From Undibacterium sp. CCC3.4 (GTDB lineage: Bacteria > Pseudomonadota > Gammaproteobacteria > Burkholderiales > Burkholderiaceae_D): DNA of 64,000 nucleotides. Positions within the stretch are counted from its first letter, which is position 1; each line of letters begins with the position of its first letter. The position numbers were made by a program, and so were the translations under genes. A model generated the notes under the pieces. That model was given only the letters and a program-made list of their open reading frames with translations. It had not been told where the DNA came from and ran no database searches. Location of the stretch: contig NZ_CP133779.1 of the NCBI RefSeq assembly GCF_034347425.1, positions 682,001 through 746,000 of the forward strand, given 5' to 3'. Positions 1-64,000 of the stretch are shown in pieces.

Positions 1-324
1 GCCTAAAAGCATAATGTCGCGCGCAATCCCGGCGGCGGCACGCAATTCTGGAGCAAGCAAAATGCGGCCCGCGCTGTCGAGCTCTACATCAAAGGCATTG
101 CCTAGAAAAATACGTTTCCAGTCGCGCGCTTGAATCGGCCAAGCGGCGATCTGCTCACGATGGGATTCCCAAGTCGGGCGCGGAAACAGCAACAGGCAAC
201 CATCCGGATGTCTGGTGACAGTGAGCCGGCCCTGGAACTGTTCGCTCAGGGCATCACGATGACGGGCAGGAACAGACATCCTGCCTTTCGCATCGAGATT
301 GAGTGCGGATGGACCCTGAAACAC
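1..324 (-). CDS. mraZ: MraZ, transcriptional regulator of the dcw operon (3' end outside window)
   Basis: The minus strand reads from a GTG at 324 (AAAGG about 8 bases upstream) into a protein beginning [20 protein letters not shown], with the MraZ/AbrB-like pattern of DAKGR followed later by the second copy DSAGRI. About 108 of the usual 140-150 residues are inside the window; the frame is open at base 1. MraZ is the first gene of the division and cell-wall cluster and represses its own operon. The rest of that cluster (mraW/rsmH, ftsL, ftsI and so on) would be expected to the left, outside the window. The start is supported by the family N-terminus. Confidence 0.93.
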
Positions 325-390
325 GCTTGTACCTTTAACTTGGATTGAATGGAAATGAAGACAGTGGTGACAATAAACTAAAATCAGCGT

Positions 391-430
391 TTCATCCCAC
401 AAAATTACACTTTTTCACACTGTTTCCCAC
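391..430 (-). promoter_or_regulatory. MraZ operator, four 10-bp-spaced boxes
   Basis: On the minus strand, 67-106 bases before the mraZ start, four boxes begin at 430, 420, 410 and 400: GTGGGAAACA, GTGTGAAAAA, GTGTAATTTT, GTGGGATGAA. The exact 10-bp period matches known MraZ sites, which are tandem TGGGN boxes separated by 5 bp. Here the outer two boxes keep GTGGG and the inner two are GTGTG and GTGTA. Autoregulation of the dcw promoter is the expected role. Confidence 0.85.
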
Positions 431-750
431 TTTAGAGGATCACTTGCGCATGGTCAAGTTAAATTACCAGCAAAAAAAGAATTTCTTTAATGAAGTCAAT
501 GACTTAGCGCAACTGTTCAAAATCGAAGCTTGTAAAATAGTCCAATAAATGAACGACTTACGAAACTCTGTGAATGTGGCTTATCAGATTAATGCATGTA
601 AAGTGGGCATAGTGGGCGCAAAAAAAATATGCAACATCGTGCAACCGTGCTCATATCAGTAGCAAGATGTATTTAAGTGCGCGCAAGCTAGCGGAAGCAA
701 GGCAACAGCCGAAGCTTTCCATAAGGAAGCATGGCAGGCGGCCGAAAGAC
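431..750. other. gene-free stretch
   Basis: No convincing gene. This lies between the MraZ operator and the 3' end of the GGDEF-EAL gene. A 9-bp direct repeat (AGTGGGCAT / AGTGGGCGC) sits near 601-618, but it does not have the MraZ spacing. Upstream promoter elements of the mraZ operon probably lie in the first part. Confidence 0.5.
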
Positions 751-3700
751 TCACCCGACCGCGATGGTCTGAGCGATCAGCAATTGTTGAAATTCTTTGG
801 CAGGAATGGCTTTGCTAAAATAAAAGCCTTGGTATTCATCGCAGTTAAATTTCTGCAAAGTTTCCAATTGAGCAATATCATCAACCCCTTCGGCAATGAC
901 TTTCAAGCCCAAGGTGTGGGCCATCGCCACAATCGCCAGCACGATGGCCGTGTCATTCGGGTCGTGCGGAATATCTTTGATGAACGAGCGATCCACTTTG
1001 ACGCTGTCGACCGGAAAGCGTTTCAGATACGCCAAGGAAGAATACCCAGTGCCAAAATCATCGATGGATAAGGTGAAACCGGCCGCCTTGAAGCCATCCA
1101 TGAGCACGATCGCCTGTTCGCGATTATGCATGACCATGCTTTCGGTAATTTCAAATTCTATGGCATTGGCCGGCACGCGCCAAAAATCGACCACGCCTTG
1201 AATTTCTTCGAGTAACTGTATGTCATTGAACTGCGAACCGGATAAGTTGATGGCAATCCGGCCGAAACGCTTATCAAGTTGCCGAAAACTCAAGACATCG
1301 CGACAGGCGATATCGAGCACCAGCATGCCCAAACGTGCAATCAGGCCGGCTTCTTCGGCCAGCATGATGAAATCATTCGGATACAAAATGCCACGCTCAG
1401 GGTGATTCCAACGCACCAGCGCTTCGGCTCCAACGATCAAACCGCTGGCCACATCCACCTTGGGTTGGTAATAAACAAGGAATTCGCGCCGCTCCAAGGC
1501 TTTACGCAGACGCGCCTCGAACGCCAAGCGCTCGACGGTATGCGTATTCATTTCCGAAGCATAGAACTGATAATTGTCCTTGCCCTTATTTTTCGCGCGG
1601 TACATCGCGATATCCGCATTCTTAAGCAAGGTCTGAGCATCGCGACCGTCATTCGGAAACGTGGCAATACCGATACTGGCACTGAGCTGGCACTCTTGCC
1701 CGTAAATTTCAAACGGTTGCGCCGCTTCGAACAGCAATTTATCGGCGATGTCGCCGAGATCACGCGGCTCATTGAATTGATCAATCAACAAGATGAATTC
1801 ATCACCGCCAACCCGCGCGATGATGTCCGATTCGCGCAAAGTGCGGCGGAAGCGCTGTGCCACGCTGGCGAGCACCTTGTCGCCTTCATCATGACCAAAG
1901 GTATCGTTGATATTCTTAAAACGATCAAGATCAAGAAACAATACCGCCAGACGACTGCGCTTGCGCTCGGCCAAGGACAAGGCCTTGGCCAGATGTTGAT
2001 GGTATAAAAACCGATTTGGCAAGCCAGTCAGTTCGTCATAATGTGCCAATTGCAGAATTTTCTTTTCCGAGCGCCGCCCCTCGATGGCAATGCTGGCAAT
2101 CTCTATCATTATCCCGACCAAGCTCATATCCTCATCATTGAGCTCAGCGGTGTCGGGTTGCAAAACCGTGAAACTGCCCAAGACTTGGCCATGTTTATCC
2201 ATCAAAGGCCAGGCCACACCGGCAGGGAAATGTGCCAACTGCTCCAAACCGTTAACAAACTGCATGCAAGGCGCTTGCTGCAACTGGTCGATTTTGACCG
2301 GACACGCAACCAATACCGCCTCGCTCCAAATCCCACTGCCATGCGTGACCGGCAAGCCGTTAAATTGTGCCAACAAAGAAGGCGGGAAGCGGTGACCCGT
2401 GCCTTGCACGAAGGTACGTTGATCATCAGCTAATAATTGTATCCCGACACACCAAGACGGCCGCAAGTCTTCGACAAAATCGCTCACGGCATTGAGGATG
2501 TAGATAGGATCTTCATTTCCACCAATCAACTGCAGCAAACGATTCTGCCCTTCCAGCAAGCGATCGGTGTATTTACGCGCATTGATATCGCGCTCGAGGC
2601 AAAACAACAATAAGTCGCCATTGAGTTCGACCGGGCTGAGCGAAATTTCTATGAAAAACGGCCGACCATCTTTTTCCAAGCGCCACTCAAAACATTGCGG
2701 CTCACCGGCGAAAGCCAGATCGATCAACTCTATGAGCATGTGGTTTCTATCCGAACTCACCAAGCCCGGCACCACTTGAATGTGCGATGAAAAACTGCCT
2801 ACGCGCCGGCCGATGATGTCTGATTCTCTGCTCATCCCATACATCCGCACCGCCGCCAGATTACAGTCGACATAGTGATAATCACGGCCGATCAAAAAAA
2901 TTGCGTCAAGTGCACCGGTAAACAAGAGGCGGTAACGGTCTTCGCTGGCATCAAATTTCGCCTTGGAAATTTGCAGTCGCTTGACTTGCCATGACAATAT
3001 CCACGCCAGCGCCAGAATGAACAGCACGGTCAAGACGGTGATCCATCTTTTCTGCTGCGCGCGCTCTTGCCAATCACTTAATATAATAGGAATACTTTTG
3101 GCGTACACCAAGGTCAGCGGCGTACCACTGATTTTTCGGTAGGTATATTGAAAATTGCCACTGCCATCGAGCAGTGAGCCGCTTTCGAGCACACCTTCAT
3201 TGGCCGTGCCGGTGATGGCAGCGAGTAAATCGAGCGTAACCAGCGGACGCGCAAGAAAGGCCGGATCAAACGGCGCACGCGCCAAAATATCGCCCTGTCT
3301 GTCGTGTAAAGAAACCGCCGCGGCACTGCCGCGCGCCACCATTTCATAAAATTCTTGAAAATAACTGAGTTTGACCTCCGCCTCCAAGATTCCCAGCCAC
3401 TGTCCGCGCGCATCATAGACATTGCGTGCAATCGGCAATATCCATAGCTCAGATGCCGGCAACAGCCGCGCGGCTCCGGCAACGAGCTCGCGTGACGCCG
3501 TTTGGCTGCGCAAACTGGCGATAGGTGCCAGCGCTGGCTGAAAGTTTTCGGTAAAGGCGCGGCTCGAAGCGCGCTGCCGGCCTTCGGTATCAAAGTAATT
3601 GAGTGCGAATAGAAATTGTGATCGTGCCAACTCGGTGCGCAGCATGGCGTCGATACCGGAATGACTCATCGCTTCGGCAGCATGGCCGTGCTCAAGCTGC

Positions 3701-3933
3701 GCCGTCACCGCGTCCATAGTTTGCACAGCTTGCACAAAACCGCGACTGGCATGTTCTTCCAAAATGCGGACAGTGAAATAACTGTGCTGTTCAGCATCGG
3801 ATCGGGTCAAATTGCGATCGACCCGAATCGACCACCAACATTGCGCCACAATCACCAGCACGATCAAGCCTATGCACAGCGCAAACGCCAGCATGGGTAG
3901 ATCGCGCTGCTTTCTGATGCTTTGTGTCTCCAT
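751..3933 (-). CDS. membrane-bound PAS-GAF-GGDEF-EAL c-di-GMP turnover protein
   Basis: 1060 residues. A first membrane helix (about 14-35) and a second (about 302-320) flank a periplasmic sensor of roughly 265 residues, probably a Cache-type fold. Then come a PAS domain (about 330-460), a GAF-like domain (about 475-635), GGDEF (about 640-800) and EAL (about 815-1050). The diguanylate cyclase motif GGDEF is intact, and an RESD inhibitory I-site lies five residues before it. The phosphodiesterase part keeps EALVRW, the glutamate of ITES, DDFGTGYSSL and KVDRSFI. Both activities therefore look possible and the net direction cannot be told. The gene stands alone. A sigma70-like promoter precedes it. 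Confidence 0.92.
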   Translation of the reverse strand: METQSIRKQRDLPMLAFALCIGLIVLVIVAQCWWSIRVDRNLTRSDAEQHSYFTVRILEEHASRGFVQAVQTMDAVTAQLEHGHAAEAMSHSGIDAMLRTELARSQFLFALNYFDTEGRQRASSRAFTENFQPALAPIASLRSQTASRELVAGAARLLPASELWILPIARNVYDARGQWLGILEAEVKLSYFQEFYEMVARGSAAAVSLHDRQGDILARAPFDPAFLARPLVTLDLLAAITGTANEGVLESGSLLDGSGNFQYTYRKISGTPLTLVYAKSIPIILSDWQERAQQKRWITVLTVLFILALAWILSWQVKRLQISKAKFDASEDRYRLLFTGALDAIFLIGRDYHYVDCNLAAVRMYGMSRESDIIGRRVGSFSSHIQVVPGLVSSDRNHMLIELIDLAFAGEPQCFEWRLEKDGRPFFIEISLSPVELNGDLLLFCLERDINARKYTDRLLEGQNRLLQLIGGNEDPIYILNAVSDFVEDLRPSWCVGIQLLADDQRTFVQGTGHRFPPSLLAQFNGLPVTHGSGIWSEAVLVACPVKIDQLQQAPCMQFVNGLEQLAHFPAGVAWPLMDKHGQVLGSFTVLQPDTAELNDEDMSLVGIMIEIASIAIEGRRSEKKILQLAHYDELTGLPNRFLYHQHLAKALSLAERKRSRLAVLFLDLDRFKNINDTFGHDEGDKVLASVAQRFRRTLRESDIIARVGGDEFILLIDQFNEPRDLGDIADKLLFEAAQPFEIYGQECQLSASIGIATFPNDGRDAQTLLKNADIAMYRAKNKGKDNYQFYASEMNTHTVERLAFEARLRKALERREFLVYYQPKVDVASGLIVGAEALVRWNHPERGILYPNDFIMLAEEAGLIARLGMLVLDIACRDVLSFRQLDKRFGRIAINLSGSQFNDIQLLEEIQGVVDFWRVPANAIEFEITESMVMHNREQAIVLMDGFKAAGFTLSIDDFGTGYSSLAYLKRFPVDSVKVDRSFIKDIPHDPNDTAIVLAIVAMAHTLGLKVIAEGVDDIAQLETLQKFNCDEYQGFYFSKAIPAKEFQQLLIAQTIAVG

Positions 3934-4016
3934 GCGTCGGTTTGCTTTAATTTAGTTTGGCATTAACGCAATAATAGACCATACAGTTGCGCTGTGGTCA
4001 TTTGCCCAGAAGAATG

Positions 4017-4045
4017 GGATTATAACACCAGTATTTTGACAACAA
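4017..4045 (-). promoter_or_regulatory. candidate sigma70 promoter of the GGDEF-EAL gene
   Basis: On the minus strand a perfect TATAAT (4022 to 4017) lies about 85 bases before the start codon. A TTGTTG/ATTGTT element lies 15-16 bases upstream of it. The -10 is consensus; the -35 is imperfect. Confidence 0.45.
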
Positions 4046-4263
4046 TTTAGTGCTTAAAAGAAAACCTTGGTTTTGCACCGAAGATGGCAGTCGCAAGCGC
4101 AATGAGGCGATGGTCGAGCCTGCGGCCGATACCAGTACGAAATTGCACATCCCCAACAAACACGGTCTTGTTGAGGAAAAATATTGCTACATCAGAGTAC
4201 AGAATCTATCCCTCTGAAAAACCCGCCAGGCCACCCTTGCCTCAGGTACCGAGCAGCCCTCAC

Positions 4264-4307
4264 ACGCTGGCTACGCTAAATGAAAACGCACACGCCAGCG
4301 TTTTTTT
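4264..4307 (+). terminator. orphan Rho-independent terminator, plus strand
   Basis: ACGCTGGC (4264-4271) pairs perfectly with GCCAGCGT (4294-4301), and the T-run 4301-4307 follows directly. A shorter alternative stem, AAACGC/GCGTTT, shares the right arm. No plus-strand gene precedes it: the nearest upstream gene points the other way. It may end a small RNA. Confidence 0.6.
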
Positions 4308-4766
4308 GCCATGCAAAAAAGAAGCATGATTAGCCTGTACTCAATAGCAATGAGCACAATCACAGTTTAAGTTTAGCGCAACTTAATATCAAATAAATAA
4401 CATTATTACTATTTTTCACAAAATATTTTTAGTATTAGTACCTGTTATTTACTAAGCAAAACTAGTACCAGTCTCATTGTTTCAAGTTATTTTTATCCTC
4501 AGAATAAGCGACAGGAAGAATCGTTGTCGCAAAGCCACCCAATTGCGCACGACTCCGCGCATGCCGTAATCGGCTATCCGCTGAGCTGGCATGGCTGAGG
4601 TGAACACCCTCTTCATTGCGCGACATCGATGACGCCATGCGCTCAATCAACAGAAACAATCCGACTGTTTGATTGCTGCGAAACCGTAGATGTATTCGAA
4701 AATTTTTTGTTTGTTTTATTTGTTTGCGTAACTCAATTTATACGCAGCACCTTAGAAAAGAATTCC

Positions 4767-6248
4767 ATGAAATTATCAACACTGACCATCCTCATCGCCG
4801 CCTTATTTTCTGCGCCACATGCCTTTGCCGACTCGGCAGCAAGGCCTTCAGGGCCAAGCATGAACATGGACGTAGCCAAAACGACCACGCAGGAAGTCCA
4901 AGACGATGCCCTTAAACAGCTCGCCAGCAGTGAGTTTTTTGCCAAGCGCCCGGGCGCTTCAGCCAGAAGCGCCCAAGCCGTGGCAGACAGCAATACACTG
5001 GTGGAGGCGCTAAAAAGCAATGCAGAAAAAACCTGGATCTTGGGTTCAGTGACGCAAATGCTCAGTAACACGAGCCACGCCACGCCGGCGGCACAAATTT
5101 TCATCGCGCAAAAAGTAAATGGTCAATGGCAATTGGGGCTGTTCGGCAGTGCCAGCTTCCGTACTCTGCTGGAACAAATCCCCACCAACATCGTGAGCAA
5201 GGAAGAAAAAGAAAATTTTTCTTTTTCCATGTCGAATCAAAGATCGAACATGGGTAGCGGCGATACCGGATTATCGCTGCCATGGCAGGACAATGTCGGC
5301 TGGATGTGGTCGGGCATACACGGTAGCGGTGGCGAAACACGTCCCTATAATTCGCTCGATTTCTATACCTTGGACGGTCGGGGCCAAGTATTGGCACCGG
5401 GTGCAGGTCGCATTTACAAGAGTTGCGAACGCAACGGCAGCGGACTCGTCACACTGGTCCACGAGAATGGCTTTACCACCTCGTATTATCACATGGTTAA
5501 TTTGACATCATTAACAAATGGCATGCCTATACAGAAAGGCACCTATCTAGGCCAAATCGGGAATGGCTTGCCTTGCGGAGGATCTACAACGGGCCCGCAT
5601 GTGCACATGGAAATAATTAAAAATAACGCCCAGTACCCAGTCAACGGTCTCCTGCTAGGAGGTTGGCGGTTTTATGACGGTGCCAGCGCGTATCGTGGCA
5701 CAGCGATCAACAATGGCAGAAGTGTTAGCGCTCCGGGATATCTGATCAATTACGGCGCATCGAATCAAAGTCCCCCAAATCCTGGTATTAATCCTGGTAT
5801 TAATCCTGGTATCAACCAGGCTGCGCCCATTACGAATGCAGGAATTACAGCCCTCATCCGAGTACCGGTGAATGTGCGAATGAGTCCGAACGTCAATTCC
5901 CATTCGTTCGGTACGCTGCAAGCTGGCTATGCCGTGGGACTGCTCTGTTACGGTTACGGTGGCTATGTCAATGGCCAGAATCAAGTATCGAACCGTTGGT
6001 ACAAAATAATGGGGACGAGTGAGAGCTGGATCAGCGAGATAGGATTGGGTGGGCAGGCTCCAGCGGTGGCTGCATGTGCGACCAATAACGACAACAACAA
6101 TCACCCTTACAACAACAATAATCCTTACAACAACAACCCTTACAACAACCCTTACACCAATAACTCTTACTATGCCAGCGTGCCCGGCATGTCCCCGGGC
6201 ACATCCCTAGGCCCTACCCCCGGTACTTACCTCCCAAGCACTTACTAG
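4767..6248 (+). CDS. secreted LasA/beta-lytic-type M23 metallopeptidase with SH3-like domain and Asn/Pro-rich tail
   Basis: 493 residues from the ATG at 4767. The frame is open upstream to 4629, but this ATG follows an AGAAAAG site and begins a clear signal peptide (MKLSTLTILIAALFSAPHAF, then ADS). After a propeptide-like region of about 165 residues comes the M23 domain. The probable zinc ligands are H185 (IHGSGG), D198 (SLDF) and H280 (HVHME), with H278 beside it. LasA-family enzymes cut glycine-rich peptides in peptidoglycan or elastin. Next is a short NPGI repeat, an SH3-like region (about 365-445), and a low-complexity tail rich in Asn, Tyr and Pro. Secretion and lytic activity are inferred. 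No partner gene is adjacent. Confidence 0.88.
   Translation: MKLSTLTILIAALFSAPHAFADSAARPSGPSMNMDVAKTTTQEVQDDALKQLASSEFFAKRPGASARSAQAVADSNTLVEALKSNAEKTWILGSVTQMLSNTSHATPAAQIFIAQKVNGQWQLGLFGSASFRTLLEQIPTNIVSKEEKENFSFSMSNQRSNMGSGDTGLSLPWQDNVGWMWSGIHGSGGETRPYNSLDFYTLDGRGQVLAPGAGRIYKSCERNGSGLVTLVHENGFTTSYYHMVNLTSLTNGMPIQKGTYLGQIGNGLPCGGSTTGPHVHMEIIKNNAQYPVNGLLLGGWRFYDGASAYRGTAINNGRSVSAPGYLINYGASNQSPPNPGINPGINPGINQAAPITNAGITALIRVPVNVRMSPNVNSHSFGTLQAGYAVGLLCYGYGGYVNGQNQVSNRWYKIMGTSESWISEIGLGGQAPAVAACATNNDNNNHPYNNNNPYNNNPYNNPYTNNSYYASVPGMSPGTSLGPTPGTYLPSTY
5778..5813 (+). repeat. 12-bp tandem repeat, three copies, coding for NPGI
   Basis: Three consecutive copies of aatcctggtatt (the last ends in c) code for the linker between the M23 domain and the SH3-like region. 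Such in-frame repeats change copy number by slippage, so linker length may vary between strains. Confidence 0.85.
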
Positions 6249-6456
6249 TGCTGACCACACAATTAATTACAATAATAGTTACTATAAATCGGTGATGCTC
6301 AAGGCAGGTAACAAGCCATGTCAGTGAGCGTAGCAGTGAAGTGATCGTCATCCCCGTAGAGCTTGAGAAAGCATGCTGCGCGCCTGGTCCGGGCGCAGCC
6401 GGGCTGACGGTCTGCTGAAGAGCCAGCAATCAGAATGATACGCGGCAGAAATATAA

Positions 6457-6812
6457 ATTGAAGCAGGCCGATAGGCCGGATTTTGTTACGGCATCGTGCA
6501 TTGCTGCCTTCTGCTATGACAATCATTCCTCTAGGCGACGGATTACTCCGCCGCTCAAGCTTTCTACCCGCACGCTCCGCGAGCCGCCTCAACGCGTGCC
6601 TATTTGAAATTGCTCCGGGTGGAGGTTACCGCGTTTCACCGTAACTAAATACGCTCGTCTCTGTGGCCCTATTCCTCGTCTTATACCTAGGCTTGCGCTT
6701 TGGCTTTCAACGTACGGCCGTTAGCCGTCACCCTGCTCTATGGAGTCCGGACCTTCCTCCCGTCACCGTGCCTGAACACGGCAACCAGCGATTGTCTGGC
6801 CTGCTTCGGCCG
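6457..6812 (-). ncRNA. rnpB: RNase P RNA, bacterial type A
   Basis: The minus strand holds the conserved 5' core (GGAGGAAGGTCCGGACTCC, then ATAGAGCAGG) and the 3' core (AGAGGAATGATTGTCATAG, GCAGAAGGCAGC, then ACAAAATCCGGCCTATCGG). The outer P1 helix is perfect: GAAGCAGGCC at the 5' end (6807-6798) pairs with GGCCTGCTTC at the 3' end (6469-6460). Ends are estimated to within about 10 bases. The RNA is the catalytic part of the enzyme that matures tRNA 5' ends. It is divergent from the TPP enzyme gene. Between its 3' end and the M23 gene (6249-6456) I see no gene. Confidence 0.96.
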
Positions 6813-6918
6813 CTATTTTACCCTAATCACCACAAATTCGTCGATTATCTATACAAGCGCTGCAAATTCGGTCGGCTTTCTGATAGTTTAGTGTTTTTCC
6901 TTTTCAGCAATTTCTATT

Positions 6919-8619
6919 ATGACAAAGCTACGTAGCGGTGGGCAATTGATTGTCGATGCACTCGAACTACATGGTGTCGACACCATTTTCGGCGTCCCCG
7001 GCGAAAGTTACCTGCCGGTGCTCGATGCCCTGCACGACAGCCCGATACGCTTCATCATCAATCGCCAAGAAGGCGGTGCCGCCTTCATGGCCGATGCCTA
7101 TGGAAAAATGACGGGCCGCCCCGGCATCTGCTTCGTCACCCGTGGACCAGGCGCGACCAATGCCGCCATCGGCGTGCACACCGCCTACCAAGACTCAACC
7201 CCGCTGATACTCTTCATCGGCCAAGTCGGCAATGACTTCGTCGAACGCGAAGCGTTTCAAGAAATCGATTATCGTCGCATGTATGGCCCAATGGCCAAAT
7301 GGGTGGCACAAATCGACCGGGCCGACCGTATCCCAGAATATCTGGCGCGCGCCTTTCAAGTCGCCACCAGCGGCCGCCCCGGCCCGGTTGTGCTGGCCCT
7401 GCCGGAAGACATGCTCGACCAACGTGCACAAGCCAGCACCATGCGCCGCTACCACCCAGTACAAGCCCACGCAGCACCACAGCAACTGGCGCAATTCCAT
7501 AATATGCTGGCAGTCGCCCAGCGACCGCTGCTGTTGATCGGTGGCAGTGGCTGGGATGAAACTGCATGCCAGCAAATCCGCGACTTCGCCGCCGCCAATC
7601 ACTTGCCCTTGGCCTGCGCCTTCCGCTTCCAAGATTTGATCGACAATGCCCATCCGAATTACATCGGCGATGTTGGCATAGGTATCAATCCGAAACTGGC
7701 GCAACGAATCAAAGATGCCGACCTGCTCATTGCCATCGGCCCACGCCTAGGCGAGATGACCACGGGTGGCTACACGCTGCTACAAGCACCGCAAGCGCAA
7801 CAGAAGCTGATTCATATTCACAGCGATGCCCTCGAACTCGGGCGCGTTTATCAAGCCGATTTAATGATTAACAGCGGCATGCGTGAAATAGCCGCAGCCT
7901 TGGCCAACATGAATACGCTCGAGGCAGCGCAAAAATGGCAACATACGGTAGCGCAAGCCAAGGCTGAATTACTGGCTTGGCAAACCGAACCGGCCTTGTT
8001 CGCCCAAGAACAGGCACCGCTTAATCTGTGGCAAGTAGTGCAAGACCTGATGCGGGCAACGCCGGCCGATACCATCCTCACCAACGGTGCCGGCAATTAC
8101 GCCACCTGGGCGCACCGTTACTTTAATTATGGTGGCTTCCGTACCCAGTTGGCACCGACCTCGGGCGCCATGGGTTACAGCGTGCCTTCGGCCGTGGCTG
8201 CGAAGATCATCGATCCGGCACGCACCGTGATCAGCTTTGCCGGCGATGGCGAATTCATGATGAATGGCCAGGAATTGGCCACGGCCGTGCAATACCGCGC
8301 CGGTATCGTGATCATCGTCTTCAATAACAATATGTTCGGCACCATACGCATGCATCAAGAACGCACTTTTCCAGCGCGCGTATCGGGCACCGAATTACAC
8401 AATCCCGATTTTGCCGCACTCGCACGTGCCTATGGTGCCCATGGTGAAGTGGTCAACAGCACCGCCGAATTCGCGCCGGCTTTGGCGCGCGCGTTGGCAC
8501 ATACGCAGCAACAACAATTGCCGGCGCTGATAGAACTGCGCTACGACGGCAATCTCATCACGCCCGGTGCCAGTTTGGCTACTCTACGACGGCAAGCGCT
8601 GGAAGCCAGCCAGCACTGA
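6919..8619 (+). CDS. thiamine-pyrophosphate enzyme of the acetolactate synthase large-subunit family
   Basis: 566 residues with the three-domain layout of this family. The N-terminal domain has FGVPGE and NRQEGGAAFMADAYG, with the likely cofactor-activating glutamate E51. A central nucleotide-binding-like domain follows, and the C-terminal domain has the TPP motif GDGEFMMNGQELATA...NNN near residue 440. The true ilvB usually sits beside ilvN (regulatory subunit) and ilvC. Neither is here, so this is more likely a catabolic or orphan TPP enzyme than the biosynthetic one; the substrate is unknown. No strong ribosome-binding site is seen before the ATG. Confidence 0.85.
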   Translation: MTKLRSGGQLIVDALELHGVDTIFGVPGESYLPVLDALHDSPIRFIINRQEGGAAFMADAYGKMTGRPGICFVTRGPGATNAAIGVHTAYQDSTPLILFIGQVGNDFVEREAFQEIDYRRMYGPMAKWVAQIDRADRIPEYLARAFQVATSGRPGPVVLALPEDMLDQRAQASTMRRYHPVQAHAAPQQLAQFHNMLAVAQRPLLLIGGSGWDETACQQIRDFAAANHLPLACAFRFQDLIDNAHPNYIGDVGIGINPKLAQRIKDADLLIAIGPRLGEMTTGGYTLLQAPQAQQKLIHIHSDALELGRVYQADLMINSGMREIAAALANMNTLEAAQKWQHTVAQAKAELLAWQTEPALFAQEQAPLNLWQVVQDLMRATPADTILTNGAGNYATWAHRYFNYGGFRTQLAPTSGAMGYSVPSAVAAKIIDPARTVISFAGDGEFMMNGQELATAVQYRAGIVIIVFNNNMFGTIRMHQERTFPARVSGTELHNPDFAALARAYGAHGEVVNSTAEFAPALARALAHTQQQQLPALIELRYDGNLITPGASLATLRRQALEASQH

Positions 8620-8631
8620 ATACGGTCACGC

Positions 8632-8808
8632 CTACTCTTCCGAGTCAGGTATTTTCTTAAGTGTACGCAACAATCGCTGCTTATCGAGCCGTCGCGCAGT
8701 GCGCGACGGGTGCGTTTGCCCTTGCACCCCATGTATCCCAGCATTACGCTGACGCGCCAACAAGGCTAAGCGATTGCGTGGTTTCGTTAAGGGAATTTTC
8801 AGTTTCAT
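8632..8808 (-). CDS. small basic protein, conserved-looking, function unknown
   Basis: 58 residues starting MKLKIPLTKPRNRLALLA. It is rich in Arg and Lys and has no membrane segment. The start is supported by GGGAG eight bases before the ATG; a longer reading to 8838 has no such site. Similar short proteins with a KPRN-LALLA-R-AG pattern occur in Burkholderiales to my recollection, but I cannot assign a function. It converges with the TPP enzyme gene, their stops 12 bases apart, and is divergent from the nuclease gene. Confidence 0.55.
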   Translation of the reverse strand: MKLKIPLTKPRNRLALLARQRNAGIHGVQGQTHPSRTARRLDKQRLLRTLKKIPDSEE

Positions 8809-8903
8809 CAGATTTGCTCCCACACGACAAGGCCACATCTCGTTAAAATACAGCCGGCCGGAAATATTGCCGGCAGAATATTATTCTATCGAAATGCGCC
8901 TCC

Positions 8904-9626
8904 ATGTTTAAAAAAATACTGCTCTTGCTGACCCTGTTGTCGGCACTTCAGGCTGCCGCGGCAGCCCAATTCTCTGACTGCAGACAATTTTTTGCTGCAC
9001 AACAAATTCCCGTCATCGCCGACGAAGCCGCCCTGTCCACGCGCGCACTGTGCTTCTCCGCATTCGCCGTACTGCACTCAGGCAAAAGTCATACGCCCGT
9101 ATACGTGGCAGAAAGATTAAGCCGCGCCTCGGTACTGGCGGCCAAGAACAATCAGCGTACCGATCACTTTTATGCCGACGCCCGCTTGCCGCAAGCCGAG
9201 CGCGCCGAACTGGCCGATTACCAAGGCTCGGGCTATGATCGTGGCCACATGGCACCAGCCGGTGATATGCCGGACGCGCAAGCGATGGCACAAAGTTTTT
9301 CCTTAGCCAATATGGTACCGCAAGCACCGCAAAACAATCGGCAAACCTGGGCGGCGATAGAAAAAGCCACACGCAAGTATGTGCTGCGTGCTCGCGGTGA
9401 TGTGTATGTGCTCAGCGGCCCGGTCTTTGATCCACTCCCGCAACACATCGGTGCCGGCCAAGTCTGGGTGCCGCGCTACCTGTTTAAACTCGTGTACGAC
9501 GCCGAACAACACAAAGCCTGGGCATATTGGGTAGAAAACCGCGACGGTGCCCAAGCCGGCGCACCGATCAGCTATCAAGAATTGGTCAAACGCAGCGGTA
9601 CGCGCTTTTTACCTGGAGTGATGTAG
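8904..9626 (+). CDS. secreted DNA/RNA non-specific endonuclease (NUC1/EndA family)
   Basis: 240 residues. The N-terminal signal peptide (MFKKILLLLTLLSALQAAAA) suggests periplasmic or extracellular location. The family signature DRGHMAPAGD starts at residue 112, with the catalytic histidine at about 115, followed by the metal-binding asparagine region (LANMVPQAPQNN). These beta-beta-alpha-metal nucleases degrade DNA and RNA without sequence preference, usually for nutrient scavenging. No immunity gene is visible next to it, consistent with an exported rather than cytoplasmic enzyme. Confidence 0.92.
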   Translation: MFKKILLLLTLLSALQAAAAAQFSDCRQFFAAQQIPVIADEAALSTRALCFSAFAVLHSGKSHTPVYVAERLSRASVLAAKNNQRTDHFYADARLPQAERAELADYQGSGYDRGHMAPAGDMPDAQAMAQSFSLANMVPQAPQNNRQTWAAIEKATRKYVLRARGDVYVLSGPVFDPLPQHIGAGQVWVPRYLFKLVYDAEQHKAWAYWVENRDGAQAGAPISYQELVKRSGTRFLPGVM

Positions 9627-9661
9627 GAAATCAGCGCACCTGAGCTACACCCCAAAAAAAT

Positions 9662-9698
9662 ACTTGGAAAGTTTAGTACTAATCCTAAATATCCAAGT
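9662..9698 (+). promoter_or_regulatory. AT-rich imperfect hairpin after the nuclease gene
   Basis: ACTTGGAaagTTTAG and CCTAAATatCCAAGT form a long imperfect stem with a short loop. There is no T-run, so it is not a typical intrinsic terminator. It may end the nuclease transcript or lie in the leader of the next gene. Confidence 0.3.
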
Positions 9699-9831
9699 AA
9701 ATATTCGTACCAGTCCCATCGCGGGACGGCACTACGCTCAATACAATGATGCGTGTATTCAATCTCTGGTTTTGACCAGTGAAGCAATGCACTTTTGCAG
9801 CGTCAATTTGTATTTAGTGGAGCAATCTGTT

Positions 9832-10650
9832 TTGAAACCGAAACGCATAAGCAAGCCAAGCACATCTGAACACACTAGCCCTGCGGCAGCACCAATGCCG
9901 TCGCAGTTGATCAATTTGCCGGCGCTAAGCAGGCAAAAACGTTGCGCACTCACCAAACCGCCGGTGCCAGCCGCCCTTAGTGCGCGCGTGACGGTAGCAG
10001 CGGCGGCCGAGCAAAGCAACGCCCTCGCCGCGCCGAACTGCAAGTTGCTCAACGAGAAAGGCGATACCATCAGCGCCAACGGCTACATCAATACCACCCA
10101 ACCACAATTGCGCGGAGCTGAGCCTGCCTTGGCAAGCCATCGCATCGATATTTATCTCGACGGCGAGTTGATCGGCACGAGCAAGGTCGATGAGCACGGT
10201 AACTGGTTCTACGCGCCGGACTTCGAACTCAGCGAAGGTCAGCATACGCTTATCCTCGGGGTCGATACCTGCTTGGCCAAGCTGCGCGTCTACAGCGCCC
10301 CATTCAAATTTACAGTGAAGACCACGGCACCGCAGCGACCGTGTTTCAGCATCCTCAACAAATCTGGCAAGCTCATCGGTGATGGCGATTACAGCGTCGA
10401 ACGACGCCCGCGCTTTTCCGGTAAACGCTGCCAAGTCGGTGACCTCGTGACCATCTTTCACAACGAAAATGTATTTGCCTCATTCAAGGTGCAAGGCGAT
10501 GGCAATTGGTTGTATACCGTGCAATCCGATCTGTCCGACGGTGACTATCACTTTGATATCAATGTCATCGATTTAGCTGGGAACGTCAGCGAATTCAGCG
10601 ACATGCGCTCTTACACTGTCATCGCTCAAGCGGCATTAAAACCAGCCTGA
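9832..10650 (+). CDS. protein with two bacterial Ig-like domains
   Basis: About 272 residues from a TTG at 9832, chosen because GGAG lies nine bases upstream. An ATG at 9787 and a TTG at 9664 are alternatives without a site. After a Pro/Ala-rich N-terminus (about 80 residues) come two similar units of about 95 residues, each with the pattern of Ig-like repeats in large bacterial adhesins: DIYLDGELIGTSKVDEHGNW...LSEGQHTL and FASFKVQGDGNWLYTVQSDL...SDGDYHF. There is no clear signal peptide and no secretion anchor, so it could be a remnant or a free unit of an adhesin. Role unknown. It converges with the glutaredoxin gene. Confidence 0.7.
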   Translation: MKPKRISKPSTSEHTSPAAAPMPSQLINLPALSRQKRCALTKPPVPAALSARVTVAAAAEQSNALAAPNCKLLNEKGDTISANGYINTTQPQLRGAEPALASHRIDIYLDGELIGTSKVDEHGNWFYAPDFELSEGQHTLILGVDTCLAKLRVYSAPFKFTVKTTAPQRPCFSILNKSGKLIGDGDYSVERRPRFSGKRCQVGDLVTIFHNENVFASFKVQGDGNWLYTVQSDLSDGDYHFDINVIDLAGNVSEFSDMRSYTVIAQAALKPA

Positions 10651-10655
10651 CTATC

Positions 10656-11204
10656 TCAGTCTATTTTCAGCCAAGGCCGCAATGCCGTGCGCAAGCCGTG
10701 CGCATCGAAACCGTTCAAGCTACGCTCGCCAATGCGGATCAGCGGCACGCTGCCGGCACCGGCATGGCGATAGGCGGTAAAGTGGTGCGCGCTGTTTTCG
10801 ATATCGAGTTCGGTGTAGCGCAAGCCGTGCGCTGCAAAAAATTCGCGCGCCTGATGGCAGTACGCGCAGGCCGTCGGCGCATACATGACAATAGCTGGCT
10901 GCACGTTCACCGCGGCGAGCAAACCAGCGCGCTCGGCACGTTGTGCCGCTTGCTTCATATGCCCCAGCGACACCAAGGGAAACGCTACACACACCGCCAG
11001 CGCTAACGCACCGAGCCACTGCCAGTGCAGTTTTTGCCGATTGAAACGCGCCTGCAAGGTGACCGATCCCGCCCCCACCGTATAGTTATATCGAGGCCGG
11101 CAAGCCTTATGGTCGGAATTTCTGCGCTGGCAATGCAGGCAGTCCCGCGCCGCGCTGTTGTGCTTGGCTGAGTCAGAATGTGGGCAAGGAGTCGGTGTGT
11201 GCAT
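10656..11204 (-). CDS. membrane-anchored glutaredoxin-like protein
   Basis: 182 residues from the ATG at 11204; a TTG three codons earlier is less likely. The N-terminal part carries cysteines in DCLHCQRRNSDHKACR, a possible metal site. A single membrane helix follows (about residues 65-85, LGALALAVCVAFPLVSLG). The C-terminal half is a thioredoxin fold with the redox motif CAYC in PTACAYCHQA and the cis-proline region GSVPLIRIG. It probably reduces or senses disulfides at the membrane. It converges with the Ig-like gene, the stops a few bases apart. Confidence 0.8.
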   Translation of the reverse strand: MHTPTPCPHSDSAKHNSAARDCLHCQRRNSDHKACRPRYNYTVGAGSVTLQARFNRQKLHWQWLGALALAVCVAFPLVSLGHMKQAAQRAERAGLLAAVNVQPAIVMYAPTACAYCHQAREFFAAHGLRYTELDIENSAHHFTAYRHAGAGSVPLIRIGERSLNGFDAHGLRTALRPWLKID

Positions 11205-11344
11205 GAGAATCAAGGTGCTGCGCGAAAAAGAACAGGCGCATTGTAAAGCGCACTATCGAGATGATCGATGTGAGGAATACTAAAAATTCTGTAGCCTTGT
11301 CGTACAGATACGAAATTAAAAAAGTAGCCTGGCATTTTCCCTTT

Positions 11345-11371
11345 GAAGACAAAGGGCACCTTCCGGTGCCC
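11345..11371 (-). terminator. terminator of the fatty-acid operon
   Basis: On the minus strand GGGCACC-GGAA-GGTGCCC is followed by TTTGTCTT. It lies 27 bases after the enoyl-CoA hydratase stop. The stem is strong and the tail is only moderately T-rich. Confidence 0.65.
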
Positions 11372-11397
11372 TCCTGGTTCCCTAGGGAGACGCGGAT

Positions 11398-12174
11398 TTA
11401 ATCAAACTTAGTAAAATCAGGCTTGCGTTTCTGGAAGAATGCCATGAAAGCTTCTTTCGCTTCCGGCGCATTGAGCATGGCGGCGAAATAGCGGTTTTCT
11501 TCATCCATCTTGGTGGCGATGGCAGCCGGTTGCGTACCCTTCATCAAGCGCTTGGTGGCGCGTACCGAGGCGGCTGGCAGTGCGACAAATTTTGCTGCCT
11601 GTTGCAAGGCATACGGCAGCAATTCCGCCAAGGGCAGAACTTTATTGACAAAGCCCATCTGGAATGCTTCTTCGGCGTTGAAGGCTTCACCGAGCATGAG
11701 TTTTTCAGCAGCGCGCTGATAGCCGACGATTTGTTGAAACACCAAACTGGACCCAAATTCAGGGCACAAACCAAGCTGTGTGAATGGCATGGAGAGGCGC
11801 GCATTATCAGCCAGATAAATCAAATCGCAATGCATGAGCAGTGTCGTACCGATACCGACGGCGGCACCGGAAACGGCGGCGATGACCGGTTTACCCGCAT
11901 CATTCAAGGCTTGCATGAATTGGTACACCGGTGGCAAAGCATGGGGATCAGCCAACGTGCCGGCATTTTTCACAAAATCTTCGAGATCATTCCCAGCGGT
12001 AAAAATTTCCGGCTTACCGGTAATCAAAATCACCCGCACCGCCACATCCGTTTCCGCCGCACGCAAAGCATCGGCCATCGACTGATACATCGCCGCAGTA
12101 ATCGCGTTTTTCTTTTCAGGACGATTGAAATTGATCGTCAGTATGCCGTTTTCTGTCTGTGTCAGAATATCCAT
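11398..12174 (-). CDS. enoyl-CoA hydratase/isomerase family protein
   Basis: 258 residues from the ATG at 12174, which has GGAG upstream; the frame is open to 12330 through a repeat region but that part is not protein-like. Crotonase features are the oxyanion-hole segments (ITGKPEIFTAGNDLEDF and VSGAAVGIGTTLL) and CDLIYLADNARLSMPF. The glutamate expected in hydratases aligns with LGLCPEFGSS. It hydrates trans-2-enoyl-CoA in beta-oxidation, or acts as an isomerase. It is the last gene of the minus-strand fatty-acid operon, separated from the thiolase by a 245-base repeat-rich spacer. Confidence 0.9.
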   Translation of the reverse strand: MDILTQTENGILTINFNRPEKKNAITAAMYQSMADALRAAETDVAVRVILITGKPEIFTAGNDLEDFVKNAGTLADPHALPPVYQFMQALNDAGKPVIAAVSGAAVGIGTTLLMHCDLIYLADNARLSMPFTQLGLCPEFGSSLVFQQIVGYQRAAEKLMLGEAFNAEEAFQMGFVNKVLPLAELLPYALQQAAKFVALPAASVRATKRLMKGTQPAAIATKMDEENRYFAAMLNAPEAKEAFMAFFQKRKPDFTKFD

Positions 12175-12419
12175 CTTCGTCTCCGATAAGTTGTACCGAC
12201 CGAGCGAGCGCAGCGCAGTAGCTCCATCTCGTCTCCTATAAGTTACGCCGACGGAGCGAGCGCAGCGACGCTCCGCCCCCATAAAAAACAAAAGTCCGTC
12301 AATGCTGAGGGAGCGTAGCGAGCCCCGCAAGGTTCAGTCGAGAAGCGCAGCCATACTCTCGTATGGCGAGCATCGCAGACTGAAGATTGCGGGGCGCAGT
12401 AGCTCCATCAGTATTGACA
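12175..12419 (-). repeat. REP-like mosaic with a large cruciform
   Basis: The spacer between the thiolase and hydratase genes is built from repeats. Two diverged direct copies start with CGTCTCC-ATAAGTT and contain GAGCGAGCGCAGCG (about 12177-12228 and 12230-12280). The second also forms CGGAGCG/CGCTCCG (12252-12275). A symmetric cruciform spans 12323-12394: outer arms CCCCGCAA-TTCAGTC and GACTGAA-TTGCGGGG, inner hairpin CCATAC-TCTC-GTATGG, all centred at 12358.5. CGCAGTAGCTCCATC occurs twice. This resembles REP/BIME elements. Confidence 0.75.
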
Positions 12420-13613
12420 TTACATGCGTTCAAAAATTCCTGCGGCCCCCATGCCGGTACCGACACACATGGTGACCATCCCATACTTGAGATTATTACG
12501 ATGCAAAGCATGAATCGTAGTCGCCGAGCGTATCGCGCCAGTCGCACCGAGCGGATGACCGAGCGCGATCGCGCCGCCCATAGGGTTGACCTTGGCCGGA
12601 TCGAGACCGAGATCCTGCACCACCGCCAGTGATTGCGCAGCAAACGCTTCATTCAATTCAAACCAGTCAATCTGATCCTGCGTGATGCCGGCGGCACGGC
12701 ATGCTGCCGGGATCGCTTCTTTCGGACCGATGCCCATGATTTCCGGTGGCACGCCGCGCACCGCGAAGGCAGCGAAACGCGCCAGCGGTGTGAGATTGAA
12801 TTGCTTGAGAATTTTTTCGCTGACCAGTATCAGTACGCCGGCACCATCCGAGGTTTGCGAGCTGTTACCCGCAGTGACGCTGCCCTTGGCCGCGAACACG
12901 GCTTTGAGTTTGGCCAAGCCTTCAAGCGACGTATCGGGACGCGCGCCTTCGTCGCGGCTGACGGTGCGCAATTTGAGTTCGATTTCACCGGTGAGCAAAT
13001 TCGGCACACGGTCGATGATGTCGACCGAAGTCGTTTCCGCATCGAAGAACCCGGCATTTTGCGCGGCGATGGCACGCTGATGCGATTGCAAGGCAAACGC
13101 ATCCTGCGCTTCGCGCGAAATTTTCCATTGCTGGGCAACTTTTTCTGCCGTCAATCCCATGCCGTAAGCCATGCCGACATTTTCATCGTTGAGGATGGCC
13201 ATGTTCATCGACGGATTACTCCCCATCATCGGCACCATGGACATCGATTCGACGCCGCCGGCGATCATCACATCGGCTTGACCGACGCGAATACGGTCTG
13301 CCGCCATGGCCACAGCAGTAATGCCGGAAGCGCAGTAACGGTTGACGGTGACGCCACCTATGGTGTTGGGCAAACCGGCCAGCAGCACGCCCATACGCGC
13401 CAGATTCAAGCCTTGCGCGCCTTCGGGGAAGGAACAGCCGATGATGGCATCTTCGGCCAGTTTCGGATCGAGTCCCGGCACTTGTGCGAAGGCCGATTGC
13501 ATCACACGTACCAGCAGGTCATCCGGACGGGTATTACGGAACATGCCGCGACCGGATTTACCGATAGGCGTGCGGGTAGCGGCGACGATGTAAGCGTCTT
13601 GAAGTTGTTTCAT
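12420..13613 (-). CDS. fadA: acetyl-CoA C-acyltransferase (3-ketoacyl-CoA thiolase)
   Basis: 397 residues, normal for the family. The acylated cysteine is C94 in NRYCASGI. The C-terminal catalytic residues are in GHPLGATGA and MCVGTGMGAAGIFE. It cleaves 3-ketoacyl-CoA with CoA to acetyl-CoA and a shortened acyl-CoA, the last step of the beta-oxidation cycle. It follows the FadN-type fusion by about 80 bases holding two perfect hairpins. FadN-FadA pairing is known from Bacillus subtilis, and the same order is found here. Confidence 0.94.
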   Translation of the reverse strand: MKQLQDAYIVAATRTPIGKSGRGMFRNTRPDDLLVRVMQSAFAQVPGLDPKLAEDAIIGCSFPEGAQGLNLARMGVLLAGLPNTIGGVTVNRYCASGITAVAMAADRIRVGQADVMIAGGVESMSMVPMMGSNPSMNMAILNDENVGMAYGMGLTAEKVAQQWKISREAQDAFALQSHQRAIAAQNAGFFDAETTSVDIIDRVPNLLTGEIELKLRTVSRDEGARPDTSLEGLAKLKAVFAAKGSVTAGNSSQTSDGAGVLILVSEKILKQFNLTPLARFAAFAVRGVPPEIMGIGPKEAIPAACRAAGITQDQIDWFELNEAFAAQSLAVVQDLGLDPAKVNPMGGAIALGHPLGATGAIRSATTIHALHRNNLKYGMVTMCVGTGMGAAGIFERM

Positions 13614-13625
13614 CAGATCTCTCCT

Positions 13626-13684
13626 TGCGCTTCCTTCAAGGAAGCGCAGATAAATGTAATCGCAGGTGCGTTCTGAGAACGCAC
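13626..13684 (-). promoter_or_regulatory. two perfect hairpins between the FadN-type and thiolase genes
   Basis: First: TGCGCTTCCTT (13626-13636) and its exact complement (13638-13648). Second: GTGCGTTCT (13666-13674) and AGAACGCAC (13676-13684), each centred on one base. Neither is followed by a T-run. They may stabilise or process the operon mRNA. Confidence 0.5.
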
Positions 13685-13692
13685 GGTCAATA

Positions 13693-16092
13693 TCAGTTAC
13701 GTACTGGTTTACCGGTTTGCATCATCCCCATGATGCGTTCTTGGGTTTTCGGATGATTGAGCAATTCCATAAAGGCTTTGCGCTCCATATCGAGCAACCA
13801 TTGTTCGCTGACCAGACTACCGTTATCAACATCACCGCCGCACACTACTTCGGCGATCATTTTACCGAGTTTGAAATCGTGCGCAGAGATAAAGCCGCCG
13901 TCACGCATATTGATCAATTGCGCAGCGATAGTAGCGATGCCATGACGACCGGTGACCGGTACCAATTTTTTCATTGGTGCACGATAGCCGGCGTCGAACA
14001 TGGCACGCGCCTCTACTTTGGCAACGTACAGCAATTCGTAAGGATTGAAAACGATGACATCATTGGCCGACAAGTAGCCCATCTTCTGCGCTTCGAGTGC
14101 CGATTTCGACACCGCTGCGGTGGCCGCATTGGTGAAATAATTTTTCAAGAACTGCAGCAAATCAGTGCCTTTGGCATCGGCTGCAGCGCGAACTGCCGCT
14201 TCTTTCAAACCGCCACCACCCGGTACCAAACCGACGCCGACTTCCACCAAGCCGATATACGACTCTATCGATGCCACGCGTTTGGCCGCATGCATCATCA
14301 ATTCGCAACCACCGCCGAGGGCCAGACCCGATACCGCTGCCACCACCGGAATGTTGGCATACTTCAGCGCTTGATGCGCATTTTGCAAACGCGCGATCGC
14401 CGGTTCGATGGCTTTCACACCGCCCGACATAAACAAGGGCAGCATGGCCTGCAAATCGGCACCGGCCGAGAAGGCCCCGCCATCGGCAGCATCGGCACTC
14501 CAGATGACCAAGCCTTTGAAATTTTTCTCCGCTTCGGCAATCGCTTTTTCCATACCTTCGATCACGCCGGGGCCAATCACGTGCATCTTGGTTTTCATCG
14601 ATAAAATCAGCACATCATCGTTTTGATGCCAGATCCGCACCGACTCATCTTCGAAGAAAGTCACGCCGGCATTGGCACCGCTCGTTGCGCCGCTACCCAA
14701 TACTGGCGCACGGAAAGCTTGACGATCATAGACGGCCAAGCGAGAACGCGGCACGAACCGGCTGTCAGCGGCCGACCAGGAACCGTCCGCGCTGTGCACG
14801 CCAGCGTTATCGGCCACGGCACCGGCAAACACCCAGGCTGGCAAAGCGGCATCGCACAAGGCTTTACCGGCGTCGATATCTTCTTTCACCCAGTTAGCCA
14901 CTTGCAACCAACCCGACGCTTGCCAAGTTTCGAACGGGCCGACATTCCAACCGAAACCCCAACGCATGGCGAAATCGATGTCCCGCGCATTGTCGGCGAT
15001 GCTGGCACTGTGCACGGCGATGTAATGGAAGGCATCGCGGAAAATCGCCCACAAAAACTGCGCTTGCACATTGCTCGATTCGCGCAAGCTCTTCATCTTC
15101 TTGACCGGATCTTTTTCTTTCAACAGGCGCGCGACCAAATCATCGGCCTTGCCGCCGCCGCTGACATATTGGGCGCTGGCGAAATCGAGTCGTTGAATAT
15201 CCTTGCCGACTTTTTTGTAAAAACCGGCACCGCTCTTCTGGCCCAAAGCACCGGCAGCAACCAATTTGGCCAGCACTTCCGGGGTTTTGTAGACGGCAAA
15301 GAACGGATCATCGGCCAGATTATCCTGCATGGTCTTGATCACATGGCCCATGGTATCGAGGCCGACCACATCGGCGGTACGGAAAGTACCGGAGGAGGCG
15401 CGGCCGAGTTTTTTACCGGTCAAATCATCGACGACATCGACGCTCAAGCCGAATTTTTCGGCTTCATGGATGGTCGCCAGCATGCCGAAAATACCGACGC
15501 GGTTGGCGATGAAGTTAGGCGTATCTTTGGCGCGGACCACGCCTTTGCCCAAGCTGGTGGTCAGGAAGGCTTCGAGTTGGTCGATGATTTCCGGGCGCGT
15601 CGCCACGGTCGGGATCAATTCTACCAAATGCATGTAGCGCGGTGGATTGAAGAAATGTACGCCGCAAAAGCGCGCCTTGAGTTCGGCATCGAAGCCTTCG
15701 GCCAAGGCCGTGATCGACAGACCCGAAGTATTGGAAGCAAAAATCGCATTCGGAGCAATGTGCGCCGACACTTTTTTATACAGATCGTGTTTCCAATCCA
15801 TGCGCTCGGCAATCGCTTCGATAATCAAATCGCAACCGGCCAGCAGATCGAGATTGTCTTCGTAATTGGCAACTTCGATCAGGGCGGCATCGTCTTTATT
15901 TCCGAACGGTGCAGGATTGAGTTTTTTCAGATTCTCAATGGCGCGCAGCACGATGCCATTTTTCGGGCCTTCTTTGGCCGGCAAATCGAACAACACGACC
16001 GCTACTTTGGCATTGATACAGTGTGCGGCGATTTGCGCGCCCATCACACCGGCACCGAGGACGGCGACTTTTTTAACGATAAAATTGCTCAT
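13693..16092 (-). CDS. fadN: 3-hydroxyacyl-CoA dehydrogenase / enoyl-CoA hydratase fusion, FadN type
   Basis: 799 residues from the ATG at 16092 (MSNFIVKKV); the longer frame to 16221 is not protein-like. The dehydrogenase comes first: NAD-binding GAGVMGAQIAAH, then the catalytic region GVHFFNPPRYMHLVEL with its histidine. The hydratase/isomerase domain is C-terminal, with GLALGGGCELMMHAAK. This order is opposite to E. coli FadB (hydratase first) and matches FadN. It performs steps two and three of beta-oxidation. It sits between the acyl-CoA dehydrogenase and thiolase genes in a single minus-strand operon. Confidence 0.92.
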   Translation of the reverse strand: MSNFIVKKVAVLGAGVMGAQIAAHCINAKVAVVLFDLPAKEGPKNGIVLRAIENLKKLNPAPFGNKDDAALIEVANYEDNLDLLAGCDLIIEAIAERMDWKHDLYKKVSAHIAPNAIFASNTSGLSITALAEGFDAELKARFCGVHFFNPPRYMHLVELIPTVATRPEIIDQLEAFLTTSLGKGVVRAKDTPNFIANRVGIFGMLATIHEAEKFGLSVDVVDDLTGKKLGRASSGTFRTADVVGLDTMGHVIKTMQDNLADDPFFAVYKTPEVLAKLVAAGALGQKSGAGFYKKVGKDIQRLDFASAQYVSGGGKADDLVARLLKEKDPVKKMKSLRESSNVQAQFLWAIFRDAFHYIAVHSASIADNARDIDFAMRWGFGWNVGPFETWQASGWLQVANWVKEDIDAGKALCDAALPAWVFAGAVADNAGVHSADGSWSAADSRFVPRSRLAVYDRQAFRAPVLGSGATSGANAGVTFFEDESVRIWHQNDDVLILSMKTKMHVIGPGVIEGMEKAIAEAEKNFKGLVIWSADAADGGAFSAGADLQAMLPLFMSGGVKAIEPAIARLQNAHQALKYANIPVVAAVSGLALGGGCELMMHAAKRVASIESYIGLVEVGVGLVPGGGGLKEAAVRAAADAKGTDLLQFLKNYFTNAATAAVSKSALEAQKMGYLSANDVIVFNPYELLYVAKVEARAMFDAGYRAPMKKLVPVTGRHGIATIAAQLINMRDGGFISAHDFKLGKMIAEVVCGGDVDNGSLVSEQWLLDMERKAFMELLNHPKTQERIMGMMQTGKPVRN

Positions 16093-16149
16093 GGATAACC
16101 TCATTGGAATTCGTGGAACAAGGACTGCATGCCTGGAAATGCACGCAAC

Positions 16150-16179
16150 AAAGCCTCCCCCGTCAACGGGAGAGGCTTT
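16150..16179 (-). promoter_or_regulatory. strong hairpin between acyl-CoA dehydrogenase and FadN-type genes
   Basis: AAAGCCTC-CCCGT pairs with ACGGG-GAGGCTTT with one mismatch and a tiny loop. On the minus strand it is followed by GTTGCG rather than a T-run, so termination would be partial at most. It begins five bases after the stop of the upstream gene. Confidence 0.5.
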
Positions 16180-16183
16180 GGCA

Positions 16184-17974
16184 TCAGAACAGGTCGGCGT
16201 CGAGAGCCAACAGATTGGCACTGCCGGAACGCGCTTGACGGGTCAGCATCGCGGTTTCCGGATACAGGCGGGCAAAGTAGAAACGCGCCGTCGCCAGTTT
16301 GGCAATATAGAAGCTGTCGCCACCGGCTTGCTTGCTCAAGGCGATTTTCGCCATTTGCGCAAAGAAGTAGCTGTACACCAGATGACCGACCACGCGCAGG
16401 TAAGGCACGGCAGCAGCACCGACTTCATCCGGATTCTGGAAGGCTTTCATGCCGATTTCCATGGTCAGCTTGGTGACTTTGTCGCCCAGCTCAGCCAACG
16501 GTGTCACGAATTCAGACATCGCTTCATCACTGCCATTGGCTTCGACGAAGGCTTGTACCTTGGCGCCGAATTTACGCAGCTTGGCCCCGTTGTCCATGAG
16601 AATCTTGCGGCCCAACAGATCGAGCGATTGCACGGTGTTGGTGCCTTCGTAAATCATATTGATACGCGAATCACGCACATACTGCTCCATGCCCCATTCA
16701 GCGATGAAACCGTGCCCACCGTATACCTGCAAACATTCCGAAGTGGCAGCCCAAGCATTGTCGGTAATGAAGGCTTTGATAACGGGCGTGAGCAAAGCGA
16801 CTTCATCGGCACAATCTTTGCGCACTTGTTCATCCGGGTGATTCAATTCTTTATCGAGCTGCAAAGCGACATACGAACAGAAGGCACGCGCGCCTTCGGC
16901 ATAGGCTTTAGCGGTCAACAACATGCGCCGCACATCGGCATGCACGATGATAGGGTCAGCCGGTTTGTCCGGTGCTTTCGGTCCCGACAGGCTGCGCATC
17001 TGGATGCGATCTTTGGCATAGACCACGGCATTTTGATAGGCCACTTCGGTCAAACCCAAGCCTTGCATACCGACGCCGAGACGGGCCGCATTCATGAACA
17101 CGAACATCGCGTTCAAACCTTTGTGCGGTCCGCCGATGAGCCAAGCGGTAGCACCATCGAGATTCATTTGGCAAGTCGAATTGCCATGGATGCCCATTTT
17201 TTCTTCGATCGCGCCGCAGAAAATCGGATTGCGCGCGCCGTTGGAGCCATCCGCATTCGGTAAAAATTTCGGTACGATGAAGAGCGAAATACCCTTCGAG
17301 CCTTCCGGTGCACCAGGCAAACGCGCCAGCACCAGATGAACGATGTTATCAGCCATATCGTGCTCACCGGCCGAGATGAAAATCTTGGCGCCGCTGATGC
17401 GGTACGAACCATCGTCTTGTGGTTCGGCTTTCGAACGCAGCATGCCCAAGTCAGTGCCGCAATGCGGTTCGGTCAGGCACATGGTGCCGGTCCATTCGCC
17501 GGAAATCAGTTTCGGCAAGTACAGATCTTTTTGTTCTTGCGTGCCGTGTTCGTGGATGCATTCGTAGGCACCATGCGAGAGACCCGGGTACATGGTCCAG
17601 GCTTGATTAGCCGAATTCATCATTTCATAGAAGGAATTATTGACTACCAAAGGCAAGCCTTGGCCGCCGAATTCCGGATCGCACGACAACGCCGGCCAGC
17701 CGGCTTGCACATATTGTTTGTAGGCTTCTTTAAAACCTTTCGGGGTAGTAACGGCATGCGTGCTTTTGTCGTGATGACAGCCTTCGCGGTCGCCCGAATG
17801 ATTGATAGGAAACAGCACCTCAGAAGTGAATTTGCCGCCTTCTTCCAAAATCTGGTTGATGATATCGGTATCGACTTCAGCATGCTTAGGCAATTGCTTG
17901 AGTTCAGATTCCACATTCAATAATTCATGCAACACAAACTGCATATCACGCAATGGTGCGATATATTGACCCAT
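16184..17974 (-). CDS. fadE: acyl-CoA dehydrogenase, long (about 600-residue) FadE type
   Basis: 596 residues; AGGAG lies six bases before the ATG. Family signatures are present: CLTEPHCGTDLG (FAD/substrate loop), ISGAKIFISAGEHD, and the C-terminal YGGHGFIAEWGMEQYVRDSRI with the catalytic-base region GTNTVQSLDL. The extra N-terminal and C-terminal segments match the large acyl-CoA dehydrogenases paired with FadN-FadA. It catalyses the first, FAD-dependent step and passes electrons to ETF. It is preceded in the same direction by a TetR gene. Confidence 0.93.
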   Translation of the reverse strand: MGQYIAPLRDMQFVLHELLNVESELKQLPKHAEVDTDIINQILEEGGKFTSEVLFPINHSGDREGCHHDKSTHAVTTPKGFKEAYKQYVQAGWPALSCDPEFGGQGLPLVVNNSFYEMMNSANQAWTMYPGLSHGAYECIHEHGTQEQKDLYLPKLISGEWTGTMCLTEPHCGTDLGMLRSKAEPQDDGSYRISGAKIFISAGEHDMADNIVHLVLARLPGAPEGSKGISLFIVPKFLPNADGSNGARNPIFCGAIEEKMGIHGNSTCQMNLDGATAWLIGGPHKGLNAMFVFMNAARLGVGMQGLGLTEVAYQNAVVYAKDRIQMRSLSGPKAPDKPADPIIVHADVRRMLLTAKAYAEGARAFCSYVALQLDKELNHPDEQVRKDCADEVALLTPVIKAFITDNAWAATSECLQVYGGHGFIAEWGMEQYVRDSRINMIYEGTNTVQSLDLLGRKILMDNGAKLRKFGAKVQAFVEANGSDEAMSEFVTPLAELGDKVTKLTMEIGMKAFQNPDEVGAAAVPYLRVVGHLVYSYFFAQMAKIALSKQAGGDSFYIAKLATARFYFARLYPETAMLTRQARSGSANLLALDADLF

Positions 17975-18038
17975 GATTTTCTCCTGACGACAAAGTTAAA
18001 CTAAATTTAGAAACACTTTTCAAGGCCGCTGCCAGTAC

Positions 18039-18662
18039 TTATACAGTGCTGTGGCGCGGCGCATAACATTCAATCAATCTCTCAAACCCGGCTTGCGCCC
18101 TATCCACACTGCCCGGTTTGCGCAAAAACCGCGCATCATGGTGCAGCGCCAGGATGAGGCCATACATGTCATACACAATCTGATCGGCATCGACCTCGCT
18201 ACTGAGATGACCGAGCGTGATCGCCTGACTGGCAGCGCGCTGTAAGGCCCCCTGCCAAGCCCGCACCATGCCGACTAATTCATCGCGGATCGGACCGGGA
18301 CGGTCATCGTATTCGGCCGCACCACTGATGTAGATACAACCGGAAGCGATTTCAACCGTGACGCGCTTGATCCACAGTGCAAACATCGACTGCAGACGCG
18401 GCAAACCGCGCTCTTCTTTCATGCTCGGATAAAATACTTCCTGCTCGAAATGGTGGTGATACAACTTCAACACTTCGATTTGCAAATCTTCCCGCGAACC
18501 GAAATGGGCGAACACGCCAGACTTGCTCATGTTCATCTTGTCGGCCAACAAACCGATCGTCAGTCCTTCTATACCGTCCCGACTGGCAGCGTCGAGCGCT
18601 ACGTCGAGAATGGCGGCGCGGGTCAATTCACCCTTGCGCATGAATTTCGATGTCATATTCAT
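18039..18662 (-). CDS. TetR-family regulator, probable repressor of the fatty-acid operon
   Basis: 207 residues. The N-terminal helix-turn-helix is clear (LTIGLLADKMNMSKSGVFAHF), followed by a ligand-binding half. Two ATGs are possible (18662 and 18656). It lies directly upstream of the acyl-CoA dehydrogenase gene on the same strand, with 64 bases between them. This arrangement is typical of acyl-CoA-sensing repressors such as those controlling beta-oxidation in Proteobacteria. That it binds an acyl-CoA is inferred from position only. A 22-bp inverted repeat lies 57-78 bases before its start. Confidence 0.85.
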   Translation of the reverse strand: MNMTSKFMRKGELTRAAILDVALDAASRDGIEGLTIGLLADKMNMSKSGVFAHFGSREDLQIEVLKLYHHHFEQEVFYPSMKEERGLPRLQSMFALWIKRVTVEIASGCIYISGAAEYDDRPGPIRDELVGMVRAWQGALQRAASQAITLGHLSSEVDADQIVYDMYGLILALHHDARFLRKPGSVDRAQAGFERLIECYAPRHSTV

Positions 18663-18718
18663 ATTACATTGCTTATTTGAGATGCTTTTGCTTACATAAT
18701 GCTATGCAAACAGAAAAT

Positions 18719-18740
18719 TAATCGAACGCTCGTACTATTA
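18719..18740. promoter_or_regulatory. candidate TetR operator
   Basis: TAATCGAACG-CT-CGTACTATTA is an inverted repeat with 8 of 10 positions matching between half-sites. It lies in the gap upstream of the tetR gene. TetR-family repressors commonly bind such sites near their own gene. Not tested against any known motif. Confidence 0.4.
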
Positions 18741-18862
18741 GCCAGAGCGCAGTAAATGTCAAACCCGATTCGTAGAGGAGAGTATCTATTTGTTTTATCA
18801 GAGGGGTAGCGCAGCAAGGCTTGCGCGCCGCCGTCATTGACGCAACAAGAGCTGGCACAGGC

Positions 18863-19249
18863 TCAGTAATCATCACGCACTGCCGTCAATGCACGCCGCT
18901 CACGTTTGCTTGGTCGCCCGGGCAGCACGGCGGCCGGTTCGCGGGAATACTTGCGTTCCTCGCTGCGTTGCTGGCGTTGCTCCAGGCTGGCGGCAGTTTC
19001 TTCATACATGGTTTGCGCCACCACAGCGCTGCCGCGTAACGCCAACAAGCGCAGTACGCGTAATTCGGTACGCTGCTCGCCATGCTCGACCACGAGTACA
19101 TCGCCGATGTGCAGCTCCTGTGCCGGCTTGACGCGCGCTTGATTGCGTTGCACGCGGCCGAGATCGACGGCGTGGGTGGCCAGACTGCGGGTTTTGAAAA
19201 AACGCGCGGCCCACAGCCATTTATCGATGCGCAAGGTGGAATTCGTCAT
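18863..19249 (-). CDS. hslR: S4-domain RNA-binding protein, heat shock protein 15 (HslR)
   Basis: 128 residues from the ATG at 19249; the upstream extension is not family-like. The S4 domain occupies the first 60 residues (RIDKWLWAARFFKTRSLA, then GRVQRNQARVKPAQELHIGD). The C-terminal part is charged and basic (RQQRSEERKYSREPA), as in Hsp15. Hsp15 binds stalled 50S subunits carrying a nascent chain and helps recycle them. It is divergent from the TetR gene at 19478. Confidence 0.9.
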   Translation of the reverse strand: MTNSTLRIDKWLWAARFFKTRSLATHAVDLGRVQRNQARVKPAQELHIGDVLVVEHGEQRTELRVLRLLALRGSAVVAQTMYEETAASLEQRQQRSEERKYSREPAAVLPGRPSKRERRALTAVRDDY

Positions 19250-19477
19250 GATGGACCGTTTACATAAATTTTGGTACGTGCATACTATTTTGATGCAATG
19301 TAGCGCAGCGCAAGACCAAACGCCAGCCATTTATCGAATCTGTTAAGAGCAAAGCAAATTTTCCCATGTTGCAGCGCGCATAGACAGCCAGCCACAGGCC
19401 CGTACAATCGAGTCGATAAACATTTCATGCAATAACGGCAAGGCCCATAAATAACCGGTCTGGGGAAGGCAAAACGG

Positions 19478-20080
19478 ATGAACTCAGTCGATGAGTTGAG
19501 CGGTAAAAAGCGTTCGATTTTGATTGCTGCGGAAAAATGCTTTGCCGCGCAAAGCTATGAAGGCGTCTCGATCCGCGATATTGCGCATGAAGCGAATGTG
19601 CCGGTAGCACTGGTCGGTTACTACTTTGGCGCAAAAAATCAGTTGTACCACGCCATCTTCGAATACCACAGCGCCTACCTCAATGAGCGCTTACTGGCAT
19701 TGCGCGCCACCCGTCACGGCCACACTGTCGAACTCGACGCAGTCTTGGCCGCTTTCGTGCGACCACTACTGCAACTGCGCGAACAGACAGAAAGCGCCGA
19801 TTTCGCCCGTATGGTCATGCGTGGTGTAATCGACCGCCACGAAGCCAGCGAGCGCATCCGCGCCGACTTTTATGCGCCGATGGCCGATGAACTCATCGCC
19901 GCACTGCAAGACGCCCTGCCGCTGGCCACCCAGACCAGCCTGTGCCGCAGCTATCAATGGGCGCTTGGTGCCTTGCTACATCATGTGCTGGCGGCCGACC
20001 CGGGCGGCGACGAGGCCGCCGACGATGCGGCCTTGCTGCGCTTTCTCAGCCATGGCATCCGTGCCGCGAATGCCATCTAG
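19478..20080 (+). CDS. TetR-family transcriptional regulator
   Basis: 200 residues. The helix-turn-helix reads VSIRDIAHEANVPVALVGYY followed by FGAKNQLYHAIFEYHSAYL. The C-terminal region resembles the CecR/YbiH-type TetR proteins (ADFARMVMRGVIDRHEASERI). It is preceded by a GGGGAAGG purine tract. In E. coli the CecR family sits beside membrane genes; here it converges with the clsB-like gene five bases away. Targets are unknown. The S4-domain gene is divergent. Confidence 0.82.
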   Translation: MNSVDELSGKKRSILIAAEKCFAAQSYEGVSIRDIAHEANVPVALVGYYFGAKNQLYHAIFEYHSAYLNERLLALRATRHGHTVELDAVLAAFVRPLLQLREQTESADFARMVMRGVIDRHEASERIRADFYAPMADELIAALQDALPLATQTSLCRSYQWALGALLHHVLAADPGGDEAADDAALLRFLSHGIRAANAI

Positions 20081-20085
20081 CAGTC

Positions 20086-21243
20086 CTAACCATAATTGCC
20101 GAACGTCAAAATCCGCATCATGCCGCGATACACCAGATATGCAAAGCCATACCAAGCGCGGCGCTGCCATGGTTGATTGGCGTAATCTGCCAATAACACT
20201 TCCACCCCATCGGCCACGCCTTTTTCCAGTTCGCCGGCCAGACGATTGGTAAACGCCAGATCGCGGATGACAAGATTGGCTTCGTGATTCAAAAACAAGC
20301 TAAGCCCGTCGACATTGCTCGAACCGACCGTGGACCAATCATCATCGACCACGGCGACCTTGGCATGCAGCTGGGTTTTACGGTATTCGACGATACGTAT
20401 GCCATTACGCAACAATTTCGGATAATACGAATGGGTAACGGCATCTTGCAGGGCAAACTGGCCTACCCCGATCAACAAGGTAACCGAGACTCCGCGCGCT
20501 GCCGCGCTGCTCAGAGCGCGCCGGAATTTACGCCCGGGAGCAAAATACGGCGTCACCAAAATCGCCCGTGTATGCGCTTTGCCGAGCGCATGCAAGTAAG
20601 CTTTTTGTATCGTCACGCGGTTACGCAAATTATCGCGCACCACCAGCGCCGCGCTGCTTTGCGCCGCGACCGTGGCATCTTTGCTCAAATCGCGCATGAG
20701 CTCAATGCGCGTCAGCCAGCCCAAGCGACCGGTGCGACGCCATTGCGACTCGACTTCAAAATGCACATGCGGCACCAAGGGGCCGACCAGCTTCACGGCA
20801 AAATCCCAGCGTGGAAACGGTAACAGTTGCTCGCGCCCGTCGTCGGAAATATGGTCGTCGATAATATTCAGACCGCCGACGAAGGCCAAACCCATATCGA
20901 CCACACAGATTTTTCTGTGGGTGCGCGCCAGCCCGTGTCCGAACCAAGGATTAAAGCAACGGCAAGCAACCCCGCCGTCGTGCAAGACGCGCGCCAGCCG
21001 TTCGGCAGCGACACGACCGCTGCCCAGCCAATCAATCACCACGCGCACCATCACGCCACGCTGTACCGCCGCAATCAAGGCATTGCGTACGCGTGCAGCG
21101 GTTTCATCGTGGGCAAAGATATACGTTTCCAGATACACCTGACGATGCGCACCATCAATTGCTGCCAGCAAGGCTGTAAAATATTCACCGCCACAATGCA
21201 GCAATTGCACATCATTACCGTCGATGTAATGAAACTTGCTCAT
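20086..21243 (-). CDS. clsB: cardiolipin synthase B-like phospholipase D protein
   Basis: 385 residues from the ATG at 21243, which overlaps the stop of the upstream gene as TGATG (translational coupling). Two phospholipase D HKD motifs are intact: HRKICVVDMGLAFVGGLNI and HAKVAVVDDDWSTVGSSN. Length and motifs fit ClsB (YbhO), which makes cardiolipin from phosphatidyl donors at the inner membrane. In E. coli clsB (ybhO) is next to ybhP, an endonuclease/phosphatase-fold protein; the same pairing is seen here. Confidence 0.9.
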   Translation of the reverse strand: MSKFHYIDGNDVQLLHCGGEYFTALLAAIDGAHRQVYLETYIFAHDETAARVRNALIAAVQRGVMVRVVIDWLGSGRVAAERLARVLHDGGVACRCFNPWFGHGLARTHRKICVVDMGLAFVGGLNIIDDHISDDGREQLLPFPRWDFAVKLVGPLVPHVHFEVESQWRRTGRLGWLTRIELMRDLSKDATVAAQSSAALVVRDNLRNRVTIQKAYLHALGKAHTRAILVTPYFAPGRKFRRALSSAAARGVSVTLLIGVGQFALQDAVTHSYYPKLLRNGIRIVEYRKTQLHAKVAVVDDDWSTVGSSNVDGLSLFLNHEANLVIRDLAFTNRLAGELEKGVADGVEVLLADYANQPWQRRAWYGFAYLVYRGMMRILTFGNYG

Positions 21244-22052
21244 CAGCGCACGGTCGACAACAACTCGAGATGGGCGGTAATCGGTACGTGGTCGGACAAA
21301 CTGTCCCACGGCGCACCTTTGAGCACTTGTGCATCGCGGACTTGAAAACCGCGCAGATACATCCGGTCCAAACACAGCCAAGGCAAACCGGCAGGGAAGG
21401 TGCGCGCATGGGGGGCACTGGCAGCGGAAAAAAATTGACTGATACTTTTGCGTGAAAACGGTGCCTGCGCCAGCTTACCACCAACATCGAAGGCTTCCAC
21501 CACACCGAGCTGTTCATACAAGGCCGCGCTCAGACTCTGGCTCCAATCATTGAAATCACCGGCGATGATCAGCGGTGCATCGGCCGGGGTATCGCGCGCA
21601 ATAGTGGCGATCAGCGCCTGCACTTGGCGGCGCCGACTGGCGGCAAACAGGCCCAGATGGACGACAAAGCAATGGACCTCGGCGGCACCGGCCTGCACCA
21701 CCGCATGCAAGATACCACGCTGCTCATAGGCATGATCGGAAACGTCATGATTGACTTGTGAAGCAATAGGAAAACGACTGAGCAGCGCATTACCATGGTG
21801 GCCATGCTCATAAATGGCATTCATTCCATAGGCAAAATGGTGCGAATCGCCAGCCAGATACTCATGCTGCCCCGCTTGCGGCCACAAGGCATGACGCCGC
21901 GCATGGTGATCATGCTGGCCTTGCACTTCCTGTAAGAACACCAAATCGGCATCGAGCGCCATCACCGCCTCTTTGATATTGTGAATTCGCGTCTGTCGCC
22001 CGAATGCGCTGACGCCCTTATGAATATTATAGGTCGCGATTCGCAGTTGCAT
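21243..22052 (-). CDS. endonuclease/exonuclease/phosphatase family protein, YbhP-like
   Basis: 269 residues with the DNase I-like fold signatures: ATYNIHKG at the N-terminus, FLQEVQGQ (metal-binding glutamate), NALLSRFPI, IAGDFNDW and the C-terminal LSDHVPITAHL. It is coupled to clsB through the TGATG overlap. Members of this fold hydrolyse phosphodiesters or lipid headgroups. The steady pairing with cardiolipin synthase suggests a membrane-lipid role, but the substrate is not known. Confidence 0.88.
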   Translation of the reverse strand: MQLRIATYNIHKGVSAFGRQTRIHNIKEAVMALDADLVFLQEVQGQHDHHARRHALWPQAGQHEYLAGDSHHFAYGMNAIYEHGHHGNALLSRFPIASQVNHDVSDHAYEQRGILHAVVQAGAAEVHCFVVHLGLFAASRRRQVQALIATIARDTPADAPLIIAGDFNDWSQSLSAALYEQLGVVEAFDVGGKLAQAPFSRKSISQFFSAASAPHARTFPAGLPWLCLDRMYLRGFQVRDAQVLKGAPWDSLSDHVPITAHLELLSTVR

Positions 22053-22062
22053 GCCGTCCTTG

Positions 22063-22521
22063 TCAAATTATCTTGTGCTCGTTTCGCTGTGGCAATTGTA
22101 AAATCGCTTCTGCATTCGATGCCGAAAAACACTTATCGGCCGCCTCTTTCCAACTCAGCCACTGATATTGCAAATGCTCGCGTGGGGCCAGTTGCACCGC
22201 AACTTGGGTCGGAACGCATAAGCCGAACACATGCTCGGTATTATGCGTGATCCCGCTGGCATAACGATGCCGCCAACGCGGATAGATCTCGTAGACATGA
22301 GAAAGCTGCCAATCGTTCAATTGGAATTGATCTGCATCAATACCCGTCTCTTCGCCAACTTCGCGTACCGCGGTCAGACGCAATGCTTCGTCTTCCATAT
22401 CTTTGGAACCGGTGACCGATTGCCAGAAACCGGGATGATCTGCGCGTTCGAGCAGTAATACATCGTATTGTGGGGTATAAATGACAACGAGAACCGATTC
22501 GGGAATTTTGTGTTGCGGCAT
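22063..22521 (-). CDS. nudB: dihydroneopterin triphosphate diphosphatase
   Basis: 152 residues from the ATG at 22521; an ATG three codons earlier (22530) is equally possible, and neither has a good ribosome-binding site. The Nudix box is complete (GSKDMEDEALRLTAVREVGEETGI seen as G-x5-E-x7-REV-x-EE-x-G). The N-terminal ESVLVVIYTPQYDVLLLER and FWQSVTGS are typical of NudB. It removes pyrophosphate from dihydroneopterin triphosphate in folate synthesis. It lies 10 bases before the ybhP-like gene, in the same direction. Confidence 0.9.
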   Translation of the reverse strand: MPQHKIPESVLVVIYTPQYDVLLLERADHPGFWQSVTGSKDMEDEALRLTAVREVGEETGIDADQFQLNDWQLSHVYEIYPRWRHRYASGITHNTEHVFGLCVPTQVAVQLAPREHLQYQWLSWKEAADKCFSASNAEAILQLPQRNEHKII

Positions 22522-22588
22522 AGTTAACATGAGTGAATAAATGGCAAAACCCTATTCTAGTCTCTTTCTGGAAAGCACTGGTTCAGGC

Positions 22589-22629
22589 AAAAAAAAAGCC
22601 GGTACGCGCCGCAAGGGGCGCACACCGGC
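22589..22629 (-). terminator. Rho-independent terminator of the cache-protein gene
   Basis: On the minus strand GCCGGTGTGCGCCCC and a matching GGCGCGTACCGGC form a long stem, followed by about nine T. It starts about 20 bases after the stop at 22650. Confidence 0.88.
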
Positions 22630-22649
22630 AGGCTCGACGGACGGGAAAA

Positions 22650-23123
22650 TTATTTTTCGAAATAAGTTCCGACGCACAACATGGTGTCACCGGCACCGCG
22701 CTCACAGTAAGACTTTTTCAATTCATACGTCTGGGTGGCTGGATTATTGAATTTGTAGGGTCCGTACCACCCCTTGCCTGAGGCTTTGACCAAATCAATC
22801 ATGCCCTTGACGAAGGCATTGCCATCGACATCTTTAATAGAAAGCAAATTCTTGCCGACCATTTTAGGGTTTGCCCCTTGCGCAATGCACTCGCCATTGA
22901 AATCATAAGCGAAGACATACAGATCTTTGTGTTTAAAGGCCCCATCAGGATGCTCAGTAAACGCCTTATAAGCCTTTTCTGGCCCAACTGACTTCACCAA
23001 GGCGACCGCCTTCTTCACCATCTCCTGTACTTCGGCTTCGCTGCCATGGTCGGCGGCTGACACAGCCGAACTGGCCAGGCACGCGATGGCGGCCAGCAGT
23101 GTAATGCGTGAGAACGATGTCAT
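22650..23123 (-). CDS. periplasmic single-Cache-domain protein
   Basis: 157 residues with a signal peptide (MTSFSRITLLAAIACLASSA, then VSA/AD) and AAGGAAG before the ATG. The mature part is one sCache_2 domain: AYKAFTEHPDGAFKHKDLYV, FDFNGECIAQGANPKMVGKN and a C-terminal pair of cysteines (YCERG, MLCVG). Such free Cache proteins are common in Proteobacteria and may bind small organic ligands in the periplasm. It has its own terminator and a 330-base upstream gap, so it is probably a single-gene unit placed between nudB and aspS. Confidence 0.85.
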   Translation of the reverse strand: MTSFSRITLLAAIACLASSAVSAADHGSEAEVQEMVKKAVALVKSVGPEKAYKAFTEHPDGAFKHKDLYVFAYDFNGECIAQGANPKMVGKNLLSIKDVDGNAFVKGMIDLVKASGKGWYGPYKFNNPATQTYELKKSYCERGAGDTMLCVGTYFEK

Positions 23124-23404
23124 GTTACTTCCTTGCTGTAGGGTAAATACAAAAAAACCATGCTTGCTAATTGCTTATAGCATGCCCAGCAAACCAACAA
23201 GACCAAGGACACAAGAGTTGACATTGCTGCTTCGCAATGTATCAGTGCGCTATTTTTTTGCGTTTTGTTTCATGCTCAAAGCGCTTGATGCCTTATCGTC
23301 ACACTTAAGGAAGGGCAGATTTGGTAAAGAACGCGCGACCATGGCAATTGCCCTATGCAATATTGGAAAAAGCTTGTTGAAGCTTTACTTCGTTGAACTT
23401 AGTC
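23124..23404. other. gap upstream of the cache-protein gene
   Basis: No protein gene. It should hold the promoter of the leftward cache gene. ACATTGC-TGCTTC-GCAATGT (about 23220-23239) forms a small hairpin with a T-run about 11 bases later, too far away for a normal terminator. Confidence 0.4.
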
Positions 23405-23436
23405 AAAAAAAAAGCGCCGCCAGGCGTCGCTTTTTT
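23405..23436 (-). terminator. terminator after aspS
   Basis: AGCG-CGCC and GGCG-CGCT form a stem with one mismatch and a three-base loop, with a T-run on both strands (A9 on one side, T6 on the other). It lies 18 bases past the aspS stop and could act in both directions. Confidence 0.8.
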
Positions 23437-23453
23437 AGATCGAGCAAGCAAAC

Positions 23454-25259
23454 TCAGCCTTTAATGACCGGCTCCGCAGCGCGCAAACGAATATGCAGTT
23501 CGCGCAATTGTTTTTCATCCACAGCCGATGGCGCTTGCGTGAGCAAGCACTGCGCGCGCTGGGTTTTCGGGAAAGCGATCACGTCGCGGATCGATTCGGC
23601 ACCGGTCATCATGGTAACGATACGATCGAGACCGAAGGCCAGACCACCGTGCGGTGGCGCGCCGTATTGCAAGGCGTCAAGCAGGAAGCCGAATTTCAAT
23701 TGCGCTTCGTCATCACTGATATTAAGCGCGCGGAACACTTTGCTCTGCACGTCGGCACGATGGATACGCACCGAACCGCCGCCGAGTTCCCAACCGTTCA
23801 AGACCATGTCGTAAGCCTTGGCGATGCACTTGCCCGGATCGGTTTCCATCAAATCTTCATGGCCATCTTTCGGTGCCGTGAACGGATGATGCGTGGCCGA
23901 CCAGCGGTTATTGGCTTCGTCATGTTCAAACATCGGGAAGTCGACTACCCACAGCGGACGCCAAGCATCTTCGAACAAGCCATTGGCCTTGCCGAACACG
24001 CTGTGACCGATTTTGACGCGCAAGGCACCGATGGCATCGTTAACCACTTTGGCTTTGTCGGCACCGAAGAAAATCAGATCGCCATCTTGGGCACCGGTTT
24101 TTTCCAGTATCGCGGTCAAAGCAGCATCGTGCAAGTTTTTGACGATAGGTGATTGCAAGCCATCGCGCCCCAAGGCTTTTTCATTGACCTTGATGTAAGC
24201 CAGACCGCGCGCGCCGTAGATGGCAACGAATTGGGTGTAAGCGTCGATTTCGGAACGCGGCATGTTGGCACCACCCGGTACGCGCAAACCGACCACGCGG
24301 CCGTTGGGCAAGTTAGCGGCAGCAGAAAAGACTTTGAAGTCGACATCTTGCATCACTTCGGTCAATTCGGTGAATTGCAACTTGACGCGCATGTCCGGCT
24401 TGTCGGAACCATACAGGCCCATCGCTTCGGCGAATTCCATCACTGGAAATGGATCAGGCAAGTCGATGTCGAGGGTGTTTTTGAACACCAGGCGTATCAT
24501 GCCTTCAAACATATCGCGAATTTCTTGTTCAGACATGAACGAAGTTTCGCAATCAATCTGGGTAAATTCAGGTTGACGATCGGCGCGCAAATCTTCATCG
24601 CGGAAGCATTTGGTGATTTGGTAATAGCGGTCGAAGTTGGCCACCATCAGCAATTGTTTAAACAATTGCGGCGACTGTGGCAGAGCAAAAAATTCACCGG
24701 CATTCACGCGTGACGGTACCAGATAATCGCGCGCACCTTCTGGGGTCGATTTGGTCAACATCGGTGTTTCGATATCGATGAAGCCATTGGCGTCGAGGAA
24801 TTTGCGAACTTCCATGGCGACCTTGTAACGCAGGCGCAGGTTGTTTTGCATTTGCGGACGGCGCAGATCGAGCACGCGGTGCGTTAAGCGAGTGGTTTCC
24901 GACAAATTGTCGTCGTCGAGCTGGAACGGCGGCGTCACGGAAGGATTGAGGATTTCCACATTGTGCGCCAGCACTTCGATCTTGCCTGATTTCAGGTTGG
25001 CATTGGTAGTGCCATCCGGACGTGCGCGCACGATGCCGGTAATGCGCAGACAGAATTCATTGCGTACCGATTCCGCAGCGGCAAACACGTCGGCACGGTC
25101 GGGGTCGCAGACCACTTGTACCAAACCTTCGCGATCGCGCAGATCGATGAAGATCACGCCGCCGTGATCGCGGCGACGATGCACCCAGCCGCACAGGCTG
25201 ACGGTTTGGCCGAGTAAGTCCTCAGTAGTGAGGCCGCAGTAATGGGTACGCATGGACAT
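23454..25259 (-). CDS. aspS: aspartyl-tRNA synthetase
   Basis: 601 residues from the ATG at 25259 (MSMRTHYCG), with AGG a few bases upstream; MRTHYCG at 25253 is possible. It is bacterial type: N-terminal OB-fold anticodon-binding domain ([20 protein letters not shown]), class II motif 2 ([20 protein letters not shown]), a GAD insertion domain (about 300-420), and motif 3 near the C-terminus ([14 protein letters not shown]). Many betaproteobacteria use a non-discriminating AspRS with GatCAB; this cannot be decided from the sequence alone. It follows fmdB and the DUF502 gene in the same direction. Confidence 0.97.
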
Positions 25260-25326
25260 ATTCTTACCTGTATTGAAAATTAATAATGTTTTTTTGGGGA
25301 TGCCGGTGTGCTGCACCGGCACACAC

Positions 25327-25932
25327 TTATTTGCTTGGTGGTGCAAGATCGGGCGCCACCACACCCATGGACACGATGTATTTCAGGGCGGCATCAACAC
25401 TCATGTCGAGTTCGATAGCCTCGGCTTTCGGCAACATCAGGAAAAAACCTGAGGTTGGGTTAGGCGTGGTTGGAACATACACGCTGACATAGTCGCCCTG
25501 CAAATAATTGGCCACATCGCCACCCGGCACGCCGGTCAAGAAGGCGATAGTCCAGCAACCGGCACGCGGGTATTCGATCAAGACCGCTTTACGAAACGCG
25601 TTGCCAGACGAAGAAAACAAGGTGTCCGAGACTTGCTTGACGCTGGAATAAATTGAATTGACGATGGGTATGCGATTGAGCAAGGCTTCCCAGCCTTTGA
25701 CCACATAATTACCGATGAAGTTCTGCGCCAACAAGCCGGTAACGAAAATGATCAGTAAGGTCAGGATAGAGCCGATGCCGAGCACTTGGAAGCCAACCAG
25801 TTTCTCAGGGCGCCATTCTGGTGGCAGCAGCAACAAGGATTGGTCCATCGTGCTGATGATGGCATGCAGTACCCACAGCGTGATAGCCAAGGGAACAAGA
25901 ATCAGCAAGCCGGTGATGAAGTATTTACGCAT
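25327..25932 (-). CDS. DUF502 family membrane protein
   Basis: 201 residues. There are two membrane helices near the N-terminus ([20 protein letters not shown] and about 55-77, [17 protein letters not shown]). DUF502 signatures follow: [20 protein letters not shown] and FLTGVPGGD. It is conserved between fmdB and aspS in betaproteobacteria; the reason is not known. Plant relatives (COV proteins) affect vascular patterning, which does not tell us the bacterial role. No strong ribosome-binding site is seen. Confidence 0.9.
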
Positions 25933-25968
25933 AGGTTCAATGGATGGATCAGAAAAAGCGCGCCGGGC

Positions 25969-26262
25969 TCAGCTCGGCTCGCTGCTCTTGGTAACAGCCG
26001 GCGTGGCGACAGCCGCGGCGGGCGCAGCAGCGGCATCGCCGGCAGTTGCCGGTGCGGAGGTAGCGCCAGCACCGCCGGTGCCACCGCGAAAATCGGTGAC
26101 ATACCAGCCCGAACCTTTGAGCTGGAAGCCGGCGGCAGTAACTTGTTTCTGAAATGTGGCTTTGCCACAAGTTGGACATTCAGTGAGTGGGTCGTCAGAT
26201 ATTTTTTGCAATACATCTTTGGCAAAACCACACTCGGTGCAACGATAAGCGTAAATCGGCAT
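25969..26262 (-). CDS. FmdB-family zinc-ribbon regulatory protein
   Basis: 97 residues; AAGGCGAG precedes the ATG. The zinc ribbon is at the N-terminus: MPIYAYRCTECG and CPTCGK give the four cysteine ligands. Then GSGWYVTDFRGG closes the domain. The rest is Ala/Pro/Thr-rich low complexity. FmdB was named for formamidase regulation in Methylophilus, but in betaproteobacteria it is a housekeeping neighbour of aspS with no known target. It is first in the fmdB-DUF502-aspS run. Confidence 0.92.
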   Translation of the reverse strand: MPIYAYRCTECGFAKDVLQKISDDPLTECPTCGKATFQKQVTAAGFQLKGSGWYVTDFRGGTGGAGATSAPATAGDAAAAPAAAVATPAVTKSSEPS

Positions 26263-26355
26263 ACTCTCGCCTTAAAAAATCGGATGAAAACCCTTGATTA
26301 TAAAGGTTTTTGGGCAGAATTTGCGCATCGCATCATGCGGGCCGATTGCAACTGC

Positions 26356-27780
26356 TCAGATCAGCGCCGCTTTGCGCGAAAATTGTGGCAATAAAGAACC
26401 CACCAGCATACCGGCCATGCTCATGACTACACCGACTAACTGCGGTGGCCAAAAGCCTTCGGGATAGAGCATCTCCAGCGCCACCCAAGAAACGAGACCA
26501 CAGACGATGGAAGCCAAGCCGCCTTGCGCGGTTGCCGGCTTCCAGTACAGACCGAAGGCCAGCGGCACGAAAGCAGCCACTAAAGTGACCTTATAAGCAT
26601 TTTCTACCATTTTATAGATGCTCGACTCGGTATGCATAGCAAAGATGGTCACGATCACCGTAAAAAGCAATACCACGATGCGCATCATGCGCAAAAATTG
26701 GCGGTCGCTTTGCTCGGGGAAGAACGGTTTGAGGATGTTTTCGGTGAAGGTGACGGATGGTGCCAACAATGTTGCGCTTGCACAACTTTTAATCGCTGAC
26801 AGCAAGGCCCCGAAGAACATCACCTGTGCCAGCATTGGTACTTTGTTCATGATTAAGGTAGGCAAAATCAGTTGGCTGTCTTTGTCGATCAGGCGATTGA
26901 CCATCTCAGGGTCGATCAAGGTGGCCGAGTAGGCGAGAAACATGGGAATAAAGGCGAAGCAGAAATACAAGACACCGCCCAAGATCGAGGCATGGCCGGC
27001 GATGGTTTCGTTTTTCGATGAGGCAACACGCTGGAATACGTCTTGCTGCGGAATTGAACCGAGCATCATGGTAATCCAGGCGGCAAAAAACCACAGCATG
27101 TCACGCGCATTCGGGGCTGGCCAGAATTCAAATTTACCGGCATTGGCGGCATGCGCAATCACCGTACCGGCACCGCCGACCATCCCGGACACTTCCCAAC
27201 CTATGTAAATCATACCCACGACAATGATGATCATTTGCAAAAAATCAGTGATCGCCACCGACCACATGCCGCCCTTCAAGGTGTAAATGAGCACACTGGC
27301 CGCGCCGATCACCATGCCGACGTTCATTTCTATATAACCATCCGACACCACGTTAAAGACCAAGCCCAGCGCCTTGATCTGTGCCGCAACCCAACCCAAA
27401 TACGAAACGACGATGCACAGGGTGACCAATACTTCCACCGAGCGGCCGAATTTATTGCGGTAGTAATCGCCTATCGTCAACAGATTCATGCGGTATAGCG
27501 GCTTGGCAAAAAACAAACCGACCAACACCAGACACAGGGACGAGCCGAAGGGGTCAGCCACCACGCCGCGCAAACCTTCCTTCAGAAAGGTCGAGGAAAT
27601 ACCGAGCACGGCTTCGGAACCAAACCAAGTGGCAAACACCGTCGCGGTAACAACATACATCGGCAAGGAGCGGCCGGCCACGGCGTAATCTTTGCTATTC
27701 TTCACGAAACGAGCGGCATACAGACCTATGCCTACCGAAATGACCCAATACAGAATGACGAAGCCAATGAGAGTATTCAT
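26356..27780 (-). CDS. sodium:solute symporter (SSS family)
   Basis: 474 residues from the ATG at 27780 (MNTLIGFVILYW); the open frame continues upstream to 27960 through a terminator and is not used. Twelve to thirteen membrane helices are visible. The family pattern includes DYAVAGRSLPMYVVTATVFA, GIYLG-like YLGWVAAQIKALG, and GGMWSVAITDFLQMIII. It co-transports an organic solute with Na+. The substrate cannot be predicted; choline, proline, pantothenate and short acids are all transported by relatives. It stands alone between fmdB and a small gene. Confidence 0.88.
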   Translation of the reverse strand: MNTLIGFVILYWVISVGIGLYAARFVKNSKDYAVAGRSLPMYVVTATVFATWFGSEAVLGISSTFLKEGLRGVVADPFGSSLCLVLVGLFFAKPLYRMNLLTIGDYYRNKFGRSVEVLVTLCIVVSYLGWVAAQIKALGLVFNVVSDGYIEMNVGMVIGAASVLIYTLKGGMWSVAITDFLQMIIIVVGMIYIGWEVSGMVGGAGTVIAHAANAGKFEFWPAPNARDMLWFFAAWITMMLGSIPQQDVFQRVASSKNETIAGHASILGGVLYFCFAFIPMFLAYSATLIDPEMVNRLIDKDSQLILPTLIMNKVPMLAQVMFFGALLSAIKSCASATLLAPSVTFTENILKPFFPEQSDRQFLRMMRIVVLLFTVIVTIFAMHTESSIYKMVENAYKVTLVAAFVPLAFGLYWKPATAQGGLASIVCGLVSWVALEMLYPEGFWPPQLVGVVMSMAGMLVGSLLPQFSRKAALI

Positions 27781-27804
27781 GGAAATGATTAGCAATGGTG
27801 TCAA

Positions 27805-27833
27805 TAAAAAACCCGCATCAAAACTGCTGCGGG
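27805..27833 (-). terminator. Rho-independent terminator of the small gene at 28006
   Basis: On the minus strand CCCGCA-(10 bases)-TGCGGG is followed by TTTTTT. It lies about 170 bases after that gene and just upstream of the symporter start, so it would also insulate the symporter. Confidence 0.75.
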
Positions 27834-28005
27834 CATGCCAAACGCAAGGCTGGTGGGTCGGGAACGGTGCGACAAGCGCCGCCTTGATGACCAAGCACCC
27901 TGCAATAATTGCAGGAGTTTGAAGGAGAAATCGAGCTGTTGCAAGAAAATTTAAGGGCAATTCGCGCGCCAGTCGCGTGCCGACGACAAGCTGTTAATCT
28001 GTTAA

Positions 28006-28320
28006 TCAGGCACCATGGACATAGTTTTCACACATCCGTAACAGCGGTGAAAATACCGTCGCGTCCGGCCGCTTCAGCAGTATTTCAATGACTTGTGCAA
28101 TCTGCATGCGGCTTGGAATCAATTCCATGACGCTGTTGCACATCCAGCCGGTCAGCATGGGGGCTAATTGTTCAAATTTTAAGGTAGCAACTTCTTTACG
28201 CGTAGGTACATAGCTGTACCACATTTGCTTTTGTCGTTTGGCAGCTTGTTGCGCAGTTTTTTTTGCGGCTAACAAATGCGTTTGTGCAAAACCAAATCGG
28301 TCTTGATCGAATGACTTCAT
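28006..28320 (-). CDS. small protein of unknown function
   Basis: 104 residues from the ATG at 28320, with GGGAG five bases upstream. It begins MKSFDQDRFGFAQTHLLAAK, is predicted to be mostly helical, and is rich in Gln and Lys near the start. No signal peptide or membrane segment is present. The N-terminal helix resembles phasin-like proteins in composition, but the match is too weak for a call. It has its own terminator and is probably transcribed alone. Confidence 0.65.
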   Translation of the reverse strand: MKSFDQDRFGFAQTHLLAAKKTAQQAAKRQKQMWYSYVPTRKEVATLKFEQLAPMLTGWMCNSVMELIPSRMQIAQVIEILLKRPDATVFSPLLRMCENYVHGA

Positions 28321-28463
28321 GAAACTCCCATCCTCCAATGAAAAAATAGGATGCGCGGCGTGCAATCTCTGCATGCGACACTATTTCATTTTAGCCTTGA
28401 AGTAGAGATTTTTGTTAAATACTGTTACTTTGATACAAAATATTACAGTTTGATGACATGCCC

Positions 28464-28817
28464 TCAGGAATATAAATCGATATGCACGCCGACCGTCAAG
28501 TTAGCCGCCAGCGGCGGCTTGACGGCGGCAGCGGTTTGCGTGTTGGCCACGACATGAGCCGGATTGACTGACTGCGCTGCACTGCTTGCCGCGCTCTCAA
28601 GACTGCGCTTGACAGCGGCAATCTTGGCGGAAATTTCAGCAATCTGTGCCTTACCCTCGGTAGTACTGGCCGAATCGCAATTGACACAATCGGACAGTTG
28701 ATGTTGATATTGAGACAACTGTGCGCGTAAACTGGCCCCGCCGCCCGCTGCGGCAGTCGCACTCTTACTGGTATCAGCGGCGGCACTGGCCGAGGTATTG
28801 GTGATCGCATCGACCAT
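28464..28817 (-). CDS. FlxA-like small protein, function unknown
   Basis: 117 residues from the ATG at 28817, with GGAG six bases before it. The N-terminus is Ala/Ser/Thr-rich, followed by a coiled-coil-like part (LRAQLSQYQHQLSDCVNC and AQIAEISAKIAAVKRSLESA) and an Ala-rich C-terminus. The CVNCDS motif followed by heptads recalls proteins annotated as FlxA-like, but I cannot confirm it. It is divergent from sbcD. Confidence 0.6.
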   Translation of the reverse strand: MVDAITNTSASAAADTSKSATAAAGGGASLRAQLSQYQHQLSDCVNCDSASTTEGKAQIAEISAKIAAVKRSLESAASSAAQSVNPAHVVANTQTAAAVKPPLAANLTVGVHIDLYS

Positions 28818-28993
28818 GATTTTCTCCGGAAAAATGAGGCAGCGCATACCGCTGTCAGTCTTGGTCGTGATGGTCGGCGAAAGCTTACACTTATCAACAA
28901 CGCACTTGTGCGTTATATTCAGCGAGCTTTTTGAGGAAGGCGCGGATTTCAGCTGCGCAGCCTTCGCTCTCCGTTTGACTCCAAGGATACTCT

Positions 28994-30265
28994 GTGCGCT
29001 TCATTCATACCTCTGACTGGCATATCGGTCAAACCCTGCATCAATTCGAACGTGCCGCCGAACACCAGGCGTTTCTGGACTGGCTGGTGCTAACGCTGGT
29101 GCGCGAGCGCGTCGACGCCTTACTGATCGCCGGTGATATTTTTGATACCGCCAACCCTTCAGCTTCGGCGCAAAAGCAATTTTATCGTTTCTTACAGCAA
29201 GCCAAGGCGGCCCTGCCGCAGCTCGATATCGTCATCATCGCCGGCAATCACGACTCGCCGGGGCGACTGGAAGCGCCGCTGCCCCTGCTCGAAGGCATGC
29301 AGATCCATGTGATCGGTGCAGTGCCGCGCGATGCCGCTGGCGCAATCGAGCTCGCACGCTTGGTCGTGCCACTGCATGAGGCAGATGGCAGTATTGCTGC
29401 CTGGTGCATTGCCATGCCGTTTCTGCGTCCCGGCGATGTACCGCGTCTGCCCGCGCCAACAGCTGAGGCTGAGGCGCAGGCTGCCGCAGCGCCTGACCCT
29501 TACTTGGCCGGCATCGCCTTGCTTTACCAACAGGCAACGGCCCATGCGCGCGGCCTGCGCAGCGCTGCGCAGCCTTTGATCGCGATGGGTCACTGCCACA
29601 TGGTGGGCGGGGAAATTTCTGCTGAATCGGAACGCAGTATTGTCATCGGCGGCAGCGAGGCCTTATCGGCAGCCTTGTTCGACAGCGATATCGCCTATGC
29701 CGCGCTCGGCCACCTGCATCTGTCGCAACAAGTCGCGCGGCAAGCGCATCTGCGCTATTGCGGCAGTCCGCTACCCTTATCATTTGCCGAAATCGATTAT
29801 CCACACCAAGTACTACGGGTCGATTTGGCCAGTGACGGCACGAGCGTGGTGACGCCCTTGCCGGTGCCGCGCGCGGTCGCCTTGTTGCGCGTACCGCGGC
29901 AACCGGCCCCGCTGGCACAGGTATTGGTGGCCTTGACCGCGCTCGATGTGCCGTCAGACATAGCGCTCGAATTACAGCCGTATTTAGAAGTGCGGGTCAA
30001 GTTGACAGCACCGGAACCGGGCTTACGCAGTGCGATAGAAACTGCACTCGAAGGCAAAGCAGTGCGGCTGGCCAAAATCGATATCAGCTTTGTACAACAA
30101 CAGGCTGACGGCGCGCCAGCGGTGCTGCTGGAAGATCTGGCGCAATTGCAACCTGAACATATTTTTGAACGTTTGTATCAGCAACACTATGCAGCGGAAA
30201 CGCCAGCAGCATTGCACGCAGCGTTTGCCGAATTATTGCTCACCACCGAACGGAGCACGCTATGA
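28994..30265 (+). CDS. sbcD: exonuclease SbcCD subunit D (Mre11-type nuclease)
   Basis: 423 residues from a GTG at 28994, with AAGGA upstream. Metallophosphoesterase motifs appear in order: SDWHIG, GDIFDTANP, GNHDSPGRL, MGHCHM and LGHLHLSQ. With SbcC it forms a complex that opens hairpins and trims blocked DNA ends. The stop overlaps the sbcC start as ATGA, so the two are translationally coupled. Confidence 0.96.
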   Translation: MRFIHTSDWHIGQTLHQFERAAEHQAFLDWLVLTLVRERVDALLIAGDIFDTANPSASAQKQFYRFLQQAKAALPQLDIVIIAGNHDSPGRLEAPLPLLEGMQIHVIGAVPRDAAGAIELARLVVPLHEADGSIAAWCIAMPFLRPGDVPRLPAPTAEAEAQAAAAPDPYLAGIALLYQQATAHARGLRSAAQPLIAMGHCHMVGGEISAESERSIVIGGSEALSAALFDSDIAYAALGHLHLSQQVARQAHLRYCGSPLPLSFAEIDYPHQVLRVDLASDGTSVVTPLPVPRAVALLRVPRQPAPLAQVLVALTALDVPSDIALELQPYLEVRVKLTAPEPGLRSAIETALEGKAVRLAKIDISFVQQQADGAPAVLLEDLAQLQPEHIFERLYQQHYAAETPAALHAAFAELLLTTERSTL

Positions 30266-33200
30266 AAATTCTGGCACTACGCGGAAAAAATCTGGCCTCG
30301 CTGGCCGGTGAGTTTGCCGTCGATTTCGAGCAAGAGCCCTTGCGTTCGGCCGGATTGTTCGCCATCAGCGGCCCTACCGGTGCCGGCAAGAGCACCCTGC
30401 TCGATGCCTTGTGCATGGCCTTGTATGAAAATACCCCACGGCTGTTCAAAGCGGGCAATAGCAAGCTACCCGATGGCAAAGAATTAGTCACCCAGCAAGA
30501 TACCGGTAACCTGTTACGGCGCGGCTGTGGTGATGGCTATGCCGAGGTCGATTTCGTTGGTAACGACAGCCTGCATTACCGTGCCCGTTGGAGTGTGCGT
30601 CGCTCACGCAACAAGGCCAGCGGCAGTCTGCAACCGACGACCATGCAATTGCATCAGTTACCGCAGATGCAAGCCATAGGTGGCACCAAGACCGAAATCA
30701 AGGCAGCCATAGAGAAACGCATCGGCCTCAGTTTCACCCAGTTCACACGCGCCGTATTACTGGCGCAAAATGAATTTTCCAGTTTTTTGAAAGCTGACGA
30801 GGATGAGCGTGGCTTGCTGCTGGAAACCTTAACCGGTACCGCCCTCTATGCCAGCTTGTCAATCAATGCCTTTGCCCGTGCCAAAGAAGAGCGCGCGGCA
30901 CTGGAACGTTTCCATACTCGTCTGGCCGATAATGCCCCCTTGCCGCCGACCGAGCGCGCCAGCATCGACGCGGCGCGCGAAACGGCACAACAAGAATTGC
31001 AGCAGCTCGATTTACAGAGGCAAAGCTTGCTGTCACAACAAAGCTGGCATCATGATGGTGTGCGCTTGGCCAGCCACGAGCATAGTGCCGCTCTGACTTT
31101 GCAGCAGTGCGAGCAAGCATGTAGCGATGCAGCACCACGACAGCAGCAACTCGACGCCATTGATGCGGTGGAAAGTGCCCGCCCGGTGTTGACAGAGTGC
31201 GAACGCTTGCGACAAGAATTGCTGCGCGACCAGCAAACAATCAGCCTTGGCCACGCTCTCTTATTGCAAGCAGAAGCAGAGGAAGCGGTGCACACCAGGG
31301 CAAGCGATGCGTCACAGCAAGCGCTACAAGCGGCAGAACAACAACAGCATGCCGCCGCCGGTGCACTTGATGAAGCCAAAGCATTGGATGCCCGCATTGC
31401 CACTTTGCTACCGGTCCATGCAACGCTTGAGCAAGCAGAAGCCATATCGACCGAGGCACACAAAAAAGTACGCCAAGACTTACAAGGCCACGAACAGGAA
31501 TCAGCCTTACTCGCCAAGCGTTTGCTCGCCGTCAGCGCGTGGCGCGAACAGCATGCCAACCTGGCGATTCTGGCCCGCCAATGGCCGGTTGCCGACAGCG
31601 AGCTCAAGCAAGCTGCCAGCCTTTCTCGTGAATTACAACAACAGCTTGCCAGCCTCAGCGGTGCGCGCATACAAGCTGCGGCGCAACACAGTGCCTTACA
31701 GCAAACACAACAACAAGTGGCGCTGGCCAGCGCCGCAGTGCGTACCGCCACCGAGCAACGCACGGCGCAGGCCCACGCTTTACAGGCGTATGATTTCGCG
31801 GCATTGCAAGCGCAACGCGCCGACGATGAACAACAGCGCGAACAATTGCACAGCGCCATCCAGTTGGTGCAAGGAATCAATCACCTCGGTGTGCAAGTCG
31901 GCGCGCTGCAGCGCCGTCTGACTGAGAGTGAGCAAGCGGCGCAAGCGGCCAGCTTGGCTGCGACAACAGCACAAGCACGTCTGCCCGACTTGCAGGCGGC
32001 GGTGGAACAAGCCGAACGCGCACTGCGCAGCGCCGAAACGGCAGCAGCGGCTGATGTACGGCAACTGCGTGCCGACTTGTGCGACGATGCCCCCTGCCCG
32101 GTCTGCGGCGCAACGGCGCATCCATATCGCGACAGTGCCCCGGCCTTGGATGAATTGCTCCTGCTCTTGCGTGAGCAATTAAAATCATGTCGGCAGCAAC
32201 AGCAAAGTGCCCATACTGCGCAAGGACAAAATCAAAGCGCGTATCAGCAACAAACTGAATTGGCCAGCAACTTGCGTCAAGAGTTACTCGGTCTACATAC
32301 GAGCTTGCAAGCACAACAGCAAACTTGGCTCAGGCATCCAGGCTTTTGCAGCCTCGATGCAGCAGCGGCAATTCCAGCCTTGCAGCAACAAAACCAAGCA
32401 CTCTCTGAAAAGCAGCAAAACCACCGGCAAATCGAAGCCGCCTACCACCAAACTTCGCAAGCGCATTTAGCCGCACAAGGGCAAGAACAACAAGCCTTGC
32501 AACAGCAACTCGATGCCGCTGCGGCCCAGCATGCTGCCACCACAGAGTTGCAAAAAACCCAGAGTTTGATCGAACACCTCGAGCAGCAACAGCATGCGCA
32601 ACACGCGCGCGTGGAATACTTGCTCAGCAATTTGGCAACGCTTTTCGAGCACGAGGGCTTAGGTCCGGACGATGGCGATTGGCGTGCGCTGTGGCAAGCC
32701 GAGCCGCAGGCATTTCATGCACGTTGCCTGGAACAGGTTTCCAATTGGCAAAGACAACTGCAATTGGAACAAGAATTGCGAGCACAAATCGACAGCTTGC
32801 GCCATGCCTTGGCCCAGCTTGTCGTGCAGCAGGAAAATACTGCCGACGCGGAACAAAGCGCCCGCGCCGCCGTACTAAGCAGCGCGACATCGTTACAAGC
32901 CTTACGTGGGCAACGCACGACCTTGTTTGATGGCGTGTCGATAGCGACCGTCAGCGCAGGCTTGCAGCAAGCGGTACAACATGCCGCCGCCGGATTGGCG
33001 AGCGCCGTCGCCACTCGCGATACCAGCCGCTTGCAATTGAGCCGTCAGCGCGAAGCACAGGCGCAACAGACGGCTTTATTGCTTGCGCATCAAATGCAAG
33101 CCGAGCAGGCAGCGAGCGCGCTCACCGACTGGCTCGCGGCACAGCCAAGCCCAATTGATGAAACACAGTTACGCAACTTACTGAGCCAAGACAAAGCCGA

Positions 33201-33996
33201 ACTGGCGCAACAACGCGCGGCTTTACAAGCGATCAAACAAGCGCGCCTGCAAGCTCATACCATCTGGCAAGAACGTCGCAATCTCTGGCTTACGCAGCAG
33301 GCGGCACGCCCCTTGAATGCCGACGGTGGCACGAGTGAAGTGGCCGAAGTGGAAGCCGCGCTGCTTACTTTGGCACAAGAACGTGAGTTGGTTTGGCAGC
33401 AGTTGAATCGCCATCAACTGGCGGCGGCACAAGATGATGCGCGACGCTTGCAGGCGGCAGACTTACTCGAAGCCATGCAATTGCAACAGGACCGTTGCCA
33501 TGTGTGGAATCAGCTCAATGAACTCATCGGTTCCGGCGATGGGAAAAAATTCCGAAATTACGCCCAGCAAATCACGCTCGATATTTTGCTCGCCTATGCA
33601 AATTCTCACTTGCAGCAACTGGCACGCCGTTACCGCTTGCAACGCATTGTGCATAGCTTGTCCTTGATGGTGATCGATCAGGATATGGGCGATGAAGTGC
33701 GTTCCGTACATTCGCTGTCGGGCGGTGAATCATTTTTAGTTTCGCTGGCACTGGCGCTGGCGCTGGCATCGTTGTCGAGTAATCGTGTCAAAGTCGAGTC
33801 GCTGTTCATCGATGAAGGCTTTGGCAGTCTCGATGCCGCTACCTTGCGGGTAGCCATGGATGCGCTCGATAGTTTGCAAGCTTTGGGGCGCAAAGTCGGT
33901 GTTATTTCGCACGTGCAAGAAATGACGGAACGGATCAGCACACGCATCAATGTACAGAAAACAGCCGGAGGAAAAAGCAGTGTTGCCGTGATTTAA
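30262..33996 (+). CDS. sbcC: exonuclease SbcCD subunit C (Rad50-type SMC-like ATPase)
   Basis: 1244 residues. The Walker A motif GPTGAGKST is near residue 36. A long Gln/Ala-rich coiled coil follows, interrupted by the zinc-hook motif CPVC at 612-615. The second arm returns to the ATPase head with the signature LSGGES (about 1152) and Walker B LFIDEGFGSLD. The hook dimerises two molecules through zinc, and the head drives SbcD nuclease action. The coiled coil is unusually rich in glutamine codons (CAA/CAG). The start overlaps the sbcD stop by four bases. Confidence 0.96.
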   Translation: MKILALRGKNLASLAGEFAVDFEQEPLRSAGLFAISGPTGAGKSTLLDALCMALYENTPRLFKAGNSKLPDGKELVTQQDTGNLLRRGCGDGYAEVDFVGNDSLHYRARWSVRRSRNKASGSLQPTTMQLHQLPQMQAIGGTKTEIKAAIEKRIGLSFTQFTRAVLLAQNEFSSFLKADEDERGLLLETLTGTALYASLSINAFARAKEERAALERFHTRLADNAPLPPTERASIDAARETAQQELQQLDLQRQSLLSQQSWHHDGVRLASHEHSAALTLQQCEQACSDAAPRQQQLDAIDAVESARPVLTECERLRQELLRDQQTISLGHALLLQAEAEEAVHTRASDASQQALQAAEQQQHAAAGALDEAKALDARIATLLPVHATLEQAEAISTEAHKKVRQDLQGHEQESALLAKRLLAVSAWREQHANLAILARQWPVADSELKQAASLSRELQQQLASLSGARIQAAAQHSALQQTQQQVALASAAVRTATEQRTAQAHALQAYDFAALQAQRADDEQQREQLHSAIQLVQGINHLGVQVGALQRRLTESEQAAQAASLAATTAQARLPDLQAAVEQAERALRSAETAAAADVRQLRADLCDDAPCPVCGATAHPYRDSAPALDELLLLLREQLKSCRQQQQSAHTAQGQNQSAYQQQTELASNLRQELLGLHTSLQAQQQTWLRHPGFCSLDAAAAIPALQQQNQALSEKQQNHRQIEAAYHQTSQAHLAAQGQEQQALQQQLDAAAAQHAATTELQKTQSLIEHLEQQQHAQHARVEYLLSNLATLFEHEGLGPDDGDWRALWQAEPQAFHARCLEQVSNWQRQLQLEQELRAQIDSLRHALAQLVVQQENTADAEQSARAAVLSSATSLQALRGQRTTLFDGVSIATVSAGLQQAVQHAAAGLASAVATRDTSRLQLSRQREAQAQQTALLLAHQMQAEQAASALTDWLAAQPSPIDETQLRNLLSQDKAELAQQRAALQAIKQARLQAHTIWQERRNLWLTQQAARPLNADGGTSEVAEVEAALLTLAQERELVWQQLNRHQLAAAQDDARRLQAADLLEAMQLQQDRCHVWNQLNELIGSGDGKKFRNYAQQITLDILLAYANSHLQQLARRYRLQRIVHSLSLMVIDQDMGDEVRSVHSLSGGESFLVSLALALALASLSSNRVKVESLFIDEGFGSLDAATLRVAMDALDSLQALGRKVGVISHVQEMTERISTRINVQKTAGGKSSVAVI

Positions 33997-34125
33997 AAAC
34001 ACCAGCGACAGCGAATGTGACGCGCAGTATACAAACAAACTTTTGCAAAAAATATATCAACAAAATCAGTTGTTTTATTTATACAAACTCTACCCTGAGC
34101 CAGATTTTTTTGAGTTAGATCAATC

Positions 34126-34131
34126 TATAAT
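34126..34131 (+). promoter_or_regulatory. candidate -10 element for the chemosensory operon
   Basis: A consensus TATAAT lies 61 bases before the first start codon of the operon, in an AT-rich spacer. No good -35 is visible at the right distance, so an activator may be needed, or the call may be wrong. Confidence 0.35.
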
Positions 34132-34191
34132 TATTTCGATGGCAGTGCTGTTTTCAAAATAAAATTGATCAACCATTGAGGTGTGTCTGTG

Positions 34192-35571
34192 ATGAAAGAT
34201 TGGCTCAGCGATCTGATGGATTTGGTTACAGCACGCACAGGATTGCTGTTTCGCGAACATGATAGCAGCGCCTTGGCGGCGCGCATTGCCCAATTGCGTC
34301 CACCCTACTGCAGCGCACAAAATTGGCATAGGCAATTAGCCGAGGCAGCGGTTTCCTCGGCCATCTGGAAGCCCTTGCTCGACCTGCTCACGACCGGGGA
34401 ATCCTATTTTTTTCGCGACCATAGCCAGATCGCGCTGCTCAAAGAACACTTGTTGCCAGCACTGATAGAACGGCGTCGCTCAGAGCGCCGTTTGCGCATC
34501 TGGAGCGCGGCCTGCGCCAGCGGTGAAGAGGCTTACTCGATTGCCATTTTGCTGCAACAATTGTTAGGTTTATTATGTCCGGGACCGGCTTGGGATATTC
34601 ACATTCTCGCCACCGACATCAATCAAACTTTGTTGGCCAAAGCGCGCAGCGGTATCTATAGTCAATGGTCATTTCGTCGGGTCGATCCTTTACTGCAAGC
34701 AAGCTACTTTACCCCGCATCCGGAAGGCTGGGAAATCGCTGCCGACCTGCGCAATATGGTGCAATTTACTTACGGCAATTTGGTCGAAGATCAGTTCCCT
34801 GACTCGGCGGTGGATTTGTGTGATTTTGATCTGATCGTCTGCCGCAATGCCTTCATTTATTTTCATCCGGAAACGGTAGGGAAAGTCGCACAAAAACTGG
34901 CCGGCTGTTTATCTGAGCACGGTTACCTGATGACCGGCCATACCGAACTCGGATTCCTCAATCAAGCCGGTTTGCGCAGTGAATGGCTCAATGATTTGAT
35001 CGTGTATCGGCGCGAGCCAGCAACAACGGCCATGCAAACGATACAAGCGCAAAATCCGCTGCCCTTACCCAAGCCTATCCCCAAGCCGACGCAGATGGCA
35101 CGCATCGCCCACCACGCTGCCTTAGCACCGCCGCAAGCTGCTAGTAAAACCAGTAACAGCACGGCGCTAACGGCCTTATTGGCGCAAGCAAAACACGCAG
35201 CCAATCTGGGCTTGTATCGTCAAGCCAGCAGTTTTTGCGAAACCGCAATTACCCTCGATGCTGCAGCAGCAGCGCCGTATTTCGTTCTCGCACAGATCGC
35301 CGTCATTGAGGGCCGGCGCGAAGATAGTAAAAAATTTCTGGATAAAAGCCTCTACCTCGATCCGCATTTCTTGGCAGCACATATCGAGCTATTTCATCTA
35401 CATCGCCAAGAGGGTAACCATGCTGCGGCAGAGAAACTGTTGCAATTGATCGGACAATTTCTGCGGGTCTTGCCCGACGATGCCATCGTGCCATTTTACG
35501 AAGAGTTGAAAGTAGCGGATCTATTGCATACCCTGAACAAATTCAACGGCGACATGACGCGAGGCAAATAA
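34192..35571 (+). CDS. CheR-type protein-glutamate methyltransferase with TPR tail (WspC-like)
   Basis: 459 residues from the ATG at 34192, with GAGG ten bases upstream; GTGs at 34183 and 34189 are poorer. The CheR N-terminal helical domain is followed by the SAM-binding domain (LRIWSAACASGEEAYSIA, ATDINQTLLAKARSGIY, DLIVCRNAFIYF). After a Pro-rich linker (about 285-315), two to three TPR-like helical repeats fill the C-terminus. CheR with TPR is the form found in Wsp (WspC). It methylates the receptor to tune signalling. The stop overlaps the next start as TAATG. Confidence 0.92.
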   Translation: MKDWLSDLMDLVTARTGLLFREHDSSALAARIAQLRPPYCSAQNWHRQLAEAAVSSAIWKPLLDLLTTGESYFFRDHSQIALLKEHLLPALIERRRSERRLRIWSAACASGEEAYSIAILLQQLLGLLCPGPAWDIHILATDINQTLLAKARSGIYSQWSFRRVDPLLQASYFTPHPEGWEIAADLRNMVQFTYGNLVEDQFPDSAVDLCDFDLIVCRNAFIYFHPETVGKVAQKLAGCLSEHGYLMTGHTELGFLNQAGLRSEWLNDLIVYRREPATTAMQTIQAQNPLPLPKPIPKPTQMARIAHHAALAPPQAASKTSNSTALTALLAQAKHAANLGLYRQASSFCETAITLDAAAAAPYFVLAQIAVIEGRREDSKKFLDKSLYLDPHFLAAHIELFHLHRQEGNHAAAEKLLQLIGQFLRVLPDDAIVPFYEELKVADLLHTLNKFNGDMTRGK

Positions 35572-36602
35572 TGCATGCATCCGGCAATCTTTATTTTCTC
35601 TTCAGTTTGCGCCAGCAATTGTACGCAATCGAAGCGCTGCGCGTGTCCATGACATTCAGCTTACCAGCCATGGAAAGCTTGCTCAATGCCCCCCCTTACG
35701 TTGCCGGCGTGATCAATCTGCGCGGCACGATTCTTCCGCTGTTCGATCTGCAATTATTACTCGGTGGCCATGCCCAGGCGCGCAGTCTCAATGATGCCGT
35801 GGTGGTACTGGAACATGCCAGCGGTAGCATCGGCATCATCGTCAATGAAGTCTCCGATGTGATCCTCATCGATAGTGCCGATATCGATGAGCCGCCGCAA
35901 TGGGAAGCCGCGCGTCAGTCTCACCCTGGTTTGGTCGCTGGCATGGCGCGTGTGGGTCTGCGCATCATCAGCCTGCTCGATGCGGATTTATTACTGCAAT
36001 TACGCGCTGGAGCAACTGCATGGATGCCCACTCACGATACGCCCATCACACAGGCCGAGATCAGCCCCGCTGCGACGGATTTCGACGCCGTCGGCTTACG
36101 CTTGCTACAACAACGGGCGGCAGAACTGATTGCTGGCGAGAACACGGATTCGAGCCTGCCGCGACGCCAGTTCGCCGCCGTGTTTCTCGGTCGCGAATAT
36201 TTCGGACTCGAGATTGCTTACATCACCGAATTTACCCGAAGTAAAAATTTGGTACCGCTGCCGAATTGCCCGCCGCATGTGCTGGGCAATATGAATTTAC
36301 GCGGCAATATTCTGACGGTGATTGATATCCGCAGCAGCCTGTGCATGCCGACCGCACAGTTTGAACGCAATGCCAAAATCGTCGTCTGCGTGGTCGATGC
36401 GATCACCGTCGGCATCGCGGTCGATGAGGTGGACGATATCGTTGCGATCAATAACGAGGACGTCGTCGATGCACCGGCTTCGGCGCATCCGGAAGCACTC
36501 GCTTATTTCATCGGCACGATCGAGTATCGCAACAAGGCTATGAGCCTGCTCAACTTGCCGGCTTTATTGAGTAGTAACACGCTGGTGGTCGATCAGACCT
36601 GA
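35571..36602 (+). CDS. tandem CheW-CheW coupling protein
   Basis: 343 residues. The first CheW domain (about 5-145) carries VAGVINLRGTILPLFDLQ; the second (about 195-335) carries VLGNMNLRGNILTVIDIR. Each has the conserved NLRG strand. CheW bridges receptors to CheA. Wsp systems use two separate CheW proteins, WspB and WspD; here both are in one chain, joined by a linker of about 45 residues. Overlaps the methyltransferase stop by one base, which suggests coupled translation. Confidence 0.9.
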   Translation: MHASGNLYFLFSLRQQLYAIEALRVSMTFSLPAMESLLNAPPYVAGVINLRGTILPLFDLQLLLGGHAQARSLNDAVVVLEHASGSIGIIVNEVSDVILIDSADIDEPPQWEAARQSHPGLVAGMARVGLRIISLLDADLLLQLRAGATAWMPTHDTPITQAEISPAATDFDAVGLRLLQQRAAELIAGENTDSSLPRRQFAAVFLGREYFGLEIAYITEFTRSKNLVPLPNCPPHVLGNMNLRGNILTVIDIRSSLCMPTAQFERNAKIVVCVVDAITVGIAVDEVDDIVAINNEDVVDAPASAHPEALAYFIGTIEYRNKAMSLLNLPALLSSNTLVVDQT

Positions 36603-36647
36603 AGGCGGACGGTTTTCAGTATTGCTGCACCTCTCTGGGAGTCTGTG

Positions 36648-38117
36648 ATGAATTTTAATACCATGAAAATGTCGACCCGCATCACCTTGGGTTTTGCGAT
36701 CATGTTGTTGATGACTGCCGCCATCGGTGCCGTCAGTTTGATCAGTCTCAATGATCTCAAGGGCAGCTTGGTCAACATCAGTGAAGATCAAGTACCGCGT
36801 ATCGTCTTTGCCGCAGAATTGGAAACGAGTGTCTTGCAAAGCGCGCGTCATACGCGCAATATGCTCATCCTCAGCGACAGCGATGCCATCAACGAAGAGT
36901 TGAAATCGCTCGACACGCAGATACAACGACGCAGCGAAATGCTCAAAAGTTTAGACGTGGAATTGGAAGCAAACAGCCCCGACCGCGTCTTATTCAAGAG
37001 CATCGTCGATGCCAGTAATGCCTATCTGGAACCGGAAGCGACATATGCAAAGCAGATACGTGCCAAAGATTTTGTCAAAGCAAAAAAAACCTTGCTCGAT
37101 GACACGCGGCCACGGCAATTGGTTTACATCAAGAGCATAGAAAAGTTTTTTCAATTCGAAAAAGAAGCGATCTCGCAAGCCGTCAAAGCCTCGGTCGACA
37201 CCCATACCGCGGTACATCACTTGATCATCATCGTCAGCGTCAGCGCCGCCCTTATCGGTTTGCTCACCGCCTTCGTCTTGATACGCAGCGTGGCGCGCAG
37301 CATGGGCATCGGGATTGCGGCGGCAGCCACGAGTTCCTCACAGATTGCTGCCACCATCATCGAGCATGAGCGTACTGCCAGCCAACAAGCGGCGATGACG
37401 AATGAAATCACCACCACACTTGAGCAACTGGCGGTCTCGTCGCGCCAATCGACCGAGCAATCGGGCAGCGCCGCCGAAATGGCAAAAAATGCCAGCACCA
37501 TGACCAAGGATGGCAATGATGCGGTACGTCAAGTAGTGGAAGCGATGAATGGCCTCAAACTTAAAGTCAGCGCCATCGCCGAACAAATTTTATCGCTGTC
37601 GGAACAGACCGGACAAATCGGCAGCATCACCGAATTGCTCAAGGATTTATCGAATCAGATCAATATGTTAGCGCTCAATGCTGCCGTCGAAGCGGCGCGT
37701 GCCGGCGAACACGGCAAAGGCTTTTCCGTCGTCGCCACCGAAGTGCGCAAGCTCTCGGTGGAGAGTAAAAAATCGGCCGAGCAAGCCAAGGCCATCGTCG
37801 CCGGCATACAAAAAGCCTCGGACACCACCATCATGCGCACTGAGGAAGGCTCGCGCAATATTGAAGCGGTGATGAGCATCGTCATGCAAGTCAATGACTT
37901 GTTCGAATCGATTTCCAACATCAGCAACCTGGTATTCCAAAGCTCACAGCAAAGTGCGCTCAATGCCCGCCAACAAACAGTGGCGATTGCCGAAGTAGTC
38001 AGCGCCGCCAATACCATGAACGCCGGGGCGCGCGAAACTGCACTGGGTTTGAGTCAGACCAAGATGGCGATCGAGAATTTGGAAGCTACCAATCAACAAT
38101 TGAAAAAAATTATTTGA
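36648..38117 (+). CDS. methyl-accepting chemotaxis receptor without a recognisable HAMP
   Basis: 489 residues from the ATG at 36648, with GGGAG six bases upstream. One membrane helix is at about 11-33. A periplasmic helical sensor (about 34-187) of four-helix-bundle MCP type follows, then a second helix at about 190-212. The region after it goes almost directly into the cytoplasmic coiled coil with no recognisable HAMP. The signalling hairpin is clear ([20 protein letters not shown]). The ligand is unknown. It sits between the CheW pair and CheA in one operon. Confidence 0.9.
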
Positions 38118-38151
38118 CTGCGCATAGCAAAGCGTAGCGATGGGAGTAGTC

Positions 38152-40383
38152 ATGATAGCTGATGGCGAGATGCGCGATCTGTTTCGCATCGAGAGCGGGG
38201 AACATTTACAGGCGATCGAAAGCGGTTTGCTGCGCATGGAAAAAAATCCTGCCGATAGTGCACTGCTGGAAGAATTGTTTCGGGAAGCGCATAGCCTCAA
38301 AGGAGCGGCACGCATGCTTGACCTGCTCGACATCGAGCGGATTTTCCATCGCTTCGAAGATATTCTCGGCCATGCGCGCAGCGGTACGCAAGACTTGAGC
38401 AGCATGCTGATCGACCGTATGTATCAGTCGCTCGAGGCGATACGGCGCTTGGTCGATGAGGCCGTCGGCGGCGTCGCGGCCGAAGTCGATGTCAACGCGA
38501 TTGTCGAGTCGCTCAAGCCGCTTGCCAGCAGCGCGACTGCGGCCAGCGCGCCCGGCAGCACGCCCTCACACAGCACGGTCACCCAGGCCGAGGCCAGCGT
38601 CGAAGTGGCACCGACCCAGATCGATGAGTTGTTCAACGTCAGCAGCGCCATCCTCAATGAAAAGGCCAGCGCCGGGCAGTTCGTGATCGAGACTATCCGC
38701 GTAGAAACCCGCAAACTCGATACCTTGATGACGCATGCCGGCGAACTGACGGTAGCTAAAGTGCGCATCGCACAACGCCATCGCGAACTCGAAGAATTGC
38801 AAACCCTATGGGAACAGCTGGGCTTGCAAATGCGCAGAATGGCCTTCGATAATCCAGCCTTGGCGCTGTTATCGATGCAATTTACCGCATCAGTCGAGCA
38901 TCTCGTCAATGCCGCGGCGGAAGACAGTACGCGCCTTAACTTCGTCGCCGGCGAGCTAGAAGATGGCATTCGGGCAGCGCGCTTGCTGCCCTTGTCGACG
39001 ATATTTTCGCTGTTTCAAACCATGCTCAGGAAGCTGGCACGGGAATGCAAAAAGGAAGTCACCCTCAGCATCGAGGGGGGGGAAATCGCGGCGGACAAGC
39101 GCATCCTCGAAGAGATCAAAGACCCGCTCATGCATATTCTGAGAAACGCGGTCGATCATGGCATCGAATCGCCCGAGCAGCGCAGTGCTGCTGGCAAACC
39201 GCCGTGCGGGCGAATACAGTTACGGGCGCAACAATTGTCATCCACCATACGCATCGATATCGAAGACGATGGCGGCGGTCTTGATCTGGCAGCGATTCGT
39301 CGTTCAGCCTTGAAAAAAAATCTGATGCCGGCGTCGGAAATCGCCGCCCTCGCGGATGAGCAAGTGATGAATTTAATTTTCATGCCGGGTTTTTCTACCA
39401 GTAATTTTATTTCTGATGTATCCGGCCGCGGCGTCGGCATGGATGTGGTGCGCGCCAACGTCGTGCGCCTCAAAGGCACGGTGACGGTGGCCTCGGTGCC
39501 TGGCGTATCGTGTCGCATCAGCATAGACTTGCCCTTGACGCTGGCCACTTCGCGCGTGCTGATCATCGTCGATCAAGCGGTCAAGTATGCGATTCCGGTC
39601 GAGTATGTCGAAAAATCCTGTCATATCGGACCCGAGCAATTGTTTACCATCGATGGACAACAAGTGCTGATGTTTGATGACGTCGCCATCGCCGCGGCAC
39701 GTTTGAAAAATTTACTGCAATTTCATCGCGCCGATTTCCTGCCGCCAGCCGCCAACCAGCCGGCGCGCTTGGCGGATGCCCATGCACCCTGCATTATTTT
39801 GCAGGTCGATGGCGAGCGCATCGGCCTGATCGTCGACGAATTATTGGATGAACAGGAAATTGTCCTGAAATCGCAAAGCATGTTACTGCGAAAAATTAAT
39901 GATTTATCCGGCGTCACCATACTCGGCAGCGGTGAGGTGTGCATGGTCTTGCATCCGCCTGATTTTCTGGCGCAATTACAGCAATTCTCTTCGCAAGACA
40001 GTAATGCCGCTGTCGCTGCACCGTCCCTGATCTTACTGGCCGAAGATAGCCTCAGTACGCGCGCACAACTCAAGCGCATACTCGAAGCCGGTGGCTATCA
40101 GGTGGTGCTGGCGATCGATGGACTTGACGCTTACGGTAAGCTGGAAAATCAAGCCTTCCGAGCGGTGGTCAGCGATATCAATATGCCCAATATGGATGGA
40201 CTGATGTTGACGCAAAAAATTCGTGCCGACAAACGCTTTGCCGAGTTGCCTGTCATTTTAGTCACCATGCAAGCCAGCGCAGCCGATCAAAAGCGCGGCA
40301 TGGATGCCGGTGCCAATGCCTATATTTCCAAGGCGACGTTTGAACAAAGTCTGCTGCTCGATACCTTACACCGACTGATTTGA
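38152..40383 (+). CDS. CheA-type histidine kinase with C-terminal receiver (WspE-like)
   Basis: 743 residues. The start at 38152 is chosen over the ATG at 38140 because GGGAG (38142-38146) lies inside that extension, five bases before the second ATG. Domains: HPt with phospho-acceptor H47 in AHSLKGAAR, dimerisation domain, HATPase (HILRNAVDHGIESPEQR, DDGGGLDLAAI, GRGVGMDVVR), CheW-like domain, and a receiver with acceptor D675 (VSDINMP). CheA-REC fusions are typical of Wsp and Frz-like systems. It would phosphorylate CheB and a downstream response regulator. Confidence 0.93.
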   Translation: MIADGEMRDLFRIESGEHLQAIESGLLRMEKNPADSALLEELFREAHSLKGAARMLDLLDIERIFHRFEDILGHARSGTQDLSSMLIDRMYQSLEAIRRLVDEAVGGVAAEVDVNAIVESLKPLASSATAASAPGSTPSHSTVTQAEASVEVAPTQIDELFNVSSAILNEKASAGQFVIETIRVETRKLDTLMTHAGELTVAKVRIAQRHRELEELQTLWEQLGLQMRRMAFDNPALALLSMQFTASVEHLVNAAAEDSTRLNFVAGELEDGIRAARLLPLSTIFSLFQTMLRKLARECKKEVTLSIEGGEIAADKRILEEIKDPLMHILRNAVDHGIESPEQRSAAGKPPCGRIQLRAQQLSSTIRIDIEDDGGGLDLAAIRRSALKKNLMPASEIAALADEQVMNLIFMPGFSTSNFISDVSGRGVGMDVVRANVVRLKGTVTVASVPGVSCRISIDLPLTLATSRVLIIVDQAVKYAIPVEYVEKSCHIGPEQLFTIDGQQVLMFDDVAIAAARLKNLLQFHRADFLPPAANQPARLADAHAPCIILQVDGERIGLIVDELLDEQEIVLKSQSMLLRKINDLSGVTILGSGEVCMVLHPPDFLAQLQQFSSQDSNAAVAAPSLILLAEDSLSTRAQLKRILEAGGYQVVLAIDGLDAYGKLENQAFRAVVSDINMPNMDGLMLTQKIRADKRFAELPVILVTMQASAADQKRGMDAGANAYISKATFEQSLLLDTLHRLI

Positions 40384-40390
40384 GATAAGT

Positions 40391-41440
40391 GTGAAAAAAA
40401 TTCGCGTGTTACTGGCCGATGATACGCCCCTGGCATTGAACAATTTTCAGTGCCTGATGAGCGATGTCAGCGATATCGAATTCCTCGCCTGCGCCTGCGA
40501 CAGCGCACAGGCGCTTGAGCTCATTGCGCGCCACGAACCCGATGTGCTGTGCGCTGATTATCTGCTCGCCAGCCGCGATGGCCAAGGGTTGCTGCGAAAA
40601 ATTATGTTGCGCCACCCATTGCCGATACTGGTAGCGCGCAGCAGTGCGCAGCTCGACGGCGAACAGATGCGCGCATTGTTGGCCGCCGGCGCGCTCGATT
40701 GTGTCGGCAAACCTCAGTGGCAATTCACCGACGAGCAACAGCATGCCAAGCAGGAATTCATCAGTAAAATCCGCATCATCGCCGGCGTCCATGTATTTCG
40801 TAAGAGTCCGCGCTCGATTGCTGCTGCGCCGGCAGCACTGCCAGTCAGCAGTGGCCTGGCCTACCGCCTGCTGGTGATCGGTGCCTCCACTGGCGGACCG
40901 GAAGCGCTGGCCGCCGTACTCAAGCAATTACCGGCCGATTTTCCCCTGCCCATCGTCTGCGTGCAGCATATCAGCGATGGTTTTTTACATAGCTTCATGG
41001 TCTGGTTGAGTGAAAAATCGGGCTTCCGCTGCAGCGCTGCGCAAGACGGTGCGCGGCCGACCAATAAACAAGTTTATTTTCCGCAAGAAAAACGACAACT
41101 CGAATTCGACGCCGCCGGTCGCTTCCTCATTGGCAGCGGCCATGCCCGCGATGGCCACTGCCCATCTGTCAGCAGCAGCATGCAATCGGCGGCTGAGCGC
41201 TATGGTGCCAGCGTCATCGCCGTCCTGCTGACTGGTATGGGCAACGACGGTGCCGCTGGCATGCTGGCCGTACGCCAAGCTGGCGGCATGACGATTGCCC
41301 AAGATGCCGCCAGCAGCGTGGTATTCGGCATGCCGGCGCAGGCGATTGAACTTGGGGCGGCAAAAATGATTCTGCCACTCAGGGACATCGCTGCCCAACT
41401 GATAAGCTTATGCAGGAGTCCTGTCCATGACCTCACTTGA
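40391..41440 (+). CDS. CheB-type methylesterase with degenerate receiver (WspF-like)
   Basis: 349 residues from a GTG at 40391. The catalytic domain has the complete triad S166 ([10 protein letters not shown]), H193 (VQHISDGF) and D286 ([10 protein letters not shown]). The receiver keeps the acidic pair (LADD), D56 and K107, but R83 stands where a Thr or Ser is normal, and the MPxMDG segment after the aspartate reads ASRDG. Phosphorylation may therefore not switch it normally. It removes receptor methyl groups. It overlaps the hybrid kinase gene by 14 bases. Confidence 0.9.
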
Positions 41441-44162
41441 ATCCGGCACTGCGGGTGCCACGGTATTAATCGTCGAAGACAGTAATATTCAGGCGATCAT
41501 GCTCAAACGCGTACTGCTCGCGGCCGGCTACCAAGTGCTGTTGGCAAAAGACGGCAGCGAAGGCTTGGCCATGGCGCAGCGGGAAAACCCAGCCATCGTC
41601 ATCAGCGATATCAATATGCCGGGTATGAACGGCTTTGAATTGTGCAGCGCCCTTAAAAGCGCACCGCAGTTACAAGATATTCCGGTGATCTTACTGACCT
41701 CGCTGACCGAAAACAGTGACGTCATCAAAGGCCTGGCCTGTCGGGCCGATAATTTCCTCACCAAACCGTATGACACCGAAGATTTACTGTCACGTATCAA
41801 ATACATGCTCTTGAGTCGGCACTTGGCCACGCCCGCGCAAAGTGCCGAGGGGGTGCCGGTATTTTTTTGTGGCGAACCGCATTTCATTCGTTGCGAGCCA
41901 CAAGCCATGCTCAGTCTGCTGCTCTCGGTCTACGAGACAGCGGTAGGAAATAATCGAAAATTATTAGCCATGCAAGAAACGATACGGCTGGCCAATGAAG
42001 GTCTGGAACAGCGCATCGCCGTGCGTACCAGCGAATTATCGGCGGAAGTGGCCAAGCATAAAGAGACCGAATTGAAAATCGTCACGCTCAACCGTGAGCT
42101 AGAAATGCGCGTGGCCGAACGCACCGCGCAGCTGCAATTGAGTTATGCAGATCTGGAACAGGCACGCGATGCGGCGGAACAGGCGACCCTGGCCAAAAGC
42201 GACTTTCTCGCTTCCATGAGCCACGAAATTCGCACGCCGATGAACGCCATCATCGGCCTCTCCCACCTGGCACAGAAAACCGAGTTAAGCCCGAAGCAAA
42301 AGGATTATCTCAATAAAATTCAAGGTGCGGGCAAACACTTACTCGGCATCATCAACGACATTCTCGACTTTTCCAAAATTGAAGCCGGCAAGCTCGATAT
42401 CGAAAAGATCGATTTCATGCTCGAAAAAGTACTCGACAATGTCGCCAACCTGATCAATGAAAAAGCCGCCACCAAAGGTTTGGAATTGGTATTTGATATC
42501 GACCAAGCGGTACCACAGCATTTGCTGGGCGACCCGACCAGGTTGGCGCAAGCGCTGATTAATTATGCCAACAATGCCGTCAAGTTCACCGATGCCGGCG
42601 TCATCAAGGTCATTATTCGCGTGCGCGAACACAGCGCCGAACAAGTACTGCTGCATTTTGCCGTGCAAGATACCGGGATTGGTTTGAGCCCACAGCAAAT
42701 CAGTAAATTATTCAATTCTTTCCAACAAGCCGATAGCGGCACCACGCGCAAATACGGCGGTACCGGCTTGGGCTTGGTGATTGTTAAAAAACTGGCGCAA
42801 CTGATGGATGGCGATGCCGGTGTCGAAAGCACGCAGGGGGTCGGCAGCACCTTTTGGTTTTCGGCGCGCCTGGGGATTGCCGCGCACGCTGATACGCACT
42901 TCAAGCCACAGCCGATTTTACAGGGGCGACGCATGTTGATCGTCGATGATGTCGAAAGCGCGCGCGAGGTGATGCAAGATTTACTCGAAACCATGTCATT
43001 CCAGACCGAGGCGGTGCATTCGGGCGCGGCGGCGCTGCACTCATTGCGCCAGCAACAGGCGCAAGGAAAAGTGCCGGATGTGATTTTCATCGATTGGAAA
43101 ATGCCGGAAATGGATGGTTTGATGGCAGCCCAACAGATCCTCGCCATGGGCCTGCTGCCGCCACCGAAAATCATTATGGTGACGGCCTATGACGGCAGCG
43201 AACTGCAAGCCGAAGCACAAAGCATAGGCATCGAGCAGATCCTCATCAAACCGGTGCAAGCATCGCAACTGTTTAATGTCGTGCTCAAAGTGCTCAGCGA
43301 TCAGACTGGCAGTGCGCCAGCGCAGACCGGCGTACAGAGTGAAGAAATGACCACGCTGCGCGGTAAACGCATTCTGCTGGTGGAGGACAATGAACTCAAC
43401 CAGCAAATCGCATGTGAAATGCTGGAGTCTGAAGGTCTGCACGTGGCCGTGGCAGAAAACGGCGCGGTCGGCGTGCGCATGGCATTAGCAGGTGAGTACG
43501 ATCTGATACTAATGGATATGCAAATGCCGGTGATGGATGGGGTCAGCGCCGCGCGCGCGATTCGTCAGCAAGAAACGCGGCCACGCACACCGATTCTGGC
43601 CATGACCGCGAATGCCATGCAAAGCGATCGCGATGCCTGCCAGGCAGCCGGCATGGATGATTTCATCAGCAAGCCGATCGATCCCGATTTACTCTGGCGC
43701 AGTTTGCTGCAATGGTTACCGACGTACGCGCCAAGCGCTGTCAGCGTTGCAGCCAGCACCACTCCGCGGCACGACAGCGCCGGACTGCCGCTGCATATCA
43801 GCGGGCTCAATATTGAAAAAGGCTTACGTCTGTGCATGGGCAAGCCGGTATTTTATCGCTCCATCCTGCGCAAATATTTCGAGTCACAAAAAACTACCGC
43901 CGCCGACATCATGAGCGCCTGGCAAGATAAAAACATCGACACCGCTGTACGGCTTGCGCATACCCTCAACAGCACCTCCAGTTACGCCGGTGCCGAAGCG
44001 GTACAGCCGCTGGCCGCCGCGCTTGAACTGGCGTTCAAAAGCGCGGCTAGCGAAGATCAAATCACGCCCTTGCTAGCGCAATTGACCGCGCAACTGACGC
44101 CACTGATGGCCCAGCTCGAACAAGAATTTCAAGCGGAGCTCACACCCCGGCCAGTTTCCTGA
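41427..44162 (+). CDS. hybrid histidine kinase REC-HK-REC-REC-HPt
   Basis: 911 residues; AGGAG precedes the ATG. An N-terminal receiver ([12 protein letters not shown]) is followed by a coiled coil, HisKA with H266 in SHEIRTPMN, and HATPase with NAVKFT, DTGIGLS and GGTGLGLVI. Two more receivers follow ([23 protein letters not shown]), then a C-terminal HPt with H845 in AHTLNSTSS. There are no membrane helices, so the signal must be cytoplasmic or come through the first receiver. Its place between cheB and the HD-GYP gene suggests a relay from CheA into this kinase and on to the HD-GYP receiver. Confidence 0.92.
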
Positions 44163-44190
44163 CCGACCCATTTCACCGAGAGAGGCAGCT

Positions 44191-45255
44191 ATGCTGAACC
44201 AACAAACAGTATTGGTCGTTGACGACACCGAGATCAATCTCGTCATGATGGAAATGGTGTTGTGCGACAATTACCGCGTGACGCTGGCCAACAGCGGTGA
44301 AGCGGCACTGGCGGCGGCCAAAGCGGATCCGCCCGATATCATTCTGCTCGACATCGTGATGCCGGGCATGGATGGCTATACGGTATGCGAAGAACTCAAG
44401 AAAGATTTACGGTTAGCGAAGATTCCAGTGATTTTTGTTACCACCATGAGCGAGGTGGAAGATGAAACCAAGGGCTTCGATGCCGGCGGCGTCGATTACA
44501 TCACCAAACCTATCAGTCCGGCACTGGTACTGGCGCGCCTCAAGACCCATCTGACCATGTATGACCAACAGCGCGAACTCGAAGTACAGGTGGGGCAGCG
44601 CACGATAGAACTCGAAGCGACTAAAAAACTGATCGTGCGCCGCTTGGCACGCGCGTCCGAATTCAAAGACGATTACACCGGCAACCATATCATTCGCATG
44701 AGCCATTACTCACGCTGCATAGCTCTGGAATACGGGCTCGATGCCGCCACTGCCGAATTGCTGATGGATGCCGCGCCGATGCATGATGTCGGCAAGATCG
44801 GCATTCCCGATGCCATCATGCACAAACCGGGCAAGCTCGACGAAGAAGAGTGGAAAGTCATGCGCCGCCATCCTGAAATGGGTGCGGAAATTCTCGGTGA
44901 AGCGATTAACCCGCTGCTATCGGCGGCACGCAGCGTAGCCCTGACCCACCACGAAAAATGGGATGGCAGCGGCTATCCGCGGCAACTCAAGGGTGAGGCC
45001 ATTCCGCTGTTCGGCCGCATCGTCGCCATGGCCGATGTGTTCGATGCCTTAACCAGCAAACGCCCGTACAAGGAAGGCTGGAGCGTGGAAATGGCGCTGG
45101 AAGAAATCAAAAAGGGGGCTGGCAGCCATTTCGATCCGCAACTGATCGCGCCGCTAGAACGCGCGCTGCCAGCCATGCTCAAGATTCGCGACATGTATGC
45201 CGATGACAAGGGGCATTTGCTTGATAGTGATATCAGCAAACCGCTGGGAGCCTGA
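44191..45255 (+). CDS. response regulator with HD-GYP domain (c-di-GMP phosphodiesterase)
   Basis: 354 residues; GAGAGG precedes the ATG. The receiver (about 1-120) has the acidic pair VVDD, the acceptor LLDIVMPGMDG and the lysine in ITKP. A short coiled coil links it to the HD-GYP domain (about 150-330): MHDVGKIGIPD with H198-D199, HHEKWDGSGYP with GYP at 261-263, and MADVFDALTSKRPY. RpfG-type HD-GYP proteins hydrolyse c-di-GMP. It is the last gene of the chemosensory operon and the expected output, in the position where Wsp has the cyclase WspR. Confidence 0.93.
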   Translation: MLNQQTVLVVDDTEINLVMMEMVLCDNYRVTLANSGEAALAAAKADPPDIILLDIVMPGMDGYTVCEELKKDLRLAKIPVIFVTTMSEVEDETKGFDAGGVDYITKPISPALVLARLKTHLTMYDQQRELEVQVGQRTIELEATKKLIVRRLARASEFKDDYTGNHIIRMSHYSRCIALEYGLDAATAELLMDAAPMHDVGKIGIPDAIMHKPGKLDEEEWKVMRRHPEMGAEILGEAINPLLSAARSVALTHHEKWDGSGYPRQLKGEAIPLFGRIVAMADVFDALTSKRPYKEGWSVEMALEEIKKGAGSHFDPQLIAPLERALPAMLKIRDMYADDKGHLLDSDISKPLGA

Positions 45256-45387
45256 GCGGCATGGACCACTCAGGTGATTTTGCAGCCGACTCCGTTCTGC
45301 CGCTCAGGTTCCTAGCCTGAGCACGATTGCCGCCAGTGGCATGGCGGGAACATACGGAAATAGCCACGACCAAATCACTACGATGCC

Positions 45388-45693
45388 TTACTTGGCATCG
45401 TGCTTAGGCCGTTCCACCGTCGAGGTCAGCACTTGGGCACTCTGCGCATCGACAACGACATCATATTCTTTGTTGCCATCCCACACCTCGACTTGGTACA
45501 CATCGCCATGGACGCGGTGTTCGAATTCAGCTTCCAAGGCTTTGCCGTTGACATGCTTTTCTGCTATTGAGACCGCCTCGCTCAGGTTGATTTTGGCATT
45601 CGCCAAAGCTTCAATATCGCGCCGATCAGCCGCCTGTGCCAAGCTGCACAGCAGTGTCGCGCTCAAAAGGCCGAGTTTGATTCCGATTTGCAT
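45388..45693 (-). CDS. periplasmic PepSY-domain protein
   Basis: 101 residues from the ATG at 45693; a longer frame to 45759 lacks a signal-peptide start. A signal peptide (MQIGIKLGLLSATLLCSLAQ, then AAD) is followed by a PepSY domain: INLSEAVSIAEKHVNGKALE, YQVEVWDGNKEYDVVVDAQS. PepSY domains occur in protease inhibitors and redox partners. The stop codon sits inside a hairpin, ACGATGCC-GGCATCGT (45380-45401). It converges with the HD-GYP gene. Confidence 0.85.
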   Translation of the reverse strand: MQIGIKLGLLSATLLCSLAQAADRRDIEALANAKINLSEAVSIAEKHVNGKALEAEFEHRVHGDVYQVEVWDGNKEYDVVVDAQSAQVLTSTVERPKHDAK

Positions 45694-45864
45694 GATGTGT
45701 TTTCCTATTGAAAATTTTGCCTTGATTGGCAACAGCAGCTTATCGCTTCGTTCATACAAAATCCTGATCCAATAGTGATAGGAGTATCACCGCACACCAG
45801 CAAACATGCGCGGCCGCAAGGGAAGCGCGGTATACTTGGTTTTGACCCTACCGAGGAAATTACA

Positions 45865-46182
45865 ATGATTGATGCACTGATTGCCGGACGCCTGTACGGC
45901 AACGCCGAAGAACGCAGCGGACAAGCCGGTTCGGCCTACGTGACTTGCAAAGTAAGAGCGGCGACGGACGATGGCGACTTGATTTTTTGCAATGTCATCG
46001 CCTTTCACGACAGTGTGCGTCGCACCTTGCTCGCGCTCGAAGACGGCGACAGCGTGGCCTTATCGGGCGCGCTCACGCCCAAGGTATGGACCGACAAACA
46101 AGGCAAAGTCAGACCGGCGCTCGACCTGATCGCGCATAAAGTGCTGGTGAGCGGCAATGACGGCGAGCGCGCGGTAGACTGA
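45865..46182 (+). CDS. SSB-like OB-fold single-strand DNA-binding protein
   Basis: 105 residues from the ATG at 45865, with GAGG upstream. The frame extends to 45775 but that part is not family-like. It is a single OB-fold of the SSB/PriB type: MIDALIAGRLYGNAEERSGQ, FCNVIAFHDSVRRTLLALEDG, DSVALSGALTPKVW. It lacks the acidic C-terminal tail of true SSB, so it is probably a small accessory single-strand binder. Its stop abuts the stop of the DUF3149 gene on the other strand. Confidence 0.78.
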   Translation: MIDALIAGRLYGNAEERSGQAGSAYVTCKVRAATDDGDLIFCNVIAFHDSVRRTLLALEDGDSVALSGALTPKVWTDKQGKVRPALDLIAHKVLVSGNDGERAVD

Positions 46183-46311
46183 TTACGCGTCTTCGGCAAT
46201 TTTACGCAAAAACATGCGCACGAAAAACACGCCCATGCCGAGCATGAAGACGATGCCGGCCAAACTCATGCGACCGTAATCGGTCGATACCAAGTCACTG
46301 ATTATTTTCAT
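46183..46311 (-). CDS. DUF3149 microprotein (42 residues), single membrane helix
   Basis: The minus strand from the ATG at 46311 reads MKIISDLVSTDYGRMSLAGI, then VFMLGMGVFFVRMFLRKIAEDA. GGGGA lies five bases upstream. The family pattern is an N-terminal DLVSTDYG, one membrane helix of about 18 residues, then a basic end. It is a short membrane peptide of unknown function found in betaproteobacteria. The stop is directly against that of the SSB-like gene. It is divergent from eutB, with a perfect palindrome between them. Confidence 0.85.
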   Translation of the reverse strand: MKIISDLVSTDYGRMSLAGIVFMLGMGVFFVRMFLRKIAEDA

Positions 46312-46331
46312 ATTATTCCCCTTCGTAAGCG

Positions 46332-46355
46332 CCAGATTGTAAAATTACAATCTGG
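46332..46355. promoter_or_regulatory. perfect 24-bp palindrome between DUF3149 and eutB
   Basis: CCAGATTGTAA and its exact complement TTACAATCTGG flank a central AA. An outer pair, AAGCGC/GCGCTT, extends it with a gap. It lies 72 bases before the eutB start and 21 bases before the DUF3149 start. It could be an operator for either gene; no T-run follows, so it is not a terminator. Confidence 0.55.
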
Positions 46356-46426
46356 CCTCGCGCTTGAGTATGTGAGCGAGCCGCTGTCGTGTATTTGATC
46401 TTGCTCAATAATTAATGAAGGAAAGC

Positions 46427-47872
46427 ATGTCCGCTACCTCCTCTGCTGCTCCGCATTCACATCCCAGCCGCGCCACGACCCCCTTGGTCCACCGCATAGG
46501 CATACGCAGCTATCGCTTCGCCGACCTCAAAGACTTGCTCGCCAAAGCCAGCCCGGAACGCTCGGGCGACCATTTGGCCGGGCTGGCAGCCGAGAGCGCA
46601 GAACAAAGAGTGGCCGCGCAAATGTGCTTGGCAGATTTACCCCTGCGCCATTTTCTCAATGAAGTGGTGATTCCGTATGAGAGCGACGAAGTCACGCGTC
46701 TGATCATCGATAGCCACGATGTGGCCGCTTTCGCGCCACTGCGTCACCTGACCGTCGGCGGCTTGCGCGATTACTTACTCAGCGATGCAGTCGGCACGGC
46801 GCAACTACAGGCTTGCGCCGCCGGTATCACGCCCGAAATGGCGGCGGCTGTGAGTAAGATCATGCGCATTCAAGATTTAATCTTGGTGTCGGCCAAAGTG
46901 CGGGTGGTCACGCGCTTCCGCAACACCTTGGGCTTGCCGCGCAGTTTGGCGACTCGCTTACAACCGAATCACCCTACCGATGACCCCAGTGGCATTGCCG
47001 CCGTGATACTTGAAGGTTTGCTGTACGGCAGTGGCGACGCCGTGATCGGCATCAACCCAGCCAGCGACAATGTCGAGCAAGTGGTACGACTCTTAAGCAT
47101 GCTCGATGAAATCATCAGCCATTATGCAATTCCTACCCAATCCTGTGTACTCACCCATGTCACCAATACCCTGCAGGCAATAGAACGCGGGGCCCCGGTC
47201 GATCTGGTGTTTCAATCGATCGCCGGCACCGAGGCGGCCAACCGCAGCTTCGGCATCGACTTGGCCTTGCTGGCCGAGGCGCGTGCGGCCGCGCTCGCGC
47301 TCGGGCGTGGTACCGTCGGCCAAGAAGTGATGTATTTCGAAACCGGTCAAGGCAGTGCCCTGTCGGCCCAGGCCCATCATGGCGTCGACCAACAAACCTG
47401 CGAAGCCCGTGCCTATGCTGTGGCGCGCCAGTTTCACCCTTTGTTAGTCAATTCCGTGGTCGGTTTCATCGGCCCGGAATATTTATATGACGGCAAGCAA
47501 ATCATTCGCGCCGGTTTGGAAGATCATTTCTGCGGCAAATTACTCGGCTTGCCGATGGGATGCGATGTTTGCTATACCAACCATGCCCAGGCCGACCAAG
47601 ATGACATGGATGTGCTGTTAACCCTGCTGGCCAGCGCCGGTTGCAACTTCATCATGGGCATACCCGGTTCTGACGATATCATGCTTAATTATCAAACCAC
47701 CTCATTTCACGATGCGCTGTATGCGCGCCGCTTGCTAGGGCTCAAGCCCGCTCCGGAATTTGCCGATTGGTTACAGCACAGCGGCATCGTCACCGATGGC
47801 CACGCGGCCGGTGCCAGCCTGCCGCCACTGTTTGCTGCCGCCATGCGCCGGCTCGGCGGGCGATCGTCATGA
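46427..47872 (+). CDS. eutB: ethanolamine ammonia-lyase large subunit
   Basis: 481 residues from the ATG at 46427, with AAGGA four bases upstream; the ATG at 46415 is an alternative without such a site. EutB signatures: SYRFADLKDLLAKASPERSGD, YESDEVTRLIID, QSCVLTHVTNTLQAIERGAP, VGFIGPEYLYDGKQIIRAGLEDHFCGKLLG and MGCDVCYTNHAQADQDDMD. With EutC and adenosylcobalamin it splits ethanolamine into acetaldehyde and ammonia. No microcompartment genes are present, so this is a cytoplasmic nitrogen or carbon pathway. It overlaps eutC by four bases (ATGA). Confidence 0.95.
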   Translation: MSATSSAAPHSHPSRATTPLVHRIGIRSYRFADLKDLLAKASPERSGDHLAGLAAESAEQRVAAQMCLADLPLRHFLNEVVIPYESDEVTRLIIDSHDVAAFAPLRHLTVGGLRDYLLSDAVGTAQLQACAAGITPEMAAAVSKIMRIQDLILVSAKVRVVTRFRNTLGLPRSLATRLQPNHPTDDPSGIAAVILEGLLYGSGDAVIGINPASDNVEQVVRLLSMLDEIISHYAIPTQSCVLTHVTNTLQAIERGAPVDLVFQSIAGTEAANRSFGIDLALLAEARAAALALGRGTVGQEVMYFETGQGSALSAQAHHGVDQQTCEARAYAVARQFHPLLVNSVVGFIGPEYLYDGKQIIRAGLEDHFCGKLLGLPMGCDVCYTNHAQADQDDMDVLLTLLASAGCNFIMGIPGSDDIMLNYQTTSFHDALYARRLLGLKPAPEFADWLQHSGIVTDGHAAGASLPPLFAAAMRRLGGRSS

Positions 47873-48744
47873 GTGAGAGCAGCGTCACCATCCATCCGTG
47901 GCAAGCACTGCGCCGCCTCACCCACGCCCGCATCGGCTTGGGCCGCACCGGCGTGAGTCAGCCCAGCGCCGCGCAGTTGGCGTTCGGCTTAGCCCATGCG
48001 CAGGCACGCGACGCCGTGCACGCCGAACTCGCGCAAGACTCGATCCTGGCGCAATGTGCCGAGCTGCGGCCACAGGCAGTGTGTCTGCACAGCGCGGCCG
48101 GCTCGCGTCACCAGTATCTGCAACGTCCCGATCTGGGGCGTCGGCTGGCTGCCACTTCACTGCACAGCTTGCAAGCACTGGCTACCGCGCCGTGCGATTT
48201 AGCCATCGTTATTGGCGATGGCTTATCGGCTCGCGCCGTCGAGAAGCATGCTGCCCCCTTGCTGCGCGCGCTGCTGGCGCGGCTGGCGGCCGATACCGAG
48301 TGTGCCGACTGGCGGCTCGCGCCACTGTGTCTGGTCAGCGGTGCGCGCGTGGCGATCGGCGATGAAATCGGTGCCGTACTACAAGCCCGCTGCGTAGTGG
48401 TGCTGATCGGCGAGCGCCCGGGCCTGAGTTCGCCCGAAAGTATGGGCCTGTATCTGAGCTGGGCACCGCGCCCAGGCTTGAGCGATGCCGAACGCAATTG
48501 CATTTCCAATATTCATACGGCTGGCCTCAGTTACCAGGCAGCGGCGCTGAAAGCCCACTATTTGTTGGCCGAAGCACAGCGGCGCGGCTACTCGGGGGTA
48601 GCGCTCAAGGAAGCCGGCGCAGCGACCGCATCCTTAGATACAGCAAGGCCATTCTTACTGGCCGAACAACTTAATGGATCGTCGCAAGCGACAATGGAAA
48701 AGACGCGCGTACGCGCCACTGGATTGCCGCCTGCGCGGCAATGA
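47869..48744 (+). CDS. eutC: ethanolamine ammonia-lyase small subunit
   Basis: 291 residues from the ATG at 47869 within the eutB stop (ATGA). The frame is open further upstream to 47767 but inside eutB. EutC signatures: ARIGLGRTG near the start, LAIVIGDGLSARAVEKHA, SGARVAIGDEIGAVLQARCVVVLIGERPGLSSPESMGLYLSW and the C-terminal NIHTAGLSYQAAALKAHYLL. It holds the cobalamin base region of the enzyme. It converges with bluB. Confidence 0.94.
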   Translation: MSESSVTIHPWQALRRLTHARIGLGRTGVSQPSAAQLAFGLAHAQARDAVHAELAQDSILAQCAELRPQAVCLHSAAGSRHQYLQRPDLGRRLAATSLHSLQALATAPCDLAIVIGDGLSARAVEKHAAPLLRALLARLAADTECADWRLAPLCLVSGARVAIGDEIGAVLQARCVVVLIGERPGLSSPESMGLYLSWAPRPGLSDAERNCISNIHTAGLSYQAAALKAHYLLAEAQRRGYSGVALKEAGAATASLDTARPFLLAEQLNGSSQATMEKTRVRATGLPPARQ

Positions 48745-48870
48745 CGAATTGGGCGAATGGGTGGGCGCGCAATCGACCTGACTTGTGGGTAATGATCAGG
48801 CTTTTGCGACAGCCTCTGAAGGCCGGGGTTTCAAACCCTAGTCAGATTTTTGATGATCAGCCGACGCGTC

Positions 48871-49656
48871 TCAAGCCGGCGAGTCGGTTTGGGCCGCGCG
48901 CTCGGCAATCACTTCGGCGGCCAATTGATCGCGCCGCAAATGGGCCAGCAGTGCGTGCTCGGCATCAGTCTGCCCCCACTGATCAAAATACACCAGATCA
49001 GTCAGGGGCAGCCGGCCACGCCAGCCCTTGCTTTGCAATTCAGGCTGCGGGTAAAAATGGCTGACATAGCCGACACATAAATAAGCGATAGGCACGATGT
49101 GTGCGGGAATCCCTAAGGCTTGCTGCAATTGGGCCTCATGAAAAATACTGACCCAACCTACCCCCAAGCCTTCGGCACGCGCCGCCAGCCACAGATTTTG
49201 CACCGCGCAGACACTGCTGTAGACGTCCATGGTTTTGATATGGGTACGACCCAACACCACGTCGCCGCCACGCGTACGGTCGCAAGTGATGCAAATCGCC
49301 AATGGTGCTTCGCGGATACCTTCGAGTTTCAATTGCTGATAACTGCTACGCTGTTGAGCTTCAAACATTTGCGCCGCTTCAGCATTCGCAGACAAATACG
49401 CTTGCGCTACCCTTTGCTTGATCTCGGCTGATTGCACCAGTAAGAAATTCCATGGTTGCATGAAGCCGACTGAGGGGGCGAAATGCGCCGCCGTCAGTAT
49501 TCGACTGAGCACGGCATCACTGACAGGCGTGGGTAAAAATTGGCTGCGTACATCGCGGCGTGAAAAAATCGTCTGGTAAATGGCGTCGCGGGCTGCATCG
49601 CTGAAGCAATGCAGATCCGGCGTCGCCACTGTGGCGCTTGATGTTGGTGTTGGCAT
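48871..49656 (-). CDS. bluB: 5,6-dimethylbenzimidazole synthase
   Basis: 261 residues. A nitroreductase-like flavin fold: IFSRRDVRSQFLPTPVSD, AAHFAPSVGFMQPWNFLL, and ARAEGLGVGWVSIFHEAQLQ. BluB breaks FMNH2 to make dimethylbenzimidazole, the lower ligand of vitamin B12. It sits end to end with eutBC, whose enzyme needs adenosylcobalamin, so supply and use of the cofactor are neighbours. The 126-base gap between eutC and bluB contains GGGTTT-C-AAACCC, a weak hairpin. Confidence 0.93.
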   Translation of the reverse strand: MPTPTSSATVATPDLHCFSDAARDAIYQTIFSRRDVRSQFLPTPVSDAVLSRILTAAHFAPSVGFMQPWNFLLVQSAEIKQRVAQAYLSANAEAAQMFEAQQRSSYQQLKLEGIREAPLAICITCDRTRGGDVVLGRTHIKTMDVYSSVCAVQNLWLAARAEGLGVGWVSIFHEAQLQQALGIPAHIVPIAYLCVGYVSHFYPQPELQSKGWRGRLPLTDLVYFDQWGQTDAEHALLAHLRRDQLAAEVIAERAAQTDSPA

Positions 49657-49821
49657 GAGTTCCCCTTGGCGTGATCATGCTGGCGATACGTAGCGCTTGT
49701 CAAGAAACGGTCAAGCACAGCTGCAAAGTATATTTTTGTAACGCAATGTTTCTTTGTTTGCTATATTACTTACAATCACTCACTATCACTACTTGCTTTT
49801 TTGAATCGCCCATCACACATC

Positions 49822-50958
49822 ATGACCACTTTGCGTACAAGCTGCCTCAGCACCGAAGCCGAATTCGATGCCTTGGCACCGGCGTGGCGCGCGCTTGAAC
49901 AACAAGTTCCCCATCTGCTGCCATTCCAGACCTATGACTGGAACCGCCAATGGTGGTCGATTTTTTCCTCGCAAAAAACCTGGCAACATGATGAATTGCT
50001 GGTCTACACCATCGTTGACGGCGCAACATTGGTAGCCGTCATGCCACTGGTGCGCACCCAAGTCGGTCTGTCGGGCTGGCCGCTCTATCATTATCTGCGT
50101 CCGTTCGGCTTCGATCCCAACCTGACCGAATTACGTCTGCCACTTTGTATGCCCGCGTATGCATCGGCCATTTGGCGGGTGTGGGAGGAGTTGGCCGCGC
50201 AAGGCGCGCTCGGGCTGAACGAATTTCAGTTAATCAACGCCAAACAACTCGCCGATACCGTCTTGAAGAACAATGCAGTCTTGCATGTGATGAGCGAGCG
50301 CAGCATCCCGAATTACATCCTGACACTCGATACAGACTGGGATAGTTTCAAAACTAAACTCAAACGCAATATCAAGGAATCGCTGCGTCACTGCTACAAC
50401 TCCTTGAAACGCGACGGCTTGCAGCCTTCCTTGCGGGTTTGTCAGGGCCATGCTGAGATCATGCCGCAGTTGGCGCGTTTTTACGCGCTGCACGGCATGC
50501 GTGCAGCCGCCAGCCATACTACCGAGCATCCTGATTATTTTGCCGATCCACGCCATCGCGCCTTTCTGGCCGCCCTGTTCGGTTCTGCCTTGGGCAGCCG
50601 TTGCTACTTACTTTGCCTGGAACTCAATGGTGAAGTGGTGGCGATGCGTTTGGCATTTCACATGGGCGAAGAATTGTATCTGTACTATTCCGGTTACGAT
50701 CTCAGTTACGGGAAATACAGTGTGATGACCACCTTGGTGGCCGAAACCATACAATGGTCGATCGCACAAAAAATTCCCCGCATCAACTTATCGGTCGGCG
50801 ATGATGTCTCGAAAACGCGCTGGGGCCCAAGCATGGTCGAATATGCCGAGTACCAATGCGTCAGCAATACCAGTTGGCACCGGATGCTGGGAAGCGCGGT
50901 AGCGCGACTGCGCAACCGGCGCAAGCAATACGTTTCACACAACGCCTTGCGCGCCTGA
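49822..50958 (+). CDS. GNAT-fold acetyltransferase, CelD/BioF2-like
   Basis: 378 residues from the ATG at 49822. The fold of this family has two linked GNAT halves. Motifs seen: FQTYDWNRQWWSIF, YILTLDTDWDSFKTKLKRNIKESLR and LYYSGYDLSYGKYSVMTTLV, followed by INLSVGDDVSKTRWGP. Such proteins are found in polysaccharide and cell-wall loci, acting on sugars or peptides. It converges with a formyltransferase gene, stops 10 bases apart. Substrate unknown. Confidence 0.82.
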   Translation: MTTLRTSCLSTEAEFDALAPAWRALEQQVPHLLPFQTYDWNRQWWSIFSSQKTWQHDELLVYTIVDGATLVAVMPLVRTQVGLSGWPLYHYLRPFGFDPNLTELRLPLCMPAYASAIWRVWEELAAQGALGLNEFQLINAKQLADTVLKNNAVLHVMSERSIPNYILTLDTDWDSFKTKLKRNIKESLRHCYNSLKRDGLQPSLRVCQGHAEIMPQLARFYALHGMRAAASHTTEHPDYFADPRHRAFLAALFGSALGSRCYLLCLELNGEVVAMRLAFHMGEELYLYYSGYDLSYGKYSVMTTLVAETIQWSIAQKIPRINLSVGDDVSKTRWGPSMVEYAEYQCVSNTSWHRMLGSAVARLRNRRKQYVSHNALRA

Positions 50959-50968
50959 ACGGCTGCAC

Positions 50969-51799
50969 TCAGTTATTGACGGCATACCAATCGGTCAGCG
51001 CCAACAAGCCATCGGTGCAGGCGATGACCAAGGTATTGCCATTCACATGTGCAATCTGACCGCAAAAATAGGCATGCTTTTCCGGCCAAGCATGGCCACT
51101 GCGTATGCCCAGTTTCTGGCCATTCAGATAAGCTAAGCATTCGAGGCCGGCAAAGGCACGCAATTGAGTACGAGCCACAAACACAGATTGAAAAAAATCA
51201 ATGGTCTTATCGGCATCCGTCATCAAAGGCCAGTATAGGGCCGCGGTTTGCGTTTGCGCGTTATCCCAGCAGTGCTGAAAATCATGCGCGATGCGAGTCG
51301 CCAGCCGGCCACCAGCCATCTGCAGCTTGAGATTCAGCGTGTCATGGGTATCATATTCATCGAGCAAAAATTCTTCACGTCCCAGCACCGGGCCGGCATC
51401 GTACTCATGCGCGATCCGATGACAACTGACAGCCCAGCTCTGGTGCTGTTCCAAGATCGCCCTGACCAGCGGATAGGGTCCGCGTCCTATCGGTAAAGGC
51501 GAGGGATGGAAATTTATCGCATATGGCACATAGCCCTGCCAATCCGGGATGCGCCAGTTATAACTGGCAATCACGATGACATCGCAGCCCAGTTCCTTGA
51601 GTGCGGCCAGATCTGAAACTTGCATGCGCGATAACTGTATCGGCAGCTTCATTTTTTGCGCTTGCGCAAGCAGTGCCTTATTACTGCTCAATTGATTAAT
51701 TTCAGGCACAGAAAACAATTTAACCGCTTGCCAACCGGCCAGCGTCAGCATCTCAAACAGTTTCAGGTTTCTATCGCAGCCGGCAAACGCAAAACGCAT
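50969..51799 (-). CDS. formyltransferase (N10-formyl-tetrahydrofolate type)
   Basis: 276 residues; AAGGAG lies six bases before the ATG. The catalytic motif of formyltransferases is present: INFHPSPLPIGRGPYPLVRA with the HPS triplet, and the aspartate in HEYDAGPVL. It is shorter than methionyl-tRNA formyltransferase and lacks its usual context beside def, so it is more likely a sugar N-formyltransferase or related modifier. Pairing with a GNAT gene fits modification of a surface sugar, but this is inference. An IS3-family element is inserted about 110 bases upstream. Confidence 0.82.
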   Translation of the reverse strand: MRFAFAGCDRNLKLFEMLTLAGWQAVKLFSVPEINQLSSNKALLAQAQKMKLPIQLSRMQVSDLAALKELGCDVIVIASYNWRIPDWQGYVPYAINFHPSPLPIGRGPYPLVRAILEQHQSWAVSCHRIAHEYDAGPVLGREEFLLDEYDTHDTLNLKLQMAGGRLATRIAHDFQHCWDNAQTQTAALYWPLMTDADKTIDFFQSVFVARTQLRAFAGLECLAYLNGQKLGIRSGHAWPEKHAYFCGQIAHVNGNTLVIACTDGLLALTDWYAVNN

Positions 51800-51997
51800 G
51801 ATGCTCCTTTGAATACAATGGCAAGAAAATGGTGCTCAAACACTGCCGGCAGAGCGATAACTTTGCCGCGCCACTATTATCGCGCGTTTCCTGCTCAGTA
51901 GCAGTAAAGTGGCCCCCTAAGTCCAGACAATTATTCAAAGAGTTTAAGATAGTGCCTGTTTCTGCCACAGCTGCGCGGCGCTGCCCCGTTATTCGCA

Positions 51998-52909
51998 CTA
52001 CATCACTACCGTGCTTTTCTTTTCTATCATTTTTGAATCAGGCAGTTCAGTACCAAATTTGTTTACGATCTTGGCACCGCCGCCCACGCCTGATCGATAC
52101 ACGGTTTCCGGCGTTTGATAACCCAATGATTGATGTTTACGTTCAGCGTTGTAGAACATAAAATAGTTCGCCAAGCCGATCACCAACTCCGGCATACTTT
52201 CATGCTTTTTCAAATACACTTCTTCATATTTCACACTGCGCCATAGACGCTCAACAAAAATATTATCCAACGCCCGACCGCGACCGTCCATACTGATTTT
52301 GATGCCGTTTCTAAGCAGCAGCCCAGTAAAGGCCTGGCTGGTAAACTGCGCACCCTGATCGGTATTAAAAATCTCCGGCGTTCCATACCATTTTATGGCT
52401 TCTTCCAAGCAGTCCACGCAAAACCCCGCATCCATCGTGTTCGACAACCGCCAAGACAGCACCTTCCGGCTATACCAGTCAACGATCGCCACCAGATACA
52501 CAAAACCCCGCGGCAGCCTGATGAATGTGATGTCTGTACTCCAGACCATATTTGGTCGAGTGACATCGATACCTCTCAGTAAGTACGGGTAAATCTTGTT
52601 CTGCGGATGCGCTTTACTGGTGTTGGGGCCTGGGGCCATACCTGCCAATCCCAGTTGCTGCATCAGCCTCTGTACGCGCTTGCGGTTCACTGCATGGCCA
52701 CAGTCTCGCAAGTAATGCGTCATGCGTCGCGTGCCGTAAAATGGATGTCTGGTGTATTCCTCGTCAAGCAATTGCAACAGCAAACTATCAAACGGATTGA
52801 TCTCTTCTTGCAAGCGCTTTTTCTTGTCGTACACGACCGAGCGCGTGACTGAAACGAGACGGCATTGTGTGGCGATTGAAAGGGCAGAGAGCGGCTCTAC
52901 CCACTGCAA
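51998..52909 (-). CDS. IS3-family transposase OrfB (integrase-like part)
   Basis: Up to 303 residues in the -1 frame relative to OrfA. The catalytic DDE triad is present: STDITFIRL, NTDQGAQFTS and NIFVERLWRSVKYEEVYL. An N-terminal HTH_21-like segment (HPFYGTRRMTHYLRDCGH) precedes the integrase core. The listed start is only the top of the open frame; it is normally made as an OrfAB fusion by frameshifting. The active site looks intact, so the element may be mobile. Confidence 0.92.
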   Translation of the reverse strand: MQWVEPLSALSIATQCRLVSVTRSVVYDKKKRLQEEINPFDSLLLQLLDEEYTRHPFYGTRRMTHYLRDCGHAVNRKRVQRLMQQLGLAGMAPGPNTSKAHPQNKIYPYLLRGIDVTRPNMVWSTDITFIRLPRGFVYLVAIVDWYSRKVLSWRLSNTMDAGFCVDCLEEAIKWYGTPEIFNTDQGAQFTSQAFTGLLLRNGIKISMDGRGRALDNIFVERLWRSVKYEEVYLKKHESMPELVIGLANYFMFYNAERKHQSLGYQTPETVYRSGVGGGAKIVNKFGTELPDSKMIEKKSTVVM

Positions 52910-52917
52910 TCGTTCCG

Positions 52918-53211
52918 TTACAGGCTGATCCCTGACTTTTTTTTAAGCCAATCGAGTTCCATATTCAGTTGCCCAATTTTGGCATAGAGACGGTCTGGGT
53001 CGTTCTGTGTGCTGGCCGGTTTCGGACCGCGCTTACCTTCAAACAGACTGCCTGCATTTTCCAGTAATTCTTTCTTCCACTGGCTAACCTGCGTCGGATG
53101 CACCCCGAACTCTTGGGCGATCTGATTGATCGTCTTTTCGCCTTTGATTGCCTCAACTGCTACCTTGGCTTTTTGTGCGCCGCTAAATATTTTTCTCTTA
53201 TTTTCACTCAT
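52918..53211 (-). CDS. IS3-family transposase OrfA
   Basis: 97 residues. A helix-turn-helix DNA-binding domain covers most of it: IFSGAQKAKVAVEAIKGEKT, then INQIAQEFGVHPTQVSQWKK. A leucine-zipper-like end follows (LYAKIGQLNMELDWLKKK). OrfA recognises the inverted repeats and regulates transposition. A run of eight A on the coding strand near its end is the likely slippery site for the OrfAB fusion. Confidence 0.93.
   Translation of the reverse strand: MSENKRKIFSGAQKAKVAVEAIKGEKTINQIAQEFGVHPTQVSQWKKELLENAGSLFEGKRGPKPASTQNDPDRLYAKIGQLNMELDWLKKKSGISL
52937..52944 (-). other. probable -1 frameshift site of the IS
   Basis: On the minus strand TTAAAAAAAAG lies 19 bases before the end of orfA. The orfB frame is exactly -1 relative to orfA, as computed from their coordinates. 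A-run slippage of this kind is standard for IS3 elements. Confidence 0.75.
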
Positions 53212-53372
53212 GGTCTGCCTCGTCTCTTTTCGACAGACACTAGTTTAAACTGTTGTCCGGATATGTGGATCCACTATACAGTGCCAGTTGTGTGCGTCGA
53301 TACAACTAACGCATGCGCGGCAGATCAGGTAAATTGATGCTTATTGCTAATATTCAATAAATCAAACCGCCG

Positions 53373-54179
53373 ATGCCGATGCCAACAACTTACCGACTAG
53401 TTTGCCAATTTGCCCTGTGCTGTGCCGGTCTGCTGCTGGCATGCAGCTTGGCAGCGGCGCAGAATTTGCAAATTCTCACGGAAGACTGGCCGCCTATCAG
53501 TTTCGGCAACGATCAACAAGTCGATGGCATGGCGGTCGAAGTGGTACGAGCGCTGCAAAAACGCATCAGCAAAGCGGCCGGTGCCGATGCCATCATACAA
53601 GTCGTCCCTTGGGCACGCGGCTATAAAACTTTGCTCGAAGAACCGAATACCCTGCTGTTTACCGTGGGACGCTCGGACGAACGTGAAAAACTGATGACCT
53701 TGCTAGGCCCTATCGCCGTCTCCAGCACCGCACTCTGGACCCGTAAAGGCCATGCCGCACGTTTGCGCGCTCTTGGTGCTGGCATGCAAAAATTAAAGGT
53801 CGGCGCTTACCGCGCCAGTATTTTCGCCGACACGGCACGGCGGCATGGTTTTTCTGATATCGAACAGGCCCCGACACCGCAAATCGTTGCCAATATGCTG
53901 TTTGCCAAACGTTTCGATTTGTGGGTGGAGGGCAGCTTCGTGGTGCCATCCGTACTCAACGATATCGGCCGCCAGCGCGATGAGGTGGAGAAAGTAAGCA
54001 CTCTGGAGAGCTTGGAATTGTTTCTGGCGTTTTCACAACAAACCTCGGCCGCCACCATCAAGGCTTGGGAGGAAGCGCTGCGCAGCTTGAAAAAAGATGG
54101 CAGTTTCGCCAAAATTTATCAAAAATGGCTGCCCAATGAAAGCGTGCCGATGGCACTGCTGCGCATCGATGCCCCATGA
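53373..54179 (+). CDS. periplasmic solute-binding protein, amino-acid type (SBP_bac_3)
   Basis: 268 residues; ATGs at 53373 and 53379 are both possible and neither has a clear ribosome-binding site. A signal peptide ends near LLLACSLAAAQ. The mature part starts LQILTEDWPPISFGNDQQVD and keeps the two-lobe pattern (VQVVPWARGYKTLLEEPNTL-like). No ABC permease or ATPase gene is adjacent, so it may be an orphan receptor or serve a transporter elsewhere. It converges with pssA and lies just beyond the IS element. Confidence 0.85.
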   Translation: MPMPTTYRLVCQFALCCAGLLLACSLAAAQNLQILTEDWPPISFGNDQQVDGMAVEVVRALQKRISKAAGADAIIQVVPWARGYKTLLEEPNTLLFTVGRSDEREKLMTLLGPIAVSSTALWTRKGHAARLRALGAGMQKLKVGAYRASIFADTARRHGFSDIEQAPTPQIVANMLFAKRFDLWVEGSFVVPSVLNDIGRQRDEVEKVSTLESLELFLAFSQQTSAATIKAWEEALRSLKKDGSFAKIYQKWLPNESVPMALLRIDAP

Positions 54180-54191
54180 GCACGCTGGGGT

Positions 54192-55544
54192 TTACAGTAC
54201 GCGACAAGCGAGGCGATCGAGCCGCACTCGGGTAAGCCGATTGAGCAAGCGCCGCACCGGGGCCGGATAATCGGGTAATTTTTGCAGCTCTTGATAATTA
54301 CTCAGGCGCTGGGCATGCTGCAAGATCGACTCGAACTCAGTATGCCGCTGTGCCTGCAAGAGTTTCTGCGGGTCATGAATGAGCAAGGCATTTTCCAAAT
54401 CGAGACGAAACGCGCGCGGATTAAGATTATTCCCGGTCAACAAGGTATACACGCCATCGCAATCGATGCCTTTCAGATGAAAGCTATTGTTGCCATCTTT
54501 CCAAAGAAACAGATTACATTGCCCGCTAGTTATTTCAGCCTGATGGCTTTTGGCAAAGCGCCGTAAATTCACTTCATATAAATATGGCAGGGCAGCAATC
54601 ACCTTGAATGGCTGCTCGGGTGCGATGAAAAAATCATTCGCCGTTTTGTCGCCGACGATGAGATCGATGATCACCCCACGCTTGAAGGCCCGGCGGATTT
54701 CTTTATCGACCACGGCGGGAAAATTGAAATACGGTGTCAACAAAGTGATACGCTCGGTACTGGCGGCAAGCAAGTCACAAATCACGCGATTGAGGCGGTT
54801 GTTTTTACCAACCCCAACGATGGGTGTCACACTCAGGCTTGCCGCGTTGCGGCTGGCTTCATTCTGTGGCTGAAACTGATAACTGGCGCGTTTCAAACTG
54901 GCGCGTAAGCTACGAATTTGACTGCCACTGGCCGGCTCTTCGGCCAAATCCAAACGACGTACCGCCGCCGCCGATAACAATTGCGCACGAACAAAATCAA
55001 TCATACTCGTCGCTAATGCCGCATGCTCGAGCAGCAGATAACGGTCATGCCGATAGCGCTCAAATTGATGCAAATAGACATTATTGATGCCGGCACCGCT
55101 GTAGAGCACGCTGTCATCGATGACACTACCTTTGAGATGCATGACGCCAAACAACTCACTGGTCTGCACCGGCACGCCGTAAATTGGGATCGCGGCCGCA
55201 TGGGCCGCGCTGAGGCGCACATACCAAGCGGCATTTCCGAGCGGCTCATTGGTTTTGGCCGCGCCGATCAAACCGCGCCGCGCGCGGTGCCAATCGACCA
55301 ACACCATGATATCGAGAGTCGGTCGGGCCGCCTTGGCGGCATACAACGCAGCCATGATGTCGGCACCGGCCTCATCATCCTGTAAATACAGGCTGCACAA
55401 ACAGATGCGCTGTTTGGCAGCGGCGATTTGCGAGAGCAATTCGCGCCGGTAATCTGCCGCACTCAACAAGGTACGGATCGCATCGGCACGCAAGGGCAGC
55501 GCACTTAATCTGCGCAGGCGTTGGGCAGCAAGAGACAGACTCAT
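54192..55544 (-). CDS. pssA: CDP-diacylglycerol-serine O-phosphatidyltransferase, PLD type
   Basis: 450 residues. Two phospholipase D motifs are present: HLKGSVIDDSVLYSGAGINN and HLKGIDCDGVYTLLTGNN followed by NPRAFRLDLENALLI. This matches the soluble, membrane-associated PssA of E. coli type, which makes phosphatidylserine, the precursor of phosphatidylethanolamine. It lies 24 bases after the methyltransferase gene in the same direction, at the end of the ubiJ-ubiB run. Confidence 0.93.
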   Translation of the reverse strand: MSLSLAAQRLRRLSALPLRADAIRTLLSAADYRRELLSQIAAAKQRICLCSLYLQDDEAGADIMAALYAAKAARPTLDIMVLVDWHRARRGLIGAAKTNEPLGNAAWYVRLSAAHAAAIPIYGVPVQTSELFGVMHLKGSVIDDSVLYSGAGINNVYLHQFERYRHDRYLLLEHAALATSMIDFVRAQLLSAAAVRRLDLAEEPASGSQIRSLRASLKRASYQFQPQNEASRNAASLSVTPIVGVGKNNRLNRVICDLLAASTERITLLTPYFNFPAVVDKEIRRAFKRGVIIDLIVGDKTANDFFIAPEQPFKVIAALPYLYEVNLRRFAKSHQAEITSGQCNLFLWKDGNNSFHLKGIDCDGVYTLLTGNNLNPRAFRLDLENALLIHDPQKLLQAQRHTEFESILQHAQRLSNYQELQKLPDYPAPVRRLLNRLTRVRLDRLACRVL

Positions 55545-55568
55545 CGTTTAACCGTGGTGGTAGGGAAT

Positions 55569-56174
55569 TTAGTTGCGGCGCTGCCAAACTTGCCAGCGTT
55601 CTTGACCGGCAAACACCGTTATGGAGTCGGCAACGGCCTTATCTTCGAGCAAAACAAAGTCTGCTGCCATCAGCGCTTGCCAATCGGTACAGGCAATGGC
55701 AAATGGCGGGCCTTTCAGACTGCCGTGCTCAGTGATGAAAAAATACCCCGCCAGCAATGCCCCCGGTGCCAGCAGCGCAGCCCACCGCGCCACGATGGCG
55801 CTACGCAAAGATGGCGGCAAAGCACAAAAAAACGCCCGTTCGTAAATCAGTTGCAGCGGGCTTGCACTTTGATAAGTAAAAAAGTCGGCCTGCTGCACAC
55901 AGTGGCCGTCGGTGCCCAGTAAGGCGCGCGCAGTAGCCACGGCGGCCGCGGAAAAATCGATGGCCGTCACGGGCCAGCCGGCTGCCAAAAAAAATGCCGC
56001 TTCATAGGCATGGCCGCAGCCCGGTATCAGGGTGCTGCACGGCGTGCTGGCGGCATTGACGAAATCGCGTAAATCCTGCGGCACCCCGCCTCTGTCCCAA
56101 GGCATGAACTGGCGCTCGAAGCGCTCATCCCAAAAATCAGCTCGCAGCGGGTCGCGGTGTATCAACTCAGGCAT
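55569..56174 (-). CDS. thiopurine S-methyltransferase-like SAM enzyme
   Basis: 201 residues from the ATG at 56174; a GTG three codons earlier (56183) is an alternative, and neither has a strong site. TPMT-family signatures: FWDERFERQFMPWDRGGVP and the SAM motif LIPGCGHAYEAAFFLAAGWP. Bacterial relatives detoxify metalloids such as tellurite or selenium compounds, or have no known substrate. It lies 15 bases after ubiB in the same direction. Confidence 0.85.
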   Translation of the reverse strand: MPELIHRDPLRADFWDERFERQFMPWDRGGVPQDLRDFVNAASTPCSTLIPGCGHAYEAAFFLAAGWPVTAIDFSAAAVATARALLGTDGHCVQQADFFTYQSASPLQLIYERAFFCALPPSLRSAIVARWAALLAPGALLAGYFFITEHGSLKGPPFAIACTDWQALMAADFVLLEDKAVADSITVFAGQERWQVWQRRN

Positions 56175-56189
56175 AGGCTGCACCGGCCA

Positions 56190-57743
56190 TCAGAAATTGA
56201 GAAAACATTGAACCGCCACGACACCGGCAAACAAACCGCCGCCGAAATATACAATCACGCGCAATAAGGTGTTGGTACGGCGCTGTTCGGTCAACAAGGC
56301 TTGCAACATGCCATCACTGGCATGCGCCTCGCCGGCACGCGTCAAGGCTTGATGGGCTAAGCGCGGTAATTGCGGAAAGATATGACTGTAGCGCGGTGCT
56401 TCCGCCTTGAGCTTATCGAGCAAACCACGCCAGCCTACCTGCTCATTCATCCAACGTTCGAGATAGGGCTTGGCGGTTTTCCACAGATCGAGATCAGGGT
56501 CAAGTTGACGCCCCAAACCTTCGATATTGAGCAGAGTTTTTTGCAGCAGCACCAGTTGCGGTTGGACTTCAACATTGAAACGACGCGAAGTTTGAAACAG
56601 GCGTAACAGCACTTGTCCAAACGAAATATCTTTCAGCGGTCGATCAAAAATCGGTTCGCAGCAGGCACGCACGGCGGCTTCGAGCTCATCGACGCGGGTA
56701 TCTTTCGGTGCCCAACCCGATTCGATATGGGCTTCCGCCACGCGTTTATAATCGCGTCGGAAAAATGCCAGGAAATTTTGCGACAGATAATCTTTGTCGA
56801 AATCATTGAGCGTGCCGACGATGCCGAAATCGAGCGCGATATAGCGGCCGAAGGTAGCGGCATCGGTGGAGACCAAAATATTACCTGGGTGCATATCGGC
56901 ATGAAAGAAGCCATCGCGGAAAATCTGCGTGAAGAAAATCGTCACACCGTCACGCGAGAGCTTGGCCAAATCGACTCCGGCCTGGCGCAGACGGTCGATT
57001 TGCGAAATCGGAATACCGTTCATGCGCTCCATCACGATAACTGAAGAAGAACAGTAATCCCAATGCATTTCCGGTACCAGCAAGAGCTCGGAATCTTGGA
57101 AATTGCGCCGCAACTGGCTGCCATTGGCGGCTTCGCGCATCAAATCGAGTTCATCATGCAAATACTTATCGAATTCGCCGACCACTTCACGTGCCTTTAA
57201 ACGTTTACCATCAGCCCACAAGGTTTCCAGCCAACCGGCCGCCACCTGCATCAGAGCAACGTCTTTATCTATCGTGTCCTTCATGCCTGGACGCAAAACC
57301 TTGACCGCCACTTCGCGCCCATCCTTGAGCGTAGCGAAATGAACCTGAGCAATCGACGCAGAAGCTACCGGGATCCGTTCAAAACTGGCAAATAATTGAT
57401 CCGGATGCGCACCGAGCGATTTAACGATCTGGGCAATGGCCAAGTCGGGATCGAATGAGGGCACGCGATCTTGCAATCTGGCTAACTCATCGACTATGTC
57501 GGGCGGCATCAAATCGCGTCGCGTCGACAAGACTTGGCCGAGCTTGACGAAAATCGGGCCGAGGTCTTCTAAGGCTTTGCGCAAGCGTTCACCACGCGGT
57601 GCCGACAAGTCGCGCCAGAATAAAATCTGTTTGATCAGGCGCGCCGTCCGCGGCACACGCAAACCGGAAATAACGATTTCATCGATCCCATACTGCAGAG
57701 TAATGCGTATGATTTTGAGTAAACGCAGAAATTTAAAGCTCAT
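56190..57743 (-). CDS. ubiB: UbiB, ABC1-type atypical kinase for ubiquinone synthesis
   Basis: 517 residues. The KxGQ motif ([11 protein letters not shown], around residue 67) and the Ala-rich loop ASASIAQVH mark the ABC1 family. [14 protein letters not shown] and ALDFGIVG hold the ATP and metal residues. A C-terminal hydrophobic segment ([20 protein letters not shown]) anchors it. UbiB is needed for ubiquinone production in aerobes. Its start overlaps the ubiJ stop as ATGA. Confidence 0.96.
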
Positions 57744-58306
57744 CGAGACATCCTTTCCAGTTTTTCGATGCGCTTGGTCAGGCGTTCAACATCGTCACGG
57801 GTTTTATTGATAAGGGCACCATTGCTGGCAACCCGGGCCGGACGAACCAGCAGGGGATTTTCTTCGAGAAAGTATTCGGCGATATTTTCGTGTAATTTTT
57901 GCTGTGCTTCGAACCAATCGGATGCCGCTGTTTTCGCCCCGGCGACCAGTCGCACCGCCGCCACGTCGCCGATGAGCTTACTCAAATCAGCCTCGGCATC
58001 CCAGCGCAGATTCTGGCTCAAACGCGACAGCATATTGGCAAAATCGGCATCGCCTTCGATATTGACGTAGGAAAATGCCCGTTCACGCTGGCTCAGCATC
58101 AAAGGCAAGTCGCTCAAGCGCAGCCGTATCGTCACTGTCGCCGTCACCGGTTCCGCTGCCGCTTCGAACAGACCGTCGGGCCGGACCCGAAGGCAGAAAC
58201 GGACAGCTTGCGCATCAATACAGACGACTTTCCCTGCATGGGCTTGCAACTGTTCGCTGGCCCAGTTTTCTTGTGCGAGTAAATGATTGATGAAAGGTGA
58301 GAGCAT
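57740..58306 (-). CDS. ubiJ: UbiJ, SCP2-domain ubiquinone-synthesis accessory factor
   Basis: 188 residues. An SCP2-like lipid-binding N-terminal half ([35 protein letters not shown]) is followed by a helical C-terminal end with heptads ([14 protein letters not shown]). It assembles with UbiK and the hydroxylases in the soluble Ubi complex. The stop overlaps ubiB. Only about 25 bases separate its start from the T-run of an upstream terminator, and its ribosome-binding site is weak. Confidence 0.92.
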
Positions 58307-58331
58307 ATCGATAAGAAAAACCTGCGATCAT

Positions 58332-58363
58332 AAAAAAACCGCCCGGCAATCGAGCGGGCGGTT
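58332..58363 (-). terminator. Rho-independent terminator between the Tim44-like gene and ubiJ
   Basis: On the minus strand AACCGCCCG-(8 bases)-CGGGCGGTT is followed by a T-run of about seven. It is a strong structure. It lies 67 bases after the Tim44-like gene and about 25 bases before ubiJ. Confidence 0.92.
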
Positions 58364-58430
58364 CCAAGTTTAACAGCTTATGTTGATGAGAAGATTCGAT
58401 CTGCATCAGCACAGCGGCAATTTCTGCAGC

Positions 58431-59345
58431 TTAGGACAGCTGCTGTATCCCTGCCAACACCCAGCCGCCTTGCCCATTGGCCGGTTTGCTCAGATTCCAG
58501 ACTTCGGCAAAGGCCTCGGCCGGCGCATTTTGCGATTCTTTGATCATGCCGGTGAACTTGACACTGGCCAGATGATCATTACCGACAGTTTCTATGCCCA
58601 GCAATTCGGCATCGATGTGCACGACATCGGTGACATTGGCAGTGGCACCGCGCTCTTGAATTTCGAGCTTGAGTTCGGCATACATTTCCGCACTGGTGAA
58701 TTCACGCAAATCATTGATATCGGCTTTATCCCATGCCGCTTGCAAGCGGATGAAATAAGTTTTTGCGCTGCGCAAGAAGGCCGGCACATCGAAATCAGCC
58801 GGAACACTCCAGGTAGCAGCATTAGCAGCAACTGGTGCGGCGCTTTGCCAAGCCGGTTGCGGTTCGATACGGGAACCGATTTCCGGCGTATTCGAAGTTG
58901 CCATACCGGCATAGGCCGGTTGGGCATAGCCAGTACTGCCAGACGAAGCGCTGTTCTTACGGAACAGACGGATGACGAAAAAGATCGCCAAACCAATGAG
59001 AGCGAAGGTCAGCAAAGAGCCGAGCATACCAGCGACAGCGCCACCTAAGCCGAAATGCGACAAGGCGGCACCGATTAAAGCACCACCGATCAAACCGCCG
59101 ACGATACCCTTCCAAGGACTGGCTGGCTTCGGTGGCAAGGCAGCCGGCGCCGGCGCGGCTGCCGGTGCAGCAGCCGGACGCGCTTGATTGGCCGTACCAG
59201 GATTAGCCGGTGGCGCTTGGCGCGAGACATTGTTCGATTGACGACCAATAGAACCGCCACCACCCATACGTTTGGCATCGGCATCGCTGATCGTCATGAC
59301 CAGTGTACTGGCCAACATCACCATCATCAGTAGTATCTTCTTCAT
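58431..59345 (-). CDS. Tim44-like domain membrane protein
   Basis: 304 residues from the ATG at 59345, chosen because AGGAG is eight bases upstream; the ATG two codons before it is only two bases from the site. A signal-like helix (MKKILLMMVMLASTLVMTIS) is followed by a Gly/Ala/Pro-rich segment, a second helical membrane part (about 80-125, GGLIGGALIGAALSHFGLGG) and a C-terminal Tim44-type domain (FLRSAKTYFIRLQAAWDKAD). Often found near ubi genes in betaproteobacteria; role unknown. Ends in a strong terminator. Confidence 0.88.
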   Translation of the reverse strand: MKKILLMMVMLASTLVMTISDADAKRMGGGGSIGRQSNNVSRQAPPANPGTANQARPAAAPAAAPAPAALPPKPASPWKGIVGGLIGGALIGAALSHFGLGGAVAGMLGSLLTFALIGLAIFFVIRLFRKNSASSGSTGYAQPAYAGMATSNTPEIGSRIEPQPAWQSAAPVAANAATWSVPADFDVPAFLRSAKTYFIRLQAAWDKADINDLREFTSAEMYAELKLEIQERGATANVTDVVHIDAELLGIETVGNDHLASVKFTGMIKESQNAPAEAFAEVWNLSKPANGQGGWVLAGIQQLS

Positions 59346-59394
59346 TTCCATCGCTCCTTGTTTGCTGCGCAATTGCTGCTTATTTGATTACTGC

Positions 59395-60141
59395 TTAAAG
59401 TTTGATTCCAGTGTGCAGGGCCGCCACACCTGCAGTCAGGTTGAAATACTTCACCTGTTCCAGGCCAGCCGCTTCCATCATCGCTTTGAGCGTTTCTTGG
59501 TCCGGGTGCATGCGTATCGATTCCGCCAAATAGCGGTAACTGGCTTCATCTCCGGCAATTTTCTGCCCCATCCACGGCAAAATCTTGAAAGAATAAAAAT
59601 CATACGGCTTTTGCAACAATTCCGGCACTTTGGAAAACTCAAGTACCAGCAACTTACCACCAGGCTTGAGCACACGCTGCATCTCTGCCAGCGCCACATC
59701 CTTGTGCGTCATATTGCGTAAACCGAAGGCTACCGTCACCCTGTCGAAATAATTGTCGGGAAATGGTAACTTCTCTGCATCACAAAGCAAGGTGGGGGTG
59801 ATCAAGGCTTTATTCAAGAGCCGATCGCGCCCTACCCGCAGCATCGATTCATTAATATCGGTGTGCCACACTTCACCGGAAGGACCGGCTTGCTTGACGA
59901 ATTCTTTGGTCAAATCGCCGGTACCGCCAGCGATATCGAGCACTTTGTAACCAGGCCGCACGGCCGCATTGGCAATCGTGAACATTTTCCAGATCCGGTG
60001 CAAACCGCCCGACATGACATCATTCATGATGTCATACTTGGCCGCCACCGAATGAAACACTTCGGCAACCTTATGCACTTTCTGTTCTTCATCGACGGTG
60101 GCATAGCCGAAGTGGGTGGATTTACTGACTTGCTCGTTCAT
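59395..60141 (-). CDS. ubiE: ubiquinone/menaquinone C-methyltransferase
   Basis: 248 residues from the ATG at 60141, with AAGGTG upstream. UbiE signatures: [43 protein letters not shown] motif [35 protein letters not shown] and [18 protein letters not shown]. It adds the C-methyl group in ubiquinone synthesis. It is followed by the Tim44-like gene 49 bases on, in the same direction. Confidence 0.96.
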
Positions 60142-60318
60142 ACTGTTCTTCACCTTGGGGATGCGCAATGGACAGAGCGATTGTAGCCTAAGTAGCCAGC
60201 TCTACGCCAACCACCGCCGATAAAAGTGATGTTAACAGTGGCGATGGAGGTTGGCAAAAAGCGGCTGGCAAGACGCGAATTTAATCGGCGCCTCCCTATC
60301 GATCACTCTATTTCCCGC

Positions 60319-61515
<1,197 letters not shown>

Positions 61516-61625
61516 TTATCTTGGTATGAGACCAGATGTTCGCCGGAAAACAACTTTTCAGGAATGGACTTTTACTCTTTTAAATTGTACATTTAGCGTA
61601 TTCTTGATTATTTCTTACACTTGCC

Positions 61626-62525
61626 ATGAATACAGTAAACCCCATCCCTGTGTATGATCTTTATGGCGAGAATGAGCTTTGGCCCAGCCCGGATTTGCTT
61701 CATGTTGAATCGATTGCCGCACGCAGCGAATTGCATAATTGGCAGATTAAGTCCCATCTGCACAACGGCTTATTTCAACTCCTCTATCTGCAGGCTGGTC
61801 ATGCCCACATACAATTGGACGAACAACATCACACCATGCATCCAGGTCAAATTTTGTTGGTACCACAAATGTGCATTCATGGATTTAAGTTTGATCAAAA
61901 TGCACTAGGACATGTTGTTACGATTGCCTACCCGATCATCATAGAATTAATAAAAAAAATGGGCGGCGAGTTAAGCACGTTCAGGCACCCTGGCATCCAT
62001 ACGCTATTGGATGATGAGGAAAGCACCCGCACCAGCATGGCACTGAAGGCGCTGGCATATGAATACCAACACCATGCGCCACATCGTAACTTGCTCATCG
62101 AAGCTTTGCTGACGACGATCTTGATCTGGGTTAGCAGAAACTCGCCTTCAAGCGCGCCGACGACTGCTCAGGAAAATGAAAAGAGCAGCAAGCATCTCGG
62201 CTATTTCGGGCGGTTGATCGAAGCAGAATATTCCACCCAGCATCTGGTGAACTATTACGCCAAAAAGATAGGCATTACTGCCGCACACCTGAATGTCATT
62301 TGCCGCCAAAATACAGGAAAATCGGCTTTACACCTGATCCATAATCGCATTCTGCTGGAAGCAAAGCGTCATCTGGTCTATACCAGTATGTCCATCAGCA
62401 TCATGTCTTATGCCTTAGGCTTTGCCGACCCGGCTTACTTCACACGTTTCTTCAAACGCAATATGGACATGTCACCGATGGACTTCAGAAAGCAGGCGGC
62501 TACTTTGTTCGAGCAAAATAATTAG
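61626..62525 (+). CDS. pobR: AraC-family activator of pobA
   Basis: 299 residues. N-terminal cupin-like sensor (HLHNGLFQLLYLQAGHAHIQ) and two C-terminal helix-turn-helix motifs (KIGITAAHLNVICRQNTGKS and MSYALGFADPAYFTRFFKRN). Divergent placement next to pobA is standard for this regulator, which activates pobA with 4-hydroxybenzoate as the signal. The 125-base gap between them must hold both promoters and the operator; TAAAT-TGTAC-ATTTA (61581-61595) is one weak dyad there. Confidence 0.9.
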   Translation: MNTVNPIPVYDLYGENELWPSPDLLHVESIAARSELHNWQIKSHLHNGLFQLLYLQAGHAHIQLDEQHHTMHPGQILLVPQMCIHGFKFDQNALGHVVTIAYPIIIELIKKMGGELSTFRHPGIHTLLDDEESTRTSMALKALAYEYQHHAPHRNLLIEALLTTILIWVSRNSPSSAPTTAQENEKSSKHLGYFGRLIEAEYSTQHLVNYYAKKIGITAAHLNVICRQNTGKSALHLIHNRILLEAKRHLVYTSMSISIMSYALGFADPAYFTRFFKRNMDMSPMDFRKQAATLFEQNN

Positions 62526-62537
62526 GACAGCGCAATA

Positions 62538-63902
62538 TCAGTGCGCCAAAACCTGTTTTGAATCAATTTTTACCGCCGCCGATATTTCCGGGTGAACGAA
62601 CTGTTTGATCAACAAAGCGATCGCCGCAATCAAGCCTGGAATGGCGAGAATGGAAAAAATGATGGGCAAACTGAGTTGACGCCGCGCCAGTTCAGCAACT
62701 AAAAAGGATCCTGCAATGCCACCAAAGCGGCCAATTCCAAGCATCCACGCAACACCTGTGGCACGACCTGGCGTTGGATAATAACTGGCAGCCAAGGCCG
62801 GCATCGATGACTGCGCGGTATTCATGATGGCACCGGCGAGAAAGACCACCACGACTAACAGACCGACATTGCCGGCTACCTGACCAATGGAGAAAATAGC
62901 CAAGGCGGTCAATGCATAACCAATGGCAATGATGCGGTTGCCATTGAATCTATCCATCAACCAGCCAAAGAAAATCGCCCCAACGCCACCCAATGGAAAC
63001 AGGGCTGAAATTAAGGTCGCATCTTTTGCTGCGATACCGGCATCTTTAAACAAAATCGGCATCCAATTGATCAAGGCATAAAAAATGACCAGCCCCATAA
63101 AATACGTCAGCCACAACATGAAGGAACCGATTGCATAGGGACGGGAAAGCACGACGCCTAAACCGTTTTTACCGGCCGTGGATGGCTTGACTTCAGTCAG
63201 GAAAAATCCGCCTGCATCATGCGCACTTGCCGAGATACGGCTCATTACGGCGCGAATCCGCTCAATTGGCTGAGAACGGCTCACCATATACCGTAACGAC
63301 TCAGGCAAAAACACTATTAACAAGATCACCAGCACCAATGGTACGCCGCCACCAAGTACCAACACGCCACGCCATCCCCATATTGGAATGATCCAGGCGG
63401 CAAGAAATCCACCAAACGCTGCCCCCAAAGGAAAGCCGGAAAACATGGCATTGGTCAGCACGCCGCGGCGCTGATCAGGACAATACTCACTCATCAAGGT
63501 AACAGCATTCGGCATAGCCGCGCCCAAACCTATGCCAGTGATAAAACGCAGCACGACCAGTTGTGACAAATCGCCGGCAAACGCCGATCCCAGGCAAGCG
63601 ACTGCAAACAGGGAGACCGACACGACCAGCACCAACTTGCGCCCCAAGCGATCCGCCAGTGGCCCGGCCGAGAGTGCCCCGGCAGCCAGACCGAACAAGG
63701 CCGCACTCAGTACCGGTGCCAGAGCGAGCCTTGACACCCCCCACTCCTTGATCAGTGAAGGTGCGATATAACCGATGGCGGCAGTATCAAAGCCATCGAG
63801 CAATACAATAAAAAAACAGAGGCTGAAAATCAGCCACTGATAGCGTGAAAATGGGTGCTCGTTCAGAAATACCTGAACATCAATCTGGCGTTCTTTGCTC
63901 AT
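62538..63902 (-). CDS. pcaK: MFS aromatic-acid transporter, PcaK-like
   Basis: 454 residues from the ATG at 63902; the longer frame to 63992 is not protein-like. Twelve membrane helices. The aromatic acid:H+ symporter pattern includes LLDGFDTAAIGYIAPSL, GPLADRLGRKLVLV and RFITGIGLGAAMPNAVTL. PcaK imports 4-hydroxybenzoate and protocatechuate, which fits the pobA-pobR pair beside it. It converges with pobR, with the stops 12 bases apart. Confidence 0.92.
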   Translation of the reverse strand: MSKERQIDVQVFLNEHPFSRYQWLIFSLCFFIVLLDGFDTAAIGYIAPSLIKEWGVSRLALAPVLSAALFGLAAGALSAGPLADRLGRKLVLVVSVSLFAVACLGSAFAGDLSQLVVLRFITGIGLGAAMPNAVTLMSEYCPDQRRGVLTNAMFSGFPLGAAFGGFLAAWIIPIWGWRGVLVLGGGVPLVLVILLIVFLPESLRYMVSRSQPIERIRAVMSRISASAHDAGGFFLTEVKPSTAGKNGLGVVLSRPYAIGSFMLWLTYFMGLVIFYALINWMPILFKDAGIAAKDATLISALFPLGGVGAIFFGWLMDRFNGNRIIAIGYALTALAIFSIGQVAGNVGLLVVVVFLAGAIMNTAQSSMPALAASYYPTPGRATGVAWMLGIGRFGGIAGSFLVAELARRQLSLPIIFSILAIPGLIAAIALLIKQFVHPEISAAVKIDSKQVLAH

Positions 63903-64000
63903 TATTTGTCTCTGTTTATTGTAATTTTTTGTAATGCTTTTTATTGTATCGACCAAGCTATTGACCGGGTGCGAACACGGAAGTGTGCTCAAAGTAGGGA

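Follow-up and report, generated by a model that had tools for sequence, protein, structure and literature searches.

Chemosensory arrays that act on c-di-GMP have been described with cyclases as their outputs (PMC8846402), and no published array with an HD-GYP output was found described in the open-licence PMC literature, as far as the available portions of the papers extend. As set out in those portions, a Wsp system is recognized by the synteny of wspA-wspF, encoding in order an MCP, CheW, CheR, CheW, CheA and CheB, with either WspR (REC-GGDEF) as the output or, in the H-systems, a hybrid kinase, WspH, encoded 5' of its cluster in replacement of WspR (PMC8552884). The ACF class combines CheR-TPR with multidomain response regulators, around 40% of which have a histidine-kinase module, and the legend to Fig. 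7 of the same paper names a "metal-dependent phosphatase" class, cd00077 (Munoz-Martinez, 2012; PMC3447774). In the Che3 system of Rhodospirillum centenum, the kinase CheA3 phosphorylates REC1 of CheS3, a REC-REC-PAS-HWE kinase that feeds the single-domain regulator CheY3, and thereby switches the CheS3 kinase off (PMC3868531). A relay from RpfC to RpfG is likewise known, in which a hybrid kinase with an HPt domain and its own sensory input domain is encoded together with a REC-HD-GYP regulator (PMC3749722).

The locus considered here was found in Undibacterium sp. CCC3.4 within a window of 64,000 nucleotides (the whole stretch of DNA analysed), to which the coordinates of Table 1 refer. Seven ORFs follow one another on the + strand in the order CheR-TPR, CheW-CheW, MCP, CheA-REC, CheB, hybrid kinase and REC-HD-GYP, separated by -1, 42, 22, 7, -14 and 28 bases. 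The first begins at GTG 34183 or ATG 34192, of which the latter is plausible. All seven proteins contain Pfam domains, and a chance assembly or ORF artefact was rejected on that account; the gene order is not fortuitous either, because numerous other genomes show the same core arrangement. The residues expected of each signaling protein are present, namely H51 and REC D679 in CheA, D56 and GASTGG in CheB, H266, three REC aspartates and HPt H845 in the hybrid kinase, and REC D54, H166, H198-D199, H227, H253-H254, D282 and GYP 261-263 in the HD-GYP protein. An earlier, sequence-only reading had reported these seven tightly spaced genes, their order and key residues, including the intact H198-D199 and GYP motifs, and was confirmed on each count. 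HAMP was not detected by Pfam in the MCP, and among the matches listed (for three proteins, the best 25) no NCBIfam model matched any of the seven proteins at its curated cut-off. The 5' neighbor is sbcC, 186 bases away, and a sigma-70-like match was not found on the + strand of this gap; promoter-like sites numbered 12 against 9.2 expected, and terminator-like sites 13 against 14.8. An ORF 3' of the operon (45341-45775, +) was judged spurious because the PepSY gene overlaps it on the opposite strand.

Table 1. Features of the chemosensory operon and its borders, numbered from the first base of the window.
Feature	Position	Strand	Basis or remark
sbcC-operon gap, likely promoter region	33997..34182	+	186 bases
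CheR methyltransferase, C-terminal TPR	34192..35571	+	Pfam CheR and TPR
CheW-CheW fused adaptor	35571..36602	+	Pfam CheW, twice
MCP, 4HB_MCP_1 sensory domain	36645..38117	+	Pfam 4HB_MCP_1 and MCPsignal
CheA: HPt, kinase, CheW, C-terminal REC	38140..40383	+	Pfam Hpt, H-kinase_dim, HATPase, CheW, Response_reg
CheB, REC and methylesterase	40391..41440	+	Pfam Response_reg and CheB_methylest
Hybrid kinase REC-HK-REC-REC-HPt	41427..44162	+	Pfam three Response_reg, HisKA, HATPase, Hpt
Kinase N-terminal receiver	41457..41810	+	effector-slot receiver family (REC trees)
Kinase post-receiver linker	41799..42041	+	predicted beta-hairpin and long helix; without Pfam match
Kinase HisKA-HATPase core	42192..42872	+	groups with kinases that adjoin the nearest two HD-GYP orthologs
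Kinase internal receivers, two, of the relay	42927..43694	+	Pfam, phospho-Asp check, REC tree
Kinase HPt domain (H845)	43863..44111	+	Pfam, residue check
REC-HD-GYP response regulator, predicted c-di-GMP phosphodiesterase	44191..45255	+	Pfam Response_reg and HD_5
PepSY-domain gene, convergent, bounds the operon, outside it	45391..45693	-	overlaps the spurious ORF 45341-45775 (+)

Of 43 genomes from the genus, 1 yielded a close CheA, as might be expected were the operon a recent arrival, decaying or unused and never wired in. This reading is very unlikely given that the ORFs are open, their key residues are kept, and the GC3 of the operon (0.56-0.66) is comparable to that of sbcC (0.58) and eutB (0.67). 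A search of the genus for an empty site at the insertion point gave no usable comparison; where both were found, sbcC and eutB lie far apart or on other contigs.

The operon had been called Wsp-like, and it does have three features of Wsp by Pfam, the 4HB MCP, CheR-TPR and CheA-REC, which are common to both (PMC8846402); its Che components are of the same kinds as those of the Wsp R- and H-systems, and like the latter it encodes a hybrid kinase (PMC8552884). Kinship with Wsp was nevertheless contradicted by gene order, CheW fusion and CheA phylogeny. The operon runs CheR, CheW-CheW, MCP, CheA, CheB, with the two CheW fused, and the place of WspR or a 5' WspH is taken by a hybrid kinase and a REC-HD-GYP protein encoded 3'. 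A CheA tree of 138 rows was built after removal of sequences below 590 aa or 200 bits, of L303, L011 and L178, and of rows lacking a C-terminal REC, save seven kept by name. The operon's CheA falls inside a 52-row clade (SH-aLRT 100) representing several phyla, in which the usual order is CheR, fused CheW-CheW, MCP, CheA-REC, CheB and an effector. Apart from it stands a clade of 25 other rows (SH-aLRT 100), termed Wsp-type from the Wsp gene order in 19 of the 25 under a rule that allows one CheW or CheR to be missing, the tree being without a named Pseudomonas WspE. GGDEF lies downstream in all 25 Wsp-type loci, and none of their effectors carries the linker described below. Wsp membership is thus ruled out by gene order, CheW fusion, the CheA tree, the output and the linker, and it is extremely improbable that the operon represents a true Wsp system in which WspR was swapped for another effector. 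The term HD-GYP does not occur in the R-/H-system paper (PMC8552884).

The operon appears instead to be a variant of another known kind of system. With CheR-TPR and multidomain response regulators in one cluster (Pfam), it shows the features given above for the ACF class (PMC3447774). The available portions of that paper speak of protein phosphatases, with no occurrence of HD-GYP, and the fused-CheW clade, the linker and the kinase chimera were not found described there (PMC3447774). Within the host genome, no other CheA has a receiver, except for a 2027-aa protein of ChpA size, and neither a plain REC-GGDEF protein nor the linker was present in the 30 of its 34 GGDEF loci that were examined. 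The cd00077 class mentioned above is the HD domain.

The distribution of effectors was compared among loci collected by CheA or HD-GYP similarity, with domains beyond the operon called by home-made profiles. As these were seeded from the operon and from GGDEF/EAL loci in its host genome, they miss weak domains such as some HPt and divergent REC. HD-GYP was found downstream in 10/50 loci of the operon's CheA clade, compared with 0/25 of the Wsp-type clade (Fisher p 0.025), 2/23 of the neighboring clade (p 0.32, not significant) and 0/59 of all other loci (Fisher p 0.0002), these p values being rough because the rows are related and the 59-locus control not clean because it includes a few rows, omitted from the tree, that duplicate or are fragments of members of the operon's clade (for instance L303 and L011). 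In the nearest relative, the Iodobacter MAG L040, these six genes recur with no HD-GYP adjoining, and one 46% homolog (E <= 1e-40) lies elsewhere in the genome. The linkage of a CheR-TPR/CheA-REC array to an intact-motif REC-HD-GYP protein instead of WspR, also claimed from sequence alone, is supported.

The effector position 3' of CheB is here termed the slot, and the effectors found there the slot family. In REC trees, the N-terminal receiver of the hybrid kinase falls within the slot receivers, which elsewhere are fused to HK, GGDEF, GGDEF-EAL or HD-GYP and form a clade with support of only 66/85; its forced placement in the HD-GYP group was rejected by an AU test (p 6.1e-5). The second of these trees held 77 rows; every Wsp-type row had been removed, together with seven that were long or unsure and the majority of the receivers from CheA and from within kinases. 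Four REC-REC-GGDEF proteins (L297, L309-L311) lie outside the slot family, as does L054 of the operon's CheA clade. A profile of the linker that follows the receiver, trained on slot proteins among which it was later counted, matched 44/50 slot proteins of the operon's and neighboring CheA clades, 0/25 of the Wsp-type clade, and 0/24 of the REC-HD-GYP proteins compared, each counted once and the operon's own among them. Its 60 matches among 11,631 ORFs included 53 REC-effector proteins, and a first single-sequence search had already matched 37 of the set's 100 sequences.

The catalytic core of the same kinase has other relatives. In a comparison set drawn from the CheA and HD-GYP searches rather than from an open kinase search, it groups with L362 (99/96) and L361 (98/92). 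The L362 and L361 kinases adjoin the two nearest HD-GYP orthologs (54% and 58% identity) as hybrid kinase/REC-HD-GYP pairs without che genes. Only 2 of the 18 rows labeled as HD-GYP partner kinases group in this way, whereas 12 make up a separate clade (100/99), with rows L375 and L376 of the core tree being kinases other than those adjoining HD-GYP; the operon's group also contains a slot kinase, L058. All of six partner kinases examined by Pfam have PAS and at least two hydrophobic segments, whereas in the operon kinase hydropathy reveals no transmembrane segment and Pfam no sensor domain. Its HPt domain has N after the histidine motif, where many HPt domains have K. Judged from its sequence, the hybrid kinase thus looks chimeric, with an N-terminal receiver and linker from the slot family and a core from sensor kinases encoded beside HD-GYP. 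Given these conflicting origins of its halves, the kinase seems to derive from an RpfC/RpfG-like relay in which the sensor gave way to a chemosensory receiver. As with RpfC and RpfG, an HPt-bearing hybrid kinase adjoins a REC-HD-GYP gene, but where RpfC has a sensory input domain of its own, this kinase begins with a slot-family receiver (PMC3749722).

At the HD-GYP active site, seven of eight metal-ligand positions and the GYP motif are intact, and the eighth position is Y162. In 4mcw (PmGH), the equivalent of Y162 is a Glu, the eighth metal ligand of that protein. The substitution, together with the naming of another solved relative, 5z7c, as 3'3'-cGAMP-specific, would suit a protein that acts otherwise than mainly by lowering c-di-GMP, whether on another cyclic dinucleotide, on pGpG, or as a binding adaptor. 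For the last there is precedent in Lysobacter, where RpfG regulates WspR through binding, independent of its PDE activity, according to the available portion of the report (PMC9758175). With the remaining ligands and GYP in place, 4mcw as the closest solved relative (E about 1e-55), and 34 GGDEF matches in the host genome, from which c-di-GMP is likely present, such alternatives are decidedly improbable.

The hybrid kinase had been suggested to form a second branch into the receiver that CheA would also reach. It is indeed conceivable that both kinases phosphorylate the HD-GYP receiver, or that CheA alone does so with the hybrid kinase as modulator. The operon is tight; within it the kinase N-terminal receiver and that of the HD-GYP protein are the most alike pair (39% identity, against 32% for the former with the CheA receiver); and a slot-family receiver is fused directly to HD-GYP in L045, L060, L065 and L225, making a path from CheA to HD-GYP likely in the family. 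Forcing the HD-GYP receiver into the slot clade was also not rejected (AU test, p 0.143). However, this receiver groups with those of 20 HD-GYP orthologs (100/99), none of whose 20 loci has detectable che genes, and 19 of which are preceded by a kinase gene in the same orientation, counting from the REC start and allowing gaps of up to 1700 bases and, in L362, an intervening second REC-HD-GYP gene; the single miss lies at a contig edge. The protein also lacks the slot linker, and its receiver the EDS..Q start of slot receivers. Two parallel inputs are therefore considered unlikely. With a slot-family receiver and linker at the kinase N-terminus and che-free paired relatives for both its core and the HD-GYP protein, a series from CheA through the kinase to HD-GYP fits better, and the wiring is probably serial.

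The favored reading, held with reasonable confidence, is thus of an ACF-type chemosensory operon in which the array controls an RpfC/RpfG-like phosphorelay. The phosphotransfer steps and the c-di-GMP substrate we infer as follows. Signals would reach the 4HB chemoreceptor, the methylation of which would be set by CheR-TPR and CheB, and CheA would autophosphorylate. Its main target would be the N-terminal receiver of the hybrid kinase, with the REC of CheA itself probably serving as a sink. The kinase is apparently cytosolic, and the N-terminal receiver, the sole input domain detected in it, would set how active the HisKA core is. The core would send phosphate via an internal REC and the HPt domain to the HD-GYP receiver, and the HD-GYP protein, once phosphorylated, would hydrolyze c-di-GMP. 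The Che3 system offers a parallel in that another kinase, which feeds a response regulator, is phosphorylated by a CheA-REC on its N-terminal receiver, although here the kinase is REC-HK-REC-REC-HPt and the regulator REC-HD-GYP (PMC3868531). The parallel bears on the sign of the output. A response opposite to that of Wsp had been predicted and is not supported, since a receiver that inhibits its kinase, as in CheS3, would have CheA switch the kinase off, and c-di-GMP would rise as with Wsp. The sign of such systems is thus not readable from the last enzyme alone.

In the operon and its multi-phylum CheA clade, chemosensory arrays occur next to HD-GYP proteins in two or more architectures, with a slot-family receiver either fused to HD-GYP or carried on a relay kinase. 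More tentatively, it is possible that the slot receiver and its beta-hairpin-helix linker constitute a dedicated, unannotated plug that docks exchangeable effectors (HK, GGDEF, GGDEF-EAL, HD-GYP) to a large set of arrays across several phyla, and that in this operon the plug was fused to the kinase member of a pre-existing kinase/HD-GYP pair. If so, an entire c-di-GMP-degrading relay came under the control of an array by one fusion. The operon offers a concrete, testable case of a receptor array that may have been re-plumbed by the swap of a kinase sensor for a receiver.

The host genome is a single contig of 4.59 Mb, in which the seven open reading frames of the operon all run in one direction, with intergenic gaps of -1, 42, 22, 7, -14 and 28 bases. 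The gene content and key residues assigned to them in the sequence-only reading were borne out by Pfam and residue checks. Upstream lies sbcD-sbcC, and downstream are a convergent PepSY gene, an SSB-like gene and eutBC; among the 43 genus genomes, SbcC was detected in just 22 and eutB in 9 (both at E <= 1e-60).

Features of the operon and its flanks (window positions)
Feature	Position	Content	Basis
SbcC	30262-33996		
Operon	34183-45255	genes 1 to 7	
Gene 1		CheR-TPR	Pfam
Gene 2		CheW-CheW	Pfam
Gene 3		MCP, 4HB domain	Pfam
Gene 4		CheA, HPt H51 and C-terminal REC	Pfam and residue check
Gene 5		CheB, catalytic motifs present	Pfam and residue check
Gene 6 (hybrid kinase)	41427-44162	REC-HK-REC-REC-HPt	Pfam and residue check
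Linker in gene 6	41799-42041	segment after the N-terminal receiver	
Gene 7	44191-45255	REC-HD-GYP, H198-D199 and GYP 261-263 present	Pfam and residue check
eutBC	46415-48744	ethanolamine ammonia-lyase	

A phylogeny of 138 CheA proteins placed that of the operon within a clade of 52 rows (SH-aLRT 100), which by record title includes cyanobacteria, Nitrospirota/Nitrospinota, a spirochaete, Ignavibacteria and proteobacteria and has the usual order CheR, CheW-CheW, MCP, CheA-REC, CheB and an effector position (the slot). The fused CheW-CheW gene lies in the same gene run as CheA in 37 of the 52; for the remaining 15, it is elsewhere in the locus in three and was not seen in the available DNA in 12, many of which are short or begin near CheA. 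A neighbouring clade of 27 rows has the order CheW-CheR-CheW-MCP-CheA-CheB in 17 (by rule) and GGDEF-EAL, GGDEF or HK effectors, and a third clade, the Wsp type, has MCP-CheW-CheR-CheW-CheA in 19 of its 25 rows (by a loose rule). Wsp is defined by wspA-F synteny in Kessler (2021, PMC8552884), and the operon, earlier described as Wsp-like, departs from that definition. Neighbourhoods of the CheA loci, taken from named contigs and other genomes, were annotated with profiles built for this analysis, and effectors were counted where at least 4 kb of downstream DNA was present, on the same strand and within 7 kb. GGDEF was found downstream in 25/25 Wsp-type loci, 17/23 of the neighbouring clade and 9/50 of the operon's own clade; the corresponding values for HD-GYP were 0/25, 2/23 and 10/50 (this operon counted), with 0/59 in other loci. 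None of the four effector types sought was detected in 16 of the 50 loci of the operon's clade. In most of its cyanobacterial members (L043, L046-L048, L050-L053, L057, L059, L068-L070), the slot was seen to contain no effector gene. Two planctomycete loci (L071 and L073) combine a phosphodiesterase and a cyclase within one chemosensory cluster, with HD-GYP encoded between CheW and CheA and CheB followed by two REC-GGDEF genes.

Three lines of sequence evidence suggest that CheA addresses the hybrid kinase at its N-terminal receiver. In receiver trees, it groups with post-CheB receivers fused to HK, GGDEF, GGDEF-EAL or HD-GYP (support 66/85 only), its forced placement in the HD-GYP group was rejected (p 6.1e-5), and Wsp-type receivers cluster separately (support 100); L054 and four REC-REC-GGDEF proteins (L297, L309-L311) are exceptions that fall outside the slot-receiver family. 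The EDS..Q start of this receiver recurs in 20/21 slot kinases of its clade and 21/21 slot proteins of the neighbouring clade, and is rarer in the slot HD-GYP (2/3) and slot GGDEF (1/5) proteins of its own clade; CheA receivers begin with EDS..T (13/14) and HD-GYP orthologues with DD...N (20/20), that of gene 7 reading DDT..N. Two results count against this reading: forcing the gene 7 receiver into the slot family was not rejected (p 0.143), and its 39% identity with the kinase N-terminal receiver is the highest of any pair among the six receivers in the window. At L045, L060, L065 and L225, direct control of HD-GYP by CheA is likely, because there the slot-family receiver itself carries the HD-GYP domain.

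The third line is a conserved linker that comes after the slot receiver, both in the hybrid kinase and in slot proteins of loci L040-L090. Across effector types, its profile matches 44/50 slot proteins from the operon's and neighbouring clades (HK 25/27, HD-GYP 3/3, GGDEF-EAL 12/12, GGDEF 4/8), 0/25 from the Wsp-type clade, and none of the 24 distinct REC-HD-GYP proteins used for comparison, gene 7 among them. Applied to 11,631 ORFs of CheA loci, it gave 60 matches, of which 53 were REC-effector proteins, the rest being two of the 162 CheB proteins, two stand-alone receivers and three others; REC-HD-GYP proteins of the clade's loci matched in 5/9, and the sole match in the HD-GYP loci was the hybrid kinase, included as a control. 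Pfam listed no match for the linker at E up to 1. With AlphaFold2 (16 receiver-linker sequences, mean pLDDT 87.8), the receiver is predicted to lead into a beta-hairpin at 139-150, then a long helix at 154-198. A 512-aa slot protein of a Nitrospinota MAG (L041:13509), annotated HK-HD-GYP, contains the linker and may be a receiver-HD-GYP protein with its receiver overlooked by the annotation.

The nearest relatives of gene 7 in the family sample are at L361 (58% identity) and L362 (54%). When the surroundings of 20 of the HD-GYP matches were examined, a same-strand upstream histidine kinase was present at 19, the exception lying at a contig edge; all but one of these kinases (18 of 19) have at least one receiver, and che genes were detected in 0/20 loci. 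When 72 kinase cores gathered through CheA and HD-GYP searches were compared in a tree, the hybrid kinase grouped with that of L040 (100/97), then with the slot kinase of L058 (98/56), and next out are the kinases of L362 (99/96) and L361 (98/92), partners of precisely the two nearest HD-GYP relatives, which had been picked via HD-GYP and not kinase similarity; 12 further partner kinases form a separate clade (100/99). All six partner kinases checked have PAS domains (Pfam) and at least two hydrophobic segments; Cache or MHYT domains pass the cut-off in three and score under it in two, and HPt passes in four, falls slightly short in one and is lacking in one. The hybrid kinase has no hydrophobic segment and no sensor domain by Pfam, its N-terminus being slot receiver and linker. 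The simplest account is a fusion in which the kinase of a kinase/HD-GYP pair lost its sensor and received a chemosensory receiver instead. The nearest relative, L040, counts against this account, as it keeps the chimeric kinase with no adjoining HD-GYP; its genome has one homologue elsewhere (46%, E <= 1e-40).

Gene 7 aligned to 4mcw (E about 1e-55), its H166, H198, D199, H227, H253, H254 and D282 matching metal-ligand positions, and Y162 aligning with a Glu of 4mcw. The top-scoring NCBIfam model, below its cut-off, is the NosR-family c-di-GMP phosphodiesterase, and the protein is expected from its sequence to be catalytically active.

A close CheA (E <= 1e-80) occurs in 1/43 genus genomes, that of the operon itself; the best other match in the 145-genome family sample has 44% identity (genome G060), and the closest among named GTDB contigs, at 61%, is that of L040, an Iodobacter MAG. 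The operon was therefore probably gained by transfer, or else widely lost; comparison of its flanking genes among the genus genomes gave no empty insertion site. Other CheA-like matches in the host are three che clusters of different order with CheA lacking a receiver (L324-L326), a 616-aa protein near which no che genes were detected (L327), and a receiver-bearing protein as large as ChpA (2027 aa). HD_5 has seven matches, gene 7 counted, and GGDEF has 34; the 30 GGDEF loci read included two REC-GGDEF-EAL and one HPt-REC-REC-GGDEF protein, with neither a plain REC-GGDEF protein nor the slot linker among them. The HPt-REC-REC-GGDEF protein (G000:C1:4515670, L137), with no CheA match nearby, resembles the cyclase that belongs to chemosensory cluster 2 in Halomonas (PMC5907407).

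CheR-TPR pathways with varied multidomain regulators, about 40% of them with kinase modules, were published in 2012, in a study that also names a 'metal-dependent phosphatase' class (PMC3447774). In Lysobacter, Wsp and RpfG connect via WspR-RpfG binding (PMC9758175). That CheA can feed a second kinase has been shown in R. centenum, where CheA3 phosphorylates REC1 of CheS3, CheY3 is phosphorylated by CheS3~P alone, and the receiver of CheA3 itself probably serves as a sink; in the authors' model, phosphorylated REC1 switches the CheS3 kinase off (PMC3868531). In the RpfC/RpfG model, a hybrid kinase phosphorelay leads to RpfG, and phosphorylation activates its phosphodiesterase (PMC3749722). Joined by analogy, these precedents suggest a series in which CheA would phosphorylate the N-terminal receiver, which would act on the kinase, HPt and finally REC-HD-GYP. 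Searches of the open-licence PMC literature turned up no description of a chemosensory array that acts on an HD-GYP phosphodiesterase by way of such a relay. Both signs are possible for the output because sequence cannot tell an inhibiting from an activating slot receiver, and the response opposite to Wsp proposed in the sequence-only reading is one of the two, expected if the receiver activates. If it is inhibitory, an active array would lower phosphodiesterase activity, and c-di-GMP would rise as it does with Wsp.
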